A DNA stretch of 64,000 bases from Aquabacterium sp. Its GTDB lineage: Bacteria > Pseudomonadota > Gammaproteobacteria > Burkholderiales > Burkholderiaceae_C. The stretch is taken from assembly GCF_029946005.1 (NCBI RefSeq), contig NZ_JAQSDR010000033.1, positions 62,001 through 126,000 of the forward strand. The letters run 5' to 3'. Position numbers and translations under genes: made by a program. How positions within the stretch are numbered: position 1 is the first letter of the stretch; each line of letters begins with the position of its first letter. The notes beneath the pieces were generated by a model that saw only the letters and a list, made by a program, of their open reading frames with translations, was not told the origin of the DNA and made no database searches. Positions 1-64,000 of the stretch are shown piece after piece.

Positions 1-497
1 CCGCCGAAGCCAGCGCCACGGCCCAGACCAGCGCCACCCTGGCGCCTTCGGTGAACAGCCCTGAATTTCCGCAAGCCCTGGCCGACCGTGTGGGCCTGTG
101 GGTGAACGCCGTGGGTGAAGACGGCACGATGTCGGCCGAGCTGCACCTCAATCCTGGCGAGATGGGCCCCATCAGCGTGAAAATTTCACTGGATGGGCAG
201 TCGGCGCAGGTTGATTTCGCGGCGGCCAACCTTGAAACTAGGCGTGCCATTGAGGCCAGCCTGCCGATGTTGTCCGCCTCGTTGGACGACGCCGGTTTCA
301 GCCTGGGTGGATCGGGCGTGTCCGATCAATCGCCTCAGCAACAGTTCAACCAGGCCTCGGGTCAGCCTGGTGGCGCTCCGGCCTGGGGCGGTGGGTCCTC
401 GGGTCTGGATTCGTCCGGTGGTGAATCACACGAAGGTCGCATGGCCGCGGCGGCCGCCCAGGCAGGGCGACGAGGTGGCCTTGACCTGTATGCATAG
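1..497 (+). CDS. fliK: Flagellar hook-length control protein FliK, C-terminal part
   Basis: The frame is already open at the first base, so this is the 3' end of a gene that begins outside the window. The conserved C-terminal FliK domain is visible: a LHLNPGEMGPISVKI-type stretch followed by a segment that predicts alternating strand and helix, then a Gly/Ser/Gln-rich tail. FliK measures the hook and switches the flagellar export gate from hook to filament substrates. Position directly before fliL-fliM-fliN supports the call. There is no usable start inside the window. Confidence 0.85.
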   Translation, partial: AEASATAQTSATLAPSVNSPEFPQALADRVGLWVNAVGEDGTMSAELHLNPGEMGPISVKISLDGQSAQVDFAAANLETRRAIEASLPMLSASLDDAGFSLGGSGVSDQSPQQQFNQASGQPGGAPAWGGGSSGLDSSGGESHEGRMAAAAAQAGRRGGLDLYA

Positions 498-638
498 GAC
501 TGGGCCTGCCCTGTCCAGAATCGCGCGGATTTCACATCGCTTATCGGTTCTTCAGTTTGGCCCTGACTTCCAATAATCCCATTATGCCTCTTTCGACTTT
601 TTCAGGGTCGAAAGGCTTGAATTCCAGGAGATTTGCGA

Positions 639-1298
639 ATGTCAGCTGCTTCCGCTGCGGCGCCTGCCGAAGGCGATGCCCCTAAGAAGGGGCCAAAAAA
701 GCTCATCATCATCATCGTGGCGGCCGTGTTGCTGCTGGTGGTGATCGGTGGGGGCGCCGCGGTCTTCATCATGAAGAAAAACGCTGCGGCAGCGGCTGCA
801 GTCGCTGAGGGTGAGGATGGCGATACCGCCGAAAGCTCGCACGCCAAAGCGGCGCCCAAGCCCAAGCATGGCAAGGACGAGCACGCCACTCCACCGGCCT
901 TTGTGCCGCTGGACCCGTTCATCGTCAACCTGGCCGACAAGGAAACCGAACGCTTCGCCCAGATCGGCCTGACCCTGCAGGTAGACGATCCGAAGGTTGC
1001 CGAGGAAATCAAGACTTACATGCCCGCCATCCGCAACGCGGTGCTGATGATCTTGTCGCACAAAACCTCTGATCAGCTGCTGACTCAGGAAGGCAAGGAG
1101 CAACTGGCCGAGCAAATTCGCCGCGAGGCCGCCCGCGCCATGGGTTACGAGATCGACGAGCCTGAAGCCCCGGACGCGGCCGCCGATGAAGCGACCGATG
1201 AAGACGCTCCCCCCAAGAAGAAAAAGAAGAAGAAAAAGAAGGTCGAGCAGTACAACCCGATCGTCAAAGTCAACTACGCCAACTTCATCGTTCAGTGA
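639..1298 (+). CDS. fliL: Flagellar basal body-associated protein FliL
   Basis: 219 residues. A short Ala/Lys-rich cytoplasmic N-terminus is followed by one membrane helix at about residues 21-45, then a periplasmic FliL domain containing the usual PLDPFIVNLAD motif. FliL sits around the stator at the inner membrane and affects torque and stator stability. The ATG at 639 has AGGAG eight bases upstream, which is better than the in-frame TTG at 633. Odd feature: an acidic stretch followed by nine consecutive lysines lies just before the conserved C-terminal segment ending in NFIVQ. fliM begins 21 bases downstream, so the genes are co-transcribed. Confidence 0.93.
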   Translation: MSAASAAAPAEGDAPKKGPKKLIIIIVAAVLLLVVIGGGAAVFIMKKNAAAAAAVAEGEDGDTAESSHAKAAPKPKHGKDEHATPPAFVPLDPFIVNLADKETERFAQIGLTLQVDDPKVAEEIKTYMPAIRNAVLMILSHKTSDQLLTQEGKEQLAEQIRREAARAMGYEIDEPEAPDAAADEATDEDAPPKKKKKKKKKVEQYNPIVKVNYANFIVQ

Positions 1299-1319
1299 GC
1301 CAACCGCAGTAGCCAGGCC

Positions 1320-2321
1320 ATGAATCAGCAAATCCTCTCGCAAGACGAAGTCGACGCCCTTCTGCAAGGCATCACTGGTGAAAGCCAGAAGCTTGAGCAG
1401 GAAGACGTGCCCAAAGAGGGCATTCGCGACTACAACCTCGCGAATCAGGAGCGCATTGTTCGCGGGCGCATGCCCACGATGGAAATCGTCAACGAGCGCT
1501 TTGCCCGCAACATCCGCATTGGTCTGTTCAACCTGATCCGCAAGTCGCCTGAAGTGTCGGTGGGTGGCATCAAGGTGCAGAAGTACAGCGCCTTCCTGCG
1601 CGAGATCGTGGTGCCCACCAACTTCAACATCGTGGCCATCCGACCCCTGCGCGGTTCGGGCCTGGTGGTTTGCGATCCCACGCTGGTTTTCGCCGTGATC
1701 GACTCGCTGTTTGGCGGCGCCGGCAAGTACCACACCCGCATCGAAGGGCGTGATTTCTCGCCCACCGAGCAACGCATCATCCTGCGCCTGATCGAGGTCA
1801 TCTCCGAAGAGTACAAAAAGGCCTGGCGCGGCATCTATCCCCTGGAGCTGGAATACCAGCGCTCGGAGATGCAGCCCCAGTTCGCCACCATCGCCACACC
1901 GGCCGAGATCGTGGTGTGCTGCTCGTTCACGCTAGAGATTGGCGATGCCAGCGGCACCATCCACATCTGCATTCCCTATTCCACGCTGGAGCCGATCCGC
2001 GACATCCTGTTTTCGTCGATCCAGGGTGACTCGGCCGAGCCTGATCGCCGTTGGGTGAAGCTGCTCACGCAGCAGATCCAGGCGGCTGAAGTGGAACTGG
2101 TGGCCGAGATGGCCCATGCCCCGGCCACGGTGGAGCAACTGCTGTCCCTCAAGCCCGGTGACTTCATCGAGCTGGACCTTGAAAAACTCATTGAAGCCAA
2201 GGTGGACGGTGTACCCATCCTGGAGTGCTACTACGGCACTTCCAACGGCAAATACGCCTTGCGCATTGACAAGCTACTGACCACGGCCAACCACGGTTGG
2301 CTGGGAGACCAACATGTCTGA
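1320..2321 (+). CDS. fliM: Flagellar motor switch protein FliM
   Basis: 333 residues, normal FliM length. The N-terminal LSQDEVDALLQG motif is the CheY-P binding segment. The middle domain carries the conserved GG(A/I)GKYH region (FGGAGKYHTRIEGRDFSPTEQ) and the C-terminal part matches the SpoA/FliN-like domain. FliM is the cytoplasmic ring protein that sets rotation direction. Its end overlaps the start of fliN by 8 bases, showing translational coupling. Confidence 0.97.
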   Translation: MNQQILSQDEVDALLQGITGESQKLEQEDVPKEGIRDYNLANQERIVRGRMPTMEIVNERFARNIRIGLFNLIRKSPEVSVGGIKVQKYSAFLREIVVPTNFNIVAIRPLRGSGLVVCDPTLVFAVIDSLFGGAGKYHTRIEGRDFSPTEQRIILRLIEVISEEYKKAWRGIYPLELEYQRSEMQPQFATIATPAEIVVCCSFTLEIGDASGTIHICIPYSTLEPIRDILFSSIQGDSAEPDRRWVKLLTQQIQAAEVELVAEMAHAPATVEQLLSLKPGDFIELDLEKLIEAKVDGVPILECYYGTSNGKYALRIDKLLTTANHGWLGDQHV

Positions 2322-2805
2322 CACTGAACCCGAAACGACTTCCGCCGACGCCGCCCCGAACGCAGAACAGGACGCGATGGCCGCAGAGTGGGAAGCCGCG
2401 CTGGCGCAGCAGACCACATCGACCGAGTCGGCCGATGACATCTTCGGCTCGGCCAGCGAAGTGGCCAGTCCGGCCGCGCAAGGCACACCGGCTGCCTTTG
2501 CCAATTTCGCCGCGGCCTCGTCGATCAATCCGGCGGGCAACGACATCAACATGATCCTGGACATCCCCGTGCAGCTGACGGTGGAGTTGGGCCGCACGCG
2601 CATCCCCATCAAGAACATCCTGCAATTGGCCCAGGGTTCGGTGGTGGAGCTGGATGCGATGGCCGGCGAGCCCATGGACGTGCTGGTCAATGGCTTCCTG
2701 ATTGCCCAAGGTGAAGTGGTGGTGGTGAATGACAAGTTCGGCATTCGTTTGACCGACATCGTGACGCCGTCCGAGCGCATGCGCCGCCTGAGTCGCGGCA
2801 ACTGA
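2314..2805 (+). CDS. fliN: Flagellar motor switch protein FliN
   Basis: 163 residues. The first 80 or so are a low-complexity acidic/Ala-rich extension; the C-terminal 80 are the SpoA domain, with DIPVQLTVELGRTR and a VVELD...GEPMDVLVNG core typical of FliN. It forms the lower C-ring with FliM and binds FliH. The start overlaps fliM by 8 bases. Confidence 0.96.
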   Translation: MSDTEPETTSADAAPNAEQDAMAAEWEAALAQQTTSTESADDIFGSASEVASPAAQGTPAAFANFAAASSINPAGNDINMILDIPVQLTVELGRTRIPIKNILQLAQGSVVELDAMAGEPMDVLVNGFLIAQGEVVVVNDKFGIRLTDIVTPSERMRRLSRGN

Positions 2806-2829
2806 CCCATTCAGCACAAGGAGACCTCT

Positions 2830-3192
2830 ATGCAATCAACAGGAATGCTCATCTTCTGGTTCGTGTTCATCGTGGCCATGATCCCGCTGAGCTTGTACGT
2901 TTTGAAGAAATCGGGCCTGGCCAAGAACCGCATGGGCGCTGGCGATGCGGTGCTCAAGACCGTGAGCCAGTTGTCACTGGGTCCCAACCAGCGCCTCGTC
3001 ACCGTCGAGCTGGGCGCGGGCGATCAAAAGACCTGGTTGGTGCTGGGCGTCACCGCGCACAGCATCACGGCCCTGCACAGCCTGCAGCCCACGCAGGACA
3101 GCCAGGAGCAGGCAGAGCGCGAGGGAACCGCCTCGACGTTCCCGATCTTGCTCCGCCGCGCTTCAGACGCCGGGGACACGCCCAGGACTTGA
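2830..3192 (+). CDS. fliO: Flagellar biosynthetic protein FliO
   Basis: 120 residues. One N-terminal membrane helix (about residues 6-22), then a small cytoplasmic domain with the LSLGPNQRLVTVELG motif characteristic of FliO. FliO helps assemble FliP, the core of the flagellar export gate. An AAGGAG ribosome site lies upstream. FliO is variable in sequence, so the position between fliN and fliP carries much of the weight. Confidence 0.87.
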   Translation: MQSTGMLIFWFVFIVAMIPLSLYVLKKSGLAKNRMGAGDAVLKTVSQLSLGPNQRLVTVELGAGDQKTWLVLGVTAHSITALHSLQPTQDSQEQAEREGTASTFPILLRRASDAGDTPRT

Positions 3193-3215
3193 CGAGCGAC
3201 CGACCAGGACACCTC

Positions 3216-3983
3216 ATGCATTTTTCGAAGCGTTTGAAGGCCACGGCTGTGGCCCTGGGGCTGGCTGCCTGCTCGGTGGCCGTGATGGCCCAGACCGTGC
3301 CCACGCCGGGCGGCGGTTTGCCCTTGCTGATCGGGCAGGGCGCGGGTGGCACCAACTACTCGGTGCCCATCCAGACCTTGCTGTTCTTCACGGCGCTGAG
3401 CTTTCTGCCCGCGCTACTGTTGATGATGACGGGCTTCACGCGCATCGTCATCGTGCTGAGTCTGATGCGCCAGGCCATTGGTGCGCAAGCTGCGCCGCCC
3501 AATCAAGTTATCGTCGGCCTCTCACTGTTCTTGACGCTTTTCGTCATGGGCCCCACGCTGGACAAGGTCTACAAAGACGCCTACGAGCCCTTCGCCGCCA
3601 ACCAGATCAGCTTCAGCGAAGCGATGGACCGTGGCCAAGGCCCCATGCGCCAGTTCATGCTCAAACAAACGCGCCAGTCTGACCTGGGCCTGTTCGTGCG
3701 CCTGGCCAAGATCGAAGGCGACGTCAAGCCCGAGACTGTGCCGCTGCGCGTGCTGGTGCCGGCCTTTGTCACCAGCGAACTCAAGTCCGCTTTCCAGATT
3801 GGCTTCCTCATCTTCATCCCCTTCCTGGTCATCGACATGATCGTGGCCAGTGTGCTGATGAGCCTGGGGATGATGATGCTGTCACCCGTGATGGTGGCCT
3901 TGCCCTTCAAGCTCATGCTGTTCGTGTTGGCCGATGGCTGGAACCTGCTGTTGGGTTCACTGGCCGCCAGCTTTGCGCAGTAG
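3216..3983 (+). CDS. fliP: Flagellar export gate protein FliP
   Basis: 255 residues. A cleavable signal peptide is visible at the N-terminus (basic start, hydrophobic run ending AVMA-Q), as is usual for FliP. Several membrane helices follow, with family segments MMTGFTRIVIVLSLMRQA and LILFIPFLVIDMIVASVLMS-like. I chose the ATG at 3216 because CAGGA lies seven bases upstream and it gives a clean signal peptide; an in-frame TTG at 3189 would overlap fliO. FliP forms the export channel with FliQ and FliR. Confidence 0.96.
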   Translation: MHFSKRLKATAVALGLAACSVAVMAQTVPTPGGGLPLLIGQGAGGTNYSVPIQTLLFFTALSFLPALLLMMTGFTRIVIVLSLMRQAIGAQAAPPNQVIVGLSLFLTLFVMGPTLDKVYKDAYEPFAANQISFSEAMDRGQGPMRQFMLKQTRQSDLGLFVRLAKIEGDVKPETVPLRVLVPAFVTSELKSAFQIGFLIFIPFLVIDMIVASVLMSLGMMMLSPVMVALPFKLMLFVLADGWNLLLGSLAASFAQ

Positions 3984-4001
3984 CAGGAAGGGGCAAAGGC
4001 C

Positions 4002-4271
4002 ATGGATCCGCAACAAGTTCTCACCATTGGTCGAGATGGCTTGCTGGTGTTGCTCACCGTGTGCGCGCCCATCCTGATGGTGGTGCTAGCCGTGGGGCTG
4101 ATCGTCAGCATCTTTCAAGCTGCCACACAGATCCACGAAGCGACCTTGTCCTTCGTGCCCAAGCTGTTGGCCGCGTTTGCCACCCTGGGCATTGCCGGGC
4201 CATGGATGCTCAGCACTCTGGTGGACTACATCCAGCAAGTCCTGCAGTCGATCCCCAACGTGGTGGGCTGA
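4002..4271 (+). CDS. fliQ: Flagellar export gate protein FliQ
   Basis: 89 residues, the normal length. Two long membrane helices with the AVGLIVSIFQAATQIHE motif are diagnostic of FliQ. Ribosome site AGGAAGG is upstream. It lies between fliP and fliR. Confidence 0.97.
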   Translation: MDPQQVLTIGRDGLLVLLTVCAPILMVVLAVGLIVSIFQAATQIHEATLSFVPKLLAAFATLGIAGPWMLSTLVDYIQQVLQSIPNVVG

Positions 4272-4274
4272 AGG

Positions 4275-5036
4275 GTGATCACTTTCAGCGAAGCCCAGGT
4301 GATGGCGTGGATCACGCCTTGGCTGTGGCCATTTTTTCGCGTGCTGGGCTTGTTCACGTCCGCGCCGATTTTGTCGATGCGCGCGATTCCCAGGCGGGTT
4401 CGCATGAGCCTGGCCGTGCTGATCGTGCTGGCCGCCCAACCCACTTTGCCCGAGATGCCCGTGGTGGCCCTCAACTCGCCCGAAGCCTTGATGGTGCTGG
4501 CGCAGCAGGTGCTCATCGGCCTGACCATGGGCTTTGCCGCCCGCGTGGTGTTTGCCGCCATCGAGTTCGCCGGTGAAATCGTGGGCCTGCAAATGGGCTT
4601 GAACTTCGCCAGCTTTTTTGATCCCATGAGCGGCGGCCAGGCCACCGCCGTGAGCCGCTTTTATGGCACCTGTGCCGCGTGGTTGTTCGTGGTCATGAAT
4701 GGCCACTTGCTGCTCACCGCGGCCGTGGTGCACAGTTTCAACACCTTTCCCGTTGCGCCGCAACCGCTGGCTTTCTTGAGCGTGATTCAGCCTCAGGTCT
4801 GGGGCGCCGAGATCTTCAAGATCGGCCTGTGGGTGTCATTGCCCGTGGTGGCCATGCTGTCTCTGGTCAACCTGGTGATGGGTTTGATCTCGCGCGTGGC
4901 GCCGCAGATGAACATCTTCTCGATCGGCTTCCCCTTGACCTTGGGTGTGGGACTGACGGGGCTGTGGCTGACCCTGCCGATGATGCAGACACCGCTGACC
5001 ATGGCGATTGAGCGCATGCTGGGCTACTTCCAGTAG
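4275..5036 (+). CDS. fliR: Flagellar export gate protein FliR
   Basis: 253 residues with a GTG start three bases after the fliQ stop. Six or so membrane helices; family landmarks include the LFTSAPILSMRAIPRRVR loop and the NFASFFDPMSG segment. It completes the FliPQR channel. It is the last gene of the flagellar run; the next gene converges on it from the other strand only 21 bases away, and I see no clear terminator hairpin between them. Confidence 0.96.
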   Translation: MITFSEAQVMAWITPWLWPFFRVLGLFTSAPILSMRAIPRRVRMSLAVLIVLAAQPTLPEMPVVALNSPEALMVLAQQVLIGLTMGFAARVVFAAIEFAGEIVGLQMGLNFASFFDPMSGGQATAVSRFYGTCAAWLFVVMNGHLLLTAAVVHSFNTFPVAPQPLAFLSVIQPQVWGAEIFKIGLWVSLPVVAMLSLVNLVMGLISRVAPQMNIFSIGFPLTLGVGLTGLWLTLPMMQTPLTMAIERMLGYFQ

Positions 5037-5057
5037 CCCATGCACGGCCTGGCCCGG

Positions 5058-5666
5058 TCAAACCGGCCGGTTCTCGTTCGGGTTGCGCACCGGGCCCATC
5101 AAGCTCAGTCCTTCGGCATAGGTGATGGTGTCGAAGGTGATGTCGTACTTCAGGGCGGTGTCCGCAATGGCGTCCAGCTTGCCTGCGGTGTCCAGCTTCT
5201 TGAGGTCGTTCTTCTCAAGGTAGAGCAACTCCAGCAACTCGTTGTAGACCGTGCCCTCGTCCAGCGGCAGCACGTAGAACATGGCGCCTTTGTAAGGCAC
5301 CTGGTACTTCTTGCTCAGGTCCATGTTGTTGCAGAAAAGGAAGTACTTGCCGCCTGCGGTGAGCGCGCTGCCCAGCACTTCGGCCACGTCCTTCAAATGT
5401 TCGAACGACAGCAGGTAGCCTGCGAAGAAGGGGATGGTGGTTTCGCCCGTCAAGGCAATCGCCATCACCTGGTCGCAGGTCAGCTCGGGCGGGCGGGCCT
5501 CGTCGGCCAGTTGGGCTGAAAACCGCAAGGCCAGTTCACCGCGAAAGCCGAAGCGGCCTGGCTTGTGCGTGAGGCCCTTGAACACAGGGTTTTGCAGGTG
5601 TCGACCCTTGTCCAAGCGGCCCAGGGCCGTTTTTTCGATGGGGGTCTGTTCGATGGTCAGGCTCAT
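5058..5666 (-). CDS. Conserved hypothetical protein, nif-adjacent
   Basis: 202 residues, no membrane helices or signal peptide. I do not recognise the family. The middle has EHLKDVAEVLGSALTAGGKYF and a Leu/Asp-rich acidic C-terminal half, suggesting a soluble globular protein. The ATG at 5666 has AAGGAA nine bases upstream; an in-frame ATG at 5687 would overlap the upstream gene by four bases. It is the second gene after the truncated haemoglobin and the pair diverges from nifH, so a role around nitrogenase or oxygen/haem is possible but inferred only from position. Confidence 0.7.
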   Translation of the reverse strand: MSLTIEQTPIEKTALGRLDKGRHLQNPVFKGLTHKPGRFGFRGELALRFSAQLADEARPPELTCDQVMAIALTGETTIPFFAGYLLSFEHLKDVAEVLGSALTAGGKYFLFCNNMDLSKKYQVPYKGAMFYVLPLDEGTVYNELLELLYLEKNDLKKLDTAGKLDAIADTALKYDITFDTITYAEGLSLMGPVRNPNENRPV

Positions 5667-5683
5667 GGTGGTTTCCTTCAGGG

Positions 5684-6097
5684 TCAACTCGGTCGGTCTT
5701 GGCGGATGAAATCCGCCGTCTTGAAAAATGCCTGCATGAGCTGCTCGCGCAACACTGCGTCAGGCACGACTTCCTGCAATGCGCCGCTCATGCAGAGCAG
5801 CCAGGCATCGCGCTCGGCCACCCCGATGTGAAAGGGCATGTGCCGTTGTCTCAGTCGGGGGTGGCCTCGCTGGGCTGAATACCCATGGGGTCCGCCCAGC
5901 CATTCACTCAGGAACAGCTTGAAGATTCGTTTGGTCATGGCCAGATCGGGCTCGTGCATGGCCCGGATGCTGGCGGCTTGTGGCAGCGTGTCCATCAATC
6001 GGTAGAAGGCCTCGACCAACTGGCCAATGCCTTGCTCACCACCGATTTGCTCGTAGTGCGGGTTGGCAGGCGGCGGGGCGATGGTCGTGGGGTTCAT
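5684..6097 (-). CDS. Group II truncated haemoglobin
   Basis: 137 residues, the usual length of a 2-on-2 globin. Visible landmarks are the FYRLMD helix near the N-terminus, a WLGGPHGY segment, the RHMPFHIGVAERDAWL stretch containing the proximal histidine, and Trp at the G8 position typical of group II. It binds haem and O2; group II members bind O2 tightly or detoxify NO/peroxide. The ATG at 6097 fits the family start; an in-frame ATG at 6121 adds only eight residues. Divergent from nifH, so a role in oxygen handling during nitrogen fixation is a reasonable inference. Confidence 0.87.
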   Translation of the reverse strand: MNPTTIAPPPANPHYEQIGGEQGIGQLVEAFYRLMDTLPQAASIRAMHEPDLAMTKRIFKLFLSEWLGGPHGYSAQRGHPRLRQRHMPFHIGVAERDAWLLCMSGALQEVVPDAVLREQLMQAFFKTADFIRQDRPS

Positions 6098-6222
6098 GTG
6101 CCCCACTAATGCAATCGGCATACCAGTGATCCCGTGCGCCCACCGCTCCTATGAGGCAGGGTGAAACGGGGGCGGGCCGCCCTCGTCGCACATGTGAAGT
6201 TCACGACGCGAATGATCTGTTT

Positions 6223-6238
6223 TGTCGGGTTCCGAACA
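6223..6238 (+). promoter_or_regulatory. NifA upstream activator site for nifH
   Basis: TGTCGGGTTCCGAACA is a perfect TGT-N10-ACA NifA site with the extended TGTCGG half. Its centre lies about 114 bases upstream of the expected nifH transcription start, the normal distance. Confidence 0.88.
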
Positions 6239-6268
6239 AACAAATCAAAGGGCTTTGCTGCTGCGTAA

Positions 6269-7345
<1,077 letters not shown>

Positions 7346-7359
7346 GTAGGGAGGGGGGG

Positions 7360-7379
7360 CCGAGGGGCCTCTCCCTCGG
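7360..7379 (+). other. nifH-nifD intergenic stem-loop
   Basis: CCGAGGGG and TCCCTCGG form an eight-base-pair stem (one G-T pair) around a CCTC loop, 15 bases after the nifH stop. No T-run follows, so it is more likely an mRNA 3'-end protector than a terminator. Such hairpins are known to keep nifH message more abundant than nifDK. Confidence 0.7.
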
Positions 7380-7411
7380 TCCATCCCCGAATGCACATCA
7401 CGGAGTCCACC

Positions 7412-8878
7412 ATGAGCATGACCGTTGAAGAACGCAAGGCCACCAACAAGGCCTTGATTGATGAAGTCCTGAAGGCCTATCCCGAGAAGATGGCCAAACG
7501 GCGCGCCAAGCACCTGGGTACCTTTGAAGAAGGCAAGCCCGATTGCGGCGTCAAGTCCAACATCAAGTCATTGCCCGGTGTGATGACGATCCGCGGTTGC
7601 GCTTATGCAGGCTCCAAGGGCGTGGTGTGGGGCCCGATCAAGGACATGATCCACATCTCGCACGGCCCGGTCGGCTGCGGCCAGTACAGCTGGGCGGCAC
7701 GGCGCAACTACTACATCGGCGTGACCGGTGTGGACACCTTCGTGACGATGCAATTCACGTCCGACTTCCAGGAAAAAGACATCGTCTTTGGCGGTGACAA
7801 GAAGCTGGAAAAGATCGTTGACGAAATTCAAGAGCTGTTCCCGCTGAACAAAGGCATCTCGGTGCAGTCCGAATGCCCCATCGGCCTGATCGGTGACGAC
7901 ATCGAAGCGGTGTCCAAGAAGAAGTCCAAAGAGCACAACAACCACACCATCGTGCCGGTGCGTTGTGAAGGTTTCCGTGGCGTTTCCCAATCGCTGGGCC
8001 ACCACATCGCCAACGACGCCATCCGCGACTGGGTGTTCGAAGGCAACACCAAGAAAGAGCACGAGTTCGAAGCCACCCCGTATGACGTGGCCATCATTGG
8101 CGACTACAACATCGGTGGCGATGCCTGGTCCAGCCGCATCCTGCTAGAAGAAATCGGCCTGCGCGTCATTGCTCAGTGGTCCGGCGACGGCACCATCGCC
8201 GAGCTGGAAAACACCCCCAAGGCCAAGCTCAACGTGCTCCACTGCTACCGCTCGATGAACTACATCAGCCGGTACATGGAAGAAAAGTACGCCATCCCTT
8301 GGGTGGAGTACAACTTCTTCGGCCCGACCATGATCGAGAAGTCCCTGCGCGAAATCGCCAGCCACTTCGACGACACCATCAAGGCCAAAACCGAAGAAGT
8401 CATCGCACGCTACCAGCCCTTGATGCAGGCTGTGATCGACAAGTACAAGCCCCGCCTGGAAGGCAAGACCGTGATGCTGTTTGTGGGCGGCCTGCGCCCC
8501 CGTCACGTGATTGGCGCGTATGAAGACCTGGGCATGAACGTGGTCGGCACCGGCTACGAGTTCGGCCACAACGACGACTACCAGCGCACCACGCACTACG
8601 TCAAAGACGGCACCCTGATCTATGACGACGTGACCGGCTACGAGTTCGAGCAGTTTGTCGAGAAGATCAAGCCCGATCTGATCGGCTCGGGCATCAAGGA
8701 GAAGTATGTGTTCCAGAAGATGGGCGTGCCCTTCCGCCAAATGCACAGCTGGGACTACTCCGGCCCGTACCACGGCTATGACGGCTTCGCGATCTTTGCG
8801 CGTGACATGGACATGGCCATCAGCAGCCCGATCTGGGGCCTGACCCGTGCGCCCTGGAAGGCACTCGCTGCCGCCTGA
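7412..8878 (+). CDS. nifD: Nitrogenase molybdenum-iron protein alpha chain NifD
   Basis: 488 residues. P-cluster cysteines are in the [16 protein letters not shown] and [11 protein letters not shown] motifs; the FeMo-co ligands are the Cys of [11 protein letters not shown] and the His of [14 protein letters not shown]. Full length, with no gaps typical of alternative (V/Fe-only) nitrogenases. The ATG at 7412 is preceded by GGAG at 7402-7405; the ATG at 7391 has no ribosome site. Confidence 0.99.
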
Positions 8879-8907
8879 CCCCGATAGACACCGACTGGAG
8901 AATCACC

Positions 8908-10464
8908 ATGCCACAAAGCGCAGACAAGATCCTGGACCACGAGTTCCTGTTCCGTGAACCGGAATACGTGGAGATGCTCGAAGGCAAGAAAGCCTTCGAG
9001 TTCAACCACCCTGACGACAAGATCAAGCAGATCGTCGAATGGACCAAGACCGAGGACTACAAGGAAAAGAACTTCGCCCGCGAAGCCTTGACCGTCAATC
9101 CCGCCAAGGCTTGCCAACCGCTGGGCGCGGTGTACGCCGCCAACGGTTTTGCCAAGACCCTGTCGTTCGTTCATGGCTCGCAAGGCTGTGTGGCGTACTA
9201 CCGCTCGCACTTCTCGCGCCACTTCAAGGAGCCGACCTCCTGCGTGTCCTCGTCCATGACGGAGGACGCGGCTGTGTTCGGCGGCCTGAACAACATGGTC
9301 GATGGCCTGGCCAACACCTACAACCTCTACAAGCCCGAGATGATCGCCGTGTCGACCACCTGCATGGCCGAGGTGATTGGTGATGACCTGAACGCCTTCA
9401 TCAAAACCTCGAAGGAAAAAGGCAGCGTGCCCGCCGAGTTCGATGTGCCGTTTGCACACACCCCCGCTTTTGTGGGCAGCCACATCACGGGTTACGACAA
9501 CGCCGTGCTGGGCATCTTGCAGCACTTCTGGGATGGCAAGGCCGGCACCGTGCCTGCCCTGGAGCGCGTGCCCAACGACACGGTCAACTTCATCGGCGGC
9601 TTCGATGGTTTCGTGGTCGGCAACATGAAGGAGATCAAGCGCATCTTCGGCCTGTTCGGCATCGACTACAACATCATCTGTGACCCGTCTGAAGTGTGGA
9701 ACACGCCCACCGATGGCGAGTTCCGCATGTACGAGGGCGGCACCACCAAGGAAGACGTGGTCCGCGGCCTGCACGCCAAGGCCACCATCGTCTTCCAGGA
9801 GTTTTGCAGCGAAAAAACCATCAAGTACCTCAAGACCAAGGGTCACGAGGTGGTGGTGCTCAACAGCCCCATCGGCGTGACGGGCACCGACCAGTTCCTG
9901 ATGGCCTTGTCCAAGGTCACCGGCAAACCCATCCCGGCCGAGCTGGAGTTGGAGCGCGGTCAACTGGTCGACGCCATGGCCGACAGCCAGGCTCACTTGC
10001 ACGGCAAGCGCTATGCCATGTATGGCGACCCTGACCAGATGCTGGGCATGACGCAGTTCCTGCTGGAGCTGGGCGCCGAGCCTGCCCACGTGCTGGCCAC
10101 CAATGGCACGGAGGATTGGGCAAAGAAGGTGAGGGCCCTGTTTGATTCGTCGCCTTATGGCAAGGGTTGCAAGGTCTACCCCAAGCGCGATCTGTGGCAC
10201 CTGCGCTCCTTGCTGCACACCGAGCCGGTGGACTTCTTGATCGGCAACACCTACGGCAAGTACCTGGAGCGTGACACGAACGTGCCCCTGATCCGCATGG
10301 TGTTCCCCATCTTTGACCGCCACCACTACCACCGCTATCCCATCTGGGGTTACGACGGTGCGATGCGCGTGTTGATCACGCTGCTGGACGAGTACTTCGA
10401 GGCGCTCGATGCCAACACCATCGTGCCCGGCAAGACCGACTACTCGTACGACATCATCCGCTGA
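8908..10464 (+). CDS. nifK: Nitrogenase molybdenum-iron protein beta chain NifK
   Basis: 518 residues. Partner of NifD; P-cluster ligands in the [22 protein letters not shown] and [12 protein letters not shown] motifs. It has the long N-terminal extension (about 60 residues) found in proteobacterial NifK that wraps the alpha chain. Starts 29 bases after nifD with GGAG upstream. Confidence 0.99.
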
Positions 10465-10471
10465 TGTGGGA

Positions 10472-10517
10472 CCTCCGGGCGCCGGTGCTGAGTCCGGCCA
10501 CCGGAGGATTTTCTTCT
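10472..10517 (+). terminator. Terminator-like hairpin after nifK
   Basis: CCTCCGG (10472-10478) pairs with CCGGAGG (10501-10507); an inner GCCGG/CCGGC pairing extends it. ATTTTCTTCT follows at once. The form is that of a rho-independent terminator, but the operon continues with the same strand and spacing, so it probably acts as a partial attenuator or 3' protector that keeps nifHDK message in excess of the downstream genes. Confidence 0.65.
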
Positions 10518-10540
10518 GAACTGCAAATTGCGAGATCACC

Positions 10541-10888
10541 ATGGCCAACGTGACCTTCACTTCCCCGATCATGAAGAAAGACCTGACGGTGTATGCCATC
10601 GCTGGCGACACCAGCACCTTGCTGGCCTTGGCCAAGGCGAACAAGGTGCCGGTCGAGTTCGAATGCGAAAACGGCGAATGCGGCTCCTGCCAAGTGCAGG
10701 TCAGCGTGCTGTCGGGCAATGCGCCTTACGGCGTCGCCTTGACCCAGAAGGAGAAGACGGTGCTCAAGCTGGCCGGCAAGATCACGGCCCAGCAGATAGA
10801 GGATGCCGAGACCAAAGACATGCCGCCACCTTGGCGCCTGGCCTGTCAGTTCATTGTCCGCAATGAAGACATCGTGGTGAGTTTCTGA
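10541..10888 (+). CDS. FeSII-like (Shethna II) [2Fe-2S] ferredoxin
   Basis: 115 residues. Cluster ligands Cys42, Cys47 and Cys50 (CENGECGSC) and Cys102 (RLACQ). Length, the N-terminal sheet motif FTSPIMKKDLTV, the central LTQKEKTVLKLAGK and the end pattern RLACQ-IV-DED resemble, from memory, the Azotobacter FeSII protein, which locks the nitrogenase components into an O2-resistant complex. Directly after nifK, it is likely made with nitrogenase in fixed proportion. The alternative is an ordinary plant-type ferredoxin donating electrons to NifH; the charged 60-95 segment favours FeSII. Confidence 0.75.
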   Translation: MANVTFTSPIMKKDLTVYAIAGDTSTLLALAKANKVPVEFECENGECGSCQVQVSVLSGNAPYGVALTQKEKTVLKLAGKITAQQIEDAETKDMPPPWRLACQFIVRNEDIVVSF

Positions 10889-10890
10889 CC

Positions 10891-11217
10891 ATGGATGCCA
10901 ACACCTCCACCTATGTCAAAACCACCCAGGACGGTCGCCTGGTCGAGGTGATCGATGGCCAGCTCTGCCTGGGCGGGCGGCCCGAGGCCGACACCCTGGT
11001 GCCCTTGATCGAGCACCCCAACCGCCAGGCCATCCAGAAGGCCGTGCCCGGTGCGACCCACATGGCGGGGCGTGTGCCTTTGCGCCATGACGAGGCCGCG
11101 ATCGCGCAAGGGGCCATGGACACGACCAGGCGCGCCTTCGTCAACGACCCGGTCGCCATTGCCGAGCGCTTTCGCAAAGTGATCTGGGCCAAGGCGCAGG
11201 CCGAAGGCGTGGAGTGA
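10891..11217 (+). CDS. nif operon hypothetical protein, 108 residues
   Basis: Starts two bases after the FeSII-like gene stop. Soluble, no cysteine cluster, no membrane segment. It begins with a short sheet-like part containing GRLVEVIDGQLCLGGRPEA and ends in a helical Ala/Arg-rich segment. I do not recognise the family. Tight coupling on both sides points to a function with nitrogenase or its cofactor; the place corresponds to that of nifT/nifY-type genes in other diazotrophs, but no similarity to NifY is evident. Confidence 0.75.
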   Translation: MDANTSTYVKTTQDGRLVEVIDGQLCLGGRPEADTLVPLIEHPNRQAIQKAVPGATHMAGRVPLRHDEAAIAQGAMDTTRRAFVNDPVAIAERFRKVIWAKAQAEGVE

Positions 11218-11227
11218 AGGGGCGGCC

Positions 11228-11713
11228 ATGATCTACGTGCTGGAAATCCAGGGGCCTCAGGAAGCCCAGGCCTGGTTTACCTTTGATGGGCAGGACCTGC
11301 TGCGCAAGGTGCAGGCCCAGGACCCCTTGCAGCCGTGGGAAGTGTTTGACGAGATTTCAGCGCGTGAACTGATGGACCTGGTGCGTGATGGCCCGCTGGA
11401 CGAGGCCGCCCGGCAAGCCTTTCCCGCGATCGCCGCGCTGGGCGATCAGCATGGCTGGGACACCAGCTTGTTTCGCGCCGACCACCTCTTGGGTGCAGGG
11501 ATTTACCAGCCCGAGCCGATCAAGTTGGAGCAGGCCTGTCTGGCCGCCCTGGGCCAGCGCACCGGCATCCACCGCGTGTACTGGACGGACCAGCAGGCCA
11601 TTGCCGCCATTGAAGGGCAAGAGCCCTTGTTTGAAGCCTTGGGTGGCTGGCGTGCGCGCCACGCCCTGAGAGAACAGTTGTTGTCCCTGGAAGTGCTGGC
11701 CGAAGACGTGTGA
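11228..11713 (+). CDS. nif operon hypothetical protein, 161 residues
   Basis: Starts ten bases after the preceding gene with a GGGG ribosome site. Soluble and acidic, with about 6% Gln and several Trp. The segment [16 protein letters not shown] and the following helical region have no family I can name. The conserved position between the FeSII-like gene and nifE suggests an accessory or protective role for nitrogenase. Confidence 0.75.
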
Positions 11714-11735
11714 CGCGTCGCATCTGGAGTTGACC

Positions 11736-13145
11736 ATGTCTGCATCGCTCAAGCAAAAGATCGCCGAAGTTTTTGACGAACCGGGCTGCGACAAGAACGT
11801 TGGCAAAAGCGCGAAAGAGCGCAAGAAGGGCTGCACCAAGCAGCTCTCGCCCGGCGCGGCCGCAGGGGGTTGCGCATTTGATGGCGCCAAGATCGCCTTG
11901 CAGCCCATCGTGGACGTGGCCCACCTGGTGCACGGCCCCATCGCTTGCGAAGGCAACTCCTGGGACAACCGGCACAGCGCCTCGTCCGGATCGCAGCTGT
12001 ACCGCACCGGCTTCACCACCGACATCAGCGAGCTGGACGTGATCTACGGCGGCGAAAAGCGCCTGTTCAAATCCGTCCGCGAGATCATCGAAAAATACGA
12101 TCCACCGGCCGTGTTCGTCTACCAGACCTGCGTGACCGCACTGATTGGCGACGACATCGAGGCCGTGTGCAAACGCGCCAGCGAAAAGTTCGGCAAGCCC
12201 GTGATCCCCGTCAACAGCCCCGGCTTTGCAGGCCCTAAGAACCTGGGCAACAAGCTGGGCGGGGAGGCCATCCTGGACTACGTCATCGGCACCGAAGAGC
12301 CCGCTTTCACCACGCCTTACGACATCAACATCATTGGCGAGTACAACCTCTCGGGCGAGTTGTGGCAGGTGAAGCCTTTGCTCGATGCCCTGGGCGTGCG
12401 CATCCTGTCGTGCATCTCGGGCGATGGCCGTTACCACGAGGTGGCCAGCAGCCACCGCGCCAAGGTCAACATGATGGTGTGCTCGAAGTCGATGATCAAC
12501 ATCGCCACGCGCATGCAGCAAAAGTGGGACATCCCTTACTTCGAAGGTTCGTTCTACGGCATTGGCGACACCAGCGAGACCTTGCGTCAGATCGCGAGCC
12601 TGCTGGTGCAGCGTGGCGCCGGGGCTGATCTGATCGACCGCACCGAGCGCCTGGTCGAGGTCGAAGAGGCCCGTGCCTGGAAACGGCTGGAGTACTACAA
12701 GGCGCGCCTGAACGGCAAGCGCGTGCTGCTGATCACCGGCGGCGTCAAGAGCTGGTCGGTGGTGTCGGCCCTGCAAGAGGTGGGCATGGAAATCGTGGGC
12801 ACCTCGGTCAAAAAATCCACCAAGGAAGACAAGGAAAAGATCAAGGAAATCATGGGTGACGACGCCCACATGATTGACGACATGACCCCGCGCGAGATGT
12901 ACAACATGCTGCGCGATGCCCGCGCTGACATCATGCTGTCGGGCGGCCGCTCGCAGTTCATCGCCCTGAAGGCGCGCATGCCCTGGCTGGACATCAACCA
13001 GGAACGACACCACGCCTATGCCGGTTACGAAGGCATGGTCGAGCTGGTGGAGGAGATCGACAAGGCGCTCTACAACCCCGTGTGGCAGCAGGTTCGCATC
13101 CCCGCCCCGTGGGACGAAGCCGACGCTGGCCTGCTGGCCGTCTGA
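11736..13145 (+). CDS. nifE: FeMo-co scaffold protein NifE
   Basis: 469 residues. NifD homologue that forms the NifEN scaffold where NifB-co matures to FeMo-co precursor. Cysteines in [29 protein letters not shown] and [12 protein letters not shown] are cluster ligands; it lacks the NifD FeMo-co His segment. The ATG at 11736 has GGAG six bases upstream; the TTG at 11730 is too close to that site. Confidence 0.97.
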
Positions 13146-13156
13146 AGGAGCCCGCC

Positions 13157-14584
13157 ATGGCCAAAACCCTCGAATCCAAAAAGGCCTGCACGGTCAACCC
13201 CTTGAAGATGAGCCAGCCCCTGGGCGCCAGCTACGCCTTCATGGGCCTGGACAACTGCATGCCCGTGATGCATGGCTCGCAAGGCTGCACCTCGTTTGGC
13301 CTGGTGCTGCTGGTGCGCCATTTCAAGGAGGCGATCCCGCTGCAGACCACCGCCATGAACGAAGTCACCACCATCATGGGTGGGTACGAGAACATCGAGG
13401 CCGCGCTGCTCAACATCCGCAAGCGCGCCGCGCCCGCCATCATCGCCATCTGCTCCACTGGCCTCACCGAAACCAAGGGCGACGACGTGGACGGCTACCT
13501 GGCCACGGCCCTGCAACGCAAACCCGAGTTGCAGGACACGGCCCTGGTCTACGTATCGACGCCCGACTACGTGGGCGCTTTTGAAGACGGCTGGCGTCAC
13601 GCCGTGACCGGCATCATCAAAAGCGTGGTGGCCCCGGTCACGGGCGAGCAGGCCTTCATCGGGCAAGAGCGTGTGGCCCGGCAGGTCAACTTGCTGCCCG
13701 GCAGCCATCTCACACCGGGCGATCTGGACGAGCTGAAGGAAATCATCCAAGCCTTTGGCCTGAGCGTGATCACCTTGCCCGATGTGTCCGGATCGCTGGA
13801 CGGGCACATCCCTGCCGACTGGCGCGGCACCACCCTGGGCGGTACCACGCTGGACGAGGTCCGCGGCCTGGCCACGTCGGTGGCCACACTGGCCATTGGT
13901 GAGCAGATGCGCGATGCGGCCTCGGCGCTGGAGGCGCTCACCGGCACGCCCTACCACCTGTTCGATCGGCTGACCGGCCTGGAGTGCAATGACCGCCTCT
14001 TGATGCTGCTGTCCGAGCTGAGCGGCCAGCCCGTGCCTGCCAAGTACCGCCGCCAGCGCAGCCAGTTGCTGGATGCCATGCTGGATGGCCACTTCTACCT
14101 GGGCGGCGTGAAGGTGGCCATTGGGGCCGAGCCCGACCTGATGTTCGCCGCGGGCTCATTGCTGAACGAGATGGGCGCGCTGCTCACCTGCTGTGTCACC
14201 ACCACGCACTCTGCGGTGCTGGCGCAACTGCCCGCCGACACCGCCTTGCTGGGCGACCTGGAAGACTTGGAAAAAGGCGCCGCCGACTGCGATCTGTTGA
14301 TCACACATTCCCACGGACGCCAGGCCGCCGAGCGCCTGAACAAGCCTTTCCTGCGCCTGGGCTTTCCGATCTTTGACCGCATCGGCAATGCCCACCGCGT
14401 GATGGTGGGCTACCGAGGCACGCGCCAGTTCATCTTCGAGGTGGCCAATTTGATGATGGCCCACATCCCGCACGCCCACGAGGGCAGCTGGCCCTTGCCC
14501 GACATCGCCCAGCGCGTGGCCCGGCCCATCGTGGCCGAGCCCGAGCTGACCTCGCCCCTGACCCTTGACGGAGTCGAACCATGA
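13157..14584 (+). CDS. nifN: FeMo-co scaffold protein NifN
   Basis: 475 residues. NifK homologue, with the NifN pattern NPLKMSQPLGASYAF, DNCMPVMHGSQGC and a Gly-Gly-Tyr-Glu-Asn segment. The ATG at 13157 is preceded by AAGGAG. Its stop overlaps nifX by four bases (ATGA). Confidence 0.97.
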   Translation: MAKTLESKKACTVNPLKMSQPLGASYAFMGLDNCMPVMHGSQGCTSFGLVLLVRHFKEAIPLQTTAMNEVTTIMGGYENIEAALLNIRKRAAPAIIAICSTGLTETKGDDVDGYLATALQRKPELQDTALVYVSTPDYVGAFEDGWRHAVTGIIKSVVAPVTGEQAFIGQERVARQVNLLPGSHLTPGDLDELKEIIQAFGLSVITLPDVSGSLDGHIPADWRGTTLGGTTLDEVRGLATSVATLAIGEQMRDAASALEALTGTPYHLFDRLTGLECNDRLLMLLSELSGQPVPAKYRRQRSQLLDAMLDGHFYLGGVKVAIGAEPDLMFAAGSLLNEMGALLTCCVTTTHSAVLAQLPADTALLGDLEDLEKGAADCDLLITHSHGRQAAERLNKPFLRLGFPIFDRIGNAHRVMVGYRGTRQFIFEVANLMMAHIPHAHEGSWPLPDIAQRVARPIVAEPELTSPLTLDGVEP

Positions 14585-15000
14585 AAATTGCCTTCAGCAC
14601 CCAGGACAAGCAGCGCGTGGACGCGCACTTTGGTTGGGCCAAAAACATCCTGGTCTACGACGTGACCCCGGCGGGCTACACCTTCGTCGAGAACTTCGAG
14701 TTCGGCGGCAAGCTGGAAGAAGACGGCGACGAAGACAAGCTGGCCCCCAAGCTGGAAGCCATCAAGGACTGCGCCATCTTGTACGTGGCGGCCATTGGCG
14801 GTTCGGCTGCCGCCCGCGTGGTCGCCAGCAAGATCCATCCGATCAAGGTGGCCCAGCCCGAGCCCATCCTGGACATCCTTGAAAAGCTGCAAGACGTGCT
14901 CAAGGGCACGCCACCCCCCTGGTTGCGCAAGGCCCTGCAAAAGGGCCTTGACAACGCCACCCCCAACTTTGAAGACGAAGACGAGGTCAATCATGGCTGA
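14581..15000 (+). CDS. nifX: FeMo-co carrier protein NifX
   Basis: 139 residues of the NifX/NafY/VnfX family. Begins [20 protein letters not shown], with the conserved DAHFG segment, and the GGSAAARVV pocket region. It binds NifB-co and the VK-cluster and passes them between NifB and NifEN. The C-terminal tail is acidic. Overlaps nifN and the following gene. Confidence 0.95.
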
Positions 15001-15481
15001 AGCCACACTGGACGCACCCACCACGCCAACGGACGAGGCCCTCATGGCCACCCCCTTCGTGAGCGAACTCATCAAGGTGCTGCGCGCGCAAGACACCCAC
15101 GGCGCCTGGGAGGGCAAGTCGGACCTGGCTTTGCTCGGCCCCTACATCCTGAGCGCCGAGCAGCGCCGCGAGTTGCCCATCATTTGCGACCCCGACCCCG
15201 AGATCCTGTGGCGCATGGAGTTGTTCTACAACGCCGTGGGCGTGGCCATCGAGCGCGAGACCGGCAACATGGTCAGCCCCATGATGAAGATGAGCCATGA
15301 AGGCTTTGGCCGCCTGGTGCTGCTGGCCGGTCGCCTGGTCGTGTTCAACAAGCAGCTTCGCGACGTGCACCGCTTCGGCTTCGCCTCACTGGCCAAGTTG
15401 GCCGAGCAGGGCGGCAAGTACCTGTCCGAGGGGATCGCCATGGTGCGCCAATACCCCGACGTGGCCAACTACGGTGCCTGA
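14993..15481 (+). CDS. NifX-associated protein (DUF269)
   Basis: 162 residues. After a flexible N-terminus comes the DUF269 pattern: [19 protein letters not shown], then [14 protein letters not shown] and [16 protein letters not shown]. The family occurs almost only beside nifX in diazotrophs and its exact role is not settled. Start overlaps the nifX stop by eight bases. Confidence 0.92.
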
Positions 15482-15499
15482 GCGCCAGGAGAGACCCGC

Positions 15500-15694
15500 A
15501 TGGACGCCGATGAACTCAAGCTCAGGATCAGGAAGCTGAACGCCCAGGCCACGCAGGCCAAGATGGACCTGCACGACCTGTCAGAAGACCTGCCCACCCA
15601 TTGGGAAAACATCCTGAGCGTGGCCCAGCGTTGCCACGATGCCCACGCTGCCCTGACCGAGGCCCGCAAGGCCGCCGCCGCGAGTACGCCATGA
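15500..15694 (+). CDS. Small NifX-associated helical protein (DUF683/CCE_0567)
   Basis: 64 residues, nearly all helical, with a heptad-like pattern LKLRIRKLNAQATQAKMDLHDLSEDLP and the THWENI segment of the DUF683 family. The family is found after the DUF269 gene in most nif operons. AGGAGA ribosome site; the stop overlaps fdxB. Confidence 0.9.
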   Translation: MDADELKLRIRKLNAQATQAKMDLHDLSEDLPTHWENILSVAQRCHDAHAALTEARKAAAASTP

Positions 15695-15999
15695 GCACTT
15701 TTTTCATCACCATGCCCAGCGGTGAAACCTGGGAGCCCCAATTTGTTCAGCAGATCAACGAGGCCAACTGCATCGGCTGTGGCCGTTGCTTCAAAGTGTG
15801 CCCGCGTGGTGTGCTGGAGTTGGTGGGCCTGGACGCCGAGGGCGAGCGCGTTGCCATCGCGTCCGATGACGATGACGACGACGAAGAATACGAAAAGAAG
15901 GTCATGACCATCGCGAAGCAGGCGCTGTGCATTGGTTGCACGGCTTGCTCCAAGATCTGTCCGAAGAAGTGCTTCACGCACGCCGCCGCCAGCGTTTGA
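15691..15999 (+). CDS. fdxB: nif-type 2[4Fe-4S] ferredoxin III
   Basis: 102 residues. First cluster motif CIGCGRCFKVCP, second CIGCTACSKICP, separated by an acidic insert with six consecutive Asp. This long-spacer type is the FdxB ferredoxin seen next to nifX genes, a probable donor in FeMo-co synthesis or to NifH. Start overlaps the preceding stop (ATGA). Confidence 0.93.
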   Translation: MSTFFITMPSGETWEPQFVQQINEANCIGCGRCFKVCPRGVLELVGLDAEGERVAIASDDDDDDEEYEKKVMTIAKQALCIGCTACSKICPKKCFTHAAASV

Positions 16000-16046
16000 A
16001 CCCATTCATGGGTCATCATGGAGGCCCATGTATGCAGGAGCGGGTG

Positions 16047-16790
16047 ATGAACAGGCTGGTTTTGGCGGGTGTGCTCTCCCTCATGGGCTGCTCGGCGCAG
16101 GCCGATCAGGTGCAAGTGGCCGTGGCCGCCAACTTCGTCGGGCCCTTTCAAAAAATCGCCGCTGACTTCGCGGCCGACACCGGCCACACCGCCGTGGCCA
16201 TCACCGGGTCCACGGGCAAGTTCTACGCGCAGATCAAATCAGGCGCGCCGTTCGAGGTGCTGCTGGCCGCCGACAACGAAACCCCCAAGAAGCTGGAAGA
16301 CGAGGGCCTGGCCGTCAAAGGCCAGCACTTCACCTACGCCAAAGGCACGCTGGTGCTGTGGAGCGCCAAGCCGGGCTTCGTGGACAAGCAGGGTCAGGTC
16401 TTGAGCAAGGGCGGCTTCAAGCACCTGGCGCTGGCCAACCCCAAGCTGGCCCCCTATGGCGCTGCGGCCGAGCAAGCCTTGAAGGCCCTGGGCCTGTACG
16501 ACAGCTTGCTGCCCAAGTTCGTTCAGGGCGACAGCATTGCCCAGACGTACCAGTTCATCGCCACCGGCAATGCCGAACTGGGCTTCGTGGCCTTGTCTCA
16601 AGTGGCCCCGCCTGACAAGCCCACCGTGGGCTCATGGTGGGTGGTGCCCGCCAAGCTGTACGACCCCCTCTTGCAAGATGCCACCGTGCTCAAGAAAGGC
16701 GAAGGCAAGCCGGCCGCCGCCGCTTTGATGACCTACCTGCGCGGCGACAAGGCCCAGGCCGTGATCAAGGCCTACGGTTACGGCCTGTGA
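16047..16790 (+). CDS. modA: Molybdate-binding protein ModA
   Basis: 247 residues. Signal peptide at 1-20; both a standard cut after AQA and a lipobox-like LMGC are possible. The mature protein starts with [12 protein letters not shown] and has [24 protein letters not shown], the molybdate-binding loops, and the [17 protein letters not shown] segment. The ATG at 16047 has CAGGAG six bases upstream; the open frame upstream belongs to the fdxB tail. It feeds Mo to nitrogenase. Confidence 0.95.
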
Positions 16791-17482
16791 TGCTGGACGC
16801 CGATGACCTGCAAGCGCTGAGGCTGACCGCCGAGTTGGCCAGCGTCACCACCGCACTGCTGTTGTTGCTGGGCACGCCCATCGCCTGGTGGCTGGCCCGC
16901 ACGCACTCGCGGCTCAAGGGCGCGGTGGCGGCCTTGGTGGCCTTGCCCCTGGTGCTGCCGCCCACCGTCATCGGCTTTTACCTCTTGATGCTGATGGGGC
17001 CGGAAGGGCCGGTGGGCCGCTTGACGCATTGGCTGGGTTGGGGCCTGTTGCCCTTCACCTTTTGGGGGCTGGTGGTGGCGTCCATCCTGCATTCGCTGCC
17101 CTTCGTGGTCCAGCCGTTGCACCAGGCATTTGAAGCCTTGGGCTCGCGCCCGCTGGAAGTGGCCGCCACCTTGCGCGCCAGCCCCTGGGACCGCTTTGTG
17201 ACCGTGGCCCTGCCCCTGGCCCGACCCGGATTTTTGACGGCTGCTGTGCTGGGCTTTGCGCACACGGTGGGTGAGTTCGGCGTGGTGCTGATGATCGGCG
17301 GCAACATCCCCGGTGCCACACGCGTGCTGTCGGTGGCCTTGTACGGGCACGTGGAGGCCATGGACTACGGCAAGGCGCACCTGCTGGCGGCAGGCATGGC
17401 TGGCTTTGGCTTTGCCGTGATGTTCCTGCTGTACTTCTTGAACGGGCGCGCCTTGCGCCAACAAGGGGCGGCTCATGTCTGA
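16790..17482 (+). CDS. modB: Molybdate ABC transporter permease ModB
   Basis: 230 residues, five membrane helices. The EAA loop ([14 protein letters not shown]-like: [24 protein letters not shown]) that meets ModC is clear. Start overlaps the modA stop by one base. Confidence 0.95.
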
Positions 17483-18572
17483 CATCCAGGTCGACCTCAA
17501 ACTGAGCTATCCCGGCGGCTTTGCGCTGGATGTGTCCCTGAGGCTGCCAGGGCAGGGCGTGAGCGTGTTGCTGGGCCCCTCGGGCTGCGGCAAGACCACC
17601 GTGCTGCGCGCCCTGGCGGGGCTGGAAAGGGCCCAAGGCTCGGTGCAGGTGAACGGCCAGGTCTGGCAAAACGGCCACCACTTCCTGCCCACCCACCAGC
17701 GCCCCATTGGCTACGTCTTTCAAGAGGCCAGCTTGTTTGCGCACCTCACGGTCCAGGGCAACCTGCACTATGGCTTGCAGCGCACGCCCAAGGCTGATCG
17801 AAGGGTGAGCATGGACGAGGCCGTGGACCTGCTCGGCATTGCCCACCTGCTGGACCGTCGGCCTGATCGATTGTCGGGTGGCGAGCGGCAGCGCGTGGCC
17901 ATCGCGCGGGCGCTGTTGACCAGCCCGCGCGTGCTCTTGATGGACGAGCCCTTGTCCGCGCTTGACGCGCAACGCAAGGCCGAGGTGCTGCCCTTTCTGG
18001 AGCGCCTGAACCAACAGTCCGGCGTGCCCCTGATCTACGTGACCCATGCCCTGGATGAGGCCGTTCGACTGGCCGACCACCTGGTGCTGATGTCGGTCGG
18101 GCGGGTGGTGGCCAGTGGCTCTGCCCGAGACTTGCTGGCCCGGCTGGACCTGCCCTTGAGCCAACTGGACGAAGCCAGCGTGATGCTGCCTGGCACGGTG
18201 GCCGAGCACGATGCTCGCTACGGGCAAAGCCGCATCGACGTGAGCGGCCTGCCGTTGTGGGTGGGCCTGCACCTGGCCCCCGTGGGGCAAGCCGTGCGCG
18301 TGCGCGTGCTGGCCCGCGACGTGAGCGTGGCCCTGAGCCACCGCGCCGACAGCAGCATCGTCAACATCCTGCCCGCCCACGTCGAGGCCTTGCGAGACGA
18401 CGGCCCCGACACGGTGACCTTGCAGCTTCGCCTTCAGTCGCCCGATGGTGGTGCTGCCCAACCGGCGCCCGTGCTGCTGGCCCGCATCACACGGCGCTCG
18501 CGCGACGCCTTGAACCTGGTGCCAGGCCAGGCGGTGTTTGCGCAGATCAAGGGCGCGGCCCTGATTCGTTGA
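17475..18572 (+). CDS. modC: Molybdate ABC transporter ATPase ModC
   Basis: 365 residues. Walker [11 protein letters not shown]-loop YVFQEASLF, signature [15 protein letters not shown], Walker [13 protein letters not shown], then a C-terminal Mop/TOBE-type domain from about 290 that binds molybdate and regulates transport. Last gene of the nifH transcription unit as far as spacing shows. Its 3' end overlaps the tail of the converging gene by 26 bases. Confidence 0.95.
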
Positions 18573-19224
18573 GGGCCAACTGCGCCGCGATCTGGCGCAA
18601 GGCATTCTCGAACACGGCAACGGGCTGCCCGCCCGAGATCAGGTGCTCGTCGTTGATGATCACCGCGGGCACTGAATGGACGCCGCTGTTGGTGTAAAAC
18701 GCCTCTTGCGCCCGCACCTCGTCGGTGAACTCTGCGCTGTTCAGGATGGCCTGCGCGCGTTGCTCGTCCAGCCCGGCCTCGCGGACCGAAGCCAGCAACA
18801 CCTCGGGCGATTCCATGCTCTGGCGCTCACGGTGGCAGGCTTGCAGCAGGGATTTTTTCAGGGCCAGTTGTTGGCCCGCGTGCTCCACACCGGCCCAATG
18901 CAGCAGGCGGTGCGCGTTGAAGGTGTTGTAAATGCGGCCGCGCCCGGCTGGGCTGAAGTCGAAGCCGACCTCGGCGCCCCGCTGGCGAATCGTCTCGCGG
19001 ATCTGGGCCTGCTGCTCGGGCGACGAGCCGTATTTTTGGGCCAGGTGCTCACCAATGTCCTGGCCACCGGGGGGCATCTGCGGGTTCAACTCAAAGGGCT
19101 GAAACTGCAAGGTGGCCGACACCTCGCCTTGAAGGTGATCCAAGGCCTGCTCCAGGGCCGACAGCCCGATGGCGCACCAGGGGCAGGAGATGTCAGAGAC
19201 AAAATCGATTTTGAGCTTGGTCAT
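18547..19224 (-). CDS. DsbA-family (FrnE-like) oxidoreductase
   Basis: 225 residues with no signal peptide, so cytoplasmic. Thioredoxin-fold start KIDFVSDISCPWCAIG carries a CPWC active site; the middle is helical and the end has the cis-Pro loop GVHSVPAVIIN. This is the 2-hydroxychromene-2-carboxylate isomerase/FrnE subgroup, linked to thiol redox chemistry. The ATG at 19224 puts the fold at the N-terminus; the in-frame ATG at 19257 adds eleven unlikely residues. Confidence 0.88.
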   Translation of the reverse strand: MTKLKIDFVSDISCPWCAIGLSALEQALDHLQGEVSATLQFQPFELNPQMPPGGQDIGEHLAQKYGSSPEQQAQIRETIRQRGAEVGFDFSPAGRGRIYNTFNAHRLLHWAGVEHAGQQLALKKSLLQACHRERQSMESPEVLLASVREAGLDEQRAQAILNSAEFTDEVRAQEAFYTNSGVHSVPAVIINDEHLISGGQPVAVFENALRQIAAQLALNESGPRP

Positions 19225-19313
19225 GCGGGGATCGTACCCACAGACCAATGACCCCATGCCCCATCGGGGGGCTTGGCCCTGCGGACCCGCCTCAGTGACC
19301 CCGCGAGGTGGCC

Positions 19314-19679
19314 TTACTTGCTGGCAGCACCTTGCATTGGCTTGGCGCCCATTGGGGCGTCCTTGCCCATCATGCCCATGTTCCCGTCTTTGTCCATGCC
19401 ACCGTTCTGGTCCATGTGCTCATGCATCTCCTTCATGTGCTTGTCCATCAGCTTCTGGCGCTTGGCCGCGTTCTTGGTGCCGTGGATCTTCGTCATTTCC
19501 TTTTGATGCTTTTCATGCATGTCATGCATGCTGCCCATCCCGGCAGGCTTGGAGGCCATGCTGGCAGCCGCTTGGGGATGGTGTGCCTTGTGGTCTTCTT
19601 CTTTGCCCTGGGCGAACGAGCTGCCAACAGCAGCCAGAGCAAAAATGAGGGTTGAAATCAGTTTGGTGGGGGTGTGCAT
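19314..19679 (-). CDS. Secreted His/Met-rich protein
   Basis: 121 residues. Signal peptide ends SSFA-Q; the mature protein is rich in His, Met, Lys and Asp, with repeated HMKEMHEHMD-type patches that could bind copper or other soft metals. No family assigned. Divergent from the ABC exporter operon, separated by 110 bases. AAGGA ribosome site before the ATG at 19679. Confidence 0.75.
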   Translation of the reverse strand: MHTPTKLISTLIFALAAVGSSFAQGKEEDHKAHHPQAAASMASKPAGMGSMHDMHEKHQKEMTKIHGTKNAAKRQKLMDKHMKEMHEHMDQNGGMDKDGNMGMMGKDAPMGAKPMQGAASK

Positions 19680-19789
19680 GCTGTGTCCTTTTTTGATTGG
19701 TGGGGGGCAGCTTAAATCGGATGGGCCGACAGGTGGCTTGACCTGCATCAGTCCACAGGGTCAAAGCTTGCACTAGAGTTAACCCTCTC

Positions 19790-20863
19790 ATGATCCCCAA
19801 CCTCAAGCCCAAACTGATTCCCCTCCTGATCGTGGCGGCGCTCGCTTTGGCGGGCTACTACGGCTGGGCCCGCTTGAAGACCGCTGGCCCCGGTGCGGGC
19901 TTCGTCAGTGGCAATGGCCGCATCGAAGCCACCGAGGTGGATGTGGCCACTAAGCTCCCGGGCCGCGTTGACGACATCATGGTCGCCGAGGGGGAGTTCG
20001 TCGCGGCCGGTCAGCCCTTGGCGAAGATGCAGGTGCAGTCGCTGGAGGCGCAACGCGACGAAGCCCGCGCGCAGCACCAGCAGCTCGTCAATGCGGTTGC
20101 CAGTGCTGAGGCCCAGGTGGCCGCGCGCGTGAGTGACAAAGCGGCCACTCAGGCGCTGGTGGCTCAGCGTGAGAGCGAGCTGGACGCCGCCCAGCGGCGC
20201 CTTGTGCGTTCTGAAACCTTGGCGCGCGAGGGCGCCACCTCGCGGCAGGAGCTTGACGACGACCGTGCCCGAGTTCGCAGCGTGCACGCGGCAGTGGCGG
20301 CTGCCCAAGCCCAAGTGGCTGCCGCACAGGCGGCCATCGATGCCGCGAAAGCGCAGGTCGTGGGGGCGGGCTCGGCCGTCACCGCGGCACAAGCCTCCAT
20401 CGCGCGCGTGCAGGCCGACATCGCCGACAGCCTGCTCAGGGCACCGCGTGCCGGGCGCGTGCAATACCGCATTGCCCAGCCGGGCGAGGTGTTGGGCGGT
20501 GGTGGCAAAGTGCTGAACCTCGTCGATCTGTCTGATGTGTCCATGACCTTCTTCCTGCCCGAAACTGTCGCGGGCAAGGTGGCCCTGGGCAGCGAGGTGC
20601 ACATCGTGCTTGATGCCGCGCCCGCCTATGTGATCCCGGCCAAAGTGTCCTTCGTCGCCAGCGTGGCGCAGTTCACGCCCAAGACCGTGGAGACGGCCAG
20701 CGAACGCCAGAAGCTGATGTTCCGCGTCAAGGCCAAGATCGACCCCGATCTGCTGCGCAAGCACCTGCAGCAGGTCAAGACCGGCTTGCCGGGCGTGGCC
20801 TGGCTCAAGCTCGATCCTCAGGCCCCTTGGCCGCCTGAACTGACGGTCAAGGTGCCGCAGTGA
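19790..20863 (+). CDS. Membrane fusion protein of ABC exporter (HlyD/YhiI type)
   Basis: 357 residues. One N-terminal membrane helix, a lipoyl-like half ([21 protein letters not shown]), a long Ala/Gln-rich coiled coil (about 85-205) and a beta-barrel part. It bridges the inner-membrane exporter to the outer membrane. Its stop overlaps the next gene by four bases. Confidence 0.9.
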
Positions 20864-23619
20864 TTGAAGGCGCCCCCCAGGCCCCGGCCAACGGGCTGGT
20901 GGCGCAATTGCTGGGGGTTGGTTTGCGCTACGGCAAAACCGTGGCGCTCGATGGCGTCAGCCTGGACATCCCGGCGGGCCACATGGTGGGCCTGATCGGC
21001 CCGGACGGCGTGGGCAAGTCGAGTCTGCTGGCTTTGCTGGCGGGCGCCCGCGCGGTGCAACAGGGCAGGGTGGCGGTGTTGGGTGGCGACATGGCGCGCA
21101 AGCGGCATCGCGACGAGGTCTGCCCGCGCATCGCCTACATGCCGCAAGGCCTGGGCAAGAACCTGTATCCCACGCTGTCGGTGGAAGAAAACCTCCAGTT
21201 CTTCGCCCGCCTGTTCGGCCATGGCACCGCCGAGCGCCGCCGCCGCATTGATGAGTTGACGCGCAGCACCGGCCTGCATCCCTTCCTGGACCGACCGGCT
21301 GGCAAGCTGTCAGGCGGCATGAAGCAAAAGCTGGGCTTGTGCTGCGCCTTGATCCACGATCCTGACCTGCTGATCCTGGACGAACCCACCACCGGCGTTG
21401 ATCCGCTGGCGCGGGCGCAGTTCTGGGACCTGATCGCGCGCATTCGCCAGCAGCGCAAGGGCATGAGCGTGATCGTGGCCACCGCCTACATGGACGAGGC
21501 CCAGCGCTTCGACTGGCTGGTGGCCATGGATGATGGCCAGGTCCTGGCCACGGGCACGCCGCAGGAACTGCTGGAGCGCAGCGCCAGCCCCAATCTGGAA
21601 GAGGCCTTCATTGCCCTGCTGCCTGAAGCCAAGCGGCGCGGGCACCAAGCGGTGAGCATTCCGCCTCTGCATGAGGGTGACCGCGCAGACATCGCCATCG
21701 AGGCCAAAAACCTGACGATGCGCTTTGGCGATTTTGTCGCGGTAGACCACGTGAACTTCCGCATCCGCCGGGGCGAGATCTTCGGCTTCCTGGGCTCGAA
21801 CGGCTGCGGCAAGTCCACCACGATGAAGATGCTCACCGGCCTGCTGCCCGCGAGCGAGGGCCAGGCCTGGTTGTTTGGCCGAGAAGTCGATGCCAAGGAC
21901 ATCGCCACGCGCCGACGTGTGGGCTACATGTCGCAGTCCTTCTCGCTGTACAGCGAACTGAGCGTGCGCCAGAACCTCGTGCTGCATGCGCGGCTGTTCC
22001 ATGTGGCCGAGGCGGACATCCCAGCGCGGGTGGCCGAGATGGTCCAGCGCTTCGGGCTGGACCAGGTGCTTGATGCCTTGCCCGACGGCCTGCCGCTGGG
22101 CATGCGCCAGCGTCTGTCGCTGGCGGTGGCGATGGTGCACCGCCCCGAACTGCTGATCCTGGACGAACCCACCTCCGGCGTGGACCCGGTGGCGCGCGAC
22201 AACTTCTGGCAGCTGCTGATCACGCTGTCGCGCCAGGACCGGGTCACGATCTTCATCTCCACCCACTTCATGAACGAGGCCGAGCGCTGTGACCGCATCT
22301 CGCTGATGCACGCGGGCGCGGTGCTGGTCAGCGCCACACCGGCCGAGATCGTGCAACAGCGGGGCGTGACCTCGCTTGAGCAGGCCTTCATCGGCCACCT
22401 GATGGATGCCGGAGGTGGCGCACCGACGGACGTGGCCAAGACCGCGCCCGAGGTCAGCCCGGTGATGCCCGCCGCGAAGCCCCGTCGCCGCCGCGCCTTC
22501 AGCCTGGCCCGCGCCATCAGCTACATGTGGCGCGAGGCCCTGGAGTTGCAGCGCGACCCCGTGCGCGGGGCCCTGGCGCTGGGCGGCTCGGTGATCCTGA
22601 TGTTCGTGATGGGCTTTGGCATCAGCATGGACGTGGAAAACCTGAGCTACGCCGTGCTCGACCGCGACCAGACCACGCTGAGCCAGAACTACACCCTCAA
22701 CTTGTCGGGCTCGCGCTATTTCGCCGAGAAGCCGCCGATCGCCGACTATGCCGAGCTGGATCGGCGCATGCGCAATGGCGAGTTGTCGTTGGCCATTGAG
22801 ATCCCGTCGGGATTTGCCCGCGATGCCCAGCGCGGCACCCCGGTGCAGATTAGCGCCTGGGTCGATGGCGCGATGCCCCAGCGCGCCGAGACCGTGCAGG
22901 GCTACGTGCAAGGCATGCACCAGGGCTGGCTGTTTGAACAGGCGCGCGCGCGGACCGGCTCGGCCGTGACCAGCCCGGTGAGCATCGAGACGCGCTTTCG
23001 CTACAACCCCGATGTCAAGAGCCTGCCCGCCATGGTGCCCGCGGTGATCCCCATCCTGCTGCTGATGCTGCCGGCCATGCTGGCCGCGCTGGCCGTGGTG
23101 CGTGAAAAGGAGCTGGGCTCGATCATCAACCTCTATGTCACCCCGGTCACGCGCACCGAGTTTTTGCTGGGCAAGCAAGCCCCCTACGTGGCGCTGGCGA
23201 TGCTGAACTTTTTTTTGATGATGCTGCTGGCCGTGACCGTGTTCGGTGTGCCGGTCAAGGGCAGCTTCGCAACCCTGGCGCTCAGCACCCTGGTGTATTG
23301 CGTGGTGACCACCGGCATCGGCCTGCTGGCCTCCACCTTCACGCGCAGCCAGATCGCGGCCATGTTCTTCACGATGATTGGCACCATGCTGCCCGCGATC
23401 CAGTTCGGCGGCATGATCAACCCTGTCTCTTCGCTGGAGGGCCTGGGCCGCGTGATCGGTGAGATCTACCCCACCAGCCACATGCTGAACATCAGCCGCG
23501 GCGTGTTCAGCAAGGCGCTGGGTTTTGCCGACCTGCATGGCGACATCTGGCCTCTGCTGGCAGCGGTGCCCATCTTGCTGGTCACCACCGTGGCGCTGCT
23601 GAAAAAGCAGGGGGACTGA
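20860..23619 (+). CDS. ABC exporter, two ATPase domains fused to permease (RbbA/YhiH type)
   Basis: 919 residues, the length of RbbA. First ATPase: Walker A GPDGVGKS, signature [11 protein letters not shown], Walker [14 protein letters not shown]. Second ATPase: Walker A GSNGCGKS, a degenerate signature ([12 protein letters not shown]), Walker [14 protein letters not shown]. From about 545 an ABC-2 permease with six helices and a large periplasmic loop. The E. coli relative has been linked to ribosomes; here, between a fusion protein and a permease, it most likely works as an exporter. Substrate unknown. Confidence 0.92.
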
Positions 23620-23620
23620 C

Positions 23621-24748
23621 ATGCGCCGCCGCATCGCCAACATCTACCGCCTGGGCATCAAGGAGTTGTGGAGCCTGGTGCGTGATCCGACCATGCTGGT
23701 GCTGATCTTCTTCAGCTTCACCGTGTCGGTCTACACCGCCGCCACCGCCATACCCGAAACACTGCACATGGCGCCCATCGCCATCGTGGACGAGGACGTG
23801 TCACCGCTGTCGATGCGCATCGTGTCGGCGTTTTATCCGCCCCAGTTCAAGACGCCGTCGATGATCTCGGCGGCGCAGGTGGACCGGGGCCTGGACGCGG
23901 GCGAGTACACCTTCGCGCTCAGCATCCCACCCAACTTCCAGCGCGATGTGCTGGCGGGCAGGTCGCCCGCGCTGCAGCTCAACGTGGATGCCACGCGCAT
24001 GAGCCAGGCGTTTGTGGGCAGCGGCTACGCCCAGCAGATCGTGGTGGGCGAGGTGAGCGAGTTTGTGCAGCGCCAGCGGGGCAGTGCGGTGTCGCCGGTT
24101 GACCTGGCGCTGCGCATGCGCTTCAACCCCGCGCTGACGCAGGCCTGGTTTGGCGCCTTGATGGAGATTATCAACAACGTCACCATGCTGTCCATCATCC
24201 TGACCGGCGCGGCACTGATCCGCGAACGCGAGCACGGCACCATCGAGCACCTGCTGGTGATGCCCGTCACACCCACCGAGATCATGCTGGCCAAGGTCTG
24301 GGCCATGGGGCTGGTGGTGCTGGTCTCGGCGGCCGCCTCGCTGGCCTTTGTGGTGCAGGGCTTGTTGCGCGTGCCGATTGAAGGCTCGGTGGCGCTGTTT
24401 TTGGCGGGCGCCACCTTGCACCTGTTTGCCACCACCTCGATGGGCATTTTCATGGCCACGGTGGCGCGCAACATGCCGCAGTTCGGCATGCTGCTGATCC
24501 TGACGATGATGCCGCTGCAAATGCTGTCTGGCGGCATGACCCCGCGCGAGAGCATGCCGGTGCTGGTTCAGACCCTGATGCTGGTGGCCCCGACCACGCA
24601 CTTCGTGGAGTTGGGGCAGGCGATTCTTTTTCGCGGCGCGGGCATCGAGGTGGTGTGGCCACCGTTCTTGTTTTTGTTGGTGATTGGGGCGGGCTTGTTT
24701 GCCTTGTCGCTGGCCAGGTTTCGCAAGACGATCACTCAGATGGCGTGA
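23621..24748 (+). CDS. ABC-2 type permease (YhhJ type)
   Basis: 375 residues. N-terminal helix, large periplasmic domain, then five helices with the LIREREHGTIEHLLVMPVTPTEIMLAK motif typical of ABC-2 permeases. Pairs with the permease half of the preceding fusion protein; starts one base after its stop. Confidence 0.93.
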   Translation: MRRRIANIYRLGIKELWSLVRDPTMLVLIFFSFTVSVYTAATAIPETLHMAPIAIVDEDVSPLSMRIVSAFYPPQFKTPSMISAAQVDRGLDAGEYTFALSIPPNFQRDVLAGRSPALQLNVDATRMSQAFVGSGYAQQIVVGEVSEFVQRQRGSAVSPVDLALRMRFNPALTQAWFGALMEIINNVTMLSIILTGAALIREREHGTIEHLLVMPVTPTEIMLAKVWAMGLVVLVSAAASLAFVVQGLLRVPIEGSVALFLAGATLHLFATTSMGIFMATVARNMPQFGMLLILTMMPLQMLSGGMTPRESMPVLVQTLMLVAPTTHFVELGQAILFRGAGIEVVWPPFLFLLVIGAGLFALSLARFRKTITQMA

Positions 24749-24763
24749 TGCTGAGGAGACACT

Positions 24764-25975
24764 TTGAAAAGCCCTGATCCGCAACGGCCGCAACGGCTTC
24801 CTGCCGACGTCGTGAAGCTCGGCTTCGTCAGCCTGTTGACCGACCTCAGTTCCGAGATGATCTTTTCGGTTTTTGCGATCTTCTTCACCAGTGTGGCCGG
24901 CGCGTCCAGTGCCCTGCTGGGCCTGATCGAGGGTCTGGCGGACTTTTCGGCCTCTTCGCTGAACTACCTGGCAGGCTGGTTGTCCGACCGCAGCGGCAAG
25001 CGCAAGGCCTACGTCTTGGCGGGCTACGGTTTCTCGACGTTGGCCAAGGTGATTTTGCTGGTCACCAGTTCGGTGGTCGGGCTGAGTCTGTTTCGCGTGA
25101 TCGAGCGCCTTGGCAAGGGCTTTCGTGGCCCGCCGCGCGATGCGTGGCTGTCGAGCGTGGCAGGGCAGAAGACGCGCGGATACGCCTTCGGCGTGCACAA
25201 GGCGCTGGACAAGGCTGGCGCTGTGCTGGGGCCGCTGGCCGCGTATGGGCTGCTGAGCTGGCTAGGCGAATCTCCAGGCACCTACCGCGTGCTTTTCTGG
25301 ATAGCCTTTGTGCCTGCGCTGCTGAGCATCGCGCTGCTGTCACTGATGAAGGACCAGCCCGGCGTACCGCATGAGCGCGAGAGCCTGACCCGGAACTGGG
25401 GCGCGCTCAGCCCCGGATTCAAGCGCTTCCTGATTCCGGCCGGTGCCTTTTCGCTGGCCTATTTCAGCCTGGGATTTTTGCTGCTGCGCGCGCACAGCAT
25501 GGGCTTTGGCGTGGCGCAGATCGTGTTGCTGTATGCCTTCTTCAACACCATCTGCGTCATCTCTGCACCGCTGGCGGGCATGTTGGGCGATCGCATCGGC
25601 CGCAGCACCATCGTGATGGTGGGCTATGGCCTGTATGGGTTGATCAACGTCTGGCTGATACTGGCCAGTAGCCGCTGGGAGGTCGTCGTCGGCTTTGCGG
25701 CCTACGGCGTGTTCTACGCCATCGACGAGGCTCAGAGCAAGGCCTTCATTGCCGACATCGAGCCGGAACGCCGCGCCAGTGCTGTCGGCATCTACAACTT
25801 CGTCACGGGCTTGCTCTATCTGCCCGCTTCGCTGATCGCTGGCGCGCTTTGGGCCAAATCACCCGTGCTGGTGTTCTCGCTGGCCGCCGGGTTGTCGGCC
25901 ATGGCGATCGTTCTGTTTGCGGTACTGAGGCCGGCGGCCGAGCTGGCCGTCGTCCCACCAAACCGTTGGCCATGA
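24764..25975 (+). CDS. MFS transporter
   Basis: 403 residues, about twelve helices. The loop 2-3 motif appears as GWLSDRSGKRKAY, and the loop with RVIERLGKGFRGPPRDAWLS is typical of a widespread MFS subgroup of unknown substrate. The start is a TTG with GAGGAG five bases upstream; no ATG occurs before the first helix. Confidence 0.85.
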   Translation: MKSPDPQRPQRLPADVVKLGFVSLLTDLSSEMIFSVFAIFFTSVAGASSALLGLIEGLADFSASSLNYLAGWLSDRSGKRKAYVLAGYGFSTLAKVILLVTSSVVGLSLFRVIERLGKGFRGPPRDAWLSSVAGQKTRGYAFGVHKALDKAGAVLGPLAAYGLLSWLGESPGTYRVLFWIAFVPALLSIALLSLMKDQPGVPHERESLTRNWGALSPGFKRFLIPAGAFSLAYFSLGFLLLRAHSMGFGVAQIVLLYAFFNTICVISAPLAGMLGDRIGRSTIVMVGYGLYGLINVWLILASSRWEVVVGFAAYGVFYAIDEAQSKAFIADIEPERRASAVGIYNFVTGLLYLPASLIAGALWAKSPVLVFSLAAGLSAMAIVLFAVLRPAAELAVVPPNRWP

Positions 25976-26030
25976 CGCAGATTTTGTTGAATCAAAGCGG
26001 TTGGGGTGCGCACTTCAGAAAGTCCCAGAC

Positions 26031-26717
26031 TCACATCTGGCCCGCGGCGACAGACGCTTGAATGCGCGTAGAGAGCGCGCTTTCGCGTGCCAGCAGGAAC
26101 GTGCGCAGCGATGTCGGATAGCACGGGCTGGCCGCAGCTTGGACTGATGCCCTTGCGGCCAGCGCGGCGCGCCAGGCACGGACGCGGGGGGTGCGGGCGA
26201 AGAACCCGAAGTCCTCGAACTGCTCGAACACGTCGAAGTAGCGGAACACCGGTCCGAACGCCGCATCCACCATCGTGAAGCGCTCACCCCCAAAGTACGG
26301 ACCTTGGGCCAACTCGGCTTCGAGCTGCTCGAACATGCTGCGGATGTTCGCCACCTTGGCCAAGAGCGCTTCCTTATCGCGCGCGTTGTAGAACCCACCG
26401 ATGGCGTTCAATACGGCCGAGCCGAATTCAATCCAGCCACGATGCCGGGCGCGCTCCAAGGCGTCTTGGGGATGGAGCCTGCGTGATGCCGTCTCGTCGA
26501 GGTATTCGCAGATCACCGCCGATTCGAAGATCGGCCTGCCGTTGACGAGAAGCACCGGCGTCTTGCCCAGGGGTGAGACGGTGAGAAACCAGTCGGGCTT
26601 GTGAGCCAGATCAATGTCGACCCGGTCGAAGGCGATGCCCTGTTCCGCGAGGACGATCGCAGCGCGCTGCACGTAGGGGCACAGCTTGTGGCTGACCAGG
26701 GTGAGTTTGGCGGTCAT
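26031..26717 (-). CDS. Glutathione S-transferase family protein
   Basis: 228 residues. N-terminal thioredoxin fold with the CPYVQR catalytic segment, cis-Pro in KTPVLL and the glutathione-binding ESAVICEYLDE; C-terminal helical domain. Cysteine at the active site suggests omega/beta or stringent-starvation-like type. The start at 26717 removes a 19-residue unlikely extension. Next to doxX on the same strand. Confidence 0.88.
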   Translation of the reverse strand: MTAKLTLVSHKLCPYVQRAAIVLAEQGIAFDRVDIDLAHKPDWFLTVSPLGKTPVLLVNGRPIFESAVICEYLDETASRRLHPQDALERARHRGWIEFGSAVLNAIGGFYNARDKEALLAKVANIRSMFEQLEAELAQGPYFGGERFTMVDAAFGPVFRYFDVFEQFEDFGFFARTPRVRAWRAALAARASVQAAASPCYPTSLRTFLLARESALSTRIQASVAAGQM

Positions 26718-26727
26718 GGGCCTCTCC

Positions 26728-27150
26728 TCAAAGTGCTGGCACAAAGCGGCGGCTGCGCCGGACGGCCATCGCACCGTCGCCCATCAACCAAAGGGCGATG
26801 GATGCCACAGTCAAGAACACCGGGTACTCCCAGCCACCATTGGGGCTGGTGAACACCCAGCCATTGGACAGGTGCACCGACGCGGCCGCCGCCATGACTG
26901 GAACCAGGCCCAGCGATACCTGGCGCGCATAGACGCCGAACACCAGCGCCAGGCCGCCCAGCAGTTCGGCAGCGAACACGGGGTAGGCCAGGAAGCCGGG
27001 GAAGCCGACGCTTGCAAAGAACAGGGCCGTGCCCGGCAAGGTAAAAACGAACAGCTTCAGCAGCGCATGGGCGATCCACATCACGCCCAGGCTGACGCGA
27101 AGCAGGGTCACGCCGTAAGACTGGGCTCCGTGGGTGTCGGTGGGGTTCAT
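26728..27150 (-). CDS. DoxX family membrane protein
   Basis: 140 residues with four membrane helices and the DoxX pattern RVSLGVMWIAHALLK and GFPGFLAYPVF. Function is not settled for this family; often linked to redox stress. Probably co-transcribed with the GST gene and controlled by the divergent LysR regulator. Confidence 0.85.
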   Translation of the reverse strand: MNPTDTHGAQSYGVTLLRVSLGVMWIAHALLKLFVFTLPGTALFFASVGFPGFLAYPVFAAELLGGLALVFGVYARQVSLGLVPVMAAAASVHLSNGWVFTSPNGGWEYPVFLTVASIALWLMGDGAMAVRRSRRFVPAL

Positions 27151-27189
27151 TGCATTTCCTCATTGGGTTGACGATGGGTTGACTGTACG

Positions 27190-27205
27190 ATTGCGATATC
27201 GCAAT
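27190..27205. promoter_or_regulatory. Palindromic operator between doxX and lysR
   Basis: ATTGCGATATCGCAAT is a perfect 16-base palindrome containing a T-N11-A core, lying 23 bases before the LysR start and 39 before doxX. Likely the binding site of the LysR-type regulator. Confidence 0.6.
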
Positions 27206-27228
27206 GAAAATAGGCGCCGCCGCAAACC

Positions 27229-28113
27229 ATGAATGCATCCACGCAATACAAGTTGAGCGCGGCCGATCTGGAGACGGTCTTGTCTCTGGTTCGCTCAGGC
27301 ACCCTGGCCGATGCCGGCGAGCGGCTGGGCGTGGACGCCTCCACGGTGTTCCGTTCGCTGCAGCGCATCGAGCGCGGCTTGGGGCAGGCGCTGTTTGAGC
27401 GTTCACGCGCCGGTTACCAGGCTTCGGAGCTGGCGCTGGCGCTGGCCGAGCACGGCGAGCACCTGGAGGCGGCACTGGAGTCGGCGCGGTCAGCGGCCCA
27501 GTTGCGGCCCGACGAGGTGTCGGGCACCGTGCGCATCACCACCACCGACACCATCCTGCACGGCCTGCTGGCGCCAGCACTGAAGGAGCTCAGGGCGCTG
27601 CATCCTTTGCTGAGCTTCGAGTTGCACACCGGCAACGAGCTGGCCAGCCTGACACGACGCGACGCCGACATCGCCGTGCGCGCCACGAAGCGGCCGCCGC
27701 AGCATCTGGTGGGAAAGCGCGTGGGCCCCATTCGCGTGGCCTTGTTCGCAGCGAAGAAGGGGCCCATCAAGCGCTACCAGGATGTCGAGGCAGGCAAGGC
27801 GGCATGGGTGACGCCGGACGATGCACTGCCGGAACACCCTTCGGTGTTGTGGCGCAAGCGGCACTTTCCGAAGGTGGTGCCGAGCTACCGTGTCAACAGC
27901 ATCTTGACGGTGATGGAGCTGGTCGGCCTGGGCCTGGGCGTGGGCATCCTGCCGCTGTTCATGGCGCAGTCCAACCCGAAGCTGCTGCCTTTGACCGAAG
28001 CGCTTGACGAGGGTGAGACGGAGCTGTGGCTGCTGGCACACCCAGAGTCACGCCATCTGCGCCGGGTGTCGGCCGTGTATGGACACCTTTCTCGGGTGCT
28101 TTCGCTGGAGTGA
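27229..28113 (+). CDS. LysR-family transcriptional regulator
   Basis: 294 residues. N-terminal winged helix (LSAADLETVLSLVRSGTLADAGERLGVDASTVFRSLQRIE), then the substrate-binding domain. Divergent from doxX-GST, its probable target. Inducer unknown. Confidence 0.92.
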   Translation: MNASTQYKLSAADLETVLSLVRSGTLADAGERLGVDASTVFRSLQRIERGLGQALFERSRAGYQASELALALAEHGEHLEAALESARSAAQLRPDEVSGTVRITTTDTILHGLLAPALKELRALHPLLSFELHTGNELASLTRRDADIAVRATKRPPQHLVGKRVGPIRVALFAAKKGPIKRYQDVEAGKAAWVTPDDALPEHPSVLWRKRHFPKVVPSYRVNSILTVMELVGLGLGVGILPLFMAQSNPKLLPLTEALDEGETELWLLAHPESRHLRRVSAVYGHLSRVLSLE

Positions 28114-28531
28114 GCGGTGGAAGGGGGAGAAGCGTCAAGCCGCCGGTCGTGAGGATCCACTTTAGGCTGGAGCGGACATCCACCAACGTCCGCTCTGCGC
28201 GCATCAGCGCTGATCAGGGCGGCGGAGTAAAAACCGCGAGCCGGTGCCCTCTTGGCAAGTTCACGAAACCGTGAAAGCCGATGGCGTTAACGCCCCAGTC
28301 GTTCTTGCGGTGGAGCGACTGTCAAACGGCGTGAAAGTCGATCGGTTCACCACCGAGGTCTTTGTCATGATGTGGGCCTATCCAAGTGCTATCCCTTCAA
28401 TCCAGCAGTTGCATGGCTGAAGCCCCCCAATTTCGACTCCGTACGATTGCCAGAAATAGGTGCATCCATAACTTGCTGGTGTTGCGCGCGCTGCCGGTCA
28501 TGCACTGCGATATTTCGTAGACAATCGGCTC
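28114..28531. other. Non-coding left edge of island
   Basis: About 418 bases with no convincing gene. A perfect inverted repeat GAGCGGAC (28170-28177) / GTCCGCTC (28188-28195) with a 10-base loop lies near the left side, possibly an element end or a hairpin after lysR. Two similar pieces, CGTGAAAGCCGATGG near 28269 and CGTGAAAGTCGATCGG near 28330, form an imperfect direct repeat. GC drops to the right. No transposase remnant could be read. Confidence 0.5.
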
Positions 28532-28864
28532 ATGGGGCTCGAGGTCGCGTTTCGGTCAATAGAGTTGCGTTCCACGTGTGAGAGTCCCACGAGGGCCAAG
28601 CGTGAGCTTGGGGAGAGTGCCGCTGCGGTCTTGCGTAGGTATCTTGCCGATCTGGAAGCCGTTGAAACGGTCGCAGAGCTGGTGGAGATGGGGCTGGAGT
28701 TTGAGAGTTGCGGGTTGAAGGTGGGACTGATACGTTTTGGACTCAGTGAACGGCAATACCTCTACTGCGAAGTGAACCATCAGAATGTCCCGATGAGCGG
28801 CGAAGCCGTCGATTGGGCTAAGGTTTCAAGACTGAAGGTCATCCATATTGGAGGCAACCTGTGA
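28532..28864 (+). CDS. RelE/HigB-like toxin
   Basis: 110 residues, size and layout of HigB/RelE mRNA interferases: VAFRSIELRSTCES start, a helix with RAKRELGESAAAVLRRYLADLEA, then strands ending KVIHIGGN. Overlaps the next gene by four bases, the toxin-first order of hig systems. The ribosome site is weak. Confidence 0.75.
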   Translation: MGLEVAFRSIELRSTCESPTRAKRELGESAAAVLRRYLADLEAVETVAELVEMGLEFESCGLKVGLIRFGLSERQYLYCEVNHQNVPMSGEAVDWAKVSRLKVIHIGGNL

Positions 28865-29937
28865 CGCGCTCCACCGAATTCTTCCCAGCATGGGCATCTC
28901 CTCCGGGTGAGACCGTGCGACAGCTTGCAGCCAAGAAGAACCTGCAATCCATCGACTTGGCGCGGGCGCTTGGGGTTCCCTTAAAAGACCTTTCGCAACT
29001 TCTCAACGGAGAGTTGCCCATCACGGTTACCCGTGCCAAGAGCCTAGCCGGCGTGGTTGGGGCCAGCGAGCGTTTCTGGCTGGCGCGAGAGGCTCAGTAC
29101 AGGCGCGATGTTAAGGCACTGCAAGATGACGGCAAGCAGTGGGTATCAAGCCTTCCCTTTGCAGATATGACGCGGTATGGGTGGCTGAAGGCAGTGACTT
29201 CGACGGGCGAAAAACTCCGGCAGGCGCTGGAATTTTTCGAGGTCAGTACTGTCGATGAGTGGCGCGATAGATGGCTTTCGGACCAAGCCGGCATAACGGC
29301 TTATCGTACGTCGCCCGTCTTTACGGCGCAGTCGGCATCGGTCGCCACGTGGCTTAGACAGGGAGAGCTGGCGGCGGCCGGGTTGTCGGTGGGCACTTGG
29401 TCGCGTGAATGCTTTGAACGCTTGCTGCCATCGTTGAAATCGCTGACCCGTCTTCACAAGCCTGCTGAGTTCATTCCACAGTTGCAGGAGCAGTGTGCTG
29501 CCTGCGGCGTCGCTGTTGTAATTGTTCGCGCGCCAAAGGGATGTCCCACGAGCGGCGCGACTCGCGTCAAGAACGGCAAGGCGATCTTGCAGCTCAGCGT
29601 TCGCTACCTGCGTGACGACAACTTCTGGTTTACCTTTTTCCACGAAGCCGGTCATCTGGTGCTTCATGAAGACCGGTTGTTTCTCGAGTGGTCCGAACGG
29701 CGTGAGCTCGATAGCTACGAGGAGGAGGAAGCGAATAAGTTTGCTGGCCAGTTACTTATCCCGTCGTCAGAAGAAGCGGCCTTGCGGGCGTTGCCCCATG
29801 AGCATCGAAGTATCATGAGGTTCGCAAAGAACTTGTCCATTTCGCCCGGCATCGTGGTCGGGCAACTTCAGCACCGTGGGTTAGTGCGTCAGGACAAGCT
29901 GAATTTCCTTAAGAAACGGTACTCCTGGGCCGAGTAG
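28861..29937 (+). CDS. HigA-like antitoxin fused to ImmA/IrrE metallopeptidase
   Basis: 358 residues, GTG start inside the toxin stop. N-terminal XRE helix-turn-helix (SIDLARALGVPLKDLSQLLNG), central helical part, then an M78 peptidase domain with zinc motif HEAGHLVLH at about 261-269 and a downstream EEEANKFAGQLLIPS segment. Such proteins serve as antitoxin and repressor and may be self-cleaving. Codon use and GC are lower than in flanking nif DNA, a sign of transfer. Confidence 0.85.
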   Translation: MTRSTEFFPAWASPPGETVRQLAAKKNLQSIDLARALGVPLKDLSQLLNGELPITVTRAKSLAGVVGASERFWLAREAQYRRDVKALQDDGKQWVSSLPFADMTRYGWLKAVTSTGEKLRQALEFFEVSTVDEWRDRWLSDQAGITAYRTSPVFTAQSASVATWLRQGELAAAGLSVGTWSRECFERLLPSLKSLTRLHKPAEFIPQLQEQCAACGVAVVIVRAPKGCPTSGATRVKNGKAILQLSVRYLRDDNFWFTFFHEAGHLVLHEDRLFLEWSERRELDSYEEEEANKFAGQLLIPSSEEAALRALPHEHRSIMRFAKNLSISPGIVVGQLQHRGLVRQDKLNFLKKRYSWAE

Positions 29938-29939
29938 GT

Positions 29940-30860
29940 CTAACCGCGGAAAGGCAGGTAGAGATTAGGGCTCTTTTGCCAGTTGCACATGGCGTCTTCC
30001 ATGACTTGCATGCCGACCCCGAGACTCTGCTCGAGCGTGGCCACACGTGCCTCCAAGACGCGGGCTCCGGTCTTCGAGTCGATCTGGCCATCAAATAGCA
30101 GCCTGGCGCCGCGCTTCGGCCCGGTTGCCGCGTTCATGTATGTCGAATCCGCTTCGATGTTGGCGAGCCCAGCCTTGCTAAGCATGGTGAGGTAGTCGAA
30201 GCGGCCCGTGCGGCCAAAGCGCCGCACCGCGTTCATTTGTTGATAAAGCAAACCGAAGGCGCGACGGGCATTCCCGTTGGCTTGCGCCTGTGCCTGTGCA
30301 ATCATTGCCGCGTGTGAGCCAAAAGCGGTTATCCAGGCGACGTAGCTACGAACGATGGCGCCCGTCCCTTTGGGACCCGGCTTGAGTGACTCGTACTTGC
30401 GGTGATTACCAAATTTGCCAACGAAGGTCCCGTGGTGATCCTCGACCCAGTCGGCATAGGACTGTGGATCGTCTAGGACCCGCGCCCAGGTCCATGGCAC
30501 CGCTTCTGAGGCACCATAGAGTTCAGCAGCAAGCCGCCACTCAGTTCTAAGGTTCCGGCCGCAGTGGGTGGCCAGGAAGACGAGCCAGCAGGCCTCCTCC
30601 GCCTGTTCCGCAGAGATGGCCACGGCTGCCCTGATGGGGTCGAAGAATGGGCTCTGCGGATTGGCACGTGACGCGCTGATGGGGCGGGTGCGAACGGTCT
30701 GTACATATGACACTCGCTGAATGCTGTCGATGAGTTGCCAGACGAAGGCAAGCATGTTCTCGGGAGGCACAATCCCGGGAAGCGGCATGTTGTGCCGGTG
30801 GAAGTCGAGGAGTTGGGCCTCCAGAGCCAATGCCCGTTGTTCCTTTTCGTACGCGTTCAT
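29940..30860 (-). CDS. Alpha-glutamyl/putrescinyl-thymine pyrophosphorylase-like protein (clade 3)
   Basis: 306 residues, soluble and helical. Family-like segments are GKFGNHRKYESLKPG, RRFGRTGRFDYLTML, ATGPKRGARLLFDG and the end VGMQVMEDAMCNWQKSP. These recall the bacterial protein family placed by comparative genomics among enzymes of hypermodified thymine synthesis; no biochemical proof is known to me. Its stop lies two bases from the end of the opposing antitoxin gene and its start overlaps the thymidylate-synthase-like gene by four bases, so the two act together. Confidence 0.6.
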   Translation of the reverse strand: MNAYEKEQRALALEAQLLDFHRHNMPLPGIVPPENMLAFVWQLIDSIQRVSYVQTVRTRPISASRANPQSPFFDPIRAAVAISAEQAEEACWLVFLATHCGRNLRTEWRLAAELYGASEAVPWTWARVLDDPQSYADWVEDHHGTFVGKFGNHRKYESLKPGPKGTGAIVRSYVAWITAFGSHAAMIAQAQAQANGNARRAFGLLYQQMNAVRRFGRTGRFDYLTMLSKAGLANIEADSTYMNAATGPKRGARLLFDGQIDSKTGARVLEARVATLEQSLGVGMQVMEDAMCNWQKSPNLYLPFRG

Positions 30861-31873
30861 GCCGTGGCCTTTGATGTTTCGTTACTGCCATCGAAGATCG
30901 TCACTTGGTCCTTGACCGAAGGTATAACCCCGTAGCGCTTGTTGATGTACATGGCGTAAACGTCGTCGTGCAGGCGCCGCTTCAACCGCTTGATTTCGTT
31001 CTGATTGCCAGTTGTCTTGCCCGCCTTGTGGATCGCCAGGAGGGTGGCCAGGTCCGCCCAGTAGGGCGCCATGGACTCCCGCGGGTCTATGGCGCTCACG
31101 TCGCCGCTTCTCACCGCCACCTCAAAGTCCAAGAGGGTTTGTACGGATGTCCACGGGTCGCCCTTGGGCATCGGCGGCATCGGACGCCGCGGCTGCCAAC
31201 CCTCGTCAAGGTAGCGAATGGCCTTCTTGTCATCCCGTTCGTACAGGTGCAGGCTACCGACAGAGTGTGTGTACTCTCCCAATTCGACGCCTAATGACCG
31301 GGCTACAAGCTCCTGGATCATGGTGAACGCGAACACGTCGTGCGGCAGGCCGAGCCAGGCATCGTTCGACCGCATGGATGTCAGCATGTGCAGCCGCCGG
31401 TCCCGGATGACAAACTGCATAGTGCAGGTGCAGGGGATGTCGCGGTGATACTCGAGAGTGTCACGGCGGTCGAATAACTGCACCACTGCTTGACGCGAGT
31501 CTGGCTTGGTCTTCAATGATGAAATGACGCGTGCCAATTGGTTGTTCGGGCGTTTGCCAAATATCCTGGGGCCGTACGCGCCGTGTATGGTCAATCCATC
31601 ATCAGATGACTTTGTGTAGTCCGAGATGTAATGCTCGATGAAGTCCAATGCGTTGCTGCCTGCCAGTATCCAGAGCAGCTCGCCGAGGCCGCTGAAAAGG
31701 ATGCCGCGCGACTCGGTGCGGCTGAGGCGCAGACGTGGCGCCGACAGCTTCAGCAAGACGCCGTAGATTTCACGAGCCGGACCCTTTGTGGGTTCAATGC
31801 GAGTGCCGCGCGTCAAGAGCCGCTGATATACCTTGGCCAAAAGGTCGTCCAGGGAATTGGCGCGGACGTACAC
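30857..31873 (-). CDS. Thymidylate-synthase-like pyrimidine nucleotide (hydroxy)methylase
   Basis: 338 residues. The thymidylate synthase fold is clear: nucleophile Cys148 in DIPCTCTMQF, Arg168 in SMRSNDAWLG, and HSVGSLHLYERD with His203, His209 and Tyr211. The residue that reads the base (Asn in the GxPFNI motif of normal enzymes) is Asp179 here (GLPHDV). In T4 dCMP hydroxymethylase and in engineered synthases Asp at this place goes with cytosine. A function in making a modified pyrimidine nucleotide, not normal dTMP, is therefore likely. About 100 residues beyond the core are unassigned. Confidence 0.75.
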   Translation of the reverse strand: MYVRANSLDDLLAKVYQRLLTRGTRIEPTKGPAREIYGVLLKLSAPRLRLSRTESRGILFSGLGELLWILAGSNALDFIEHYISDYTKSSDDGLTIHGAYGPRIFGKRPNNQLARVISSLKTKPDSRQAVVQLFDRRDTLEYHRDIPCTCTMQFVIRDRRLHMLTSMRSNDAWLGLPHDVFAFTMIQELVARSLGVELGEYTHSVGSLHLYERDDKKAIRYLDEGWQPRRPMPPMPKGDPWTSVQTLLDFEVAVRSGDVSAIDPRESMAPYWADLATLLAIHKAGKTTGNQNEIKRLKRRLHDDVYAMYINKRYGVIPSVKDQVTIFDGSNETSKATA

Positions 31874-31887
31874 GATGTTGGAACGCC

Positions 31888-32190
31888 TTAGGCGAATAGG
31901 GCAAGCTGCGCGTCGCTGCTCGACGTGGCGACGATTGGCGCCGGTGTGGGTATTTGCCTGGCGATGCGCACCACTTCTCGAGGGCTGACAGGGAGTGCAC
32001 CGCTGCGAAGAGCCCTCAGACGCTGAGCAGCAGTGATGTCGTAGTGGGGATGGCGTGCCCCGCGATGGAAGGCGCGGGTGGTTAGTCCAACGCGAGCAGC
32101 GAAGGCATGAAGCTCATCAAGGCTGTCCGCCGTGAGATGGAACCAGCCCCGACCGTACTTCGATACATCGGCATCATCTACGTATACCAA
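31888..32190 (-). CDS. DUF4031-like small protein
   Basis: 100 residues. Pattern VYVDDADVSKYGRGWFHL, DSLDELHAFAARVGL and HPHYDITAAQRLRALRSGA agrees with the DUF4031 family, whose role is unknown. I chose a TTG at 32190, with GGGGGAG upstream and the family's normal first residues; an ATG at 32277 would add 29 unlikely residues. Same strand as the thymidylate-synthase-like gene, 14 bases upstream of it. Confidence 0.72.
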   Translation of the reverse strand: MVYVDDADVSKYGRGWFHLTADSLDELHAFAARVGLTTRAFHRGARHPHYDITAAQRLRALRSGALPVSPREVVRIARQIPTPAPIVATSSSDAQLALFA

Positions 32191-32242
32191 TTTCTCCCCC
32201 TTTGGAAGAATGTAACATGAGTTCTGAGTGGGACGATTCGAG

Positions 32243-32887
32243 CTAGTGCCAGGTACCGGCGGCCTCGGCCGCTGCATGAACGGCGCGGTTGAGTTGGCGG
32301 ATTGTCAACGGATCCATGGGTGCCATGCCTGGAAACAACCAACCGCCGGGCAACATCTTGCCCTGGGCGTGACCGACTCGCCACCAATTACGAAGGCGCT
32401 GCAACAAGACCGGGCTGAGCATGGCATAGCGATCCTTGGCGCCCTTGCCTTGCTCCACACGCAAGGTCATGCGCTGGCTGTCCACATCGGTGACCTTCAA
32501 GTGAATCACCTCGCTGGCGCGAAGGCCAGCACCATAGGCCACCGACAGGGCCGCCTGATGCTTGATGTTGCGGGCCGCAGCGAGAAGGCGAGAAACTTCC
32601 TCGGTGCTCAGTACAACAGGCAAGGTGCGGGGCAGCTTCACCGGCTGCATCTTGGCCATCAGTTCGATGCGGCCCAGCGTGATGTCGAAGAAGAACTTCA
32701 GTCCGGTGAGCGTGGCATTGAGAGTGACGGGCGAGGTGCCCGTGTCCACCAGATGCAGTTGGAAATTGCGCAGATCCTCCACGGTGGCCGTATCGGGTGA
32801 GCGCTTGAGGTAGGCCGCCAGCTTGCGCATGCGCATGTCTTCGAGCATGCGCTGACGCAGGGGGGCAGAATGAGTCGTCGAGTCCAT
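32243..32887 (-). pseudogene. Truncated tyrosine recombinase
   Basis: 214 residues remain. N-terminal SAM-like domain and first half of the catalytic domain are present, including the box I Arg in GLRASEVIHLKVTD and the Lys in GKGAKDRYAML. Reading stops at GTWH just before the place where the HxLRH motif and the catalytic Tyr should appear. The family resembles integrases that accompany IS91-like elements. The cut lies next to the DUF4031-like gene, so this probably marks an old junction. Confidence 0.75.
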
Positions 32888-33236
32888 GGTTGCTGCTCCG
32901 TTGAAGAACGAGGCGGATTGCCTCGGTCGTCAACTTCGCAGAACCTGCGGTGCAACGAAATGCCTCAACCTCGCCGTAGCGGGTACCGCGCGAGCGGTTT
33001 AGTCCTTCGCTGCGAAGCCGCCTATCGTGGTGTCAGCAAAAGAACAGCTTGCTTCCACGACCCAATCTTGAATGGCCGACCCGACTTGCGGTAACCGAGC
33101 GGAACCGACCCTGAGCCGCCGTCGACCACAGGCTGCTTGTAGGCGTTTCGGTTTGCACAAAAACCCATGTCAGCCGGGACGGCCCATTGCTCCAGCACGG
33201 TGGCTTCGTGACCCGGGTTGCAGTCTGATCATCGGA
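32888..33236. other. Non-coding right edge of island
   Basis: About 349 bases upstream of the broken recombinase. No open frame with family signals, no tRNA fold, no clear repeat matching the left edge. It probably holds leader DNA of the former mobile element and the 3' side of the monooxygenase gene. Confidence 0.4.
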
Positions 33237-33656
33237 TCAGCCTTCTCGTCGATGGGAGAAGTGGTCTTTGCTCATGAGCACATCAACGCGATGCACCTTT
33301 GCAGCGTCGGCCAGGATGGCGTTCATGCGCGCGACATCACGGAAGATGTCGCCACCACCGCCCTCCACATGTGCCTGACGCCCGGCCAAGTCGGAGAAGG
33401 CCTCGAAGATGCCGAAGCTTGTCTGTGAGAACCTGACGGCGAACCACGGGCCAGTCGCGGGTTCAGCGTCAACGCAGGCCCTGATGTCTTGCAGCATCTG
33501 CAGAACTGCCTCCTCCTGCCCAGGACGGGCTTCAATCTGGATGAAGAAGGCCTTGCGGCCTTCCGAACCTTGGTCGCCCAGAACCTGCACCCCTCGGTGA
33601 GCCGCGAGGGACTGATCAGAGAATGGCAGAGCGTCCGGTGTGGGAGCGTGGGGCAT
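33237..33656 (-). CDS. Antibiotic biosynthesis monooxygenase-like (ABM) protein
   Basis: 139 residues. A ferredoxin-like fold of the ABM type: FFIQIEARPGQEEAVLQMLQDI, then WFAVRFSQTSFGIFEAF and HRVDVLMSKD. These cofactor-free dimers include quinol monooxygenases, but many have no known substrate. The ATG at 33656 follows AGGAGA. Divergent from an AraC regulator. Confidence 0.8.
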   Translation of the reverse strand: MPHAPTPDALPFSDQSLAAHRGVQVLGDQGSEGRKAFFIQIEARPGQEEAVLQMLQDIRACVDAEPATGPWFAVRFSQTSFGIFEAFSDLAGRQAHVEGGGGDIFRDVARMNAILADAAKVHRVDVLMSKDHFSHRREG

Positions 33657-33787
33657 GTGGGTATCTCCTGAATTGAGGTTCCCACTGTGGGCTCCAGCAC
33701 AGCCAGGCACATGCTCGAACGTCGATGTTTCTTGCCTGATTGTCCAAGCCGATGGTGTGTCGCCTGTCGTGCCAGCCATAATGCGCC

Positions 33788-34678
33788 ATGGCCCATGACC
33801 TCAAGCAGGCTGTCCAGCGCCACACCGAACGGCAGAGCGAGGCGGCTGTTGGCGTCGTCACGCCTGTACGCGGCCTGTACCTGGTGAGACGCACATCGCC
33901 CAGCGAACTCGAGCACACGGTGGTGCAGCCTTTGGTGTGCCTGGTACTGCAGGGCTGCAAGCGAGTCAGCCTGGGCAGTGGCACAACATCCTATGCCGCT
34001 GGCGACACGATGGTCGTCACCGGCAATATGCCGACGGTCAGCCGGATCAGCAGGGCCAGCGTCGCGGACCCCTACCTGGCGTTGGCGTTCGACCTGGATC
34101 TCTCCGTGATCACCGACCTTGTTGTGAACGCGCCTGAAGTCCATTCGGCTCCGTCCAGGCAGGACACACGCGAGGAACTGGGTGACGCCCTGCGTCGGCT
34201 GGTGCTGCTCCTGGATCGCCCGGAATCCCTCGCGGTGCTCAAGGACAGCTTGGTCCGGGAAATTCACCACTGGTTGCTGTTGGGCCGTCAAGGCCTGGCC
34301 ATCCGACATTTGGGCTTGCCGGACAGCCACGCAAGGCGGATCGCCCGAGCGGCGGCGATCTTGCGCGACAACTATGCCAAGCCAGTGTCGATCGAGCGCT
34401 TGGCTGAGGCGGCCGGCATGAGCCGCTCAGGCTTTCACCAGCACTTTCGAGCCATCACATCACTAACGCCACTGCAGTTTCAAAAACAGCTGAGGTTGAT
34501 CGAGGCCCGCCGCTTGATCGTCTCCAGCGGCAAGATCCTTAGCCAAGTCGCATTTGAGGTGGGATACGAGAGCACGTCGCAGTTCAGCCGCGAATACACC
34601 CGGATGTACGGGCAGCCGCCGACCAGAGACAAGCGGGCGGCGTCTGCGCGACTACAGACAGTCAACGCTGCCGAGTAG
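33788..34678 (+). CDS. AraC-family transcriptional regulator
   Basis: 296 residues: an AraC_N-type cupin domain (LVRRTSPSELEHTVVQPLVCLVLQG) and two C-terminal helix-turn-helix units (SIERLAEAAGMSRSGFHQHFRAIT and ILSQVAFEVGYESTSQFSREY). Probably controls the divergent ABM gene. Confidence 0.9.
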   Translation: MAHDLKQAVQRHTERQSEAAVGVVTPVRGLYLVRRTSPSELEHTVVQPLVCLVLQGCKRVSLGSGTTSYAAGDTMVVTGNMPTVSRISRASVADPYLALAFDLDLSVITDLVVNAPEVHSAPSRQDTREELGDALRRLVLLLDRPESLAVLKDSLVREIHHWLLLGRQGLAIRHLGLPDSHARRIARAAAILRDNYAKPVSIERLAEAAGMSRSGFHQHFRAITSLTPLQFQKQLRLIEARRLIVSSGKILSQVAFEVGYESTSQFSREYTRMYGQPPTRDKRAASARLQTVNAAE

Positions 34679-34791
34679 CCTGCAACGACCGTCCGCCATC
34701 GCTGCAAAGCCATCTGTCGCAAGGGGATTGACGGGTGACCCCAACGGGTCGTCCCCAGCCCATCTTCCCCAACACCCATGAGCCGGTTACC

Positions 34792-35280
34792 TCACCCCCG
34801 CGCCCCCTTGATCAACGCCTCAATCACCAGCGCCCCCGTCCCGCCCAGCGGATCAAACTGCAGCACCTTGTCCAAGTACAACTGCGCCGACACCAAATCC
34901 TGCCGACGCAGCCTGATGAAAGCCAGCGCCTTCAAGGTGAACAGCCAAAACCGCGCCGGCCCCGGCGCCATGAAGTCGGCCATCTCAGCCGTCACCGCGC
35001 GCCAGTCGTCGGGCAAATGCGCCTGCTCGGCGGCCACATCCAAGCCCTTCAAGGCGGCCAGCTCGGCCTGCTCAAAGTCGGCTCCCTGAGCATGCAGCTT
35101 GTACAGCAGGTAGTACAGCGAAGGGCACTCCGGCGCGCACACCTGAGCCGTCCACAACAAGGCCAGCGCGCGCTCGGGCGTAGCCGCCTTGCGGGCCTCT
35201 TCAACCAGGTGCTTGACCTGTGGCGGTACCTCGCCGCCGAACAACTCGGCCGAGGTCTCGCCCGTGAAAAGGTTCACCAT
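34792..35280 (-). CDS. TPR-like protein, end of isc-nifV-fix operon
   Basis: 162 residues, all helical; the C-terminal RFWLFTLKALAFIRLRRQD pattern and VLQFDPLGGTGALVIEAL resemble tetratricopeptide units. It is similar to the protein at 58289-58837 (shared RF-LF-LKA-A---LR--D---A---L-----DP----G spacing), so the two are probably paralogues, one at the end of each large nif operon. Function unknown. Overlaps the ferredoxin gene by seven bases. Confidence 0.78.
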   Translation of the reverse strand: MVNLFTGETSAELFGGEVPPQVKHLVEEARKAATPERALALLWTAQVCAPECPSLYYLLYKLHAQGADFEQAELAALKGLDVAAEQAHLPDDWRAVTAEMADFMAPGPARFWLFTLKALAFIRLRRQDLVSAQLYLDKVLQFDPLGGTGALVIEALIKGARG

Positions 35281-35597
35281 GACCCGGCCGAGGCGGCCAG
35301 GCGCTTGACCACCTCGCCACCCAGCAGGTGCTTCTCGAAGATCTCGGGCACGTCTTCCGGCTTCACGCGGCTGTACAGCACGCTCTCCGGAAACACCACC
35401 ACGTTCACCCCGCCATCGCAGGGCCCCAGGCAGCCCGAGTAGGTCACGCCCACTTGCTCATGGGCATTGCGCGCCTGCACCTCTTTCCAGAATGCCTGCA
35501 ACACCGCCTGGCCGCCCTGCGCGGCGCAACTGCCACGCGGGTGGCCGGGCGGGCGCTGCTGTGAACACACGAAAACACTGCGGTCGGGACGGGACAT
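35274..35597 (-). CDS. Thioredoxin-like [2Fe-2S] ferredoxin (Shethna FeSI type)
   Basis: 107 residues. Ligands Cys11, Cys24, Cys56 and Cys60 (SGCLGPCDGG) match the thioredoxin-fold ferredoxins such as Azotobacter FeSI. Likely electron carrier or redox sensor in nitrogen fixation. Lies between the ferritin-like gene and the TPR gene. Confidence 0.87.
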   Translation of the reverse strand: MSRPDRSVFVCSQQRPPGHPRGSCAAQGGQAVLQAFWKEVQARNAHEQVGVTYSGCLGPCDGGVNVVVFPESVLYSRVKPEDVPEIFEKHLLGGEVVKRLAASAGSW

Positions 35598-35633
35598 GAT
35601 GGGTCAACTCCAGATGGATCAAATGAAAAAAGC

Positions 35634-36089
35634 TCAGGCCGCCAGGCGGGCCATGATCCGCTCCAGCTCGGCCACGTGCTCGCTCTCTTCCTTGGCAAAC
35701 TCGCGGGCCATGCGGCGCACTTCGTGGTCGCTTGTGGAGGCCGCAATGGCGGCGTAAAACAACTGGCTGCGCTCTTCGCCATCCAGCGCCAGCCGGTAGG
35801 CCGAGGCCACGTCGATGAAGCCATCCACGCCCGCCCAAGCGGCCTGCTCCGGGCTTACACCCTCGGGCCACTGGCATTCTTCGGGCGCCAGTTGGGGCAG
35901 GTCTCGAAAGCCGCCGCGTTGCATGGCGTCTTTTAAATGCAGGCGCGAGAACTCGGCCATCTTGCCGAAGAAGGCTTCGGCCTCGTGGTTGCCCGCCGTG
36001 CCCATCGTGGCCTTGAGGTCCTCATAGCGGCGCGCCGCCTCGAACTCGAGCAAGATGGCGTGCGCCAGAAAAACGTGGATGTCGTCCAT
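35634..36089 (-). CDS. Ferritin-like diiron protein (rubrerythrin type without rubredoxin domain)
   Basis: 151 residues, four-helix bundle pattern. Candidate ligands: Glu15 in LLEFEAARRYE, Glu46/His51 in MAEFSRLH, a Glu in GEERSQLFY and Glu/His in EESEHVAEL. No C-terminal rubredoxin cysteines. Probably removes peroxide or O2 near FixABCX and nitrogenase. Starts 15 bases after fixX. Confidence 0.8.
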   Translation of the reverse strand: MDDIHVFLAHAILLEFEAARRYEDLKATMGTAGNHEAEAFFGKMAEFSRLHLKDAMQRGGFRDLPQLAPEECQWPEGVSPEQAAWAGVDGFIDVASAYRLALDGEERSQLFYAAIAASTSDHEVRRMAREFAKEESEHVAELERIMARLAA

Positions 36090-36104
36090 GGTGGGTGCGC
36101 CCGC

Positions 36105-36404
36105 TCAGCCAAACTTGAACAAAATGCCGTGGCCGCCGCGCGGGTACTCCCAGTCCACGTTGCTGAAGTCCGAGCAGATGATGCGGCAGCTGCCGCACTC
36201 CAGGCAGCCGTCGGTGATCAGGGTGACGGCGCCGTTGCCTTCTTCCTTGTAGCAAGAGGCCGGGCACACATAGGTGCAAGAACGCTCCTTGCAGTCGGTG
36301 CGGCAGACCTCGGCGTCCTTGATCTTGATGTGCGGGCGGCCCGCGTCGACTTTGTAGCGGTTCTGGAAGAGCTTTTCTTCCACATTGACTTGGATGGGTT
36401 GCAT
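36105..36404 (-). CDS. fixX: FixX ferredoxin-like protein
   Basis: 99 residues with cysteine motifs CRTDCKERSCTYVCPASCY and CLECGSCRIICS for [4Fe-4S] binding. Accepts electrons from FixC and passes the low-potential branch toward the nitrogenase donors. The ATG at 36404 gives the standard start. Confidence 0.95.
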   Translation of the reverse strand: MQPIQVNVEEKLFQNRYKVDAGRPHIKIKDAEVCRTDCKERSCTYVCPASCYKEEGNGAVTLITDGCLECGSCRIICSDFSNVDWEYPRGGHGILFKFG

Positions 36405-36429
36405 GGCGTGGCTCCTGGTGTGGTGCGGT

Positions 36430-37740
36430 TCAGCGGATGGCCCGCCACAGCTTGTAGGCATCGCCCACCAAGCCGGTGATGGAGCGGGTCTGGCGGAAGC
36501 TGGAAAAGATCTGGCGCTCTTTGGTTTTCTTGTCCACGTTGTCCACCGTCACCATGGTGCGGGCCGCCTGGTTGATCAGTTCGGGGTAGGTGGTGAAGAA
36601 CTGCGGGTTCTCGTGGAAGACCTTGGGCATGTCGCGGTACTTCTTCAAGTCCTTCATCACGAAGCTGTCGTCCAGCGCGCGTTGATAGGCCTTCAGCGTG
36701 GCCTGGCTGAAAGGCTTGTTGGCGGCCTTGGCGTTGATCACGGTTTCGGCGGCCAGGCGGCCCGTGGTCATGGCCAGGTTGGAGCCTTCGCGGTGCACGG
36801 CATTGACGAAGCCGCCCGAGTCGCCCACGATCATCCAGCCATGGCCGTACACCTGGGGGATGGCGAAGAAGCCGCCTTCGGGGATCAGGTGGGCGCAGTA
36901 CTCCTTCATCTCGCCGCCTTGAATCATGGGGGCGATCGAGGGGTGGCGCTTCATGTGCTCCAGCAACTGGTAAGGCGAGGTCTTTTGCTCGTTCTTCTTG
37001 AAGTCCGACAGCATGCAGCCCACGCCAATGGTGAGCGAGTCTTTGTTGGTGTACAAAAAGCCCGTGCCCATCATGCCGTCGGTGATCTTGCCGACCATCT
37101 CGATGACCACGCCTTCGTCGCCCTTGATGTTGAAGCGCTGCTGGATCAGCTCTTCGGGCATGAACAGGATCTCTTTGACGGCCAGGGCCACGTTGCCCGC
37201 CTTGATCTCGGGGTGGAAGCCCGCCTTGCGCGCCAGCGTGCTGTTCACGCCATCGGCCAGGATGACCACGTCGGCGAACACATCGCCGGCTTCGCGGTCG
37301 CAGCGCACGCCCACCACCTGGTCGCCGTCCATGATCAGGTTTTGCACGGTGGTTTCGCAGATCAGCAGGGCACCGGCTTCGCGCACCTTGGATGAGAACC
37401 ACTTGTCGAACTGCGCGCGGATGATGGTGTAGCGGTTGTAGGGCGGCTTGTTGTAGTTTTCGCTGCGGAAGTGGCTGCCCACGAAGGAGTCGTCGTCCAG
37501 CACCCACATGCGTTGCTCGATGATGTGGCGCTCGAGTGGGGCGTCGTCGCGGAAGTCGGGGATGATGCGTTCCAGCGCGTCGGCGTACAGGATGGCGCCT
37601 TGCACGTTCTTGGAGCCGGGGTATTCGCCGCGCTCGATTTGCAGGACCTTGAGGCCCGCCTTGGCCATGGTGTAGGCGGCGGCGTTGCCCGCGGGGCCCG
37701 CGCCCACGACGATGGCGTCAAAGGTTTTGTTCACGTTCAT
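36430..37740 (-). CDS. fixC: FixC electron-transfer flavoprotein-quinone oxidoreductase-like
   Basis: 436 residues. FAD-binding [19 protein letters not shown] at the N-terminus, then [11 protein letters not shown] and a membrane-facing C-terminal half as in ETF-QO. With FixABX it bifurcates electrons from NADH to quinone and ferredoxin/flavodoxin. Confidence 0.97.
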
Positions 37741-37770
37741 GGTGAGGCTCCGGGGCGGTTGGGTGGGCGT

Positions 37771-38871
37771 TCAAGCCACTTTGCGGATGCGTTGGTCCAG
37801 GTGCGCCTGGAAGGCCTGGGTCAGGGCGGGCAGCACCTGCAAGGCGTTGCCCACGATGCCGTAGTGCGCAAAGTCGAAGATGGGGGCGTTGGGGTCGGTG
37901 TTGATGGCCACGATCACGTCCGCGGCCTCCATGCCCACCCTGTGCTGAATGGCGCCCGAGATGCCCGCCGCGATGTAGAGCTTGGGCCGCACGGTCTTGC
38001 CGGTTTGGCCCACCTGGCGGTCGGCCTCGACCCAGCCAGCTTGCACGCAGGGCCGGGTGGCGCCCACCTCGCCGCCCAGCACCCGCGCCAGGTCGAACAC
38101 CAGCTTGAAGTTTTCGGGGTTCTTCAAACCCTTGCCGCCGCTGACGATCACGTCGGCATAGGGCAGGTTGATCTTGTTGGAGTTGGTGTCGAGGATGAAG
38201 TCCAGCAGCTTGGTGACGATGTTGGTTTCGATCAGGCCCAGCGTGTCTTCGCTGGTGGTGCCGGTGCGCGTGGTGTCGGCGTTGGGCATGGCCATGACGC
38301 GGGGGCGCACGGTGGCCATCTGTGGGCGGTAGGCCAGGGTCATGATCGTGCACAGCAGCGAGCCGCCAAAGGTGGGGCGTGTGGCGGCCAGGGCGCGGGT
38401 CACGGGGTCGATGTTCAGCTCGGTGCAGTCGGCGGTCAGGCCTGTGAGCAGCGTGGTGGCCACGGAGCCCGCCAGGTCACGGCCTTGTGATGTGGCGCCC
38501 AGCAGCACGATCTCGGGCTGGTACTTGTTGACCAGGTCGGTCAGGCCCTTGGTGAAGGGCTCGTTGCGGTAGCCCTTGAGGACGGGGTCGCGGGTGAGGT
38601 AGACGTGGTCGGCGCCAAAGCTGAAGGCCTCTTTGGCGAATTGGTTTAAGGGCTCATCAAGACCACCCAGCAGCACGCCGCTCAGCGTCACGCCCAGCTG
38701 GTCGGCCAGCTTGCGGCCTTCGCCCAGCAGCTCCCACGACACGCTGTGCACGTGGCCACGCTCGTGCTCGATGAAGACCCACACGCCCTTGTAGGCCTTG
38801 AGCTCATCGGACAACTCCAGGTTGCGGCCGCGTCCTGCGGGCTTGAGGGGGGCTTTGGCGGCGACGCTCAT
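37771..38871 (-). CDS. fixB: FixB electron-transfer flavoprotein alpha subunit
   Basis: 366 residues. C-terminal FAD-binding domain with [13 protein letters not shown]-like, [25 protein letters not shown] and [19 protein letters not shown]. The start at 38871 overlaps the fixA stop by four bases. Confidence 0.97.
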
Positions 38872-39719
38872 GGCGTGACTCCCTTGTTGATCAGGTCTTG
38901 TTCGAGCGTGGGGTGGCGCGTGAAGATGGACTGCAGCAGGTTGAGCGTCATGTCGCGCAGGGTGGTGGTGTCCAGGTTCACCATCTCGGCCTTCTCTGAC
39001 CGAGGCGTGGGCCCGAAGACCTTGCTGACCACGGTGGGCGAGCCTTTCAGGCCGATCTTGGTGAGGTCTTCGATGCCGGCGTCTTCCTTGTTCCACTTGC
39101 GCACAGGGTGGCCAGCGGCGTGGATCATGGCGGGCAGGCTGGCGAAGCGCATCTCGTTGGTGTTTTCAAGCATGGTGATCAGCGCGGGCAGGCGGGTCTT
39201 GAGCACCTGCACACCGCCTTCGCCACGGCGCTCGACGGTGATGGTGCCTTCGTCCAGTTGCGTCTCTTTGATGCTGGACACATAGGTCAGCAGTTGCAGG
39301 CCCATGCGCTTGGCGATGCCGGGGCCGACCTGGGCGGTGTCGCCATCGATGGTCTGCTTGCCGGTGAAGACCAGGTCCACGGCCTGTTCGCTGGACAGCT
39401 TGCGGATGGCGGCGGCCAGTGCGTACGAGGTGGCCAGGGTGTCGGCCCCGGCAAAGGCCCGGTCGGTGACCAGCACGGCATCGTCGGCCCCGAAGGACAC
39501 GCATTTGCGCAAGGCCTCTTCAGCCTGTGGTGGGCCCATGCACAGCACCGTGACGCGGCCGCCAAACTGGTCCTTCAGGCGCAGGGCCTCTTCCAGCGAG
39601 AACAGGTCGTACGGGTTCACGATGGCCGGTACACCCTGGCGCATGATGGTGTTGGTGACCGGGTGGACGCGGATCTGGGCCGAGTCAGGCACTTGCTTGA
39701 TGCAGACGACGATGTGCAT
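38868..39719 (-). CDS. fixA: FixA electron-transfer flavoprotein beta subunit
   Basis: 283 residues. Starts [20 protein letters not shown] and has the [16 protein letters not shown] and [19 protein letters not shown] segments of bifurcating ETF-beta. Site of NADH oxidation with FixB. Confidence 0.97.
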
Positions 39720-39746
39720 GGTGAGGCTCCTGTGAGGGGGCTGCGG

Positions 39747-40097
39747 TCAGGCCGTGGTGGTCTGGGGCCGGGCGGGCAGCGAGGCCTTCAGGCTTTGCAG
39801 GCTCACGTGCTGGTGGCCGTCCACATCCTGGAACACCTTGAAGACTTTTTCTTGCGCGGGGGTGGACTTGACGAAGTCTTCATACGCCTTGACCAGCAGC
39901 GTGCGGTAGCACTGGTAGAGCGCTTGCTCGTTGTTCTCGGGCAGCTGGGGCTCTTGCCGGATGTACTGGTAAAAGCGCTTGAGGATGTGCAGGCGGCTGA
40001 CGTTGAGCACGGACAGGTCGTGCGGCACGCCAAAGAATTGCAGGAAGTCTTCAGCCGATGAAAGCTGGCGCAGTTGCAGAGCGAGGGTGTCGGTCAT
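39747..40097 (-). CDS. nifW: Nitrogenase-stabilizing protein NifW
   Basis: 116 residues. The NifW core is visible: [31 protein letters not shown]. Reported to protect or mature NifDK under oxygen. Start overlaps cysE by four bases. Confidence 0.95.
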
Positions 40098-40843
40098 GAT
40101 CGGGCTCCGGTGGGGGTGTCTTCGGTGTGTTGAAGGCGCTTGACTTCCTGTTCCAGGTTGCCAATACGGTCGAGCAGGGAACCGATGGCTTTGCCCACCG
40201 GATCAGGGATGAGGTGGTGGTCCAGGTCCAGCAGCAGGTCGTCGGGCAGGCTGTTGACGGTGCGGCGGCGCCTGACCACCACCCGGCCCGGAATGCCCAC
40301 CACCGTGGCGGCTTCGGGCACGTTGTCGATGACGACGGAGTTGGCCGCCACGCGGACCCGTGCGCCCAGCGTGACGGGGCCCAGGATCTTGGCGCCTGCC
40401 CCCACGACCACGCCATCGCCCAGCGTGGGGTGGCGCTTGCCGGGGCTCCAGGTGGTGCCGCCCAGGGTGACGCCGTGGTACAGCGTGACGTCGTCACCGA
40501 CCTCTGCGGTCTCGCCGATCACGACGCCCGCGCCATGGTCGATGAAGAAGCGTCGGCCGATGCGCGCGCCGGGGTGGATGTCGACGTTGGTGAACCAGCG
40601 GGCCACGAAGGACATCCAGCGCGGCAGGTAGCGCCAACCTTGCCGCCACAGGGCGTGGGCCATGCGGTGCAGGGCCACGGCTTGCACGCCGGGGTAGATG
40701 GTCCACACCTCGAAGCGCGACCGGGCGGCCGGGTCGCGGGCCAGCACGCAGTTGACGTCTTCTCTGATGAGCGACCACCAGGCGGCTGAGGGGTGGGGGT
40801 GCATCATGGCCATGGCTTGCAGGGCAGGGTCATCGCGCTTCAT
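40094..40843 (-). CDS. cysE: Serine O-acetyltransferase, nif-linked
   Basis: 249 residues. N-terminal helical part, then left-handed beta-helix hexapeptide repeats: [24 protein letters not shown] and [19 protein letters not shown]. Makes O-acetylserine for cysteine used in Fe-S assembly (called nifP in Azotobacter). Overlaps nifV by four bases and nifW by four. Confidence 0.94.
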
Positions 40844-41976
40844 GAGGGCTGCCCCTCGGAGGCCGTGGCCTCCAGAAAAAAGCGTTGCAGGTCGTCTGGC
40901 GTGGGCGCGCGTTTGGTCCGCACGGCGTGGGCGCGGATGCGCTCCAGCAGCGGCTGCACTTGCGGATCGACCACCGGCAGGCCCAGCGCTTGATAGGCCA
41001 CGCGCACGGCCCGCGAGCCCGAGTGCTTGCCCAGCACGGTGCGGCGTTCGCGGCCCAGCTCGGCGGGGTCGAAGTTTTCGTAGTTGCCGGGGTGCTTGAG
41101 CAGACCGTCCACATGGATGCCCGACTCGTGCGTGAACACGGCCTCGCCCACGATGCTTTTGTTGGCCGCCACGGGCCGCCCCGAGGCGCTGGCCACGAGT
41201 TGCGAGATGCCGTACAGGTCGGTGGTGCGCACGCCGCAGTCCAGGCCGTGCAGATGGCGCAGGCTCATGACCACTTCTTCCAGCGCGGCGTTGCCGGCCC
41301 GCTCGCCCAGGCCGTTGACCGTGGTGCTGGCGTGGGTGGCGCCCGCGCGCAAGGCGGCCAGGGTGTTGGCGGTGGCCAGGCCCAGGTCGTTGTGCGCATG
41401 GATCTCGATTTCGATGTCCACGGCGTGGCGCAGCAGGGCAATTGAGTCAAACGTGGAGAAGGGATCGAGCACGCCCAGGGTGTCGGCATAGCGGATGCGC
41501 CGGGCGCCGCAACGTTGGGCCAGCCGAGCCATCTGGCCCAGGTAGACGGGGTCGGCGCGCGAGGCGTCTTCAAAGCCCACCGACACCTCATGGCCCGCGT
41601 CATGGACCATGCCCACGAACGCTTCGATCTGCTCCAAGGCCCACAGGCGGCTTTGCTTGAGCTTGTGCTGAAGGTGCACATCGGAGGCGGGGATGGACAG
41701 GTGGATGATGTCGACATCGCAGGCCAGGGCCGCGGTCACATCGGCCTCGCACATGCGGCCCCACACCATCAGGCGGCTGCTCAAACCCATGGCCGCCAGG
41801 GTGTTGATGGACTCGATCTCGGCCAGGCCCATGGCGGGCACGCCCACTTCCAGCTCGGGCACACCGGCGTTCGACAGGGCCCGGGCGATGGCGCACTTCT
41901 CGACCAGCGTGAAGGCCACGCCTGCGGTCTGCTCGCCGTCGCGCAAGGTCGTGTCGTTGATGATCGCGCTGTGCAT
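40840..41976 (-). CDS. nifV: Homocitrate synthase NifV
   Basis: 378 residues. TIM-barrel of the isopropylmalate synthase family: [17 protein letters not shown] with catalytic Arg/Asp, HAHNDLGLA metal site, [15 protein letters not shown]. Makes the homocitrate ligand of FeMo-co from acetyl-CoA and 2-oxoglutarate. The start at 41976 matches the family; the open frame upstream covers the promoter. Confidence 0.96.
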
Positions 41977-42025
41977 GGGGGGTGGACTCGGAGGGTGTGG
42001 GGCGGGGGTGCCTGATGCCTTGATT

Positions 42026-42040
42026 GCAATCGCTGTGCCA
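42026..42040 (-). promoter_or_regulatory. Internal sigma-54 promoter of nifV
   Basis: Read on the minus strand: TGGCACAGCGATTGC, a full match to TGGCAC-N5-TTGC with GG and GC correctly spaced. Expected start near 42014, 38 bases before nifV. Confidence 0.88.
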
Positions 42041-42083
42041 GTGCCTTCACGGGGCGTGGCGCGTTGAATCGCCTGAAATGTCG

Positions 42084-42099
42084 TGTCGGGTTTGCGCCA
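42084..42099. promoter_or_regulatory. Imperfect NifA site upstream of nifV
   Basis: TGTCGGGTTTGCGCCA has TGT-N10-CCA, one base off the NifA consensus, and repeats the TGTCGGGTT half of the nifH site. Centred about 77 bases before the expected nifV transcription start. Confidence 0.5.
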
Positions 42100-42114
42100 T
42101 TTCACACACTCGCT

Positions 42115-42450
42115 TCAGCGTTCGCGGGCGTGGTTGCGGCTGTGCTTGGGCAGTTCGACGGTGAGGTTGCCCTCCTTGACCCTGACGCAGCAAGCCAGAC
42201 GCGAACAGGGTTCCACACCCCAGGCGTTGTCGAGTTGGTCGTTCTCTTCGTCATCGGGTTCGGGCAAGGTGTCGGCGCCCGCACGGACCAGCACATGGCA
42301 GGTCGAGCAGGCCGCCACCATGTCGCAGGCATGCTCAATGGCCACGCCATGTTTGAGCAGGCCCTCGCACAGCGATCGTCCGGGTTTGATCTCGAACTGC
42401 GTGCCCTGGGGGCACAGCTCGGCGTGGGGCAGGACTGTGACCAGAGGCAT
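42115..42450 (-). CDS. fdx: [2Fe-2S] ferredoxin, ISC type
   Basis: 111 residues. Adrenodoxin-type ligands in HACDMVAACSTCHV and RLACCVRV. Supplies electrons for Fe-S assembly on IscU. 18 bases after hscA. Confidence 0.94.
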   Translation of the reverse strand: MPLVTVLPHAELCPQGTQFEIKPGRSLCEGLLKHGVAIEHACDMVAACSTCHVLVRAGADTLPEPDDEENDQLDNAWGVEPCSRLACCVRVKEGNLTVELPKHSRNHARER

Positions 42451-42468
42451 GGCAGTGACCTTGAAGAA

Positions 42469-44325
42469 TCAGGTGATGGAGTCGAGGACGCGGCCGGTCA
42501 GGGCTTGCCTGATGCTGGCGTCCATGCGGCGCGCGGCAAAGGGGCCGGTGGCCGCGTTGAGGGCCTGGCAGGCGGCTTTCACGGCCTCGGTGGCCGCTTC
42601 GGTTTCCAGTTGCTCGGCCACCAGGTTCATGGCTTCGAGGATGTGCTGGCGCTCGGCGGGTGACAGCAGCGCAGGGCCGTCTTCGGCCAGGGCCGATTCG
42701 GTGGCGTCCAGCAGGCGGCGGGCATCGATCTGGGCCTCGCGCAGCATGCGCAGTTTCATGTCGGCCTGCGCTCGGCCCACGCTGTCGGCCAGCATGGCGG
42801 CAATCTGCTCATCGCTCAGCCCATACGAGGGCTTGATCTGGATCTCGGCCAGCGCGCCACTGCTCAACTCGCTGGCCGACACCGACAGCAGGCCATCGGC
42901 ATCGATCTGAAAGGTCACGCGGATGCGGGCGGCTCCGGCCACCATGGGTGGGATGCCGCGCAGCTCGAAGCGGGCCAGTGAGCGGCAGTCGTTGACACCT
43001 TCGCGCTCGCCTTGCAGCACATGCACCGACATCACGGTCTGGCCATCTTTGAAGGTGGTGAAATCTTGCGCGCGGGACGTGGGCAGGGTCGAGTTGCGGG
43101 GGATGATTTTTTCAACCAGGCCGCCCATGGTTTCCAAACCCAGCGACAGCGGCGACACGTCCAGCAGCAGCCATTGGCCATCGGCCTGGCCATTGCCCAC
43201 CAGGGCATCGGCCTGCATGGCGGCGCCCAGCGCAACGACCTCATCGGGATTCAGGTCGGTCAGGGGTGGCTTTTGAAAGTACTGGGCCACGGCCTCGCGG
43301 ATCACGGGCATGCGGGTGGAGCCGCCCACCAGCACCACACCGTCAATGGCCTCAATGGCCATTTCGGCGTCCTTCAAGGCGCGCTTGGTGGCGATCAGGG
43401 TTCGCTTGACCAGGGCGGCCGTGCGTTGCGCGAACACTTCGCGGGTCAAGGTGATGCCCGCCACGTCCACCGCGTCGAAGCTGGACAAAGCCTCTTTGGC
43501 GGCGCGGGCCGAGATCAGCCAATGCTGCTGTTCGCTGGCGTTCAGCGTGGTCCAGTTCAGCTGGGCTTGATCGACCAACCACAGGGCCAGGGCGCGGTCG
43601 AAGTCATCGCCCCCCAGGGCCGAGTCGCCGCCAGTGGACAGCACCTCAAACACGCCGCGCGACAGGCGCAGCACCGAGATGTCGAAGGTGCCACCGCCCA
43701 GGTCGTAGACCGCGAAGACGCCCTCGGCGGCCTTGTCCAGGCCATAGGCGATGGCGGCGGCGGTGGGTTCGTTGAGCAGGCGCAGCACGTGCAGGCCGGC
43801 CAGGCGGGCCGCGTCTTTGGTGGCCTGGCGCTGGGCGTCGTCAAAGTAGGCGGGCACGGTGATGACCACGCCGGTCAGGTCACCGCCCAGCGAGGCTTCG
43901 GCACGGGCCTTGAGGGCGCGCAGGATGTCGGCCGAGACCTCGACCGGGCTTTTGGTGCCAGCGGCCGTGTCAATGCTGACCATGCCGGGTTCGTCGATGA
44001 GGCGGTAGGACGGCGCGCCCGTCTTGAGCACATCGGCCATGCCGCGCCCCATCAGGCGCTTGACCGAGGCGATGGTGTTGAGCGGGTCGTGGGCTTGGGC
44101 ATGCAGGGCCTCGAAGCCCACCACCGGGGGCGACTGGAACACGGCTTCATACCGCACCACCGAGGGCAAGAGCACCCGGCCCGCCTCATCGGCCAAGGCA
44201 CGGGGCAGGGCGCTTTGCACGCTGGCGATGAGGGAGTTGGTGGTGCCCAGGTCAATGCCGGCCGCCAGCTTGTGCTGGTGGGGCGCGGCGCTTTGACCGG
44301 GTTCGGCGATTTGAAGCAGTGCCAT
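42469..44325 (-). CDS. hscA: Fe-S assembly Hsp70 chaperone HscA
   Basis: 618 residues, full length. ATPase domain begins [14 protein letters not shown], with [14 protein letters not shown] and [18 protein letters not shown]; then the substrate-binding and lid domains. Helps release the cluster from IscU by binding its LPPVK motif. No hscB co-chaperone gene lies beside it. Confidence 0.96.
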
Positions 44326-44331
44326 GATGGT

Positions 44332-44655
44332 TCAGACCGCGAAGCTTTCGCCGCAGCCGCATTCGGCCTTGGCGTTCGGGTTGTTGAACTTGAAGCCCTC
44401 GTTGAGGCCTTCGCGCACAAAGTCCAGCTGCGTGCCTTCCAGGAAAGGCAGGCTGTTGGCGTTCACCAGCAATTGCAGGCCATGGCTTTCAAAGGACAGG
44501 TCCTCGGGCAAGGCCTCGTCGGCAAACTCGATGGCGTAAGCCAGCCCGGAGCAGCCACTGGTCTTGACCGCCAGGCGCAGGCCCACGCCTTTGCCCCGCT
44601 TGCTCAAGGACTTTTGCACGTGTCTGGCTGCCGCCTCGGTCATGGTGATGGACAT
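44332..44655 (-). CDS. iscA: A-type Fe-S carrier IscA
   Basis: 107 residues. Cysteine pattern SGCSGLAY ... ECGCGESF, and the IscA motif [15 protein letters not shown]. Carries clusters to targets. Confidence 0.94.
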
Positions 44656-44663
44656 GGCTCACC

Positions 44664-45038
44664 TCACATCGAGAAGGAACTGCCGCAACCGCAGGTGGTC
44701 TGGGCATTGGGGTTGTGAATCACGAAGCGCGAGCCATCCAGGCCGTCTTCGTAGTCGATGTCGGCGCCGATCAGATACTGCAAACTCATGGCGTCCACCA
44801 CCAGCGAGACGCCGTCTTTGTCGATGCGGGTGTCGTCGTCGCTGAGCTGGTCGTCAAAGGCAAAGCCGTACGAAAAGCCCGAGCAGCCGCCACCCGTGAC
44901 GTACAGGCGCAGTTTCAGGTTGGGGTTGCCTTCTTCAACGATCAGCTCACTCACCTTGGCGGCGGCGGCGGTGCTGAAGTTCAAGGGAACAGGGGGCGCC
45001 ATGTCGGCGGCGGTGGTGGCGGTCAATGCGGTTTCCAT
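44664..45038 (-). CDS. erpA: A-type Fe-S carrier, ErpA-like
   Basis: 124 residues. [10 protein letters not shown] and TTCGCGSSF with a longer N-terminus than IscA and the [11 protein letters not shown] segment typical of ErpA. Its place between iscU and iscA is unusual for a housekeeping erpA and suggests dedication to nitrogenase. Confidence 0.85.
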
Positions 45039-45057
45039 GGGCGGACTCCTTGGGTGG

Positions 45058-45471
45058 TCAGTTGGGGTGGCAGATGGGCTGGTCAGACAGGGCTCGCTTG
45101 GCCTGGTAATCGGCCACGGCCGCCTTGATGGCGTCCTCGGCCAGGATGGAGCAATGGATCTTCACGGGGGGCAAGGCCAACTCTTCAGCAATGGCCGTGT
45201 TCTTGATGGCCAAGGCCTGGTCCAGCGTCTTGCCGCGCACCCACTCGGTCACCAGCGAGCTGGACGCGATGGCCGAGCCGCAGCCGTAGGTTTTGAAGCG
45301 GGCGTCTTCGATCACGCCAGTGACGGGGTTCACCTTGATCTGAAGCTTCATCACGTCGCCGCAGGCCGGGGCGCCCACCATGCCGGTGGCCACGCCTTCT
45401 TCGTCGGCGGCGAATGAGCCGACGTTGCGGGGGTTTTCGTAGTGCTCAATCACCTTGTCGCTGTAGGCCAT
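45058..45471 (-). CDS. iscU: Fe-S scaffold protein IscU
   Basis: 137 residues. Ligand cysteines in [27 protein letters not shown] and [16 protein letters not shown] chaperone motif present. This is ISC type, not the three-domain NifU; no NifU is present in the window. The ATG at 45471 gives the standard [18 protein letters not shown] start. Confidence 0.96.
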
Positions 45472-45505
45472 GTGGTTTCTCCGGGGATGGGTTGGGATGG
45501 GGCAA

Positions 45506-46735
45506 TCAGTGCGCTGCCCACTGGATGCTGTTGAGGTCAACGCCGGCCTGGACCATGTCCCACAGCGGGCTCATGTCACGCAGCTTGGCCACCACGTCGG
45601 ACACACGGTCGATGACGAAGTCGATCTCTTCCATCGTGGTGTAGCGGCCAATGGTGAAGCGCACCGAGCTGTGGGCCAGCTCGTCGGTGCGGCCCATGGC
45701 GCGCAGCACATAGCTGGGCTCCAGGCTGGCCGAGGTGCAGGCCGATCCTGACGACACGGCGATGTCCTTCATGCCCATGAGCAGCGACTCGCCTTCGACA
45801 TAGTTGAAGCTGACGTTGAGGTGGTGCGGCGTGCGGCGCTCGAAGTCGCCGTTGATCTGAACCTGGTCGATGCGTGACAGGCCCGCCCACAGGTGGTCGC
45901 GCAGGCTGCGGATGCGCTCCAGCTCCGGGGCCATCTCGCGGGCCGCCAGGTGATAGGCCTCGCCCATGCCCACGATCTGGTGCGTGGGCAAGGTGCCCGA
46001 GCGCATGCCGCGCTCGTGGCCGCCACCATGCATTTGCGCTTCGATGCGCACACGGGGTTTGCGCCGCACGTACAGGGCGCCGATGCCCTTGGGGCCGTAG
46101 CTCTTGTGGGCCGACATCGACATCAGGTCGATGGGCATCACGCTCAAATCGATGTGGACCTTGCCGGTGGCCTGGGCTGCATCCACATGGAAGAGCACGC
46201 CGTGGCTGCGGCAGATCTGGCCCAGGGCTTCGACATCCTGGATGACACCCGTTTCGTTGTTGACGAACATGACCGAGGCCAGCACGGTGTCGGGGCGGAT
46301 GGCTTGCTTGAACTGATCAAGGTCGACCAGGCCGGTGTCCAGCACGGGCAGCACAGTGACGTCCCAGCCTGCACGCTCCATCTCACGCATGGTGTCCAGC
46401 ACGGCTTTGTGCTCAGTGGCCACGGTGATCAGGTGGCGGCCCTTGGCTTGGTGAAACTGGGCTGCACCCTTGATGGCCAGGTTGTTGCTCTCAGTGGCCC
46501 CGGAGGTCCAGACCAACTCGCGCGGGTCGGCACCAATGAGCAAGGCCACTTGTTCTCGGGCCAGTTCGACGGCTTCTTCGGCGGCCCAGCCATAGGCATG
46601 AGAGCGGCTGGCCGGGTTGCCAAAACGTTCGCACAGGTAGGGAATCATCTTGGCCGCCACCCGTTGGTCCACCGGGGTGGTCGCGGCATAGTCCAGATAC
46701 ACAGGGCGGTTGGGCTGCACGGTCAACTTGGTCAT
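45506..46735 (-). CDS. iscS: Cysteine desulfurase IscS
   Basis: 409 residues. PLP lysine in [17 protein letters not shown]; catalytic Cys loop [17 protein letters not shown] typical of IscS. First gene of the long minus-strand operon, with an AAGGAG ribosome site. No iscR gene precedes it; a sigma-54 promoter does. Confidence 0.97.
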
Positions 46736-46785
46736 GAAAGGGCTCCTTGGTCTGTGCGTTCAATGCTGGACTCAAGGGTCTCTAT

Positions 46786-46800
46786 GCAACTTGAGTGCCA
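46786..46800 (-). promoter_or_regulatory. Sigma-54 promoter of the isc-nifV-fix operon
   Basis: Minus strand TGGCACTCAAGTTGC matches TGGCAC-N5-TTGC exactly, with correct GG-GC spacing. Start expected near 46774, 39 bases before iscS. Confidence 0.92.
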
Positions 46801-46813
46801 CCCTTTCAACTTT

Positions 46814-46826
46814 TATCAAGTTGTTG
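46814..46826 (+). promoter_or_regulatory. Candidate IHF site before the isc promoter
   Basis: TATCAAGTTGTTG matches WATCAA-N4-TTR exactly and lies between the sigma-54 promoter and the possible NifA site. It overlaps an inverted repeat GTTGATTT/AAATCAAC (46823-46846, eight-base loop). Confidence 0.55.
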
Positions 46827-46898
46827 ATTTGTATGGATAAATCAACCGGGTGTGGGCTTGATGACACTGAGCGATGCGCGACAAAGCCTTGTGATTTT

Positions 46899-46914
46899 TG
46901 TCGGGTTTGTCAGC
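46899..46914. promoter_or_regulatory. Half NifA site upstream of iscS
   Basis: TGTCGGGTTTGTCAGC keeps the TGTCGGGTT half seen at nifH and nifV, but the right half is not ACA. Centred about 132 bases before the expected transcription start, a normal distance. Confidence 0.4.
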
Positions 46915-46988
46915 CATTTGGCAAGGCATTGATCTTGCAAACAAGGCCCTCCATCCGTGAACCTTTGTCGCTTTGCCGACCTGCCGCC

Positions 46989-47228
46989 ATGCCGCTCTAC
47001 GACTACCAATGCCCTGCTTGCGACAAGCGCTTTGAGCTGCTGGTGCGCAGCACGACCATCCCTGCTTGCCCGCAGTGCGGTTCAACCGCGGTGGCCAAGT
47101 GCGTGAGCGCACCGCAGGCGCCAGGACGCAGTGCCGCCATCATCCAGAGTGGCCGCCAGCGCGCGGCGGCCGAAGGGCATTTCAGTAACTACAGCAAGGC
47201 CGAGCGGTCCAAGCTGTCTCGAAGCTGA
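46989..47228 (+). CDS. FmdB-family zinc ribbon protein
   Basis: 79 residues. MPLYDYQCPACDKRFELL with CPAC and CPQCG forming one zinc ribbon. A common small regulatory-type protein of unknown role. Divergent from iscS. Confidence 0.88.
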   Translation: MPLYDYQCPACDKRFELLVRSTTIPACPQCGSTAVAKCVSAPQAPGRSAAIIQSGRQRAAAEGHFSNYSKAERSKLSRS

Positions 47229-47264
47229 CAAACATGACCCATCCACGTTTGACCGGAGACTTCC

Positions 47265-47702
47265 ATGGACCTTGTCTACAAAGCCCAGATGCTGACCCAA
47301 GGCGGTCGCACTGGCACCATCCAGAGCGACGATGGCAGCTTCAAGCTCAAGCTGGCCGTGCCCGCGGCCATGGGGGGCCAGGGCGATGGGCCCAACCCCG
47401 AGCAACTGTTCGCAGGTGCATTCGGCGCCTGCTTTGAACAGTCGGTGAGGCACATCGCCAAGAAGGGCCACCTGCCGCTCAAAGGCTGTTATGTGGAGGC
47501 CGCCTTGTCGATGTTCATCACCTTTGAAGACGCCTACCGCATGGCGCTGACCCTGACGGTGCACATGGCCGGGCCACTGGACCAGGCCACGGCCGACAAC
47601 CTGATTGAGCGCGCCAAGGGCATCTGCCCGTATGTGGATGCCACGAAGAACAATGTGAGCTTGACGCTGAGCGCGGTGCTCGACACGCCGGTGATGGCCT
47701 GA
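47265..47702 (+). CDS. ohr: Organic hydroperoxide resistance protein Ohr
   Basis: 145 residues of the OsmC/Ohr family. Catalytic pair Cys56 (FGACFEQS) and Cys121 (GICPYVDATKNN) present, with the NPEQLFAGAFGACF motif. Reduces organic peroxides. Confidence 0.92.
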   Translation: MDLVYKAQMLTQGGRTGTIQSDDGSFKLKLAVPAAMGGQGDGPNPEQLFAGAFGACFEQSVRHIAKKGHLPLKGCYVEAALSMFITFEDAYRMALTLTVHMAGPLDQATADNLIERAKGICPYVDATKNNVSLTLSAVLDTPVMA

Positions 47703-48761
47703 CTACCCTTGGTCCGGGCCCGGTTCTTCAGTGGACGTCCATTCATGGGCCAGGCGATATCCCACGGCCAGGAAGGTCGGGCCCAGGAACGCACCAATCA
47801 CCCCGAAGGCCAGCACGCCGCCCAGCACGCCCAAAAACACAATGGCGAAGGGCAGGCGGGAGCCTCGGCTGATGATCAGCGGTTTGATGACGTTGTCCAC
47901 CATGCTGACCAAAAAAAACCCCCATGCGACCACGAAGGCGGCCCAGCCCGGTTCGCCTTGCTGGAACAGCCAGATGGCCGCGCCACCCCACACCAGGGGC
48001 GGCCCGATCGGGATCACCGACAGAAAGAAAGTGAGCCCGCCCAGCAGCACGGCACCCGGCACGCCCGCGATGGCAAAGCCGATGGCGGCCAAGACACCCT
48101 GGGCCAGTGCCGTGCCCAACACACCATAGATCACGCCGGTGACCGTGCCTCTGGCGATGCCCAGCAGGTAGGTGGCGCGCTCGCCCGCCAGGTGGGCCAA
48201 GGCAATGTGCAGGCGAGCGGCCAGCAACTCGCCATGCAGGAAAAAGAAGAAGGCCAGGAACACCGACAGGGCGATGTCCAACACGCCCCTGCCCACCACG
48301 CGACCGGCGGTCAGCGCCATGTTCTGGGCAGGCTGCGACAGCTTGCCCAGCTCTTCCATCAGGCGCTGCCCGTCGTGCGCGAACTGCTGCCAGTAGGCCG
48401 CCAGTGAATGGCCGACCAGGGGCAGGTTGGCCAGCCAGGAAGGTGCATCAGGCAACCCGTCTTTGAGAATGGATGAGGCCGCGCCGCCCAGCTCGGCCAC
48501 GTTGTCGGCCATGGCCAGTGCCACGGCCACGACAGGCACCAACAGGACCACGGTCACCAGGAGGGTCATCAGGCTGGCGGCGAGGGTGCGCCGCTGTCCG
48601 ACCAGGCGGTCCAGCCGAAGGAACACGCTCCAACTGGTGGACGCCAGGATCGCGGCCCAGACCAGCGAGGTCAGGAAGGGCCACAGCACCAGGAGGCACC
48701 CGCTGCCCAGCAGCATCAACGCCAGGGTGGCGAGGACTCGGTCTGAACGGGGGCTTTGCAT
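47703..48761 (-). CDS. AI-2E family transporter
   Basis: 352 residues, about eight membrane helices with the family layout and the C-terminal LPFAIVFLGVLGGVLAFGVIGAFLGP segment. Substrate unknown. Stop directly abuts the ohr stop. Confidence 0.9.
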   Translation of the reverse strand: MQSPRSDRVLATLALMLLGSGCLLVLWPFLTSLVWAAILASTSWSVFLRLDRLVGQRRTLAASLMTLLVTVVLLVPVVAVALAMADNVAELGGAASSILKDGLPDAPSWLANLPLVGHSLAAYWQQFAHDGQRLMEELGKLSQPAQNMALTAGRVVGRGVLDIALSVFLAFFFFLHGELLAARLHIALAHLAGERATYLLGIARGTVTGVIYGVLGTALAQGVLAAIGFAIAGVPGAVLLGGLTFFLSVIPIGPPLVWGGAAIWLFQQGEPGWAAFVVAWGFFLVSMVDNVIKPLIISRGSRLPFAIVFLGVLGGVLAFGVIGAFLGPTFLAVGYRLAHEWTSTEEPGPDQG

Positions 48762-48799
48762 GGCGGGCGCACGGTGGTGGACGAGGGCCCGAGCTTACT

Positions 48800-50587
48800 T
48801 TAGCCTGGCTTGTGAACCAGCTTGGACAGTTCAACCAGGCCAATCGGTGGGCGGATCAACCAGGGCACGGTGAAGATCCGCTTGGCCAGGCCGGCGGACA
48901 TGCGTTCCAGCTGCTGGCGCTCACCCGCCAGGCGCGCGGCCAGCAAGGGGTCGTGGGTGCCTGCTGCCAGCACGCTCTTGTTGAGTACCCAGGCATGAGG
49001 CTCGATGCCCGCGCGGCGCAGATCGTCTTGCAAGGCCGAGGCCTGCGACACCGGGGTTGCCTCGGGCAAGGTCACCAGGATGATCTTGGTGTAGGCCGTG
49101 TCTTGCAGCCGCATCAAGGGCGTGATCACATGGCTGGTGCCCCGACCTTCGAACTCCCGCGTCATCTGCCGGTGGTAAGCCCCGGTGGCGTCCATCAGCA
49201 GCAGGGAGTGCCCGGTGGGCGCCGTGTCCAGCACGACGAAGGCGCTGCGCGCTTCGCTGACGGTGCGTGAGAAAGCATGAAAGACGGCGACTTCCTCCGT
49301 GCAGGGAGAGCGAAGATCTTCCAGCAACAGGGCCTGTTCCTGCGCGTCGAGCTGGGGTGACTTGGCCGCCATGATCTTGTCGATGTAGCGCTGAGTTTCG
49401 ACCTTGGGGTCGATGCGGTCCACGCGCAAACCGGCCACCTCGCCTGCGAGGGTGCCCGTCAGGTGGGCCGCAGGATCGGTGGTGCTCAGGTGCACCGTCT
49501 TGCCCCGCTGGACCAGACCCAAGGCCAACGCCGCAGCCACCGTGGTTTTGCCGACCCCGCCTTTGCCCATGACCATGATCAGGCCATGCGGGCTGGCGGC
49601 CAGTTCATCGGCCAAGGCGTCCAGGCCCTGCAGGGGCGCGGTGGGCTGGGCAGGCTCGGCGCGTTTTGCCACGGCGATGCCCGCCTTGATCACGGCATCC
49701 TCCGGTGAGAGCAGGGCGCGCAAGGCGGGCAGGCCGACGGTGTCGAAGGCCCGCAGGGGCACTTGGTCCTGAGGCAGGGCGCGCAGTGAGGTTGGCATGT
49801 CCGCCAGTGCCTGCTGCTCCAGGGCTTCGATGGCGGTGGCCACCAGGTCGGTGTGGTCGCTGGCATGGAACACCCCGTTGATGGCCAGGCGTTGGTTGTT
49901 CAGGCCCAGTTCGCGCAGCTCTTGCGATGTGCGAGCCGCCTCGGCGATGGCGCCTTTGTCGGCCCGCGTGACCAGGACCACGGTGGTCCGGCTTGGATCG
50001 CTCAGGGCGTCGAGGGCGGCCTTGAAGCGCGCTTCCTGCATCTTCAGGCCGGAATGCGGTCCCAGGCAGGAGGCCCCTCGGTCGTTGCCGCTCAGGAAGC
50101 CACCCCAGGCTTTGGGCAGGCTGAGCAGGCGCAAGGTGTGCCCCGTGGGTGCCGTGTCAAACACGATGTGGTCAAAGTGTGGGGCGCCGTCCGAGAAGAG
50201 GGCAGCGAATTCATCGAACGAGGCGATCTCGGTGGTACAGGCCCCGGACAGCTGTTCGCGCACAGTGGCGAGTTCAGCAGGGCTGGCGCTGGCGTCCATT
50301 TGAGCGATGACACGCTGGCGGTAGGCTTGCGCCGCGTTGTCGGGGTCGATGTTCAAGACCGACAAACCCGGCGCACCAGGCACGGGTGTGGGGGTGTTGC
50401 GCAACTCGATGCCCAGCATGTCGTCGAGGTTCGACGCGGCGTCGGTGCTGACCAGCAGAACGCGTTGGCCCGAGTCTGCCAAGGCCAGTGCCGTGGCAGT
50501 GGCCAGTGACGTCTTGCCGACGCCACCCTTGCCGGTGAAGAGCACGTGGCGAGTGGTGTGGTTCAAAAAGCCAGGGGCTTGTTTCAT
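48800..50587 (-). CDS. arsA: ArsA-type arsenite-stimulated ATPase, two-domain
   Basis: 595 residues. Two P-loops: GKGGVGKTS near the N-terminus and GKGGVGKTT in the second half; both DTAPTGH signature segments. The three metalloid-binding cysteines of E. coli ArsA have counterparts in SGACTTEIASFDEF, GASCLGPHSG and SPCTEEVAVFHAF. No arsB, arsD or arsR is nearby. Orientation follows the nifB operon, with about 117 bases between, so read-through is possible. Confidence 0.92.
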   Translation of the reverse strand: MKQAPGFLNHTTRHVLFTGKGGVGKTSLATATALALADSGQRVLLVSTDAASNLDDMLGIELRNTPTPVPGAPGLSVLNIDPDNAAQAYRQRVIAQMDASASPAELATVREQLSGACTTEIASFDEFAALFSDGAPHFDHIVFDTAPTGHTLRLLSLPKAWGGFLSGNDRGASCLGPHSGLKMQEARFKAALDALSDPSRTTVVLVTRADKGAIAEAARTSQELRELGLNNQRLAINGVFHASDHTDLVATAIEALEQQALADMPTSLRALPQDQVPLRAFDTVGLPALRALLSPEDAVIKAGIAVAKRAEPAQPTAPLQGLDALADELAASPHGLIMVMGKGGVGKTTVAAALALGLVQRGKTVHLSTTDPAAHLTGTLAGEVAGLRVDRIDPKVETQRYIDKIMAAKSPQLDAQEQALLLEDLRSPCTEEVAVFHAFSRTVSEARSAFVVLDTAPTGHSLLLMDATGAYHRQMTREFEGRGTSHVITPLMRLQDTAYTKIILVTLPEATPVSQASALQDDLRRAGIEPHAWVLNKSVLAAGTHDPLLAARLAGERQQLERMSAGLAKRIFTVPWLIRPPIGLVELSKLVHKPG

Positions 50588-50704
50588 GCTGCATTTTGAT
50601 CGAAGGGGGTGGCATGGACTGTGCGCCAGTTCTCCCGGTTCAATTTGCGCTAAATCAAGCGAGGCAGCGTCTCGGCCCGCCGTGCGCCGGTTCCGTGCCG
50701 CCCG

Positions 50705-50821
50705 TCAATGACTGGCCACCGCAGGCACCGTGCGAAACCAGCCTGGCTGCTGCTGTTTGTAGACCCTCAGCCACATCAGGGTGGCGTCGTTGATGGTTTT
50801 GAGCAGGGCTGCGCCGTACAT
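50705..50821 (-). CDS. Small ORF, 38 residues
   Basis: Reads MYGAALLKTINDATLMWLRV, then Lys/Gln-rich and WFRTVPAVASH. AAGGAG lies nine bases before the ATG, and the ORF starts 17 bases after the amine oxidase stop. One amphipathic helix is likely. No family known. Good ribosome site and spacing make it a real candidate for translation. Confidence 0.55.
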   Translation of the reverse strand: MYGAALLKTINDATLMWLRVYKQQQPGWFRTVPAVASH

Positions 50822-50838
50822 GAGGGGTGCTCCTTCTT

Positions 50839-52416
50839 TCAAGGGGACGGCCCGCTGCGTGAGCACAGCAGGTCATTGGTGGCCCAGGCAAACTCGCGCC
50901 AGGCGGCGGCCAGGTCCACCGTGATGGCCTGGAGGTAGTCGGCATCGGGCCGGTGTTCCGTGTCGAAATTGGACAGGGCGCAGGAACTGGCATTGAAGGC
51001 CAGGGCGTCATTCACCAGGCTTTTGCTGAAGCCGCTGAAGGGCGCCAGGACCTGCGGTGTCAGCTCGCTGCGGCCCGTGGGTGTCAATGGGCGGTTCACG
51101 CCCCAGCCCAGCTCCAAGGCGGCCAGTTGCTCCAGGGCTCGGGTGTAGGTTTGCTCCGCCGTGGCCAGCATGGCGCGCTGAGTGACGCGGTCACGGTCCT
51201 GGCGGGCCAGCATCTGGTTCAAATGCTGCCGGTAGCGAGGCACCGCGTCCTGGCGTTCCAAGGTGACCCACAGCTCGAACGATGCAAGCGATTCTTCCAG
51301 TGGTCTGGTGGTGCCGTGGCGCGTGGGCTTGGCGTGGCGCAAAAAGTCAGCCAAGCGAGCGGCTGATTCGAGGGCGCCTTCCATGTGGCCGACGGCATGG
51401 CGCGCGGTCTCGGTGCCGCCAAAGAACAGGCGGCCTGACCAGTGCGGGCGCCGCAGCACGGGGTCGGCCTGCGGAGGCAGGGGCTCGGGGTCGAGGCGGT
51501 CCAGTTCGCTGCACGTCCAGGCGTCCAGGCTCCAGTCGTTCACCAACACCAAGTCTGCATGCGCTTCGGGGCCGAACAGTTGGGCGAACTGGCTGGAGGC
51601 GAGCAAGGGCAGGCTGCGCTCAAAAGGCCGCCGGGTGTCTGGGCCCATGGCGCAAAAGCCAGCCAGTGCCGCGCCTTGTTCATCGCTCGCATCCCAGACT
51701 TCGCGCAGCACGGCTTGAGGGTGGCTGACAAAGGCACTGCCCGACTGACCTTGCGCATGCCAGAAGGGGCGATCGAATCGGGCCACCGCCTTGGCTTCGC
51801 GCGCCATCCAGGTCGGCACGCTGGCCAAGGCATGGGCCGTGGAGGCCGACAGCGCTGGCTGAAATCGCACCGACTGGGCCAGCAGGCGGGGCGGGAGGGT
51901 CAGGACGACGCGCCGCGCCGTCACCCGTTCAACATGCTGGACGCCACTCTCCACGCGGGCAAAGTGCAACTCGACGTGGTCTGGGGCATCGTGCACGGCC
52001 ACCAACCGATGGCCCAGCTTGACCGTGCCTTCCAGCAGCCGCCCATGCAATGACCGCGTCAGCGTGCCCATGCCGCCCGAGAGGCGGCGCGCACCGCCAT
52101 GGATGCCTTGCACGTCCAGCACGTCGGGCGCGCGAGCCGGGTCGACCAGCGACAGCACGTGGCCCTGGTCCGGCTGCACGAAGGACTTCAGGGCCAGGGA
52201 CTCGACCAGCGCAGCCATGCGTGGCTCGGTGTCGGGCCAGTACCAGCTGGCACCCAGGTCCACGTGGGCACCTGGGCCCTGCGGGACGTGGGTGAGGATG
52301 CGCCCGCCCACGCGGTCTCGCGCCTCGAACACGGCCAGCTTGACGCCCTGGGCTTGCAATGAATGCGCCAGGGCCAGCCCCGTGAGGCCCGCGCCGATAA
52401 CCGCGACGTCGATCAT
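50839..52416 (-). CDS. FAD-dependent amine oxidase-like protein
   Basis: 525 residues. Rossmann motif VAVIGAGLTGLALAHSL and EARDRVGGRI at the N-terminus; the C-terminal GRLFFGGTETA is the FAD motif of monoamine oxidases. About 150 extra residues after that form a helical domain of unknown kind. Cytoplasmic. In the nifB operon after a [2Fe-2S] ferredoxin, which could be its redox partner. Substrate unknown. Confidence 0.85.
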   Translation of the reverse strand: MIDVAVIGAGLTGLALAHSLQAQGVKLAVFEARDRVGGRILTHVPQGPGAHVDLGASWYWPDTEPRMAALVESLALKSFVQPDQGHVLSLVDPARAPDVLDVQGIHGGARRLSGGMGTLTRSLHGRLLEGTVKLGHRLVAVHDAPDHVELHFARVESGVQHVERVTARRVVLTLPPRLLAQSVRFQPALSASTAHALASVPTWMAREAKAVARFDRPFWHAQGQSGSAFVSHPQAVLREVWDASDEQGAALAGFCAMGPDTRRPFERSLPLLASSQFAQLFGPEAHADLVLVNDWSLDAWTCSELDRLDPEPLPPQADPVLRRPHWSGRLFFGGTETARHAVGHMEGALESAARLADFLRHAKPTRHGTTRPLEESLASFELWVTLERQDAVPRYRQHLNQMLARQDRDRVTQRAMLATAEQTYTRALEQLAALELGWGVNRPLTPTGRSELTPQVLAPFSGFSKSLVNDALAFNASSCALSNFDTEHRPDADYLQAITVDLAAAWREFAWATNDLLCSRSGPSP

Positions 52417-52438
52417 GGCGGTCGCCTCCACGGGCTGG

Positions 52439-52735
52439 TCAAACGAAGCTGAGCAGTTCGATGGTCACGGGCTCTTCGCCGAGCGTGGTCTGACAGGCCA
52501 GGCGCGACTTGGAGCTGACGCCGATGATGGCGTCCAGGGCTTCGTTTTCCTTGCGTTGCACTTTGGACAGGCTCTTGCGGCCTTCCTGCACATACAGGTG
52601 GCAGGCGCCGCATTCGGCCTTGCCGCCGCACTTGCTGATGATGGCGGCGCCCGCGTCCTTGATAGCTTGCAGCAGGGTGGTGCCTGCAGGGGCGTCGAAG
52701 GTGATGCCGGCGGGCAGGATGGTCAGCGTGGTCAT
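52439..52735 (-). CDS. [2Fe-2S] ferredoxin in nifB operon
   Basis: 98 residues. Ligands Cys36, Cys42, Cys45 (SKCGGKAECGACHL) and Cys81 (RLACQTTL). Plant/xanthine-type fold. Lies between the SIR2-like and amine oxidase genes; a dedicated electron carrier for one of them or for nitrogenase is possible. Confidence 0.88.
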   Translation of the reverse strand: MTTLTILPAGITFDAPAGTTLLQAIKDAGAAIISKCGGKAECGACHLYVQEGRKSLSKVQRKENEALDAIIGVSSKSRLACQTTLGEEPVTIELLSFV

Positions 52736-52772
52736 GTCGTTTCTCCAGTTTGCAAAAGGTCAGGGATGGCCC

Positions 52773-53630
52773 TCAGGCCGCGGTCAACAACGCCGCCACC
52801 TCGGCCAGGGGTTGGGCGATGCGGGTGACGTTGTTCTCTTCCAGGAAGCGCGCTTCCATGCGCGTGGGCTCGTCGGGCAAGACGGCCCAGTGCTGGCCGC
52901 TGGAGCGCTTCATGATCTGGCGGGCAAAGCTGCGTGTGAGCTGGTCGTTGAAGCGGCAACCCAGGAAAAGGAAGCCGCGCCCGGTGCGCAGTTGCTGCAC
53001 CTCGGCCGGGATGGGCGTCTGGATGTCGATCTCGGTCAGCACTTCCACATAGTCCGAGTCGGACACCAGGTAGTTGCCAGCGGGCGCGTGTCCACCGATC
53101 GGCCGGTAGACGAGTGACTTCCAGCCGGACGGACAGCTCTCGGCCAGTTGCCCCAGCGCATCGTAGAACGCCGTCCAGGTGCCGAAGTGCTCGGACTGCG
53201 CCAGGCCTTGCACCTGGCCCCAATCGGCGGCAGGGTGCGTTTGCGCATAGGCCATGGTCATGGTGTCGTCGTACCAACTCTCTACCACCAGCGGTGGCGC
53301 CACCTTGGCCAGCCACAGGTGAAAGGCGCTGGGGGTGGCGGGCCGGGCAAAGGCCTCGTTCATCAGGCTGACCACGCTCTTGCGGTGCTTGAAGTTTTCA
53401 ATGAACTGCGCGGCCTGGGTCAGGCGGTTGCGGATTCTGTGGGGCACCGTGGCCTTGGCCACCAGCAGCGCCACCAGGGCCTCCGGGGTGGCGGGCACGG
53501 GGGCGTCGGGAATCAGCTCCAGCATGCGCGGGCCCAGGTAGGGCACGATGCGGCCCTTCTTGAGGCCATCGCTCAGCTCGGTGAGCCAAGGGGGGGCGGT
53601 CACAGCCACGGGGGCGTCGGTCAGGGTCAT
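52773..53630 (-). CDS. SIR2-like domain protein, nif-linked
   Basis: 285 residues. N-terminal RIVPYLGPRML and C-terminal FLFLGCRFNDQLTRSFAR match the SIR2-like (NAD-binding) fold used in several nucleotide-processing proteins. Classical sirtuin zinc cysteines are absent. The ATG at 53630 has GGAG six bases upstream. Role in nif unknown; NAD hydrolase or an NAD-dependent modification is a guess. Confidence 0.75.
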   Translation of the reverse strand: MTLTDAPVAVTAPPWLTELSDGLKKGRIVPYLGPRMLELIPDAPVPATPEALVALLVAKATVPHRIRNRLTQAAQFIENFKHRKSVVSLMNEAFARPATPSAFHLWLAKVAPPLVVESWYDDTMTMAYAQTHPAADWGQVQGLAQSEHFGTWTAFYDALGQLAESCPSGWKSLVYRPIGGHAPAGNYLVSDSDYVEVLTEIDIQTPIPAEVQQLRTGRGFLFLGCRFNDQLTRSFARQIMKRSSGQHWAVLPDEPTRMEARFLEENNVTRIAQPLAEVAALLTAA

Positions 53631-53647
53631 GTTCAACTCCAATGAGG

Positions 53648-54802
53648 TCAGTAGATGGCGGCCCCGGCCCCGACGTTGACCGAGGCGTCCTTGAGCGTCT
53701 TGACGATGTAGCTGACTTCGTCTTCGTCCAGGTGGGTGTGAAAGGGCAGGGTGAGGGATCGGTCGCCGATGCGCTCGGTGTTGGGCAGGAGCCCGCGGTG
53801 CCAGCCCAGTTGCTGGTAGTGAAACTGCTGGTGCAGTGGCACGCAGTAGATGGCCGACTGGACCGAGTTCGAGTCCATGTCTTCAATGATCTGGTTGCGC
53901 GCGCTGCCGGTGAAGCGCTTGCCCAGGTGGATCTTGTAGAGCATCCAGTGGACCTCGTCGATGTGCTCGGCCAGGTAGGGCGGCTTGATGCCTTCGAAGC
54001 TTTGCATCTGCGTGTGGTACCAGCCTTCGACCTGTTTGCGCTTGAGCAGGATCTCGTCAATGCGCTGCAATTGCGCCAGGCCCAGGGCGGCATCCAGGTC
54101 GCTCATGCTGGCCTGCCAGGGCACGCGGCTGCCCACCGACACCGAGTTGCGATCACTCAAGCGGCGCTCGCGCAGGTAACCCAGTTCACTGGCCAGGGCG
54201 GGGTCATCGGTCAGCACCATGCCACCTTGGCCGCAGCACAAGGCCGAGGGTTGTGAGAAATCAAAGATCGACACGTCGCCGAAGCCGCCCACCAGGCGGC
54301 CCTGGTAGCGCGAGCCCACCGCTTCGGTGCTGTCTTCGATCAGCTTGAGCTGGTGCCGGGTGGCCAGTTCGCGCAAGGCCTGCCAGTCAGCAGGGTGGCC
54401 GTTGACGTTGGTGGCCAGGATGGCGCGGGTGCGCGGCCCGACCTTGTCAGCGGCCTTGGCCGGGTCAATGCAGCCTGACCAGTAGTCGATGTCAGCCAAC
54501 ACCGGCGTGGCACCCACCAGCGAGATGGCATGCGCAACCTGGTGCCAGGCATAGGCGGCAGTGATGACTTCATCACCGGGGCCAATGCCCATGACCTTGA
54601 GGGCCAGACAGACGCCCAGGGTGCCACTGCCCACGGCGGCGCCATGCGATCGGCCCACCCATTGGGCAAAGGCGTTTTCAAATTCACTGACCGCAGGCCC
54701 GGCCGACAGCTGGCCGCTGCGCAACGCCATGACCACGGCTTCCAGTTCCTGGCCGGTGATGTCGGGGTCGGACAGGGCGATCCAGTCGTAAGGGGCATGC
54801 AT
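53648..54802 (-). CDS. DegT/DnrJ-family protein lacking the PLP lysine
   Basis: 384 residues, aspartate-aminotransferase fold of the DegT family: SDPDITGQELEAVVMALRSGQLS start, substrate loop, Asp157 in LIEDSTEAVGS (pyridine nitrogen contact), and PFHTHLDEDEV at the end. The position of the catalytic lysine reads FDFSQPSALCCGQGGM, giving Ser186. Without Lys (or the His of ColD) ordinary transamination is not expected. Perhaps a binding or scaffold protein, or another PLP reaction. Between a small nif gene and the SIR2-like gene. Confidence 0.85.
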   Translation of the reverse strand: MHAPYDWIALSDPDITGQELEAVVMALRSGQLSAGPAVSEFENAFAQWVGRSHGAAVGSGTLGVCLALKVMGIGPGDEVITAAYAWHQVAHAISLVGATPVLADIDYWSGCIDPAKAADKVGPRTRAILATNVNGHPADWQALRELATRHQLKLIEDSTEAVGSRYQGRLVGGFGDVSIFDFSQPSALCCGQGGMVLTDDPALASELGYLRERRLSDRNSVSVGSRVPWQASMSDLDAALGLAQLQRIDEILLKRKQVEGWYHTQMQSFEGIKPPYLAEHIDEVHWMLYKIHLGKRFTGSARNQIIEDMDSNSVQSAIYCVPLHQQFHYQQLGWHRGLLPNTERIGDRSLTLPFHTHLDEDEVSYIVKTLKDASVNVGAGAAIY

Positions 54803-54818
54803 GGTGTGGCTCTTTCGG

Positions 54819-55079
54819 TCAGTCTTGTGTGAGCACAAAGGCGGACGCGCGCTCGAGCTGGCCCGTCACCGACCAGCAATGGCCGTCGGTGGCCATCAAG
54901 AAGAGCGCGCGGTTCTGCACCTGCAGCGCGGGTGATTCACTGCGCATGTCGAAGGCGTCCAGCACCAGGGCGGGCAAGGGGGCAAAGCGTTCCCGGATGA
55001 GCGCTGCGGCCGCGCGCACCGTGGCAGACGAGCCCAGGATCTGCCCAGCCTCTTCGATTTGATCAAGCGTGATGGCCAT
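54819..55079 (-). CDS. Small nif operon protein, 86 residues
   Basis: Starts MAITLDQIEEAGQILG; the second half has ALFLMATDGHCWSVTGQLERASAFVLTQ. The pattern resembles small DUF6129-type proteins I associate with nif clusters, but I hold that loosely. Follows nifT by 10 bases. Function unknown. Confidence 0.65.
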   Translation of the reverse strand: MAITLDQIEEAGQILGSSATVRAAAALIRERFAPLPALVLDAFDMRSESPALQVQNRALFLMATDGHCWSVTGQLERASAFVLTQD

Positions 55080-55089
55080 GGTGGGCGCC

Positions 55090-55311
55090 TCAGGCTTCTT
55101 CGCCGGTCGTGGTGCGGCGCGCTTCCACGGTGATCGGCAAGGTGGTGCCCTCGGGCATCTCGGGCATGGCCAGCTGCCAACCGTTGGCCAGCGTGACCAG
55201 GCCGCCCCACATGCCGGGGCGTTCCATCGACACGATGGGTTCCTCCAGGTCTTTCTTGGGCACGTACACCGATGTGACACCGTTGGGCGCCGTGCGAATC
55301 ATGATCTTCAT
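55090..55311 (-). CDS. nifT: Nitrogen fixation protein NifT
   Basis: 73 residues. MKIMIRTAPNGVTSVYVPKKDLEEPIV is the NifT/FixT pattern. Function unknown despite wide conservation. Start overlaps the nifS stop by four bases. Confidence 0.95.
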   Translation of the reverse strand: MKIMIRTAPNGVTSVYVPKKDLEEPIVSMERPGMWGGLVTLANGWQLAMPEMPEGTTLPITVEARRTTTGEEA

Positions 55312-56507
55312 GCGAATGCTCCTGAGGGGAATGCGGGGTGGCCTGCGGCAGCGGCGTGCTCGGCCATCAGTGGGGCCAGTTCGGCGGGCAGGCGATCAAG
55401 CACCATCTGGATCTGCTCTGAGGTGGTTTGTGTTGACAAGGAAAATCGGATGGCGCACAAGGCCTCTTCGCGCGGCACCCCCATGGCGCTCAGCACGAAG
55501 GAGGGCTCGTTGCCGCTGGCGGAGCAGGCCGCCCCGGACGAGGCCATGATCCCGAGGCGTTCCAGGCGTTGAAGGACCACGTCGGCGTGCAGGTGGCCAA
55601 AGCGCAGGTAGCTGGTGTTGGGCAGGCGGGCGGCCTCGCCGCCAAAGACCACGGTGCCGGGCAAGCGGCTGATGAGCCCTCGTTCGAGTTGGTCCCGCAG
55701 GCGTGTTTGCGAAGCCATGTGGTGGAACCAGGCCTGCGGCGCCATGGTCAGGCGTTCGGTGGCCGCCGCCAGGCCCAGGATGCCGGGCAGATTCTCGGTG
55801 CCGCCGCGCCTGGCGCGTTCCTGCGAGCCTTGGTACAGGGGCGGCCAGTTCAAACCTTGGCGCACGATCAGGACGCCGATCCCCTTGGGGCCGTTGAACT
55901 TGTGTGCCGACAAGGACACCAGGTCGGCCCCGGATTGGTCGAAGTCAAAGGGCAGCTTGCCAATCAATTGGGTGGCATCGACGTGCAGCATGGCGCCTTG
56001 TGCGTGGGCCAGCCGGGCCATCTCGCCAATCGGCATCAACACGCCGGTTTCATGGTTGGCCGCCATGACGGACACCAGCGCCACGTGCGGCGTGACCAGC
56101 TCGCGCGCCTGAGCCATGTCCAACGTGCCTTGGGGCGTCAGCCCGATCCAGCCCAGATCCACTTGCTGACGCTGAGCCAGGTGCCGGGCCAGCTTCTGCA
56201 TGCCCGCGTGCTCGGCCGCACTGAGGACCAGGCCATGCCGACCATTGAAGCCCACCGCGCCGCGCAAGGCGATGTGGTTGGACTCGGTGGCGCCGCTGGT
56301 GAACACCACTTCAGCAGGCTTGCACCCCAGCATGCGCGCCACCTGCGAGCGGGCCTGCGTCAAGGCCTGCCGGGCCTCCTGGCCCATGGCGTGAGTCGAT
56401 GAGGGATTGGCCCAATGCCTGACCATGCCTTGTGCCACCGCGCCCATCACGTCCGCCGTCGGGGCCGTGGTGGCGTTGTTGTCCAGGTAGATGCGGTCGG
56501 TGTTCAT
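55308..56507 (-). CDS. nifS: Cysteine desulfurase NifS
   Basis: 399 residues. PLP lysine in SLSAHKFNGPKGIGVLI; catalytic Cys loop SSGAACSASGNEPSFVL, shorter than in IscS. A second desulfurase besides iscS, specific to nif by position. The ATG at 56507 gives the family start; it overlaps the upstream gene by four bases. Confidence 0.95.
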   Translation of the reverse strand: MNTDRIYLDNNATTAPTADVMGAVAQGMVRHWANPSSTHAMGQEARQALTQARSQVARMLGCKPAEVVFTSGATESNHIALRGAVGFNGRHGLVLSAAEHAGMQKLARHLAQRQQVDLGWIGLTPQGTLDMAQARELVTPHVALVSVMAANHETGVLMPIGEMARLAHAQGAMLHVDATQLIGKLPFDFDQSGADLVSLSAHKFNGPKGIGVLIVRQGLNWPPLYQGSQERARRGGTENLPGILGLAAATERLTMAPQAWFHHMASQTRLRDQLERGLISRLPGTVVFGGEAARLPNTSYLRFGHLHADVVLQRLERLGIMASSGAACSASGNEPSFVLSAMGVPREEALCAIRFSLSTQTTSEQIQMVLDRLPAELAPLMAEHAAAAGHPAFPSGAFA

Positions 56508-56857
56508 GGCCAAAACACCCGGGTCGGGTCCAGGCAGACCTCGTCCAGCAGCGGCTGGAGGTGGTGGCACTCGTCATGCAATACCCAGCGGTCATGCACA
56601 TGGTCGCGAAAGTAAAGGGACCACATGCCTTCGGCGGGTTCCAGCCAGGCGATCGAGATCACGCCACCAGAAGGGTCGATGTTGCGCGAGCAGCAGGGGC
56701 TGCTGACCACCCAGCCTGGCGCGGTCGACGCCCGCTCCACCTGGGGCTGCACATAGCGATAGCGCACCCGCTGCCGCAAGGCGCGCTCGATGCGCACGCG
56801 GTCCATGTCATGGACCACGGCCTGCATGAGGGGCAGGGGGGCGGCCAGGGTGTTCAT
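56504..56857 (-). CDS. nif operon hypothetical protein rich in Trp and Cys
   Basis: 117 residues. Segments RVRYRYVQPQV, VVSSPCCSRNIDPSGGVISIAWLEP and WVLHDECHHLQ, ending DPTRVFWP. Four cysteines, including a CC pair, and several Trp/His could bind metal or a cluster. I do not recognise the family with certainty. Coupled on both sides to nifZ-like and nifS genes. Confidence 0.72.
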   Translation of the reverse strand: MNTLAAPLPLMQAVVHDMDRVRIERALRQRVRYRYVQPQVERASTAPGWVVSSPCCSRNIDPSGGVISIAWLEPAEGMWSLYFRDHVHDRWVLHDECHHLQPLLDEVCLDPTRVFWP

Positions 56858-56870
56858 GGAGGCCTGCTCG

Positions 56871-57167
56871 TCAGCCGTGCAACAGGCGCAACTGGCCGCG
56901 GGATTCCGACAGCATCTGATCCAACTCTTGGAGCAGCAGGATCTCTTCTTCCAGACACCCGACAACCAGGCCGTCGAACTCGACCATGTAAACCGGCTGG
57001 TTGGCCTCGACATGCCGTCCCACCTGAACGATCTCGCCTTCGCTGCCCACGCAGGCCAGGACCGCGTCTGGCGCATGGCCGGGGTGGGTGCCATCGTTGA
57101 CCAGGTCGACCAGCGCGACCACTTGTTGTCCCCATTGGTATTGGGGCTCACGGAGTTCGATCATCAT
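56871..57167 (-). CDS. NifZ-like protein, second copy
   Basis: 98 residues. EPQYQWGQQVVALVDLVNDGTHPG and PVYMVEFDGLVVGCLEEEI follow the NifZ domain pattern, but more divergent than the neighbouring copy. The ATG at 57167 has GAGG six bases upstream; an ATG at 57179 overlaps the nifZ stop. Probably a duplicated NifZ with its own partner. Confidence 0.8.
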   Translation of the reverse strand: MMIELREPQYQWGQQVVALVDLVNDGTHPGHAPDAVLACVGSEGEIVQVGRHVEANQPVYMVEFDGLVVGCLEEEILLLQELDQMLSESRGQLRLLHG

Positions 57168-57175
57168 GGTGGACC

Positions 57176-57511
57176 TCATCTCAGTTGTTTGAGTTCATCA
57201 GCGCGTTCACCCAACTGGGCCAACACCTCATCGGGCAGCTTGTCCAACGTCATCAGTTCCTTGGCGCGCATGCCGACGCGGTAGCCGTGGTCGGTGAACT
57301 CCACGGCGTAGATGTAGAACTGCTGCAGGAAGGTGCCGATGGAGCACACGTAGCCGACATCGCCTTTGCGCACCAGCACCTCACCAATGTCCTTGCCATT
57401 GAAGGTGCCGTCGTTGCGGATGATGGTGCGGCTGACCACGCGCTCGCCAAAGCCGAAGCGCGGCGGATCGGCCACTTCAATCAGGTTGTCGTCGCGGTTG
57501 ATGTCAGCCAT
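57176..57511 (-). CDS. nifZ: Nitrogenase maturation protein NifZ
   Basis: 111 residues. The NifZ core is plain: PRFGFGERVVSRTIIRNDGTF, DIGEVLVRKGDVGYV and FLQQFYIYAVEFTDHGYRVG. NifZ is needed for the second P-cluster of MoFe protein. Overlaps the LRV gene by eight bases. Confidence 0.95.
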   Translation of the reverse strand: MADINRDDNLIEVADPPRFGFGERVVSRTIIRNDGTFNGKDIGEVLVRKGDVGYVCSIGTFLQQFYIYAVEFTDHGYRVGMRAKELMTLDKLPDEVLAQLGERADELKQLR

Positions 57512-58292
57512 GCTGCGCTCCTAGTGAGGTGGCTGTGCGCTCAGGCATCAGGCGCTGACGGGCCACGGTGCGGATGTCGTCGTCGTGATCCTTGATCATC
57601 AAAATGAGCAGGGCCCGGTCAGCCCGTTGCGCAACTTCCCAGCGCACCATCAGGTCGGGGTCGTGCGCCAGGCTGCTGAGCAGCGGCACCGGCAGGCGCC
57701 GGGCCACGATGCGGCGCACTTCGCTGGCCTGGTCGTCGGCCATGCGCTGCAGGGCGGGCATCTCCAGGCGCAGCGCCACTTCCTGGCGCACGTCGCTTTG
57801 CGCGTCGTTCATCATTGACAGCAGGAGCGCCTGGGGCAGGCGCCGCGCCACCAACTGCCGAACGTAGTAGTCCGGGTCTTGCCGCATGGAGGACAGGGCG
57901 CGCACGTCCAGGCGGTGAGCCACGCGGATGCGCACTTCCCGATGCGGGTCGTCGCGCAGCGTCATCAAAGCGCGTTGCGGCAGGCGCAGGGCCAGTTGCA
58001 GGCGCACGGTTTCGTCCGGGTCGTGGATCAGGTCGGTCAGGCGAAACACATCGGCGTAGCGAACAGCGATGGCGCGCACCTCAAAGTAAGGGTGGCTCAG
58101 CAACTCGTTGGCCAGCTGCGGGTTCCAGTTGAAGAAGCGGTCGATGCGCCGGGCATAGCGGTCTTGAACGCAGGCGCGGCCGGGCTCGCACCGGCCCTGT
58201 GCCAGCAGGCTCTGGTAGTGGCATGACTGGCAAGCCACGGGCAGGCCTTGCCAGTCCACTGATTCGATCTCGTTCGACGCCAGATTCATCAT
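57504..58292 (-). CDS. Leucine-rich-repeat-variant (LRV) [4Fe-4S] protein
   Basis: 262 residues. Four cysteines near the N-terminus (21, 24, 35, 41) for a [4Fe-4S] cluster, then about eight repeats of some 24 residues with the pattern DPD..VR..VA.RLP...L..M, as in the Azotobacter LRV protein encoded in its nif region. Superhelical; function unknown, perhaps protein binding in nitrogenase maturation. ATG ATG start overlaps the TPR gene. Confidence 0.88.
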   Translation of the reverse strand: MMNLASNEIESVDWQGLPVACQSCHYQSLLAQGRCEPGRACVQDRYARRIDRFFNWNPQLANELLSHPYFEVRAIAVRYADVFRLTDLIHDPDETVRLQLALRLPQRALMTLRDDPHREVRIRVAHRLDVRALSSMRQDPDYYVRQLVARRLPQALLLSMMNDAQSDVRQEVALRLEMPALQRMADDQASEVRRIVARRLPVPLLSSLAHDPDLMVRWEVAQRADRALLILMIKDHDDDIRTVARQRLMPERTATSLGAQHG

Positions 58293-58837
58293 GGCGTGCT
58301 CCAGCCCCGGTGCGCGATGGGGGCGCTGAAGTCGTCGTCGCTCAGGTCCAGCGCCTCGGCGCGGGCCAGCACGTGGGTCAGCACACCACCGCCCACCCGG
58401 TCCTGAGGATCGAGTTGGCGCAGGTCCGCCAAGGTGTTGCGCGCGGTGTCGGTATCGCCCAGGCGCAAGCTCAGGTAGGCAAAGGCTTTGAGCGCGAACA
58501 GGTAAAAGCGGGTGGCCGCGTCGAAGCGGGCTTGTTCATCATTGATGTTGATGTCCGGTCCCAAGGCGGAGCGCGCGATGCTCAGGGATTCCTGGGCCAC
58601 CAGCCGGGCCTCCTTCAGACGGTGTCCATAGAAGTGAAAGCGGTACATCGCGATCAGCGTGGCCGGGTGCGAGGGTGCCAGCTCGCGCGCCTTCTGCAGC
58701 AAGGGCTCGGCCTGGGCGCGGTCACCGCGGACCAGCCCGGCTTGCTTGATCAGGCCCTCTACTTCAGCGGGCAAGCCACCCCCCAACACGGCGCTGTCAA
58801 AGCCGGCGTCGTGCTGGGATGAGGGGTGGTGGTGCAT
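58289..58837 (-). CDS. TPR-like protein in nifB operon
   Basis: 182 residues, helical, with TPR-like pairs (AEPLLQKARELAPSHPATLIAMYRF and RFYLFALKAFAYLSLRLGDT). Likely paralogue of the protein at 34792-35280. His-rich first residues. Function unknown. Confidence 0.78.
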   Translation of the reverse strand: MHHHPSSQHDAGFDSAVLGGGLPAEVEGLIKQAGLVRGDRAQAEPLLQKARELAPSHPATLIAMYRFHFYGHRLKEARLVAQESLSIARSALGPDININDEQARFDAATRFYLFALKAFAYLSLRLGDTDTARNTLADLRQLDPQDRVGGGVLTHVLARAEALDLSDDDFSAPIAHRGWSTP

Positions 58838-58854
58838 GGCGTGTTCCCCAGGCT

Positions 58855-59271
58855 TCAGTTCACGGGACGAGGCATGGAAGAACGGATCGAGCTGATCTCG
58901 ATCTTGGCCACCGCGGGGGGCGCGGCCGCGCTGTTGTCGGCGCTGCTCTCACTGCTGCTGCAGCCACAGGCCCCAGCGTTCGGGTTGAAGAAGGTCAAGC
59001 CCGATTGGGTGGGCGTGTCGGCAAAGTCCACGGTGACACCGTCCAGCATCAGGCGGCTTTGCGCTGGCAGGAACACCGTCACGCCGTTGATGTCAAAGGC
59101 TTTGTCGCCGTCCAGCGGGGCCGCTTCCACGGTGAACTCGCTGCTGTAGCCGGAGCAGCCGCCGGGGCTCACCGTGAGGCGAAAGCCCGCAGTGGCGGGC
59201 AGGCCCGAGAACTTCACCATCCGCTTGATGAAGCGTTCAGCGGCCTGGGTCACGGTCATGTTGATGGTCAT
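58855..59271 (-). CDS. iscA: nif-specific A-type Fe-S carrier (HesB/IscA)
   Basis: 138 residues. GGCSGYSSEF and GACGCSSSES contain the three cysteines. It has a long Ser/Ala C-terminal tail not seen in housekeeping IscA. AAAGGA ribosome site before the ATG at 59271. Third A-type carrier of the window. Confidence 0.9.
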   Translation of the reverse strand: MTINMTVTQAAERFIKRMVKFSGLPATAGFRLTVSPGGCSGYSSEFTVEAAPLDGDKAFDINGVTVFLPAQSRLMLDGVTVDFADTPTQSGLTFFNPNAGACGCSSSESSADNSAAAPPAVAKIEISSIRSSMPRPVN

Positions 59272-59282
59272 GTCTTTCCTTT

Positions 59283-59477
59283 TCAAGCATTCACGATGCA
59301 GCCATCCACCGGGCACACGGCCAGGCATTGGGGCGCATCAAATTGGTCTTCGCATTCCGTGCACTTGGCCGGATCGATGATGAAGGTCCCGCCCTTTTCG
59401 CGGATGGCGACGTTGGGGCATTCGGGTTCGCAGGCGGAGCAGCCTGTGCAGGTGGAGGCGATGATCTTCAAGGCCAT
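59283..59477 (-). CDS. fdxN: 2[4Fe-4S] ferredoxin FdxN
   Basis: 64 residues. [12 protein letters not shown] and [18 protein letters not shown], the alvin-type arrangement with an eight-residue insert. Known in other diazotrophs as electron donor for NifB-co synthesis. 39 bases after nifB. Confidence 0.93.
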
Positions 59478-59516
59478 GGTGGTTCTCCTTCGTTCAACAG
59501 GTTTGTGCAGGTCGGG

Positions 59517-61097
59517 TCAGGCCGCCGCTTCAGAGGTGTAAGCCCCCTGGCGGATGGAGGCATCGCCCCGTGGCTGATGGGTGATGTCGCCTCGTGCCAG
59601 CCGGTCGGCATAGTCGGCAAACCAGCTCAGGGCGGCTTTCTCGATGAACTCGTGGGCGTAGGCATCGACAGGCTCGATGCCCGCGGCCTTGAGCTCGTCA
59701 CGCGGGCAGGCGCCGATCTTGGCCACCAGCACGGCGTGGCAGTCATTGATGGCCTTGACGATGGACGGCAACTGCTCGTCTTCACCGAAGCCGCCCTGGC
59801 AGTACAGGTCCACACGGCGATGCCCCACGAACAGGGCCTCGGCGGCCGACACCTCAAAAATCTGGAACTCGGTGGCGTGGCCAAAGTGCAGGTTCACGCG
59901 GCCGTGTCCCTCGGTGGCCACGGCCACCAGCACCTTCATGTCAGGGTCGACACCTGCGCGCTCCACCTGGGCGCTCAGCGCCTCCTGCTTGGCGGCGTGC
60001 TGGGCCTGGCGCTCGGTTTCCACCTTGTCCTGGTAGTCCCGGCGCTTGTCCAGGTCGTACACGATTTCCATCTCTTCAATCTTGTCGAGCGTGAACTCCT
60101 CGCTGCGGTCTTCGCCCAGCAGGCCCACCGCATCAGCGCGGCATTGCCTGCAATGCCGCATCAGGTTCGCGCCGCCCATGCAGGCGTCTTGCACGGCCTT
60201 GAGTTCTTGGGCGGTCGGGCCGCGTTGGCCAGTCAGGCCGAACACCGTGCCGTGCTCTGCCTCCGAGATCAGCGGCATGATGTTGTGCAGGAAGGCGCCG
60301 CGCTTCTTGACTTCGCGGTTCACTTCAATCAGGTGTTCGTCGTTGATGCCGGGGATCAGCACCGAGTTGATCTTGGTGAGCACGCCGCGCGCGGTCAGCA
60401 TTTCCAGGCCGAGCATCTGGCGTTCATGCAAGATCTTGGCGGCCTCGTAGCCGGTCACGCGCTTGTGCTGCCAGAAGATCCAGGGGTAGATCTTCTCCCC
60501 CACGGCCGGGTCCACCATGTTGATGGTGATGGTGACGTGGTCGATGTTGTATTGGCAGATCTCGTCGACCAGGTCGGGCAGGGCCAAGCCATTGGTCGAG
60601 ATGCACAGCTTGATGTCCGGTGCCGTTTCCTGCAGCATGCGGAAGGTGTCGAAGGTGTTCTTGGGATTGGCCAGCGAATCGCCAGGGCCCGCCACGCCAA
60701 GCACCGTCATCTGCGGGATTTCGCTGGCCACGGCCAGCACCTTCTTGACGGCCTGTTCAGGGGTCAGCTTTTGCGAGACCACGCCGGGGCGGGACTCGTT
60801 GCTGCAGTCGTATTTGCGGTTGCAGTAGTTGCACTGGATGTTGCACGCTGGCGCCACGGCCACGTGCATGCGGGCGTAGTGGTGGTGGGCTTCTTCTGAG
60901 TAGCAGGGGTGGTTCTTGACCTTGTCCCAAATCTCTTGCGGCATGTCGTCAGGCCCGCCAGATGATCCGCAGCTGGCCTTGCCTTCACCGCCCGTGGTGC
61001 CGCAGCCGCCCGAAGGGTCAGGCGTGATGGCGGCGCCCAAGGGGCGGATTTGACCGATGCCGATGAAGGCTTTCGTCGCGAGTTGCGGTGCGTCCAT
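59517..61097 (-). CDS. nifB: FeMo-co biosynthesis radical SAM protein NifB
   Basis: 526 residues. Radical SAM motif CNIQCNYC followed by NRKYDC; second-cluster cysteines in the C-terminal part of the radical SAM domain ([17 protein letters not shown]); a NifX-like domain from about 395. Forms the 8Fe core NifB-co. First gene of the nifB operon. The ATG at 61097 is chosen because the predicted transcription start (near 61133) excludes the ATG at 61160. Confidence 0.97.
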
Positions 61098-61144
61098 GTG
61101 GTGTTCCCCGTCCAAGAGTTGCGGCTCGTTGCCAAGCCTGCATT

Positions 61145-61159
61145 GCCAGTTCCGTGCCA
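61145..61159 (-). promoter_or_regulatory. Sigma-54 promoter of nifB operon
   Basis: Minus strand TGGCACGGAACTGGC. -24 half is perfect; at -12 it has TGGC in place of TTGC, with the essential GC kept at the right distance. Start near 61133. Confidence 0.85.
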
Positions 61160-61176
61160 CCTTGAAATCAATTGAA

Positions 61177-61189
61177 AATCAATGACTTA
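61177..61189 (+). promoter_or_regulatory. Candidate IHF site at nifB
   Basis: AATCAATGACTTA matches WATCAA-N4-TTR exactly; it lies between the nifB promoter and the NifA site. Confidence 0.55.
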
Positions 61190-61254
61190 GCGTTCGTGGC
61201 TTGGCGTGGAGTGTTGGGCTTGAAGGCTTTGAAACACGGCTTGTCGCAAGGCCC

Positions 61255-61270
61255 TGTCAGGTCCCTGACA
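61255..61270. promoter_or_regulatory. NifA site shared by nifB and nifQ
   Basis: TGTCAGGTCCCTGACA is a perfect TGT-N10-ACA with fully palindromic TGTCAGG/CCTGACA arms. Centred about 130 bases from the nifB start and 74 from the nifQ start. Confidence 0.85.
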
Positions 61271-61309
61271 AAGACGACACGTGGAGGCGTGCTGCGGGGG
61301 GCATGTGCA

Positions 61310-61324
61310 TGGCACAGCTCTTGC
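61310..61324 (+). promoter_or_regulatory. Sigma-54 promoter of nifQ
   Basis: TGGCACAGCTCTTGC matches TGGCAC-N5-TTGC without mismatch. Start near 61336, 38 bases before nifQ. Confidence 0.9.
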
Positions 61325-61373
61325 GCCGTGCCTGGCATGTCAGTGCACACCAGAGACGCAAGAGGACGCCACC

Positions 61374-61727
61374 ATGAACGACATGCTGCCCCCCAAGCTC
61401 GCGGCTCACGACGAGGTCGATGACCTGGTCGTGCTGCTGTTGGAGCATGCGACTCATCCGGGTGTGCTGGCCCGGCACCTGGCCCAGGCCGTGGCCGAAG
61501 CCTGCATGGGCCCCAAGCACCTTTGGGAGGACTTGGGGCTGGGCAACCGCGCGCAACTGGGCGCCTTGATGCAGGAGCACTTCACCTCATTGAAGGCACT
61601 CAACCACAAGGACATGCGCTGGAAGAAGTTCCTCTACCGCATGCTGTGCGAGCGGGCTGATGTGCTGATCTGCAAGTCGCCGCATTGCGAACAATGCGAA
61701 GACCAGCTGCTGTGCTTTGCCCCGTAG
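61374..61727 (+). CDS. nifQ: Short NifQ-family molybdenum protein
   Basis: 117 residues. Cysteines 100, 105, 108 and 114 give C-X4-C-X2-C-X5-C, the NifQ signature, after the MRWKKFLYRMLCE motif. NifQ carries Mo-Fe-S for FeMo-co. Shorter than the usual 160-200 residues: the N-terminal part is reduced. AGAGGA ribosome site before the ATG. The end nearly meets that of nifA on the other strand. Confidence 0.85.
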   Translation: MNDMLPPKLAAHDEVDDLVVLLLEHATHPGVLARHLAQAVAEACMGPKHLWEDLGLGNRAQLGALMQEHFTSLKALNHKDMRWKKFLYRMLCERADVLICKSPHCEQCEDQLLCFAP

Positions 61728-61733
61728 ACGAGG

Positions 61734-63404
61734 CTAGAACTTGCGCACTTCGATGTCGTGCTTCTGCAGCGCGTAGCCCATCTGGCGGGGCGTGATGTTG
61801 AGCAGGCGTGCGGCCTTGGCCTGCACCCAGCCGCACTTTTCCATCGCCCAAATCAGGCGTTCGCGCTCTCCGTCTGGCTTGTCGTCGGAGGAAGAGGGGG
61901 TGGTGGGCACCGGGCCATGATCGTCATCCACTTCGCTGCTGTCCAAGGGCTTGAAAGGCACGGTGGGCCGCAAGGGCGCTTCGGTGATCGGGATGCCGAT
62001 GGGGCGGCCGGGTTTGACGGCGTCTTCGCGGTCAACGTGGTGAAGCACCTGCGTCAAGCAGCGGTTGTCATGACAGGGAAAGCTCAGGTCCGTCAAGTCT
62101 TCGTTGTGGGACATGGTGGCCGTGCGTTCCACACAGTTCTCCAACTCGCGGACATTGCCCGGCCAGTAGCAACTGCTCAGAACCTTCATGGCGCGCGGCG
62201 TCACCTTGACCTTGCGGCTGTTCTCGCGGTTGAAGCGGGCCAGGAAGTGCTCCACCATCAAGGGGATGTCTTCACGGCGCTCACGCAGTGGCGGCAGGAA
62301 GATGCTGACCACGTTGATGCGGTAATACAGGTCGGCGCGGAACTCGCCCGCGGCCACCATTTTTTCAAGGTTTCGGTTGGTGGCCAGCACCATGCGCACG
62401 TCCACGCGGATGGAGGCGGTGCCGCCCACCCGCTCGAATTCACGTTCCTGCAGCACCCGCAGCAGCTTGGCCTGGAAACCGGCGGAGATGTCACCGATCT
62501 CGTCCAGGAACAGGGTGCCGCCATGCGCCATCTCAAAGCGGCCCTTGCGCGTGTTCACCGCGCCGGTGAAGGCGCCTTTCTCATGGCCAAACAGTTCTGA
62601 TTCAAGCAGCGATTCAGTCAGCGCCGCGCAGTTGACACGGACAAAGGGCTCATCCTTGCGCGGCGACAAGTTGTGCACCGCGCGGGCCACCACCTCTTTG
62701 CCGGTGCCGCTTTCGCCGCGCAGCAGGACGGTGGTCTTGGTGGGCGCCGCCTGGTGCACTTCGGCGAACACTTCCTGCATGCGGGGCGATCCGCCAATGG
62801 CCGTGTCGAGTTTGTACACGGGCTTGAGGGCCTTGGACAGGCGCCGACTCTCATCGTACAAGCGCCCTTGCTCCGCGCTCACACTTCGGTGCAGCAGCAG
62901 GTTCTGGCCCATCAGGGTGGCCACCATCGATAGCAGTCGCAAGTCTTCGTCAAAGACGCCGGATCGGTCGGTGACCGGCCGGTCCATGGTCAACACGCCC
63001 AGGGTGCGCCGGTCGGCCTTGATTGGGGTGGCGATGTAGGCGATCGATTCGCTGGGCGATTGATCCGCCGCACCGCTTCGGTTCAGAAAAAGTGGTTCAG
63101 CCTGGATGTCGGGCACGACCATGGGCAAGCCGCTGGCGAAAACCCGGCCCACGATGCCTTCGCCCACGGCAAACACCAGCCTGGCCGACTCTTCACGCGA
63201 CAGCCCCACCGCACACATGCCCTCCAGGGAGCCTTCCTCGGTTTGAAGGCTCACGATGGCCCGTCGCCATCCCATCATGGACACCATGACATTGAGGGCT
63301 TCCCGAAACGTTTTGTAAATGTCGAGGGAGGACCCGAGGATCTTGCTGACTTGATAGACCGTCAAAAGCTCGATGCTGGCCCGTTCTTGGTGCGTGGTAA
63401 CCAT
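61734..63404 (-). CDS. nifA: nif-specific transcriptional activator NifA
   Basis: 556 residues. GAF domain (about 20-170), AAA+ sigma-54 activator domain (Walker [15 protein letters not shown], Walker [12 protein letters not shown]), linker of about 90 residues, and a Fis-type helix-turn-helix ([21 protein letters not shown]). The end of the AAA+ domain and the linker carry C-X11-C-X19-C-X4-C, the oxygen/iron-sensitive motif of rhizobial-type NifA. No nifL is present. AAAGG ribosome site. Confidence 0.97.
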
Positions 63405-63498
63405 GGCGCTGCCTTTCGCGGTCGTTGAAACTGGCGACCTAAGTTAGTTGCAAGTAGCGCGCCAAAAAATGGCCCAAGCGGGCTGGGCACCAGGGTGA

Positions 63499-63512
63499 TT
63501 GATCAAGATCAA
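63499..63512. promoter_or_regulatory. FNR/Anr/FixK-type box upstream of nifA
   Basis: TTGATCAAGATCAA is a perfect TTGAT-N4-ATCAA, and the symmetry extends to 63496-63515. Centred 101 bases before the nifA start codon, it would allow activation at low oxygen. Confidence 0.8.
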
Positions 63513-63525
63513 TCACTTGGGTTTT

Positions 63526-63945
63526 TCATTGGCCTGTGAGCTGGCGCAGCCGCTCTTCCTGCGCCTGCAATTCAGGGGTGAATTCAGCGCCAAAACCGGC
63601 CGCCTCGAACAGCGGCCGAATTTCGATTTCACACTCGCCATCCATCGGATTGGGGCAGCGCTTGACCCACTCAACCGCCTCGTCCATGGATCGGACCTGC
63701 CACAGCCAGAACCCGGCGACGAGTTCTTTCGTCTCCGCGAAAGGCCCGTCGGTCACGCTTCGCTGGCTTCCCGAGAAATGCACCCGCTTGCCCCGGGCGC
63801 TGGGGTGCAGCCCTTCGCCTGCCATCAGCACGCCTGCTTTGACGAGCTCTTCATTGAACAGGCCCATGGCCGTCATCAACGCCGTGCTGGGCATTTCGCC
63901 TGCTTCCGATTGGCCGGTGGCCTTGACCATCACCATGACACGCAT
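63526..63945 (-). CDS. YciI-family (DGPF domain) protein
   Basis: 139 residues. MRVMVMVKATGQSEAG start, DGPFAETKELVAGFWLWQVRS and ECEIEIRPLFE are typical of the DGPF/YciI group, often encoded beside ECF sigma factors. Function unknown. Ribosome site AAGGAG upstream. Confidence 0.9.
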   Translation of the reverse strand: MRVMVMVKATGQSEAGEMPSTALMTAMGLFNEELVKAGVLMAGEGLHPSARGKRVHFSGSQRSVTDGPFAETKELVAGFWLWQVRSMDEAVEWVKRCPNPMDGECEIEIRPLFEAAGFGAEFTPELQAQEERLRQLTGQ

Positions 63946-64000
63946 TGCTGTTTCTCCTTGAGTCGGGTTGAAGGCCGCATGGCCCTGATCACCATGACGA
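63946..64000. other. Right end of window
   Basis: 55 bases upstream of the YciI gene. It holds that gene's ribosome site and perhaps the end of another gene; too short to judge. Confidence 0.3.

Follow-up and report, generated by a model that had tools for sequence, protein, structure and literature searches.

A nif-linked gene module encoding DegT-fold and SIR2-like proteins that have lost known catalytic residues

It is still not settled which genes outside the textbook nif set a fully active nitrogenase requires, and this gap limits efforts to move nitrogen fixation into new hosts. In the 64,000-nucleotide stretch of Aquabacterium sp. DNA analyzed here (the window), the minus strand downstream of nifB carries genes for a DegT-fold protein, a SIR2-like protein, a [2Fe-2S] ferredoxin and a flavin oxidase. 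The original prediction treated these genes, together with a 38-codon ORF, as a module sharing the nifB sigma-54 promoter, which could form a small pathway for making or repairing an unknown metabolite, or could protect nitrogenase. We asked what these proteins are and what they might do for nitrogenase.

Gene content of the nifB region

All genes of this region lie on the minus strand. The nifB ORF (59517-61160; probable start ATG at 61097) is followed by genes for an FdxN-like 4Fe-4S ferredoxin (59283-59477; annotated as a 4Fe-4S binding protein at the same place in locus L215), a HesB/IscA-like protein (58855-59274, start approximate), a TPR protein (58289-58837; PF14559, 31.8 bits), an LRV Fe-S leucine-rich repeat protein (57504-58292; PF05484, 98.1 bits), two NifZ proteins (57176-57511 and 56871-57179; annotated as NifZ at the same places in L215 and L216), a DUF3024 protein (56504-56872; PF11225, 69.2 bits) and a NifS-like cysteine desulfurase (55308-56507; annotated as cysteine desulfurase at the same place in L215). 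The next gene, nifT (55090-55311), was assigned by sequence and position, and L215 and L216 have an annotated nifT at the same place.

Five same-strand ORFs were confirmed at the predicted place, with intergenic gaps of 17, 37, 22 and 17 bases. They encode the DegT-fold protein (53648-54802, 384 aa; PF01041, 309.5 bits against a cut-off of 19.8), the SIR2-like protein (52773-53630, 285 aa; PF13289, 69.8 bits), the [2Fe-2S] ferredoxin (52439-52735, 98 aa; PF00111, 46.3 bits), an FAD amine-oxidase-like protein (50839-52416, 525 aa; PF01593, 144.6 bits) and the 38-codon product (50705-50821). The first four names are upheld by these Pfam matches. However, the 38-codon ORF is the leftover of a 123-codon gene, intact at the same place in locus L020, that has lost 85 codons in frame. 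No Pfam family was found for this 123-codon gene; one of its four homologues matched PF01934 (HepT-like) at 15.8 bits, below the gathering threshold of 23.5, and the other three matched no family. In addition, an 85-codon gene between nifT and degT (54819-55076; a weak DUF6129 match with a Pfam E-value of 0.061, below cut-off) is to be added to the list, and it is present in 72 of the 80 loci described below.

A -24/-12-like element, TGGCACGGAACTGGCA (61159-61144, minus strand), lies 46 bases ahead of the likely nifB ATG and overlaps the first codon of the nifB ORF, and a NifA-type TGT-N10-ACA site (61255-61270, without assigned strand) lies between nifB and nifQ. Both elements precede nifB, and a shared sigma-54 promoter is plausible. 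However, neither pattern was enriched in the window relative to shuffled sequences (for TGT-N10-ACA, 8 seen versus 10.65 expected), and the motifs do not prove such a promoter.

Distribution of the module and its relatives

Eighty named loci, chosen by their SIR2 gene, were compared. They contained degT in 75 cases, nifT in 74, the ferredoxin gene in 70, nifB in 67 and an oxidase homologue in 33, the last immediately after the ferredoxin gene in 26. This conservation indicates that the module is not a chance arrangement. The ferredoxin gene was missing beside the SIR2-like gene in 10 of the 77 loci with room for it. Compared with L020, dN/dS values were 0.051 for degT, 0.118 for the SIR2-like gene and 0.122 for the ferredoxin gene, indicating purifying selection, and 0.219 for the oxidase gene.

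The co-occurrence with nif genes that had been proposed as a check was borne out. The SIR2-like gene was found in 17 of 398 genomes of a phylum sample, and nif genes were present in all 17; nifD was above the cut-off in 15, and the other two (G128 and G311) had nifE-type or partial matches. Nif-type DegT (E<=1e-100) was detected in six of the 398 genomes, each of which was positive for both SIR2 and nif. In a class sample, 28 of 369 genomes had a strong SIR2 match (>300 bits), all with nif genes: nifD was detected in 27 (in G679 as two pieces below the cut-off), and in the remaining genome, G525, nifH adjoins the SIR2-like gene. Four weak SIR2 matches (20-92 bits) came from genomes without nifD above the cut-off. 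Near the SIR2-like gene itself, our own queries found no nif genes in 4 of 28 fetched class-sample stretches and in 1 of 15 fetched phylum-sample stretches. In the samples searched, the SIR2-like and nif-type DegT proteins are nif-restricted.

Of the 41 phylum-sample genomes with nifD, 26 had no SIR2-like gene, and the module is therefore dispensable for nitrogenase in general. Among 61 related genomes, one (G005) had a partial nifD (254 bits) and neither the SIR2-like gene nor nif-type DegT, another (G060) had nifD and a distant SIR2-like protein without nif-type DegT, and a third (G018) had SIR2 and part of degT without a nifD match. In these 61 genomes, the full-length oxidase occurred in 9, all nif-positive, and the SIR2-like gene in 17.

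Several relatives have been described in print. In Rhodobacter capsulatus, the SIR2 family gene rcc03262 closes the nifB1-rcc03265-nifZT-rcc03262 operon, and in a nifA double mutant its protein is listed as NF (PMC6925177). As in the window, a SIR2 family gene thus follows nifT in a nifB operon; however, the operon as listed has no DegT gene, and the likeness is one of annotation and place. A figure legend on a Rhodovulum nif operon also places a SIR2-like gene after nifT. On plasmid p42d of Rhizobium etli CFN 42, RHE_RS30545 is 49.1% identical to the window SIR2-like protein and lies in the order nifA-nifB-4Fe4S-nifZ-nifT-SIR2, as in the window, but its annotated neighbors include no gene for DegT, a [2Fe-2S] protein or an oxidase. 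The nif plasmids of Paraburkholderia aromaticivorans (pBN1) and Methylococcus sp. EFPC2 carry nifT, a small gene, and DegT, SIR2 and [2Fe-2S] genes; in EFPC2, DegT and SIR2 are separated by the ferredoxin gene and one more gene, and a BolA gene comes after them.

In Pseudomonas stutzeri, PST1325 lies beside nifH and is induced with the nif genes, and a mutant retained 23% of nitrogenase activity; a later paper called the protein 'SIR2 family' (PMC2820453, PMC11332353, PMC6053447). The mutant was made by plasmid integration right beside nifH, which the authors considered non-polar (same reports). PST1325 is a putative member of the nif SIR2-like family, judged by its name and its position next to nifH. 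This position suggests membership in a second SIR2 clade, for which nifH was found in 14 of 23 fetched stretches. Operon membership, NifA dependence and a mutant phenotype have thus been published for relatives. Together with the co-occurrence with nif, the R. capsulatus operon and NifA data are compatible with a role in protecting or serving nitrogenase.

Active sites of the DegT-fold and SIR2-like proteins

In Spr1654, according to published work, a Lys forms the PLP aldimine, a Ser five residues ahead of it contacts the phosphate, and an Asp contacts N1. The window DegT protein has Ser186 at the Lys position and Asp181 at the phosphate-binding Ser position. Among 92 nif-type DegT proteins, none had Lys or His at the former, which was Ser, Gly, Leu, Cys or Gln, whereas 20 ordinary relatives used as controls had Lys (19) or His (1). 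The phosphate-binding position was Asp in 92/92 nif-type proteins and Ser in 20/20 controls, and the N1-binding Asp (D157) was kept in all proteins of both sets. A C-terminal tail motif, NVGAGAAIY, was conserved in 90 of the 92. Five more DegT proteins showed the same active-site pattern, and a sixth was too short for a call.

The fold itself is retained. A structure model (pLDDT 83.5) matched GDP-perosamine synthase (3bn1) with a TM score of 0.88, and identity to this enzyme and to ArnB, both PF01041 sugar transaminases, is 30-34%; however, the nif proteins lack both the PLP Lys and the phosphate Ser that ordinary members of this group carry. Among curated NCBIfam equivalogs (PseC, ArnB and others), the best match was PseC, at 219.5 bits versus a cut-off of 423.5. 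In the 61 genomes, full-length nif-type DegT proteins scored 641-729 bits and the top other DegT 232 bits. Judged by residue loss, nif-type DegT appears to be a pseudo-transaminase, which could have another chemistry or bind a ligand non-covalently. Either option is compatible with the residue loss, because the PDB includes, by their titles, K-to-A mutants of the DegT fold with PLP (4oca, 3nys). Our literature searches found no experiments on any nif DegT member and no published report on such a member or on the lost DegT and SIR2 residues.

The SIR2-like protein has a SIR2_2 domain and fold, but W119 occupies the site of the catalytic Asn and I178 that of the His. None of 124 distinct nif SIR2-like proteins had both residues: the Asn of the TTNYD motif was replaced by Trp in 101 and kept in 23, and the His of the HG motif was present in 5, none with Asn. 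By contrast, two weakly matching relatives whose genomes lack nifD both retain Asn, and one of them also shows His.

The neighboring ferredoxin has the four cluster cysteines of an ISC-type [2Fe-2S] ferredoxin (C36, C42, C45 and C81), and at least 97% of 85 proteins share them. Its nearest solved chain is 3ah7, and it did not reach the fdx_isc equivalog cut-off (67.4 versus 132.1 bits). The oxidase retains the glycines of its FAD motif and has a C-terminal extension of approximately 160 aa.

Possible roles in nitrogenase maturation

Loss of catalytic residues in both the DegT-fold and SIR2-like proteins suggests that they probably aid the building or upkeep of nitrogenase rather than carry out a reaction of their own. 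We consider it an even call whether the module belongs to a nitrogenase-maturation operon as an accessory unit whose pseudoenzymes act by binding, not catalysis. A SIR2-type NADase fold without its Asn/His pair and a DegT fold without its PLP lysine and phosphate anchor would then both bind. The DegT-fold protein may serve as a scaffold that uses its rebuilt pocket, together with a flexible C-terminal tail that is conserved, to dock a client or partner at a step of MoFe-protein or cofactor maturation, where the [2Fe-2S] ferredoxin would give electrons or a cluster. The SIR2-like protein could be an adapter or chaperone beside NifT and NifZ. The flavin oxidase would have been added later within the lineage, and the 38-codon ORF would be what is left of one more such addition.

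Catalytic roles for the module fit these residues less well. The predicted metabolic pathway, in which a PLP enzyme, an NAD enzyme, a flavin oxidase and the ferredoxin act on a nitrogenase metabolite, would account for the intact FAD glycines and for the restriction of the full-length oxidase to nif-positive genomes among the 61. We find it unlikely, however, as both DegT and the SIR2-like protein lack catalytic residues, the oxidase homologue is found at the module in only 26 of 80 loci, the full-length oxidase is rarer than the SIR2-like gene, and the fifth part is a remnant. Equally hard to favor is the reading of DegT as a PMP-dependent dehydratase like E1 or ColD, drawing electrons from the adjacent ferredoxin to make a small molecule. 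These dehydratases have His where transaminases have Lys, and the nif-type proteins have neither, with the phosphate Ser also replaced. E1 also has a [2Fe-2S] cysteine set of its own. The retained N1-binding Asp and the adjacency of DegT and ferredoxin genes where SIR2 lies elsewhere or farther away (L125, L126 and L197) speak for it; degT with no ferredoxin found, in 8 of the 80 loci and in L131, L198, L199 and L200, speaks against it.

For the SIR2-like protein, a non-catalytic sensor of NAD(H), ADP-ribose or another nucleotide is conceivable though doubtful. Partnered by DegT and ferredoxin, such a sensor would inform nitrogenase or its regulators of the energy or redox state, but the Trp found at the pocket Asn in most members could fill the pocket. 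An NAD-dependent deacetylase that controls the acetylation of NifA or nitrogenase, the role put forward for Zymomonas ZMO1821, seems very unlikely to us, although the authors of that prediction also report acetylated nitrogenase proteins (PMC8600466). A defense NADase relative guarding the nif region from phage is highly improbable. The closest folds, ThsA, KomC and DSR2, are indeed SIR2-type NADases, and PADLOC gave a weak ThsA match for L130 (E 3.5e-05), although none for the window protein; however, the Asn/His pair is absent, the gene is linked to nif, and the R. capsulatus protein depends on NifA.

Returning to the maturation reading, its more specific form is tentative: nif DegT might be a metallocluster or MoFe-protein assembly factor on a PLP-enzyme fold, its cofactor pocket refitted to hold something else. 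With its [2Fe-2S] ferredoxin and a dead SIR2 NADase fold, it would serve a step in Mo-nitrogenase maturation that has gone unrecognized in many Proteobacteria. In the samples searched, the SIR2-like gene is nif-restricted; it depends on NifA in one relative and apparently lies behind most of the activity in another. One group has read it as a deacetylase gene, and its DegT neighbor carries an aminotransferase annotation. If both proteins are non-catalytic factors of nitrogenase assembly or upkeep, these labels mislead.

Gene order and promoter region of the nifB operon

The window belongs to an Aquabacterium-like betaproteobacterium. Among the best 80 loci, chosen by their SIR2-like gene, the nearest named relative found was Aquabacterium sp. 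CECT 9606 (locus L020), whose SIR2-like protein is 95% identical. On the minus strand, nifB is followed by fdxN, a HesB/IscA-like gene, a TPR gene, an LRV-FeS gene, two nifZ genes, a DUF3024 gene, a NifS-like gene, nifT and an 85-codon gene. The order continues with degT (53648-54802), the SIR2-like gene (52773-53630), a [2Fe-2S] ferredoxin gene (52439-52735), an FAD amine-oxidase-like gene (50839-52416) and a 38-codon ORF (50705-50821). With intergenic gaps of 17, 37, 22 and 17 bases, these last five genes are indeed the closely spaced, same-strand group downstream of nifB that the original prediction described.

We identified nifQ (61281-61727, plus strand; PF04891, 149.8 bits) between nifA and nifB, on the strand opposite nifB. 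A TGT-N10-ACA site (61255-61270) lies between the divergent nifB and nifQ and a -24/-12-like element (61159-61144, minus strand) lies 5' of nifB, both in counts not above chance; another -24/-12-like element (61309-61325, plus strand) accompanies nifQ. In the nifB ORF as listed (59517-61160, minus strand), the initial GTG and the promoter-like element overlap; translation more probably begins at the ATG at 61097. Scans for sigma-70 promoters and terminators returned about the number of matches expected by chance.

Several neighboring genes were also observed. The 85-codon gene 5' of degT (54819-55076, minus strand) has a sub-threshold DUF6129 match in Pfam, and across 81 sequences its Cys67 is conserved at 97% or more. 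The DUF3024 gene (56504-56872, minus strand) lies within the nif operon, and a homolog adjoins degT-ferredoxin in loci L125 and L126. Directly 3' of the module is a two-domain ArsA-type ATPase gene (48800-50587, minus strand; 718 bits against the NCBIfam cut-off of 650 for arsenical pump-driving ATPase), which is downstream of the module in L020 as well. Elsewhere in the window, a homolog of alpha-glutamyl/putrescinyl thymine pyrophosphorylase clade 3 (29940-30860, minus strand; PF18746, 313 bits), a family whose name ties it to DNA hypermodification, adjoins an IrrE-like peptidase gene (28861-29937, plus strand).

Occurrence of the SIR2-like gene with nif genes

The SIR2-like protein was present in 17 of 61 genomes (the window's own and 60 relatives), and nifD was matched in 16 of these 17, above the cut-off in 15 and in part in G028. 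The exception, G018, is a draft genome with no nifD match and part of degT. One further genome (G005) had a partial nifD and no SIR2-like gene. Broader samples of the phylum and class were searched by scoring only the best candidates of a loose first pass in each genome (six for SIR2, four for DegT), so absences in them are less sure than presences. In the phylum sample, the protein occurred in 17 of 398 genomes, all 17 with nif genes: nifD was over the cut-off in 15, and G128 and G311 had nifE-type or partial matches. The SIR2-like gene was missing from 26 of the 41 nifD genomes in this sample. In the class sample, matches were detected in 32 of 369 genomes. All 28 strong ones (>300 bits, own genome included) were in nif-positive genomes, 27 with nifD (G679 had two pieces under the cut-off); in G525, nifH adjoins the SIR2-like gene. 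The other four matches (20-92 bits) were in genomes without nifD over the cut-off. Thus, the expected co-occurrence with nif genes in diazotrophs was found for the SIR2-like gene in all 17 phylum-sample genomes and all 28 strong class-sample matches.

The same association was seen locally. Nif genes were found in 14 of 15 phylum-sample stretches around the SIR2-like gene and in 24 of the 28 around the strong class-sample genes; with the queries used, none was found in L134 of the former or in L218, L219, L221 and L223 of the latter. On plasmids, the SIR2-like protein matched 75 records, 55 of them from Rhizobium, and the order on Rhizobium etli p42d, nifA-nifB-4Fe4S-nifZ-nifT-SIR2, resembles that of the window. 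On the Methylococcus sp. EFPC2 nif plasmid (L216), a BolA gene (10629-10898) follows the SIR2-like gene.

Relatives were encoded by at least 545 of 594 candidate stretches; gene neighborhood was assessed in the best 80. Carriers of the module among these loci include Paraburkholderia xenovorans LB400 (L074), Derxia gummosa (L028) and, with the oxidase as well, Hydrogenophaga pseudoflava (L040). Among these 80 loci, degT was present in 75, nifT in 74, the 85-codon gene in 72, the ferredoxin gene in 70 and nifB in 67. Where upstream sequence was available (73 loci), degT was the direct neighbor of the SIR2-like gene in 69, a count that includes 31 of 32 loci first classed as having degT elsewhere, with offsets of 2-89 bases from extrapolated gene ends; the ferredoxin gene intervened in one locus and degT was absent from three. 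Likewise, nifT lay within 2 kb of the SIR2-like gene in 71 of these 73 loci. Among the 77 with downstream sequence, the ferredoxin gene directly followed the SIR2-like gene in 66, was absent from ten and was elsewhere in one. In L125 and L126, degT-ferredoxin and nifT-SIR2 formed separate units.

Residue loss in DegT and selection on the module genes

The DegT-fold protein of the module (384 aa) represents, by sequence, a discrete nif subfamily. It scored 641-729 bits in 14 of the 61 genomes, and the best other DegT reached 232 bits; pieces were found in G018 and G028 (287-331 bits). In the draft genome G028 (C331:17241-18237), the gene is split into two overlapping matches, either by an assembly error or because it is broken. 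At a threshold that we set at E<=1e-100, nif-type DegT occurred in 6 of 398 phylum-sample genomes, all six SIR2- and nif-positive. Every nif-type DegT genome in these two sets contained the SIR2-like gene; the SIR2-like gene also occurred without nif-type DegT (e.g., G092, G182 and G222). Four plasmid records matched nif-type DegT at E<=1e-80, and annotation was examined for two.

We compared 92 nif DegT sequences (each at least 80% full length; not de-duplicated, so that some genomes and the gene of the window itself enter twice) with 20 ordinary DegT proteins from 19 of the 61 genomes. The position of the PLP-binding Lys, Ser186 in the window, was Ser in 68 nif sequences, Gly in 14, Leu in seven, Cys in two and Gln in one; it was Lys in 19 controls and His in one. 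The His-containing control (L145, G000:C12:195600-197200) is from the window's own genome. At the position of Ser194 of Spr1654, which binds the PLP phosphate, all 92 nif sequences had Asp (Asp181 in the window) and all 20 controls had Ser. The N1-binding Asp was present in all nif sequences and controls. Of the 92 nif sequences, 90 share a C-terminal tail with GAG followed by IY, the latter either terminal or one residue short of the C terminus; none of the 20 controls ends in this way. Five further nif DegT proteins of the class sample matched this residue pattern; a short DegT (L198) was left out. The predicted DegT model (pLDDT 83.5) was closest to GDP-perosamine synthase (TM 0.88). The tail is conserved, yet has no placement in the predicted monomer because pLDDT is below 50 for residues 378-384.

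In comparison with L020 (NG86, one genome pair), dN/dS was 0.009 for nifB, 0.051 for degT, 0.118 for the SIR2-like gene, 0.122 for the ferredoxin gene and 0.219 for the oxidase gene; the compared genes are maintained and show no decay. Values against L022 and L030 were not used because the nifB row of L022 covered only 13 codons.

The two distal genes were considered separately. That the oxidase shares the fate of the core module was rejected: it was full-length in 9 of 61 genomes, had a homolog in 33 of the best 80 loci (26 at the module, seven elsewhere) and had the highest dN/dS of the genes compared. In one of the nine genomes (G036) it is on a contig other than the module's, and in G030 and G035 matches covered residues 4-361 only. 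The 38-codon ORF was likewise rejected as a conserved microprotein. In L020 its position is occupied by a gene of 123 codons; the ORF matches the N-terminal 13 and C-terminal 25 residues of this gene, and the other 85 codons are missing in frame from the window. Matches occurred in 23 of the best 80 loci, in 22 of them within a longer ORF that included the upstream part and in L059 to the C-terminal part only. Among four longer homologs, Pfam gave a sub-threshold HepT-like match for one and none for three.

Published relatives and a possible role

The SIR2 set comprised 124 distinct proteins of at least 240 aa each. For a second SIR2 clade, which includes L132-L136, nifH was found in 14 of 23 fetched stretches, in 13 of the 14 at a distance of no more than about 4.3 kb from the SIR2-like gene. 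Pseudomonas stutzeri PST1325, according to passages on this gene, adjoins nifH and is induced 9.68-fold (PMC2820453, PMC6053447); a mutant called non-polar is described as having 23% nitrogenase activity (PMC2820453), and a passage in a later paper places the protein in the SIR2 family (PMC11332353). This name and place, together with the nifH-containing stretches of the second clade, suggest that PST1325 belongs to the present family. A figure legend for a Rhodovulum nif operon shows a SIR2-like protein after nifT, and Zymomonas ZMO1821 is described in a passage of PMC8600466 as upregulated under N2 fixation and interpreted as a deacetylase. The searched text of an Azoarcus BH72 paper (PMC3916325) did not mention an aminotransferase, nifT or SIR2, and no paper on a nif-cluster DegT gene or its missing residues was found among the papers listed from the openly licensed literature, judged partly from titles and abstracts.

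The original prediction offered a pathway that makes or repairs a metabolite, or protection of nitrogenase. As the main reading, the metabolic pathway was rejected: catalytic residues are missing from two of its supposed enzymes. The analysis directly showed restriction to nif-positive genomes within the samples, the missing residues, selection and gene order. The reading with the best support is that the genes form a pseudoenzyme module dedicated to nif, serving the maturation or upkeep of nitrogenase, in which the DegT tail and the ferredoxin may each have a role in a step on a putative client.
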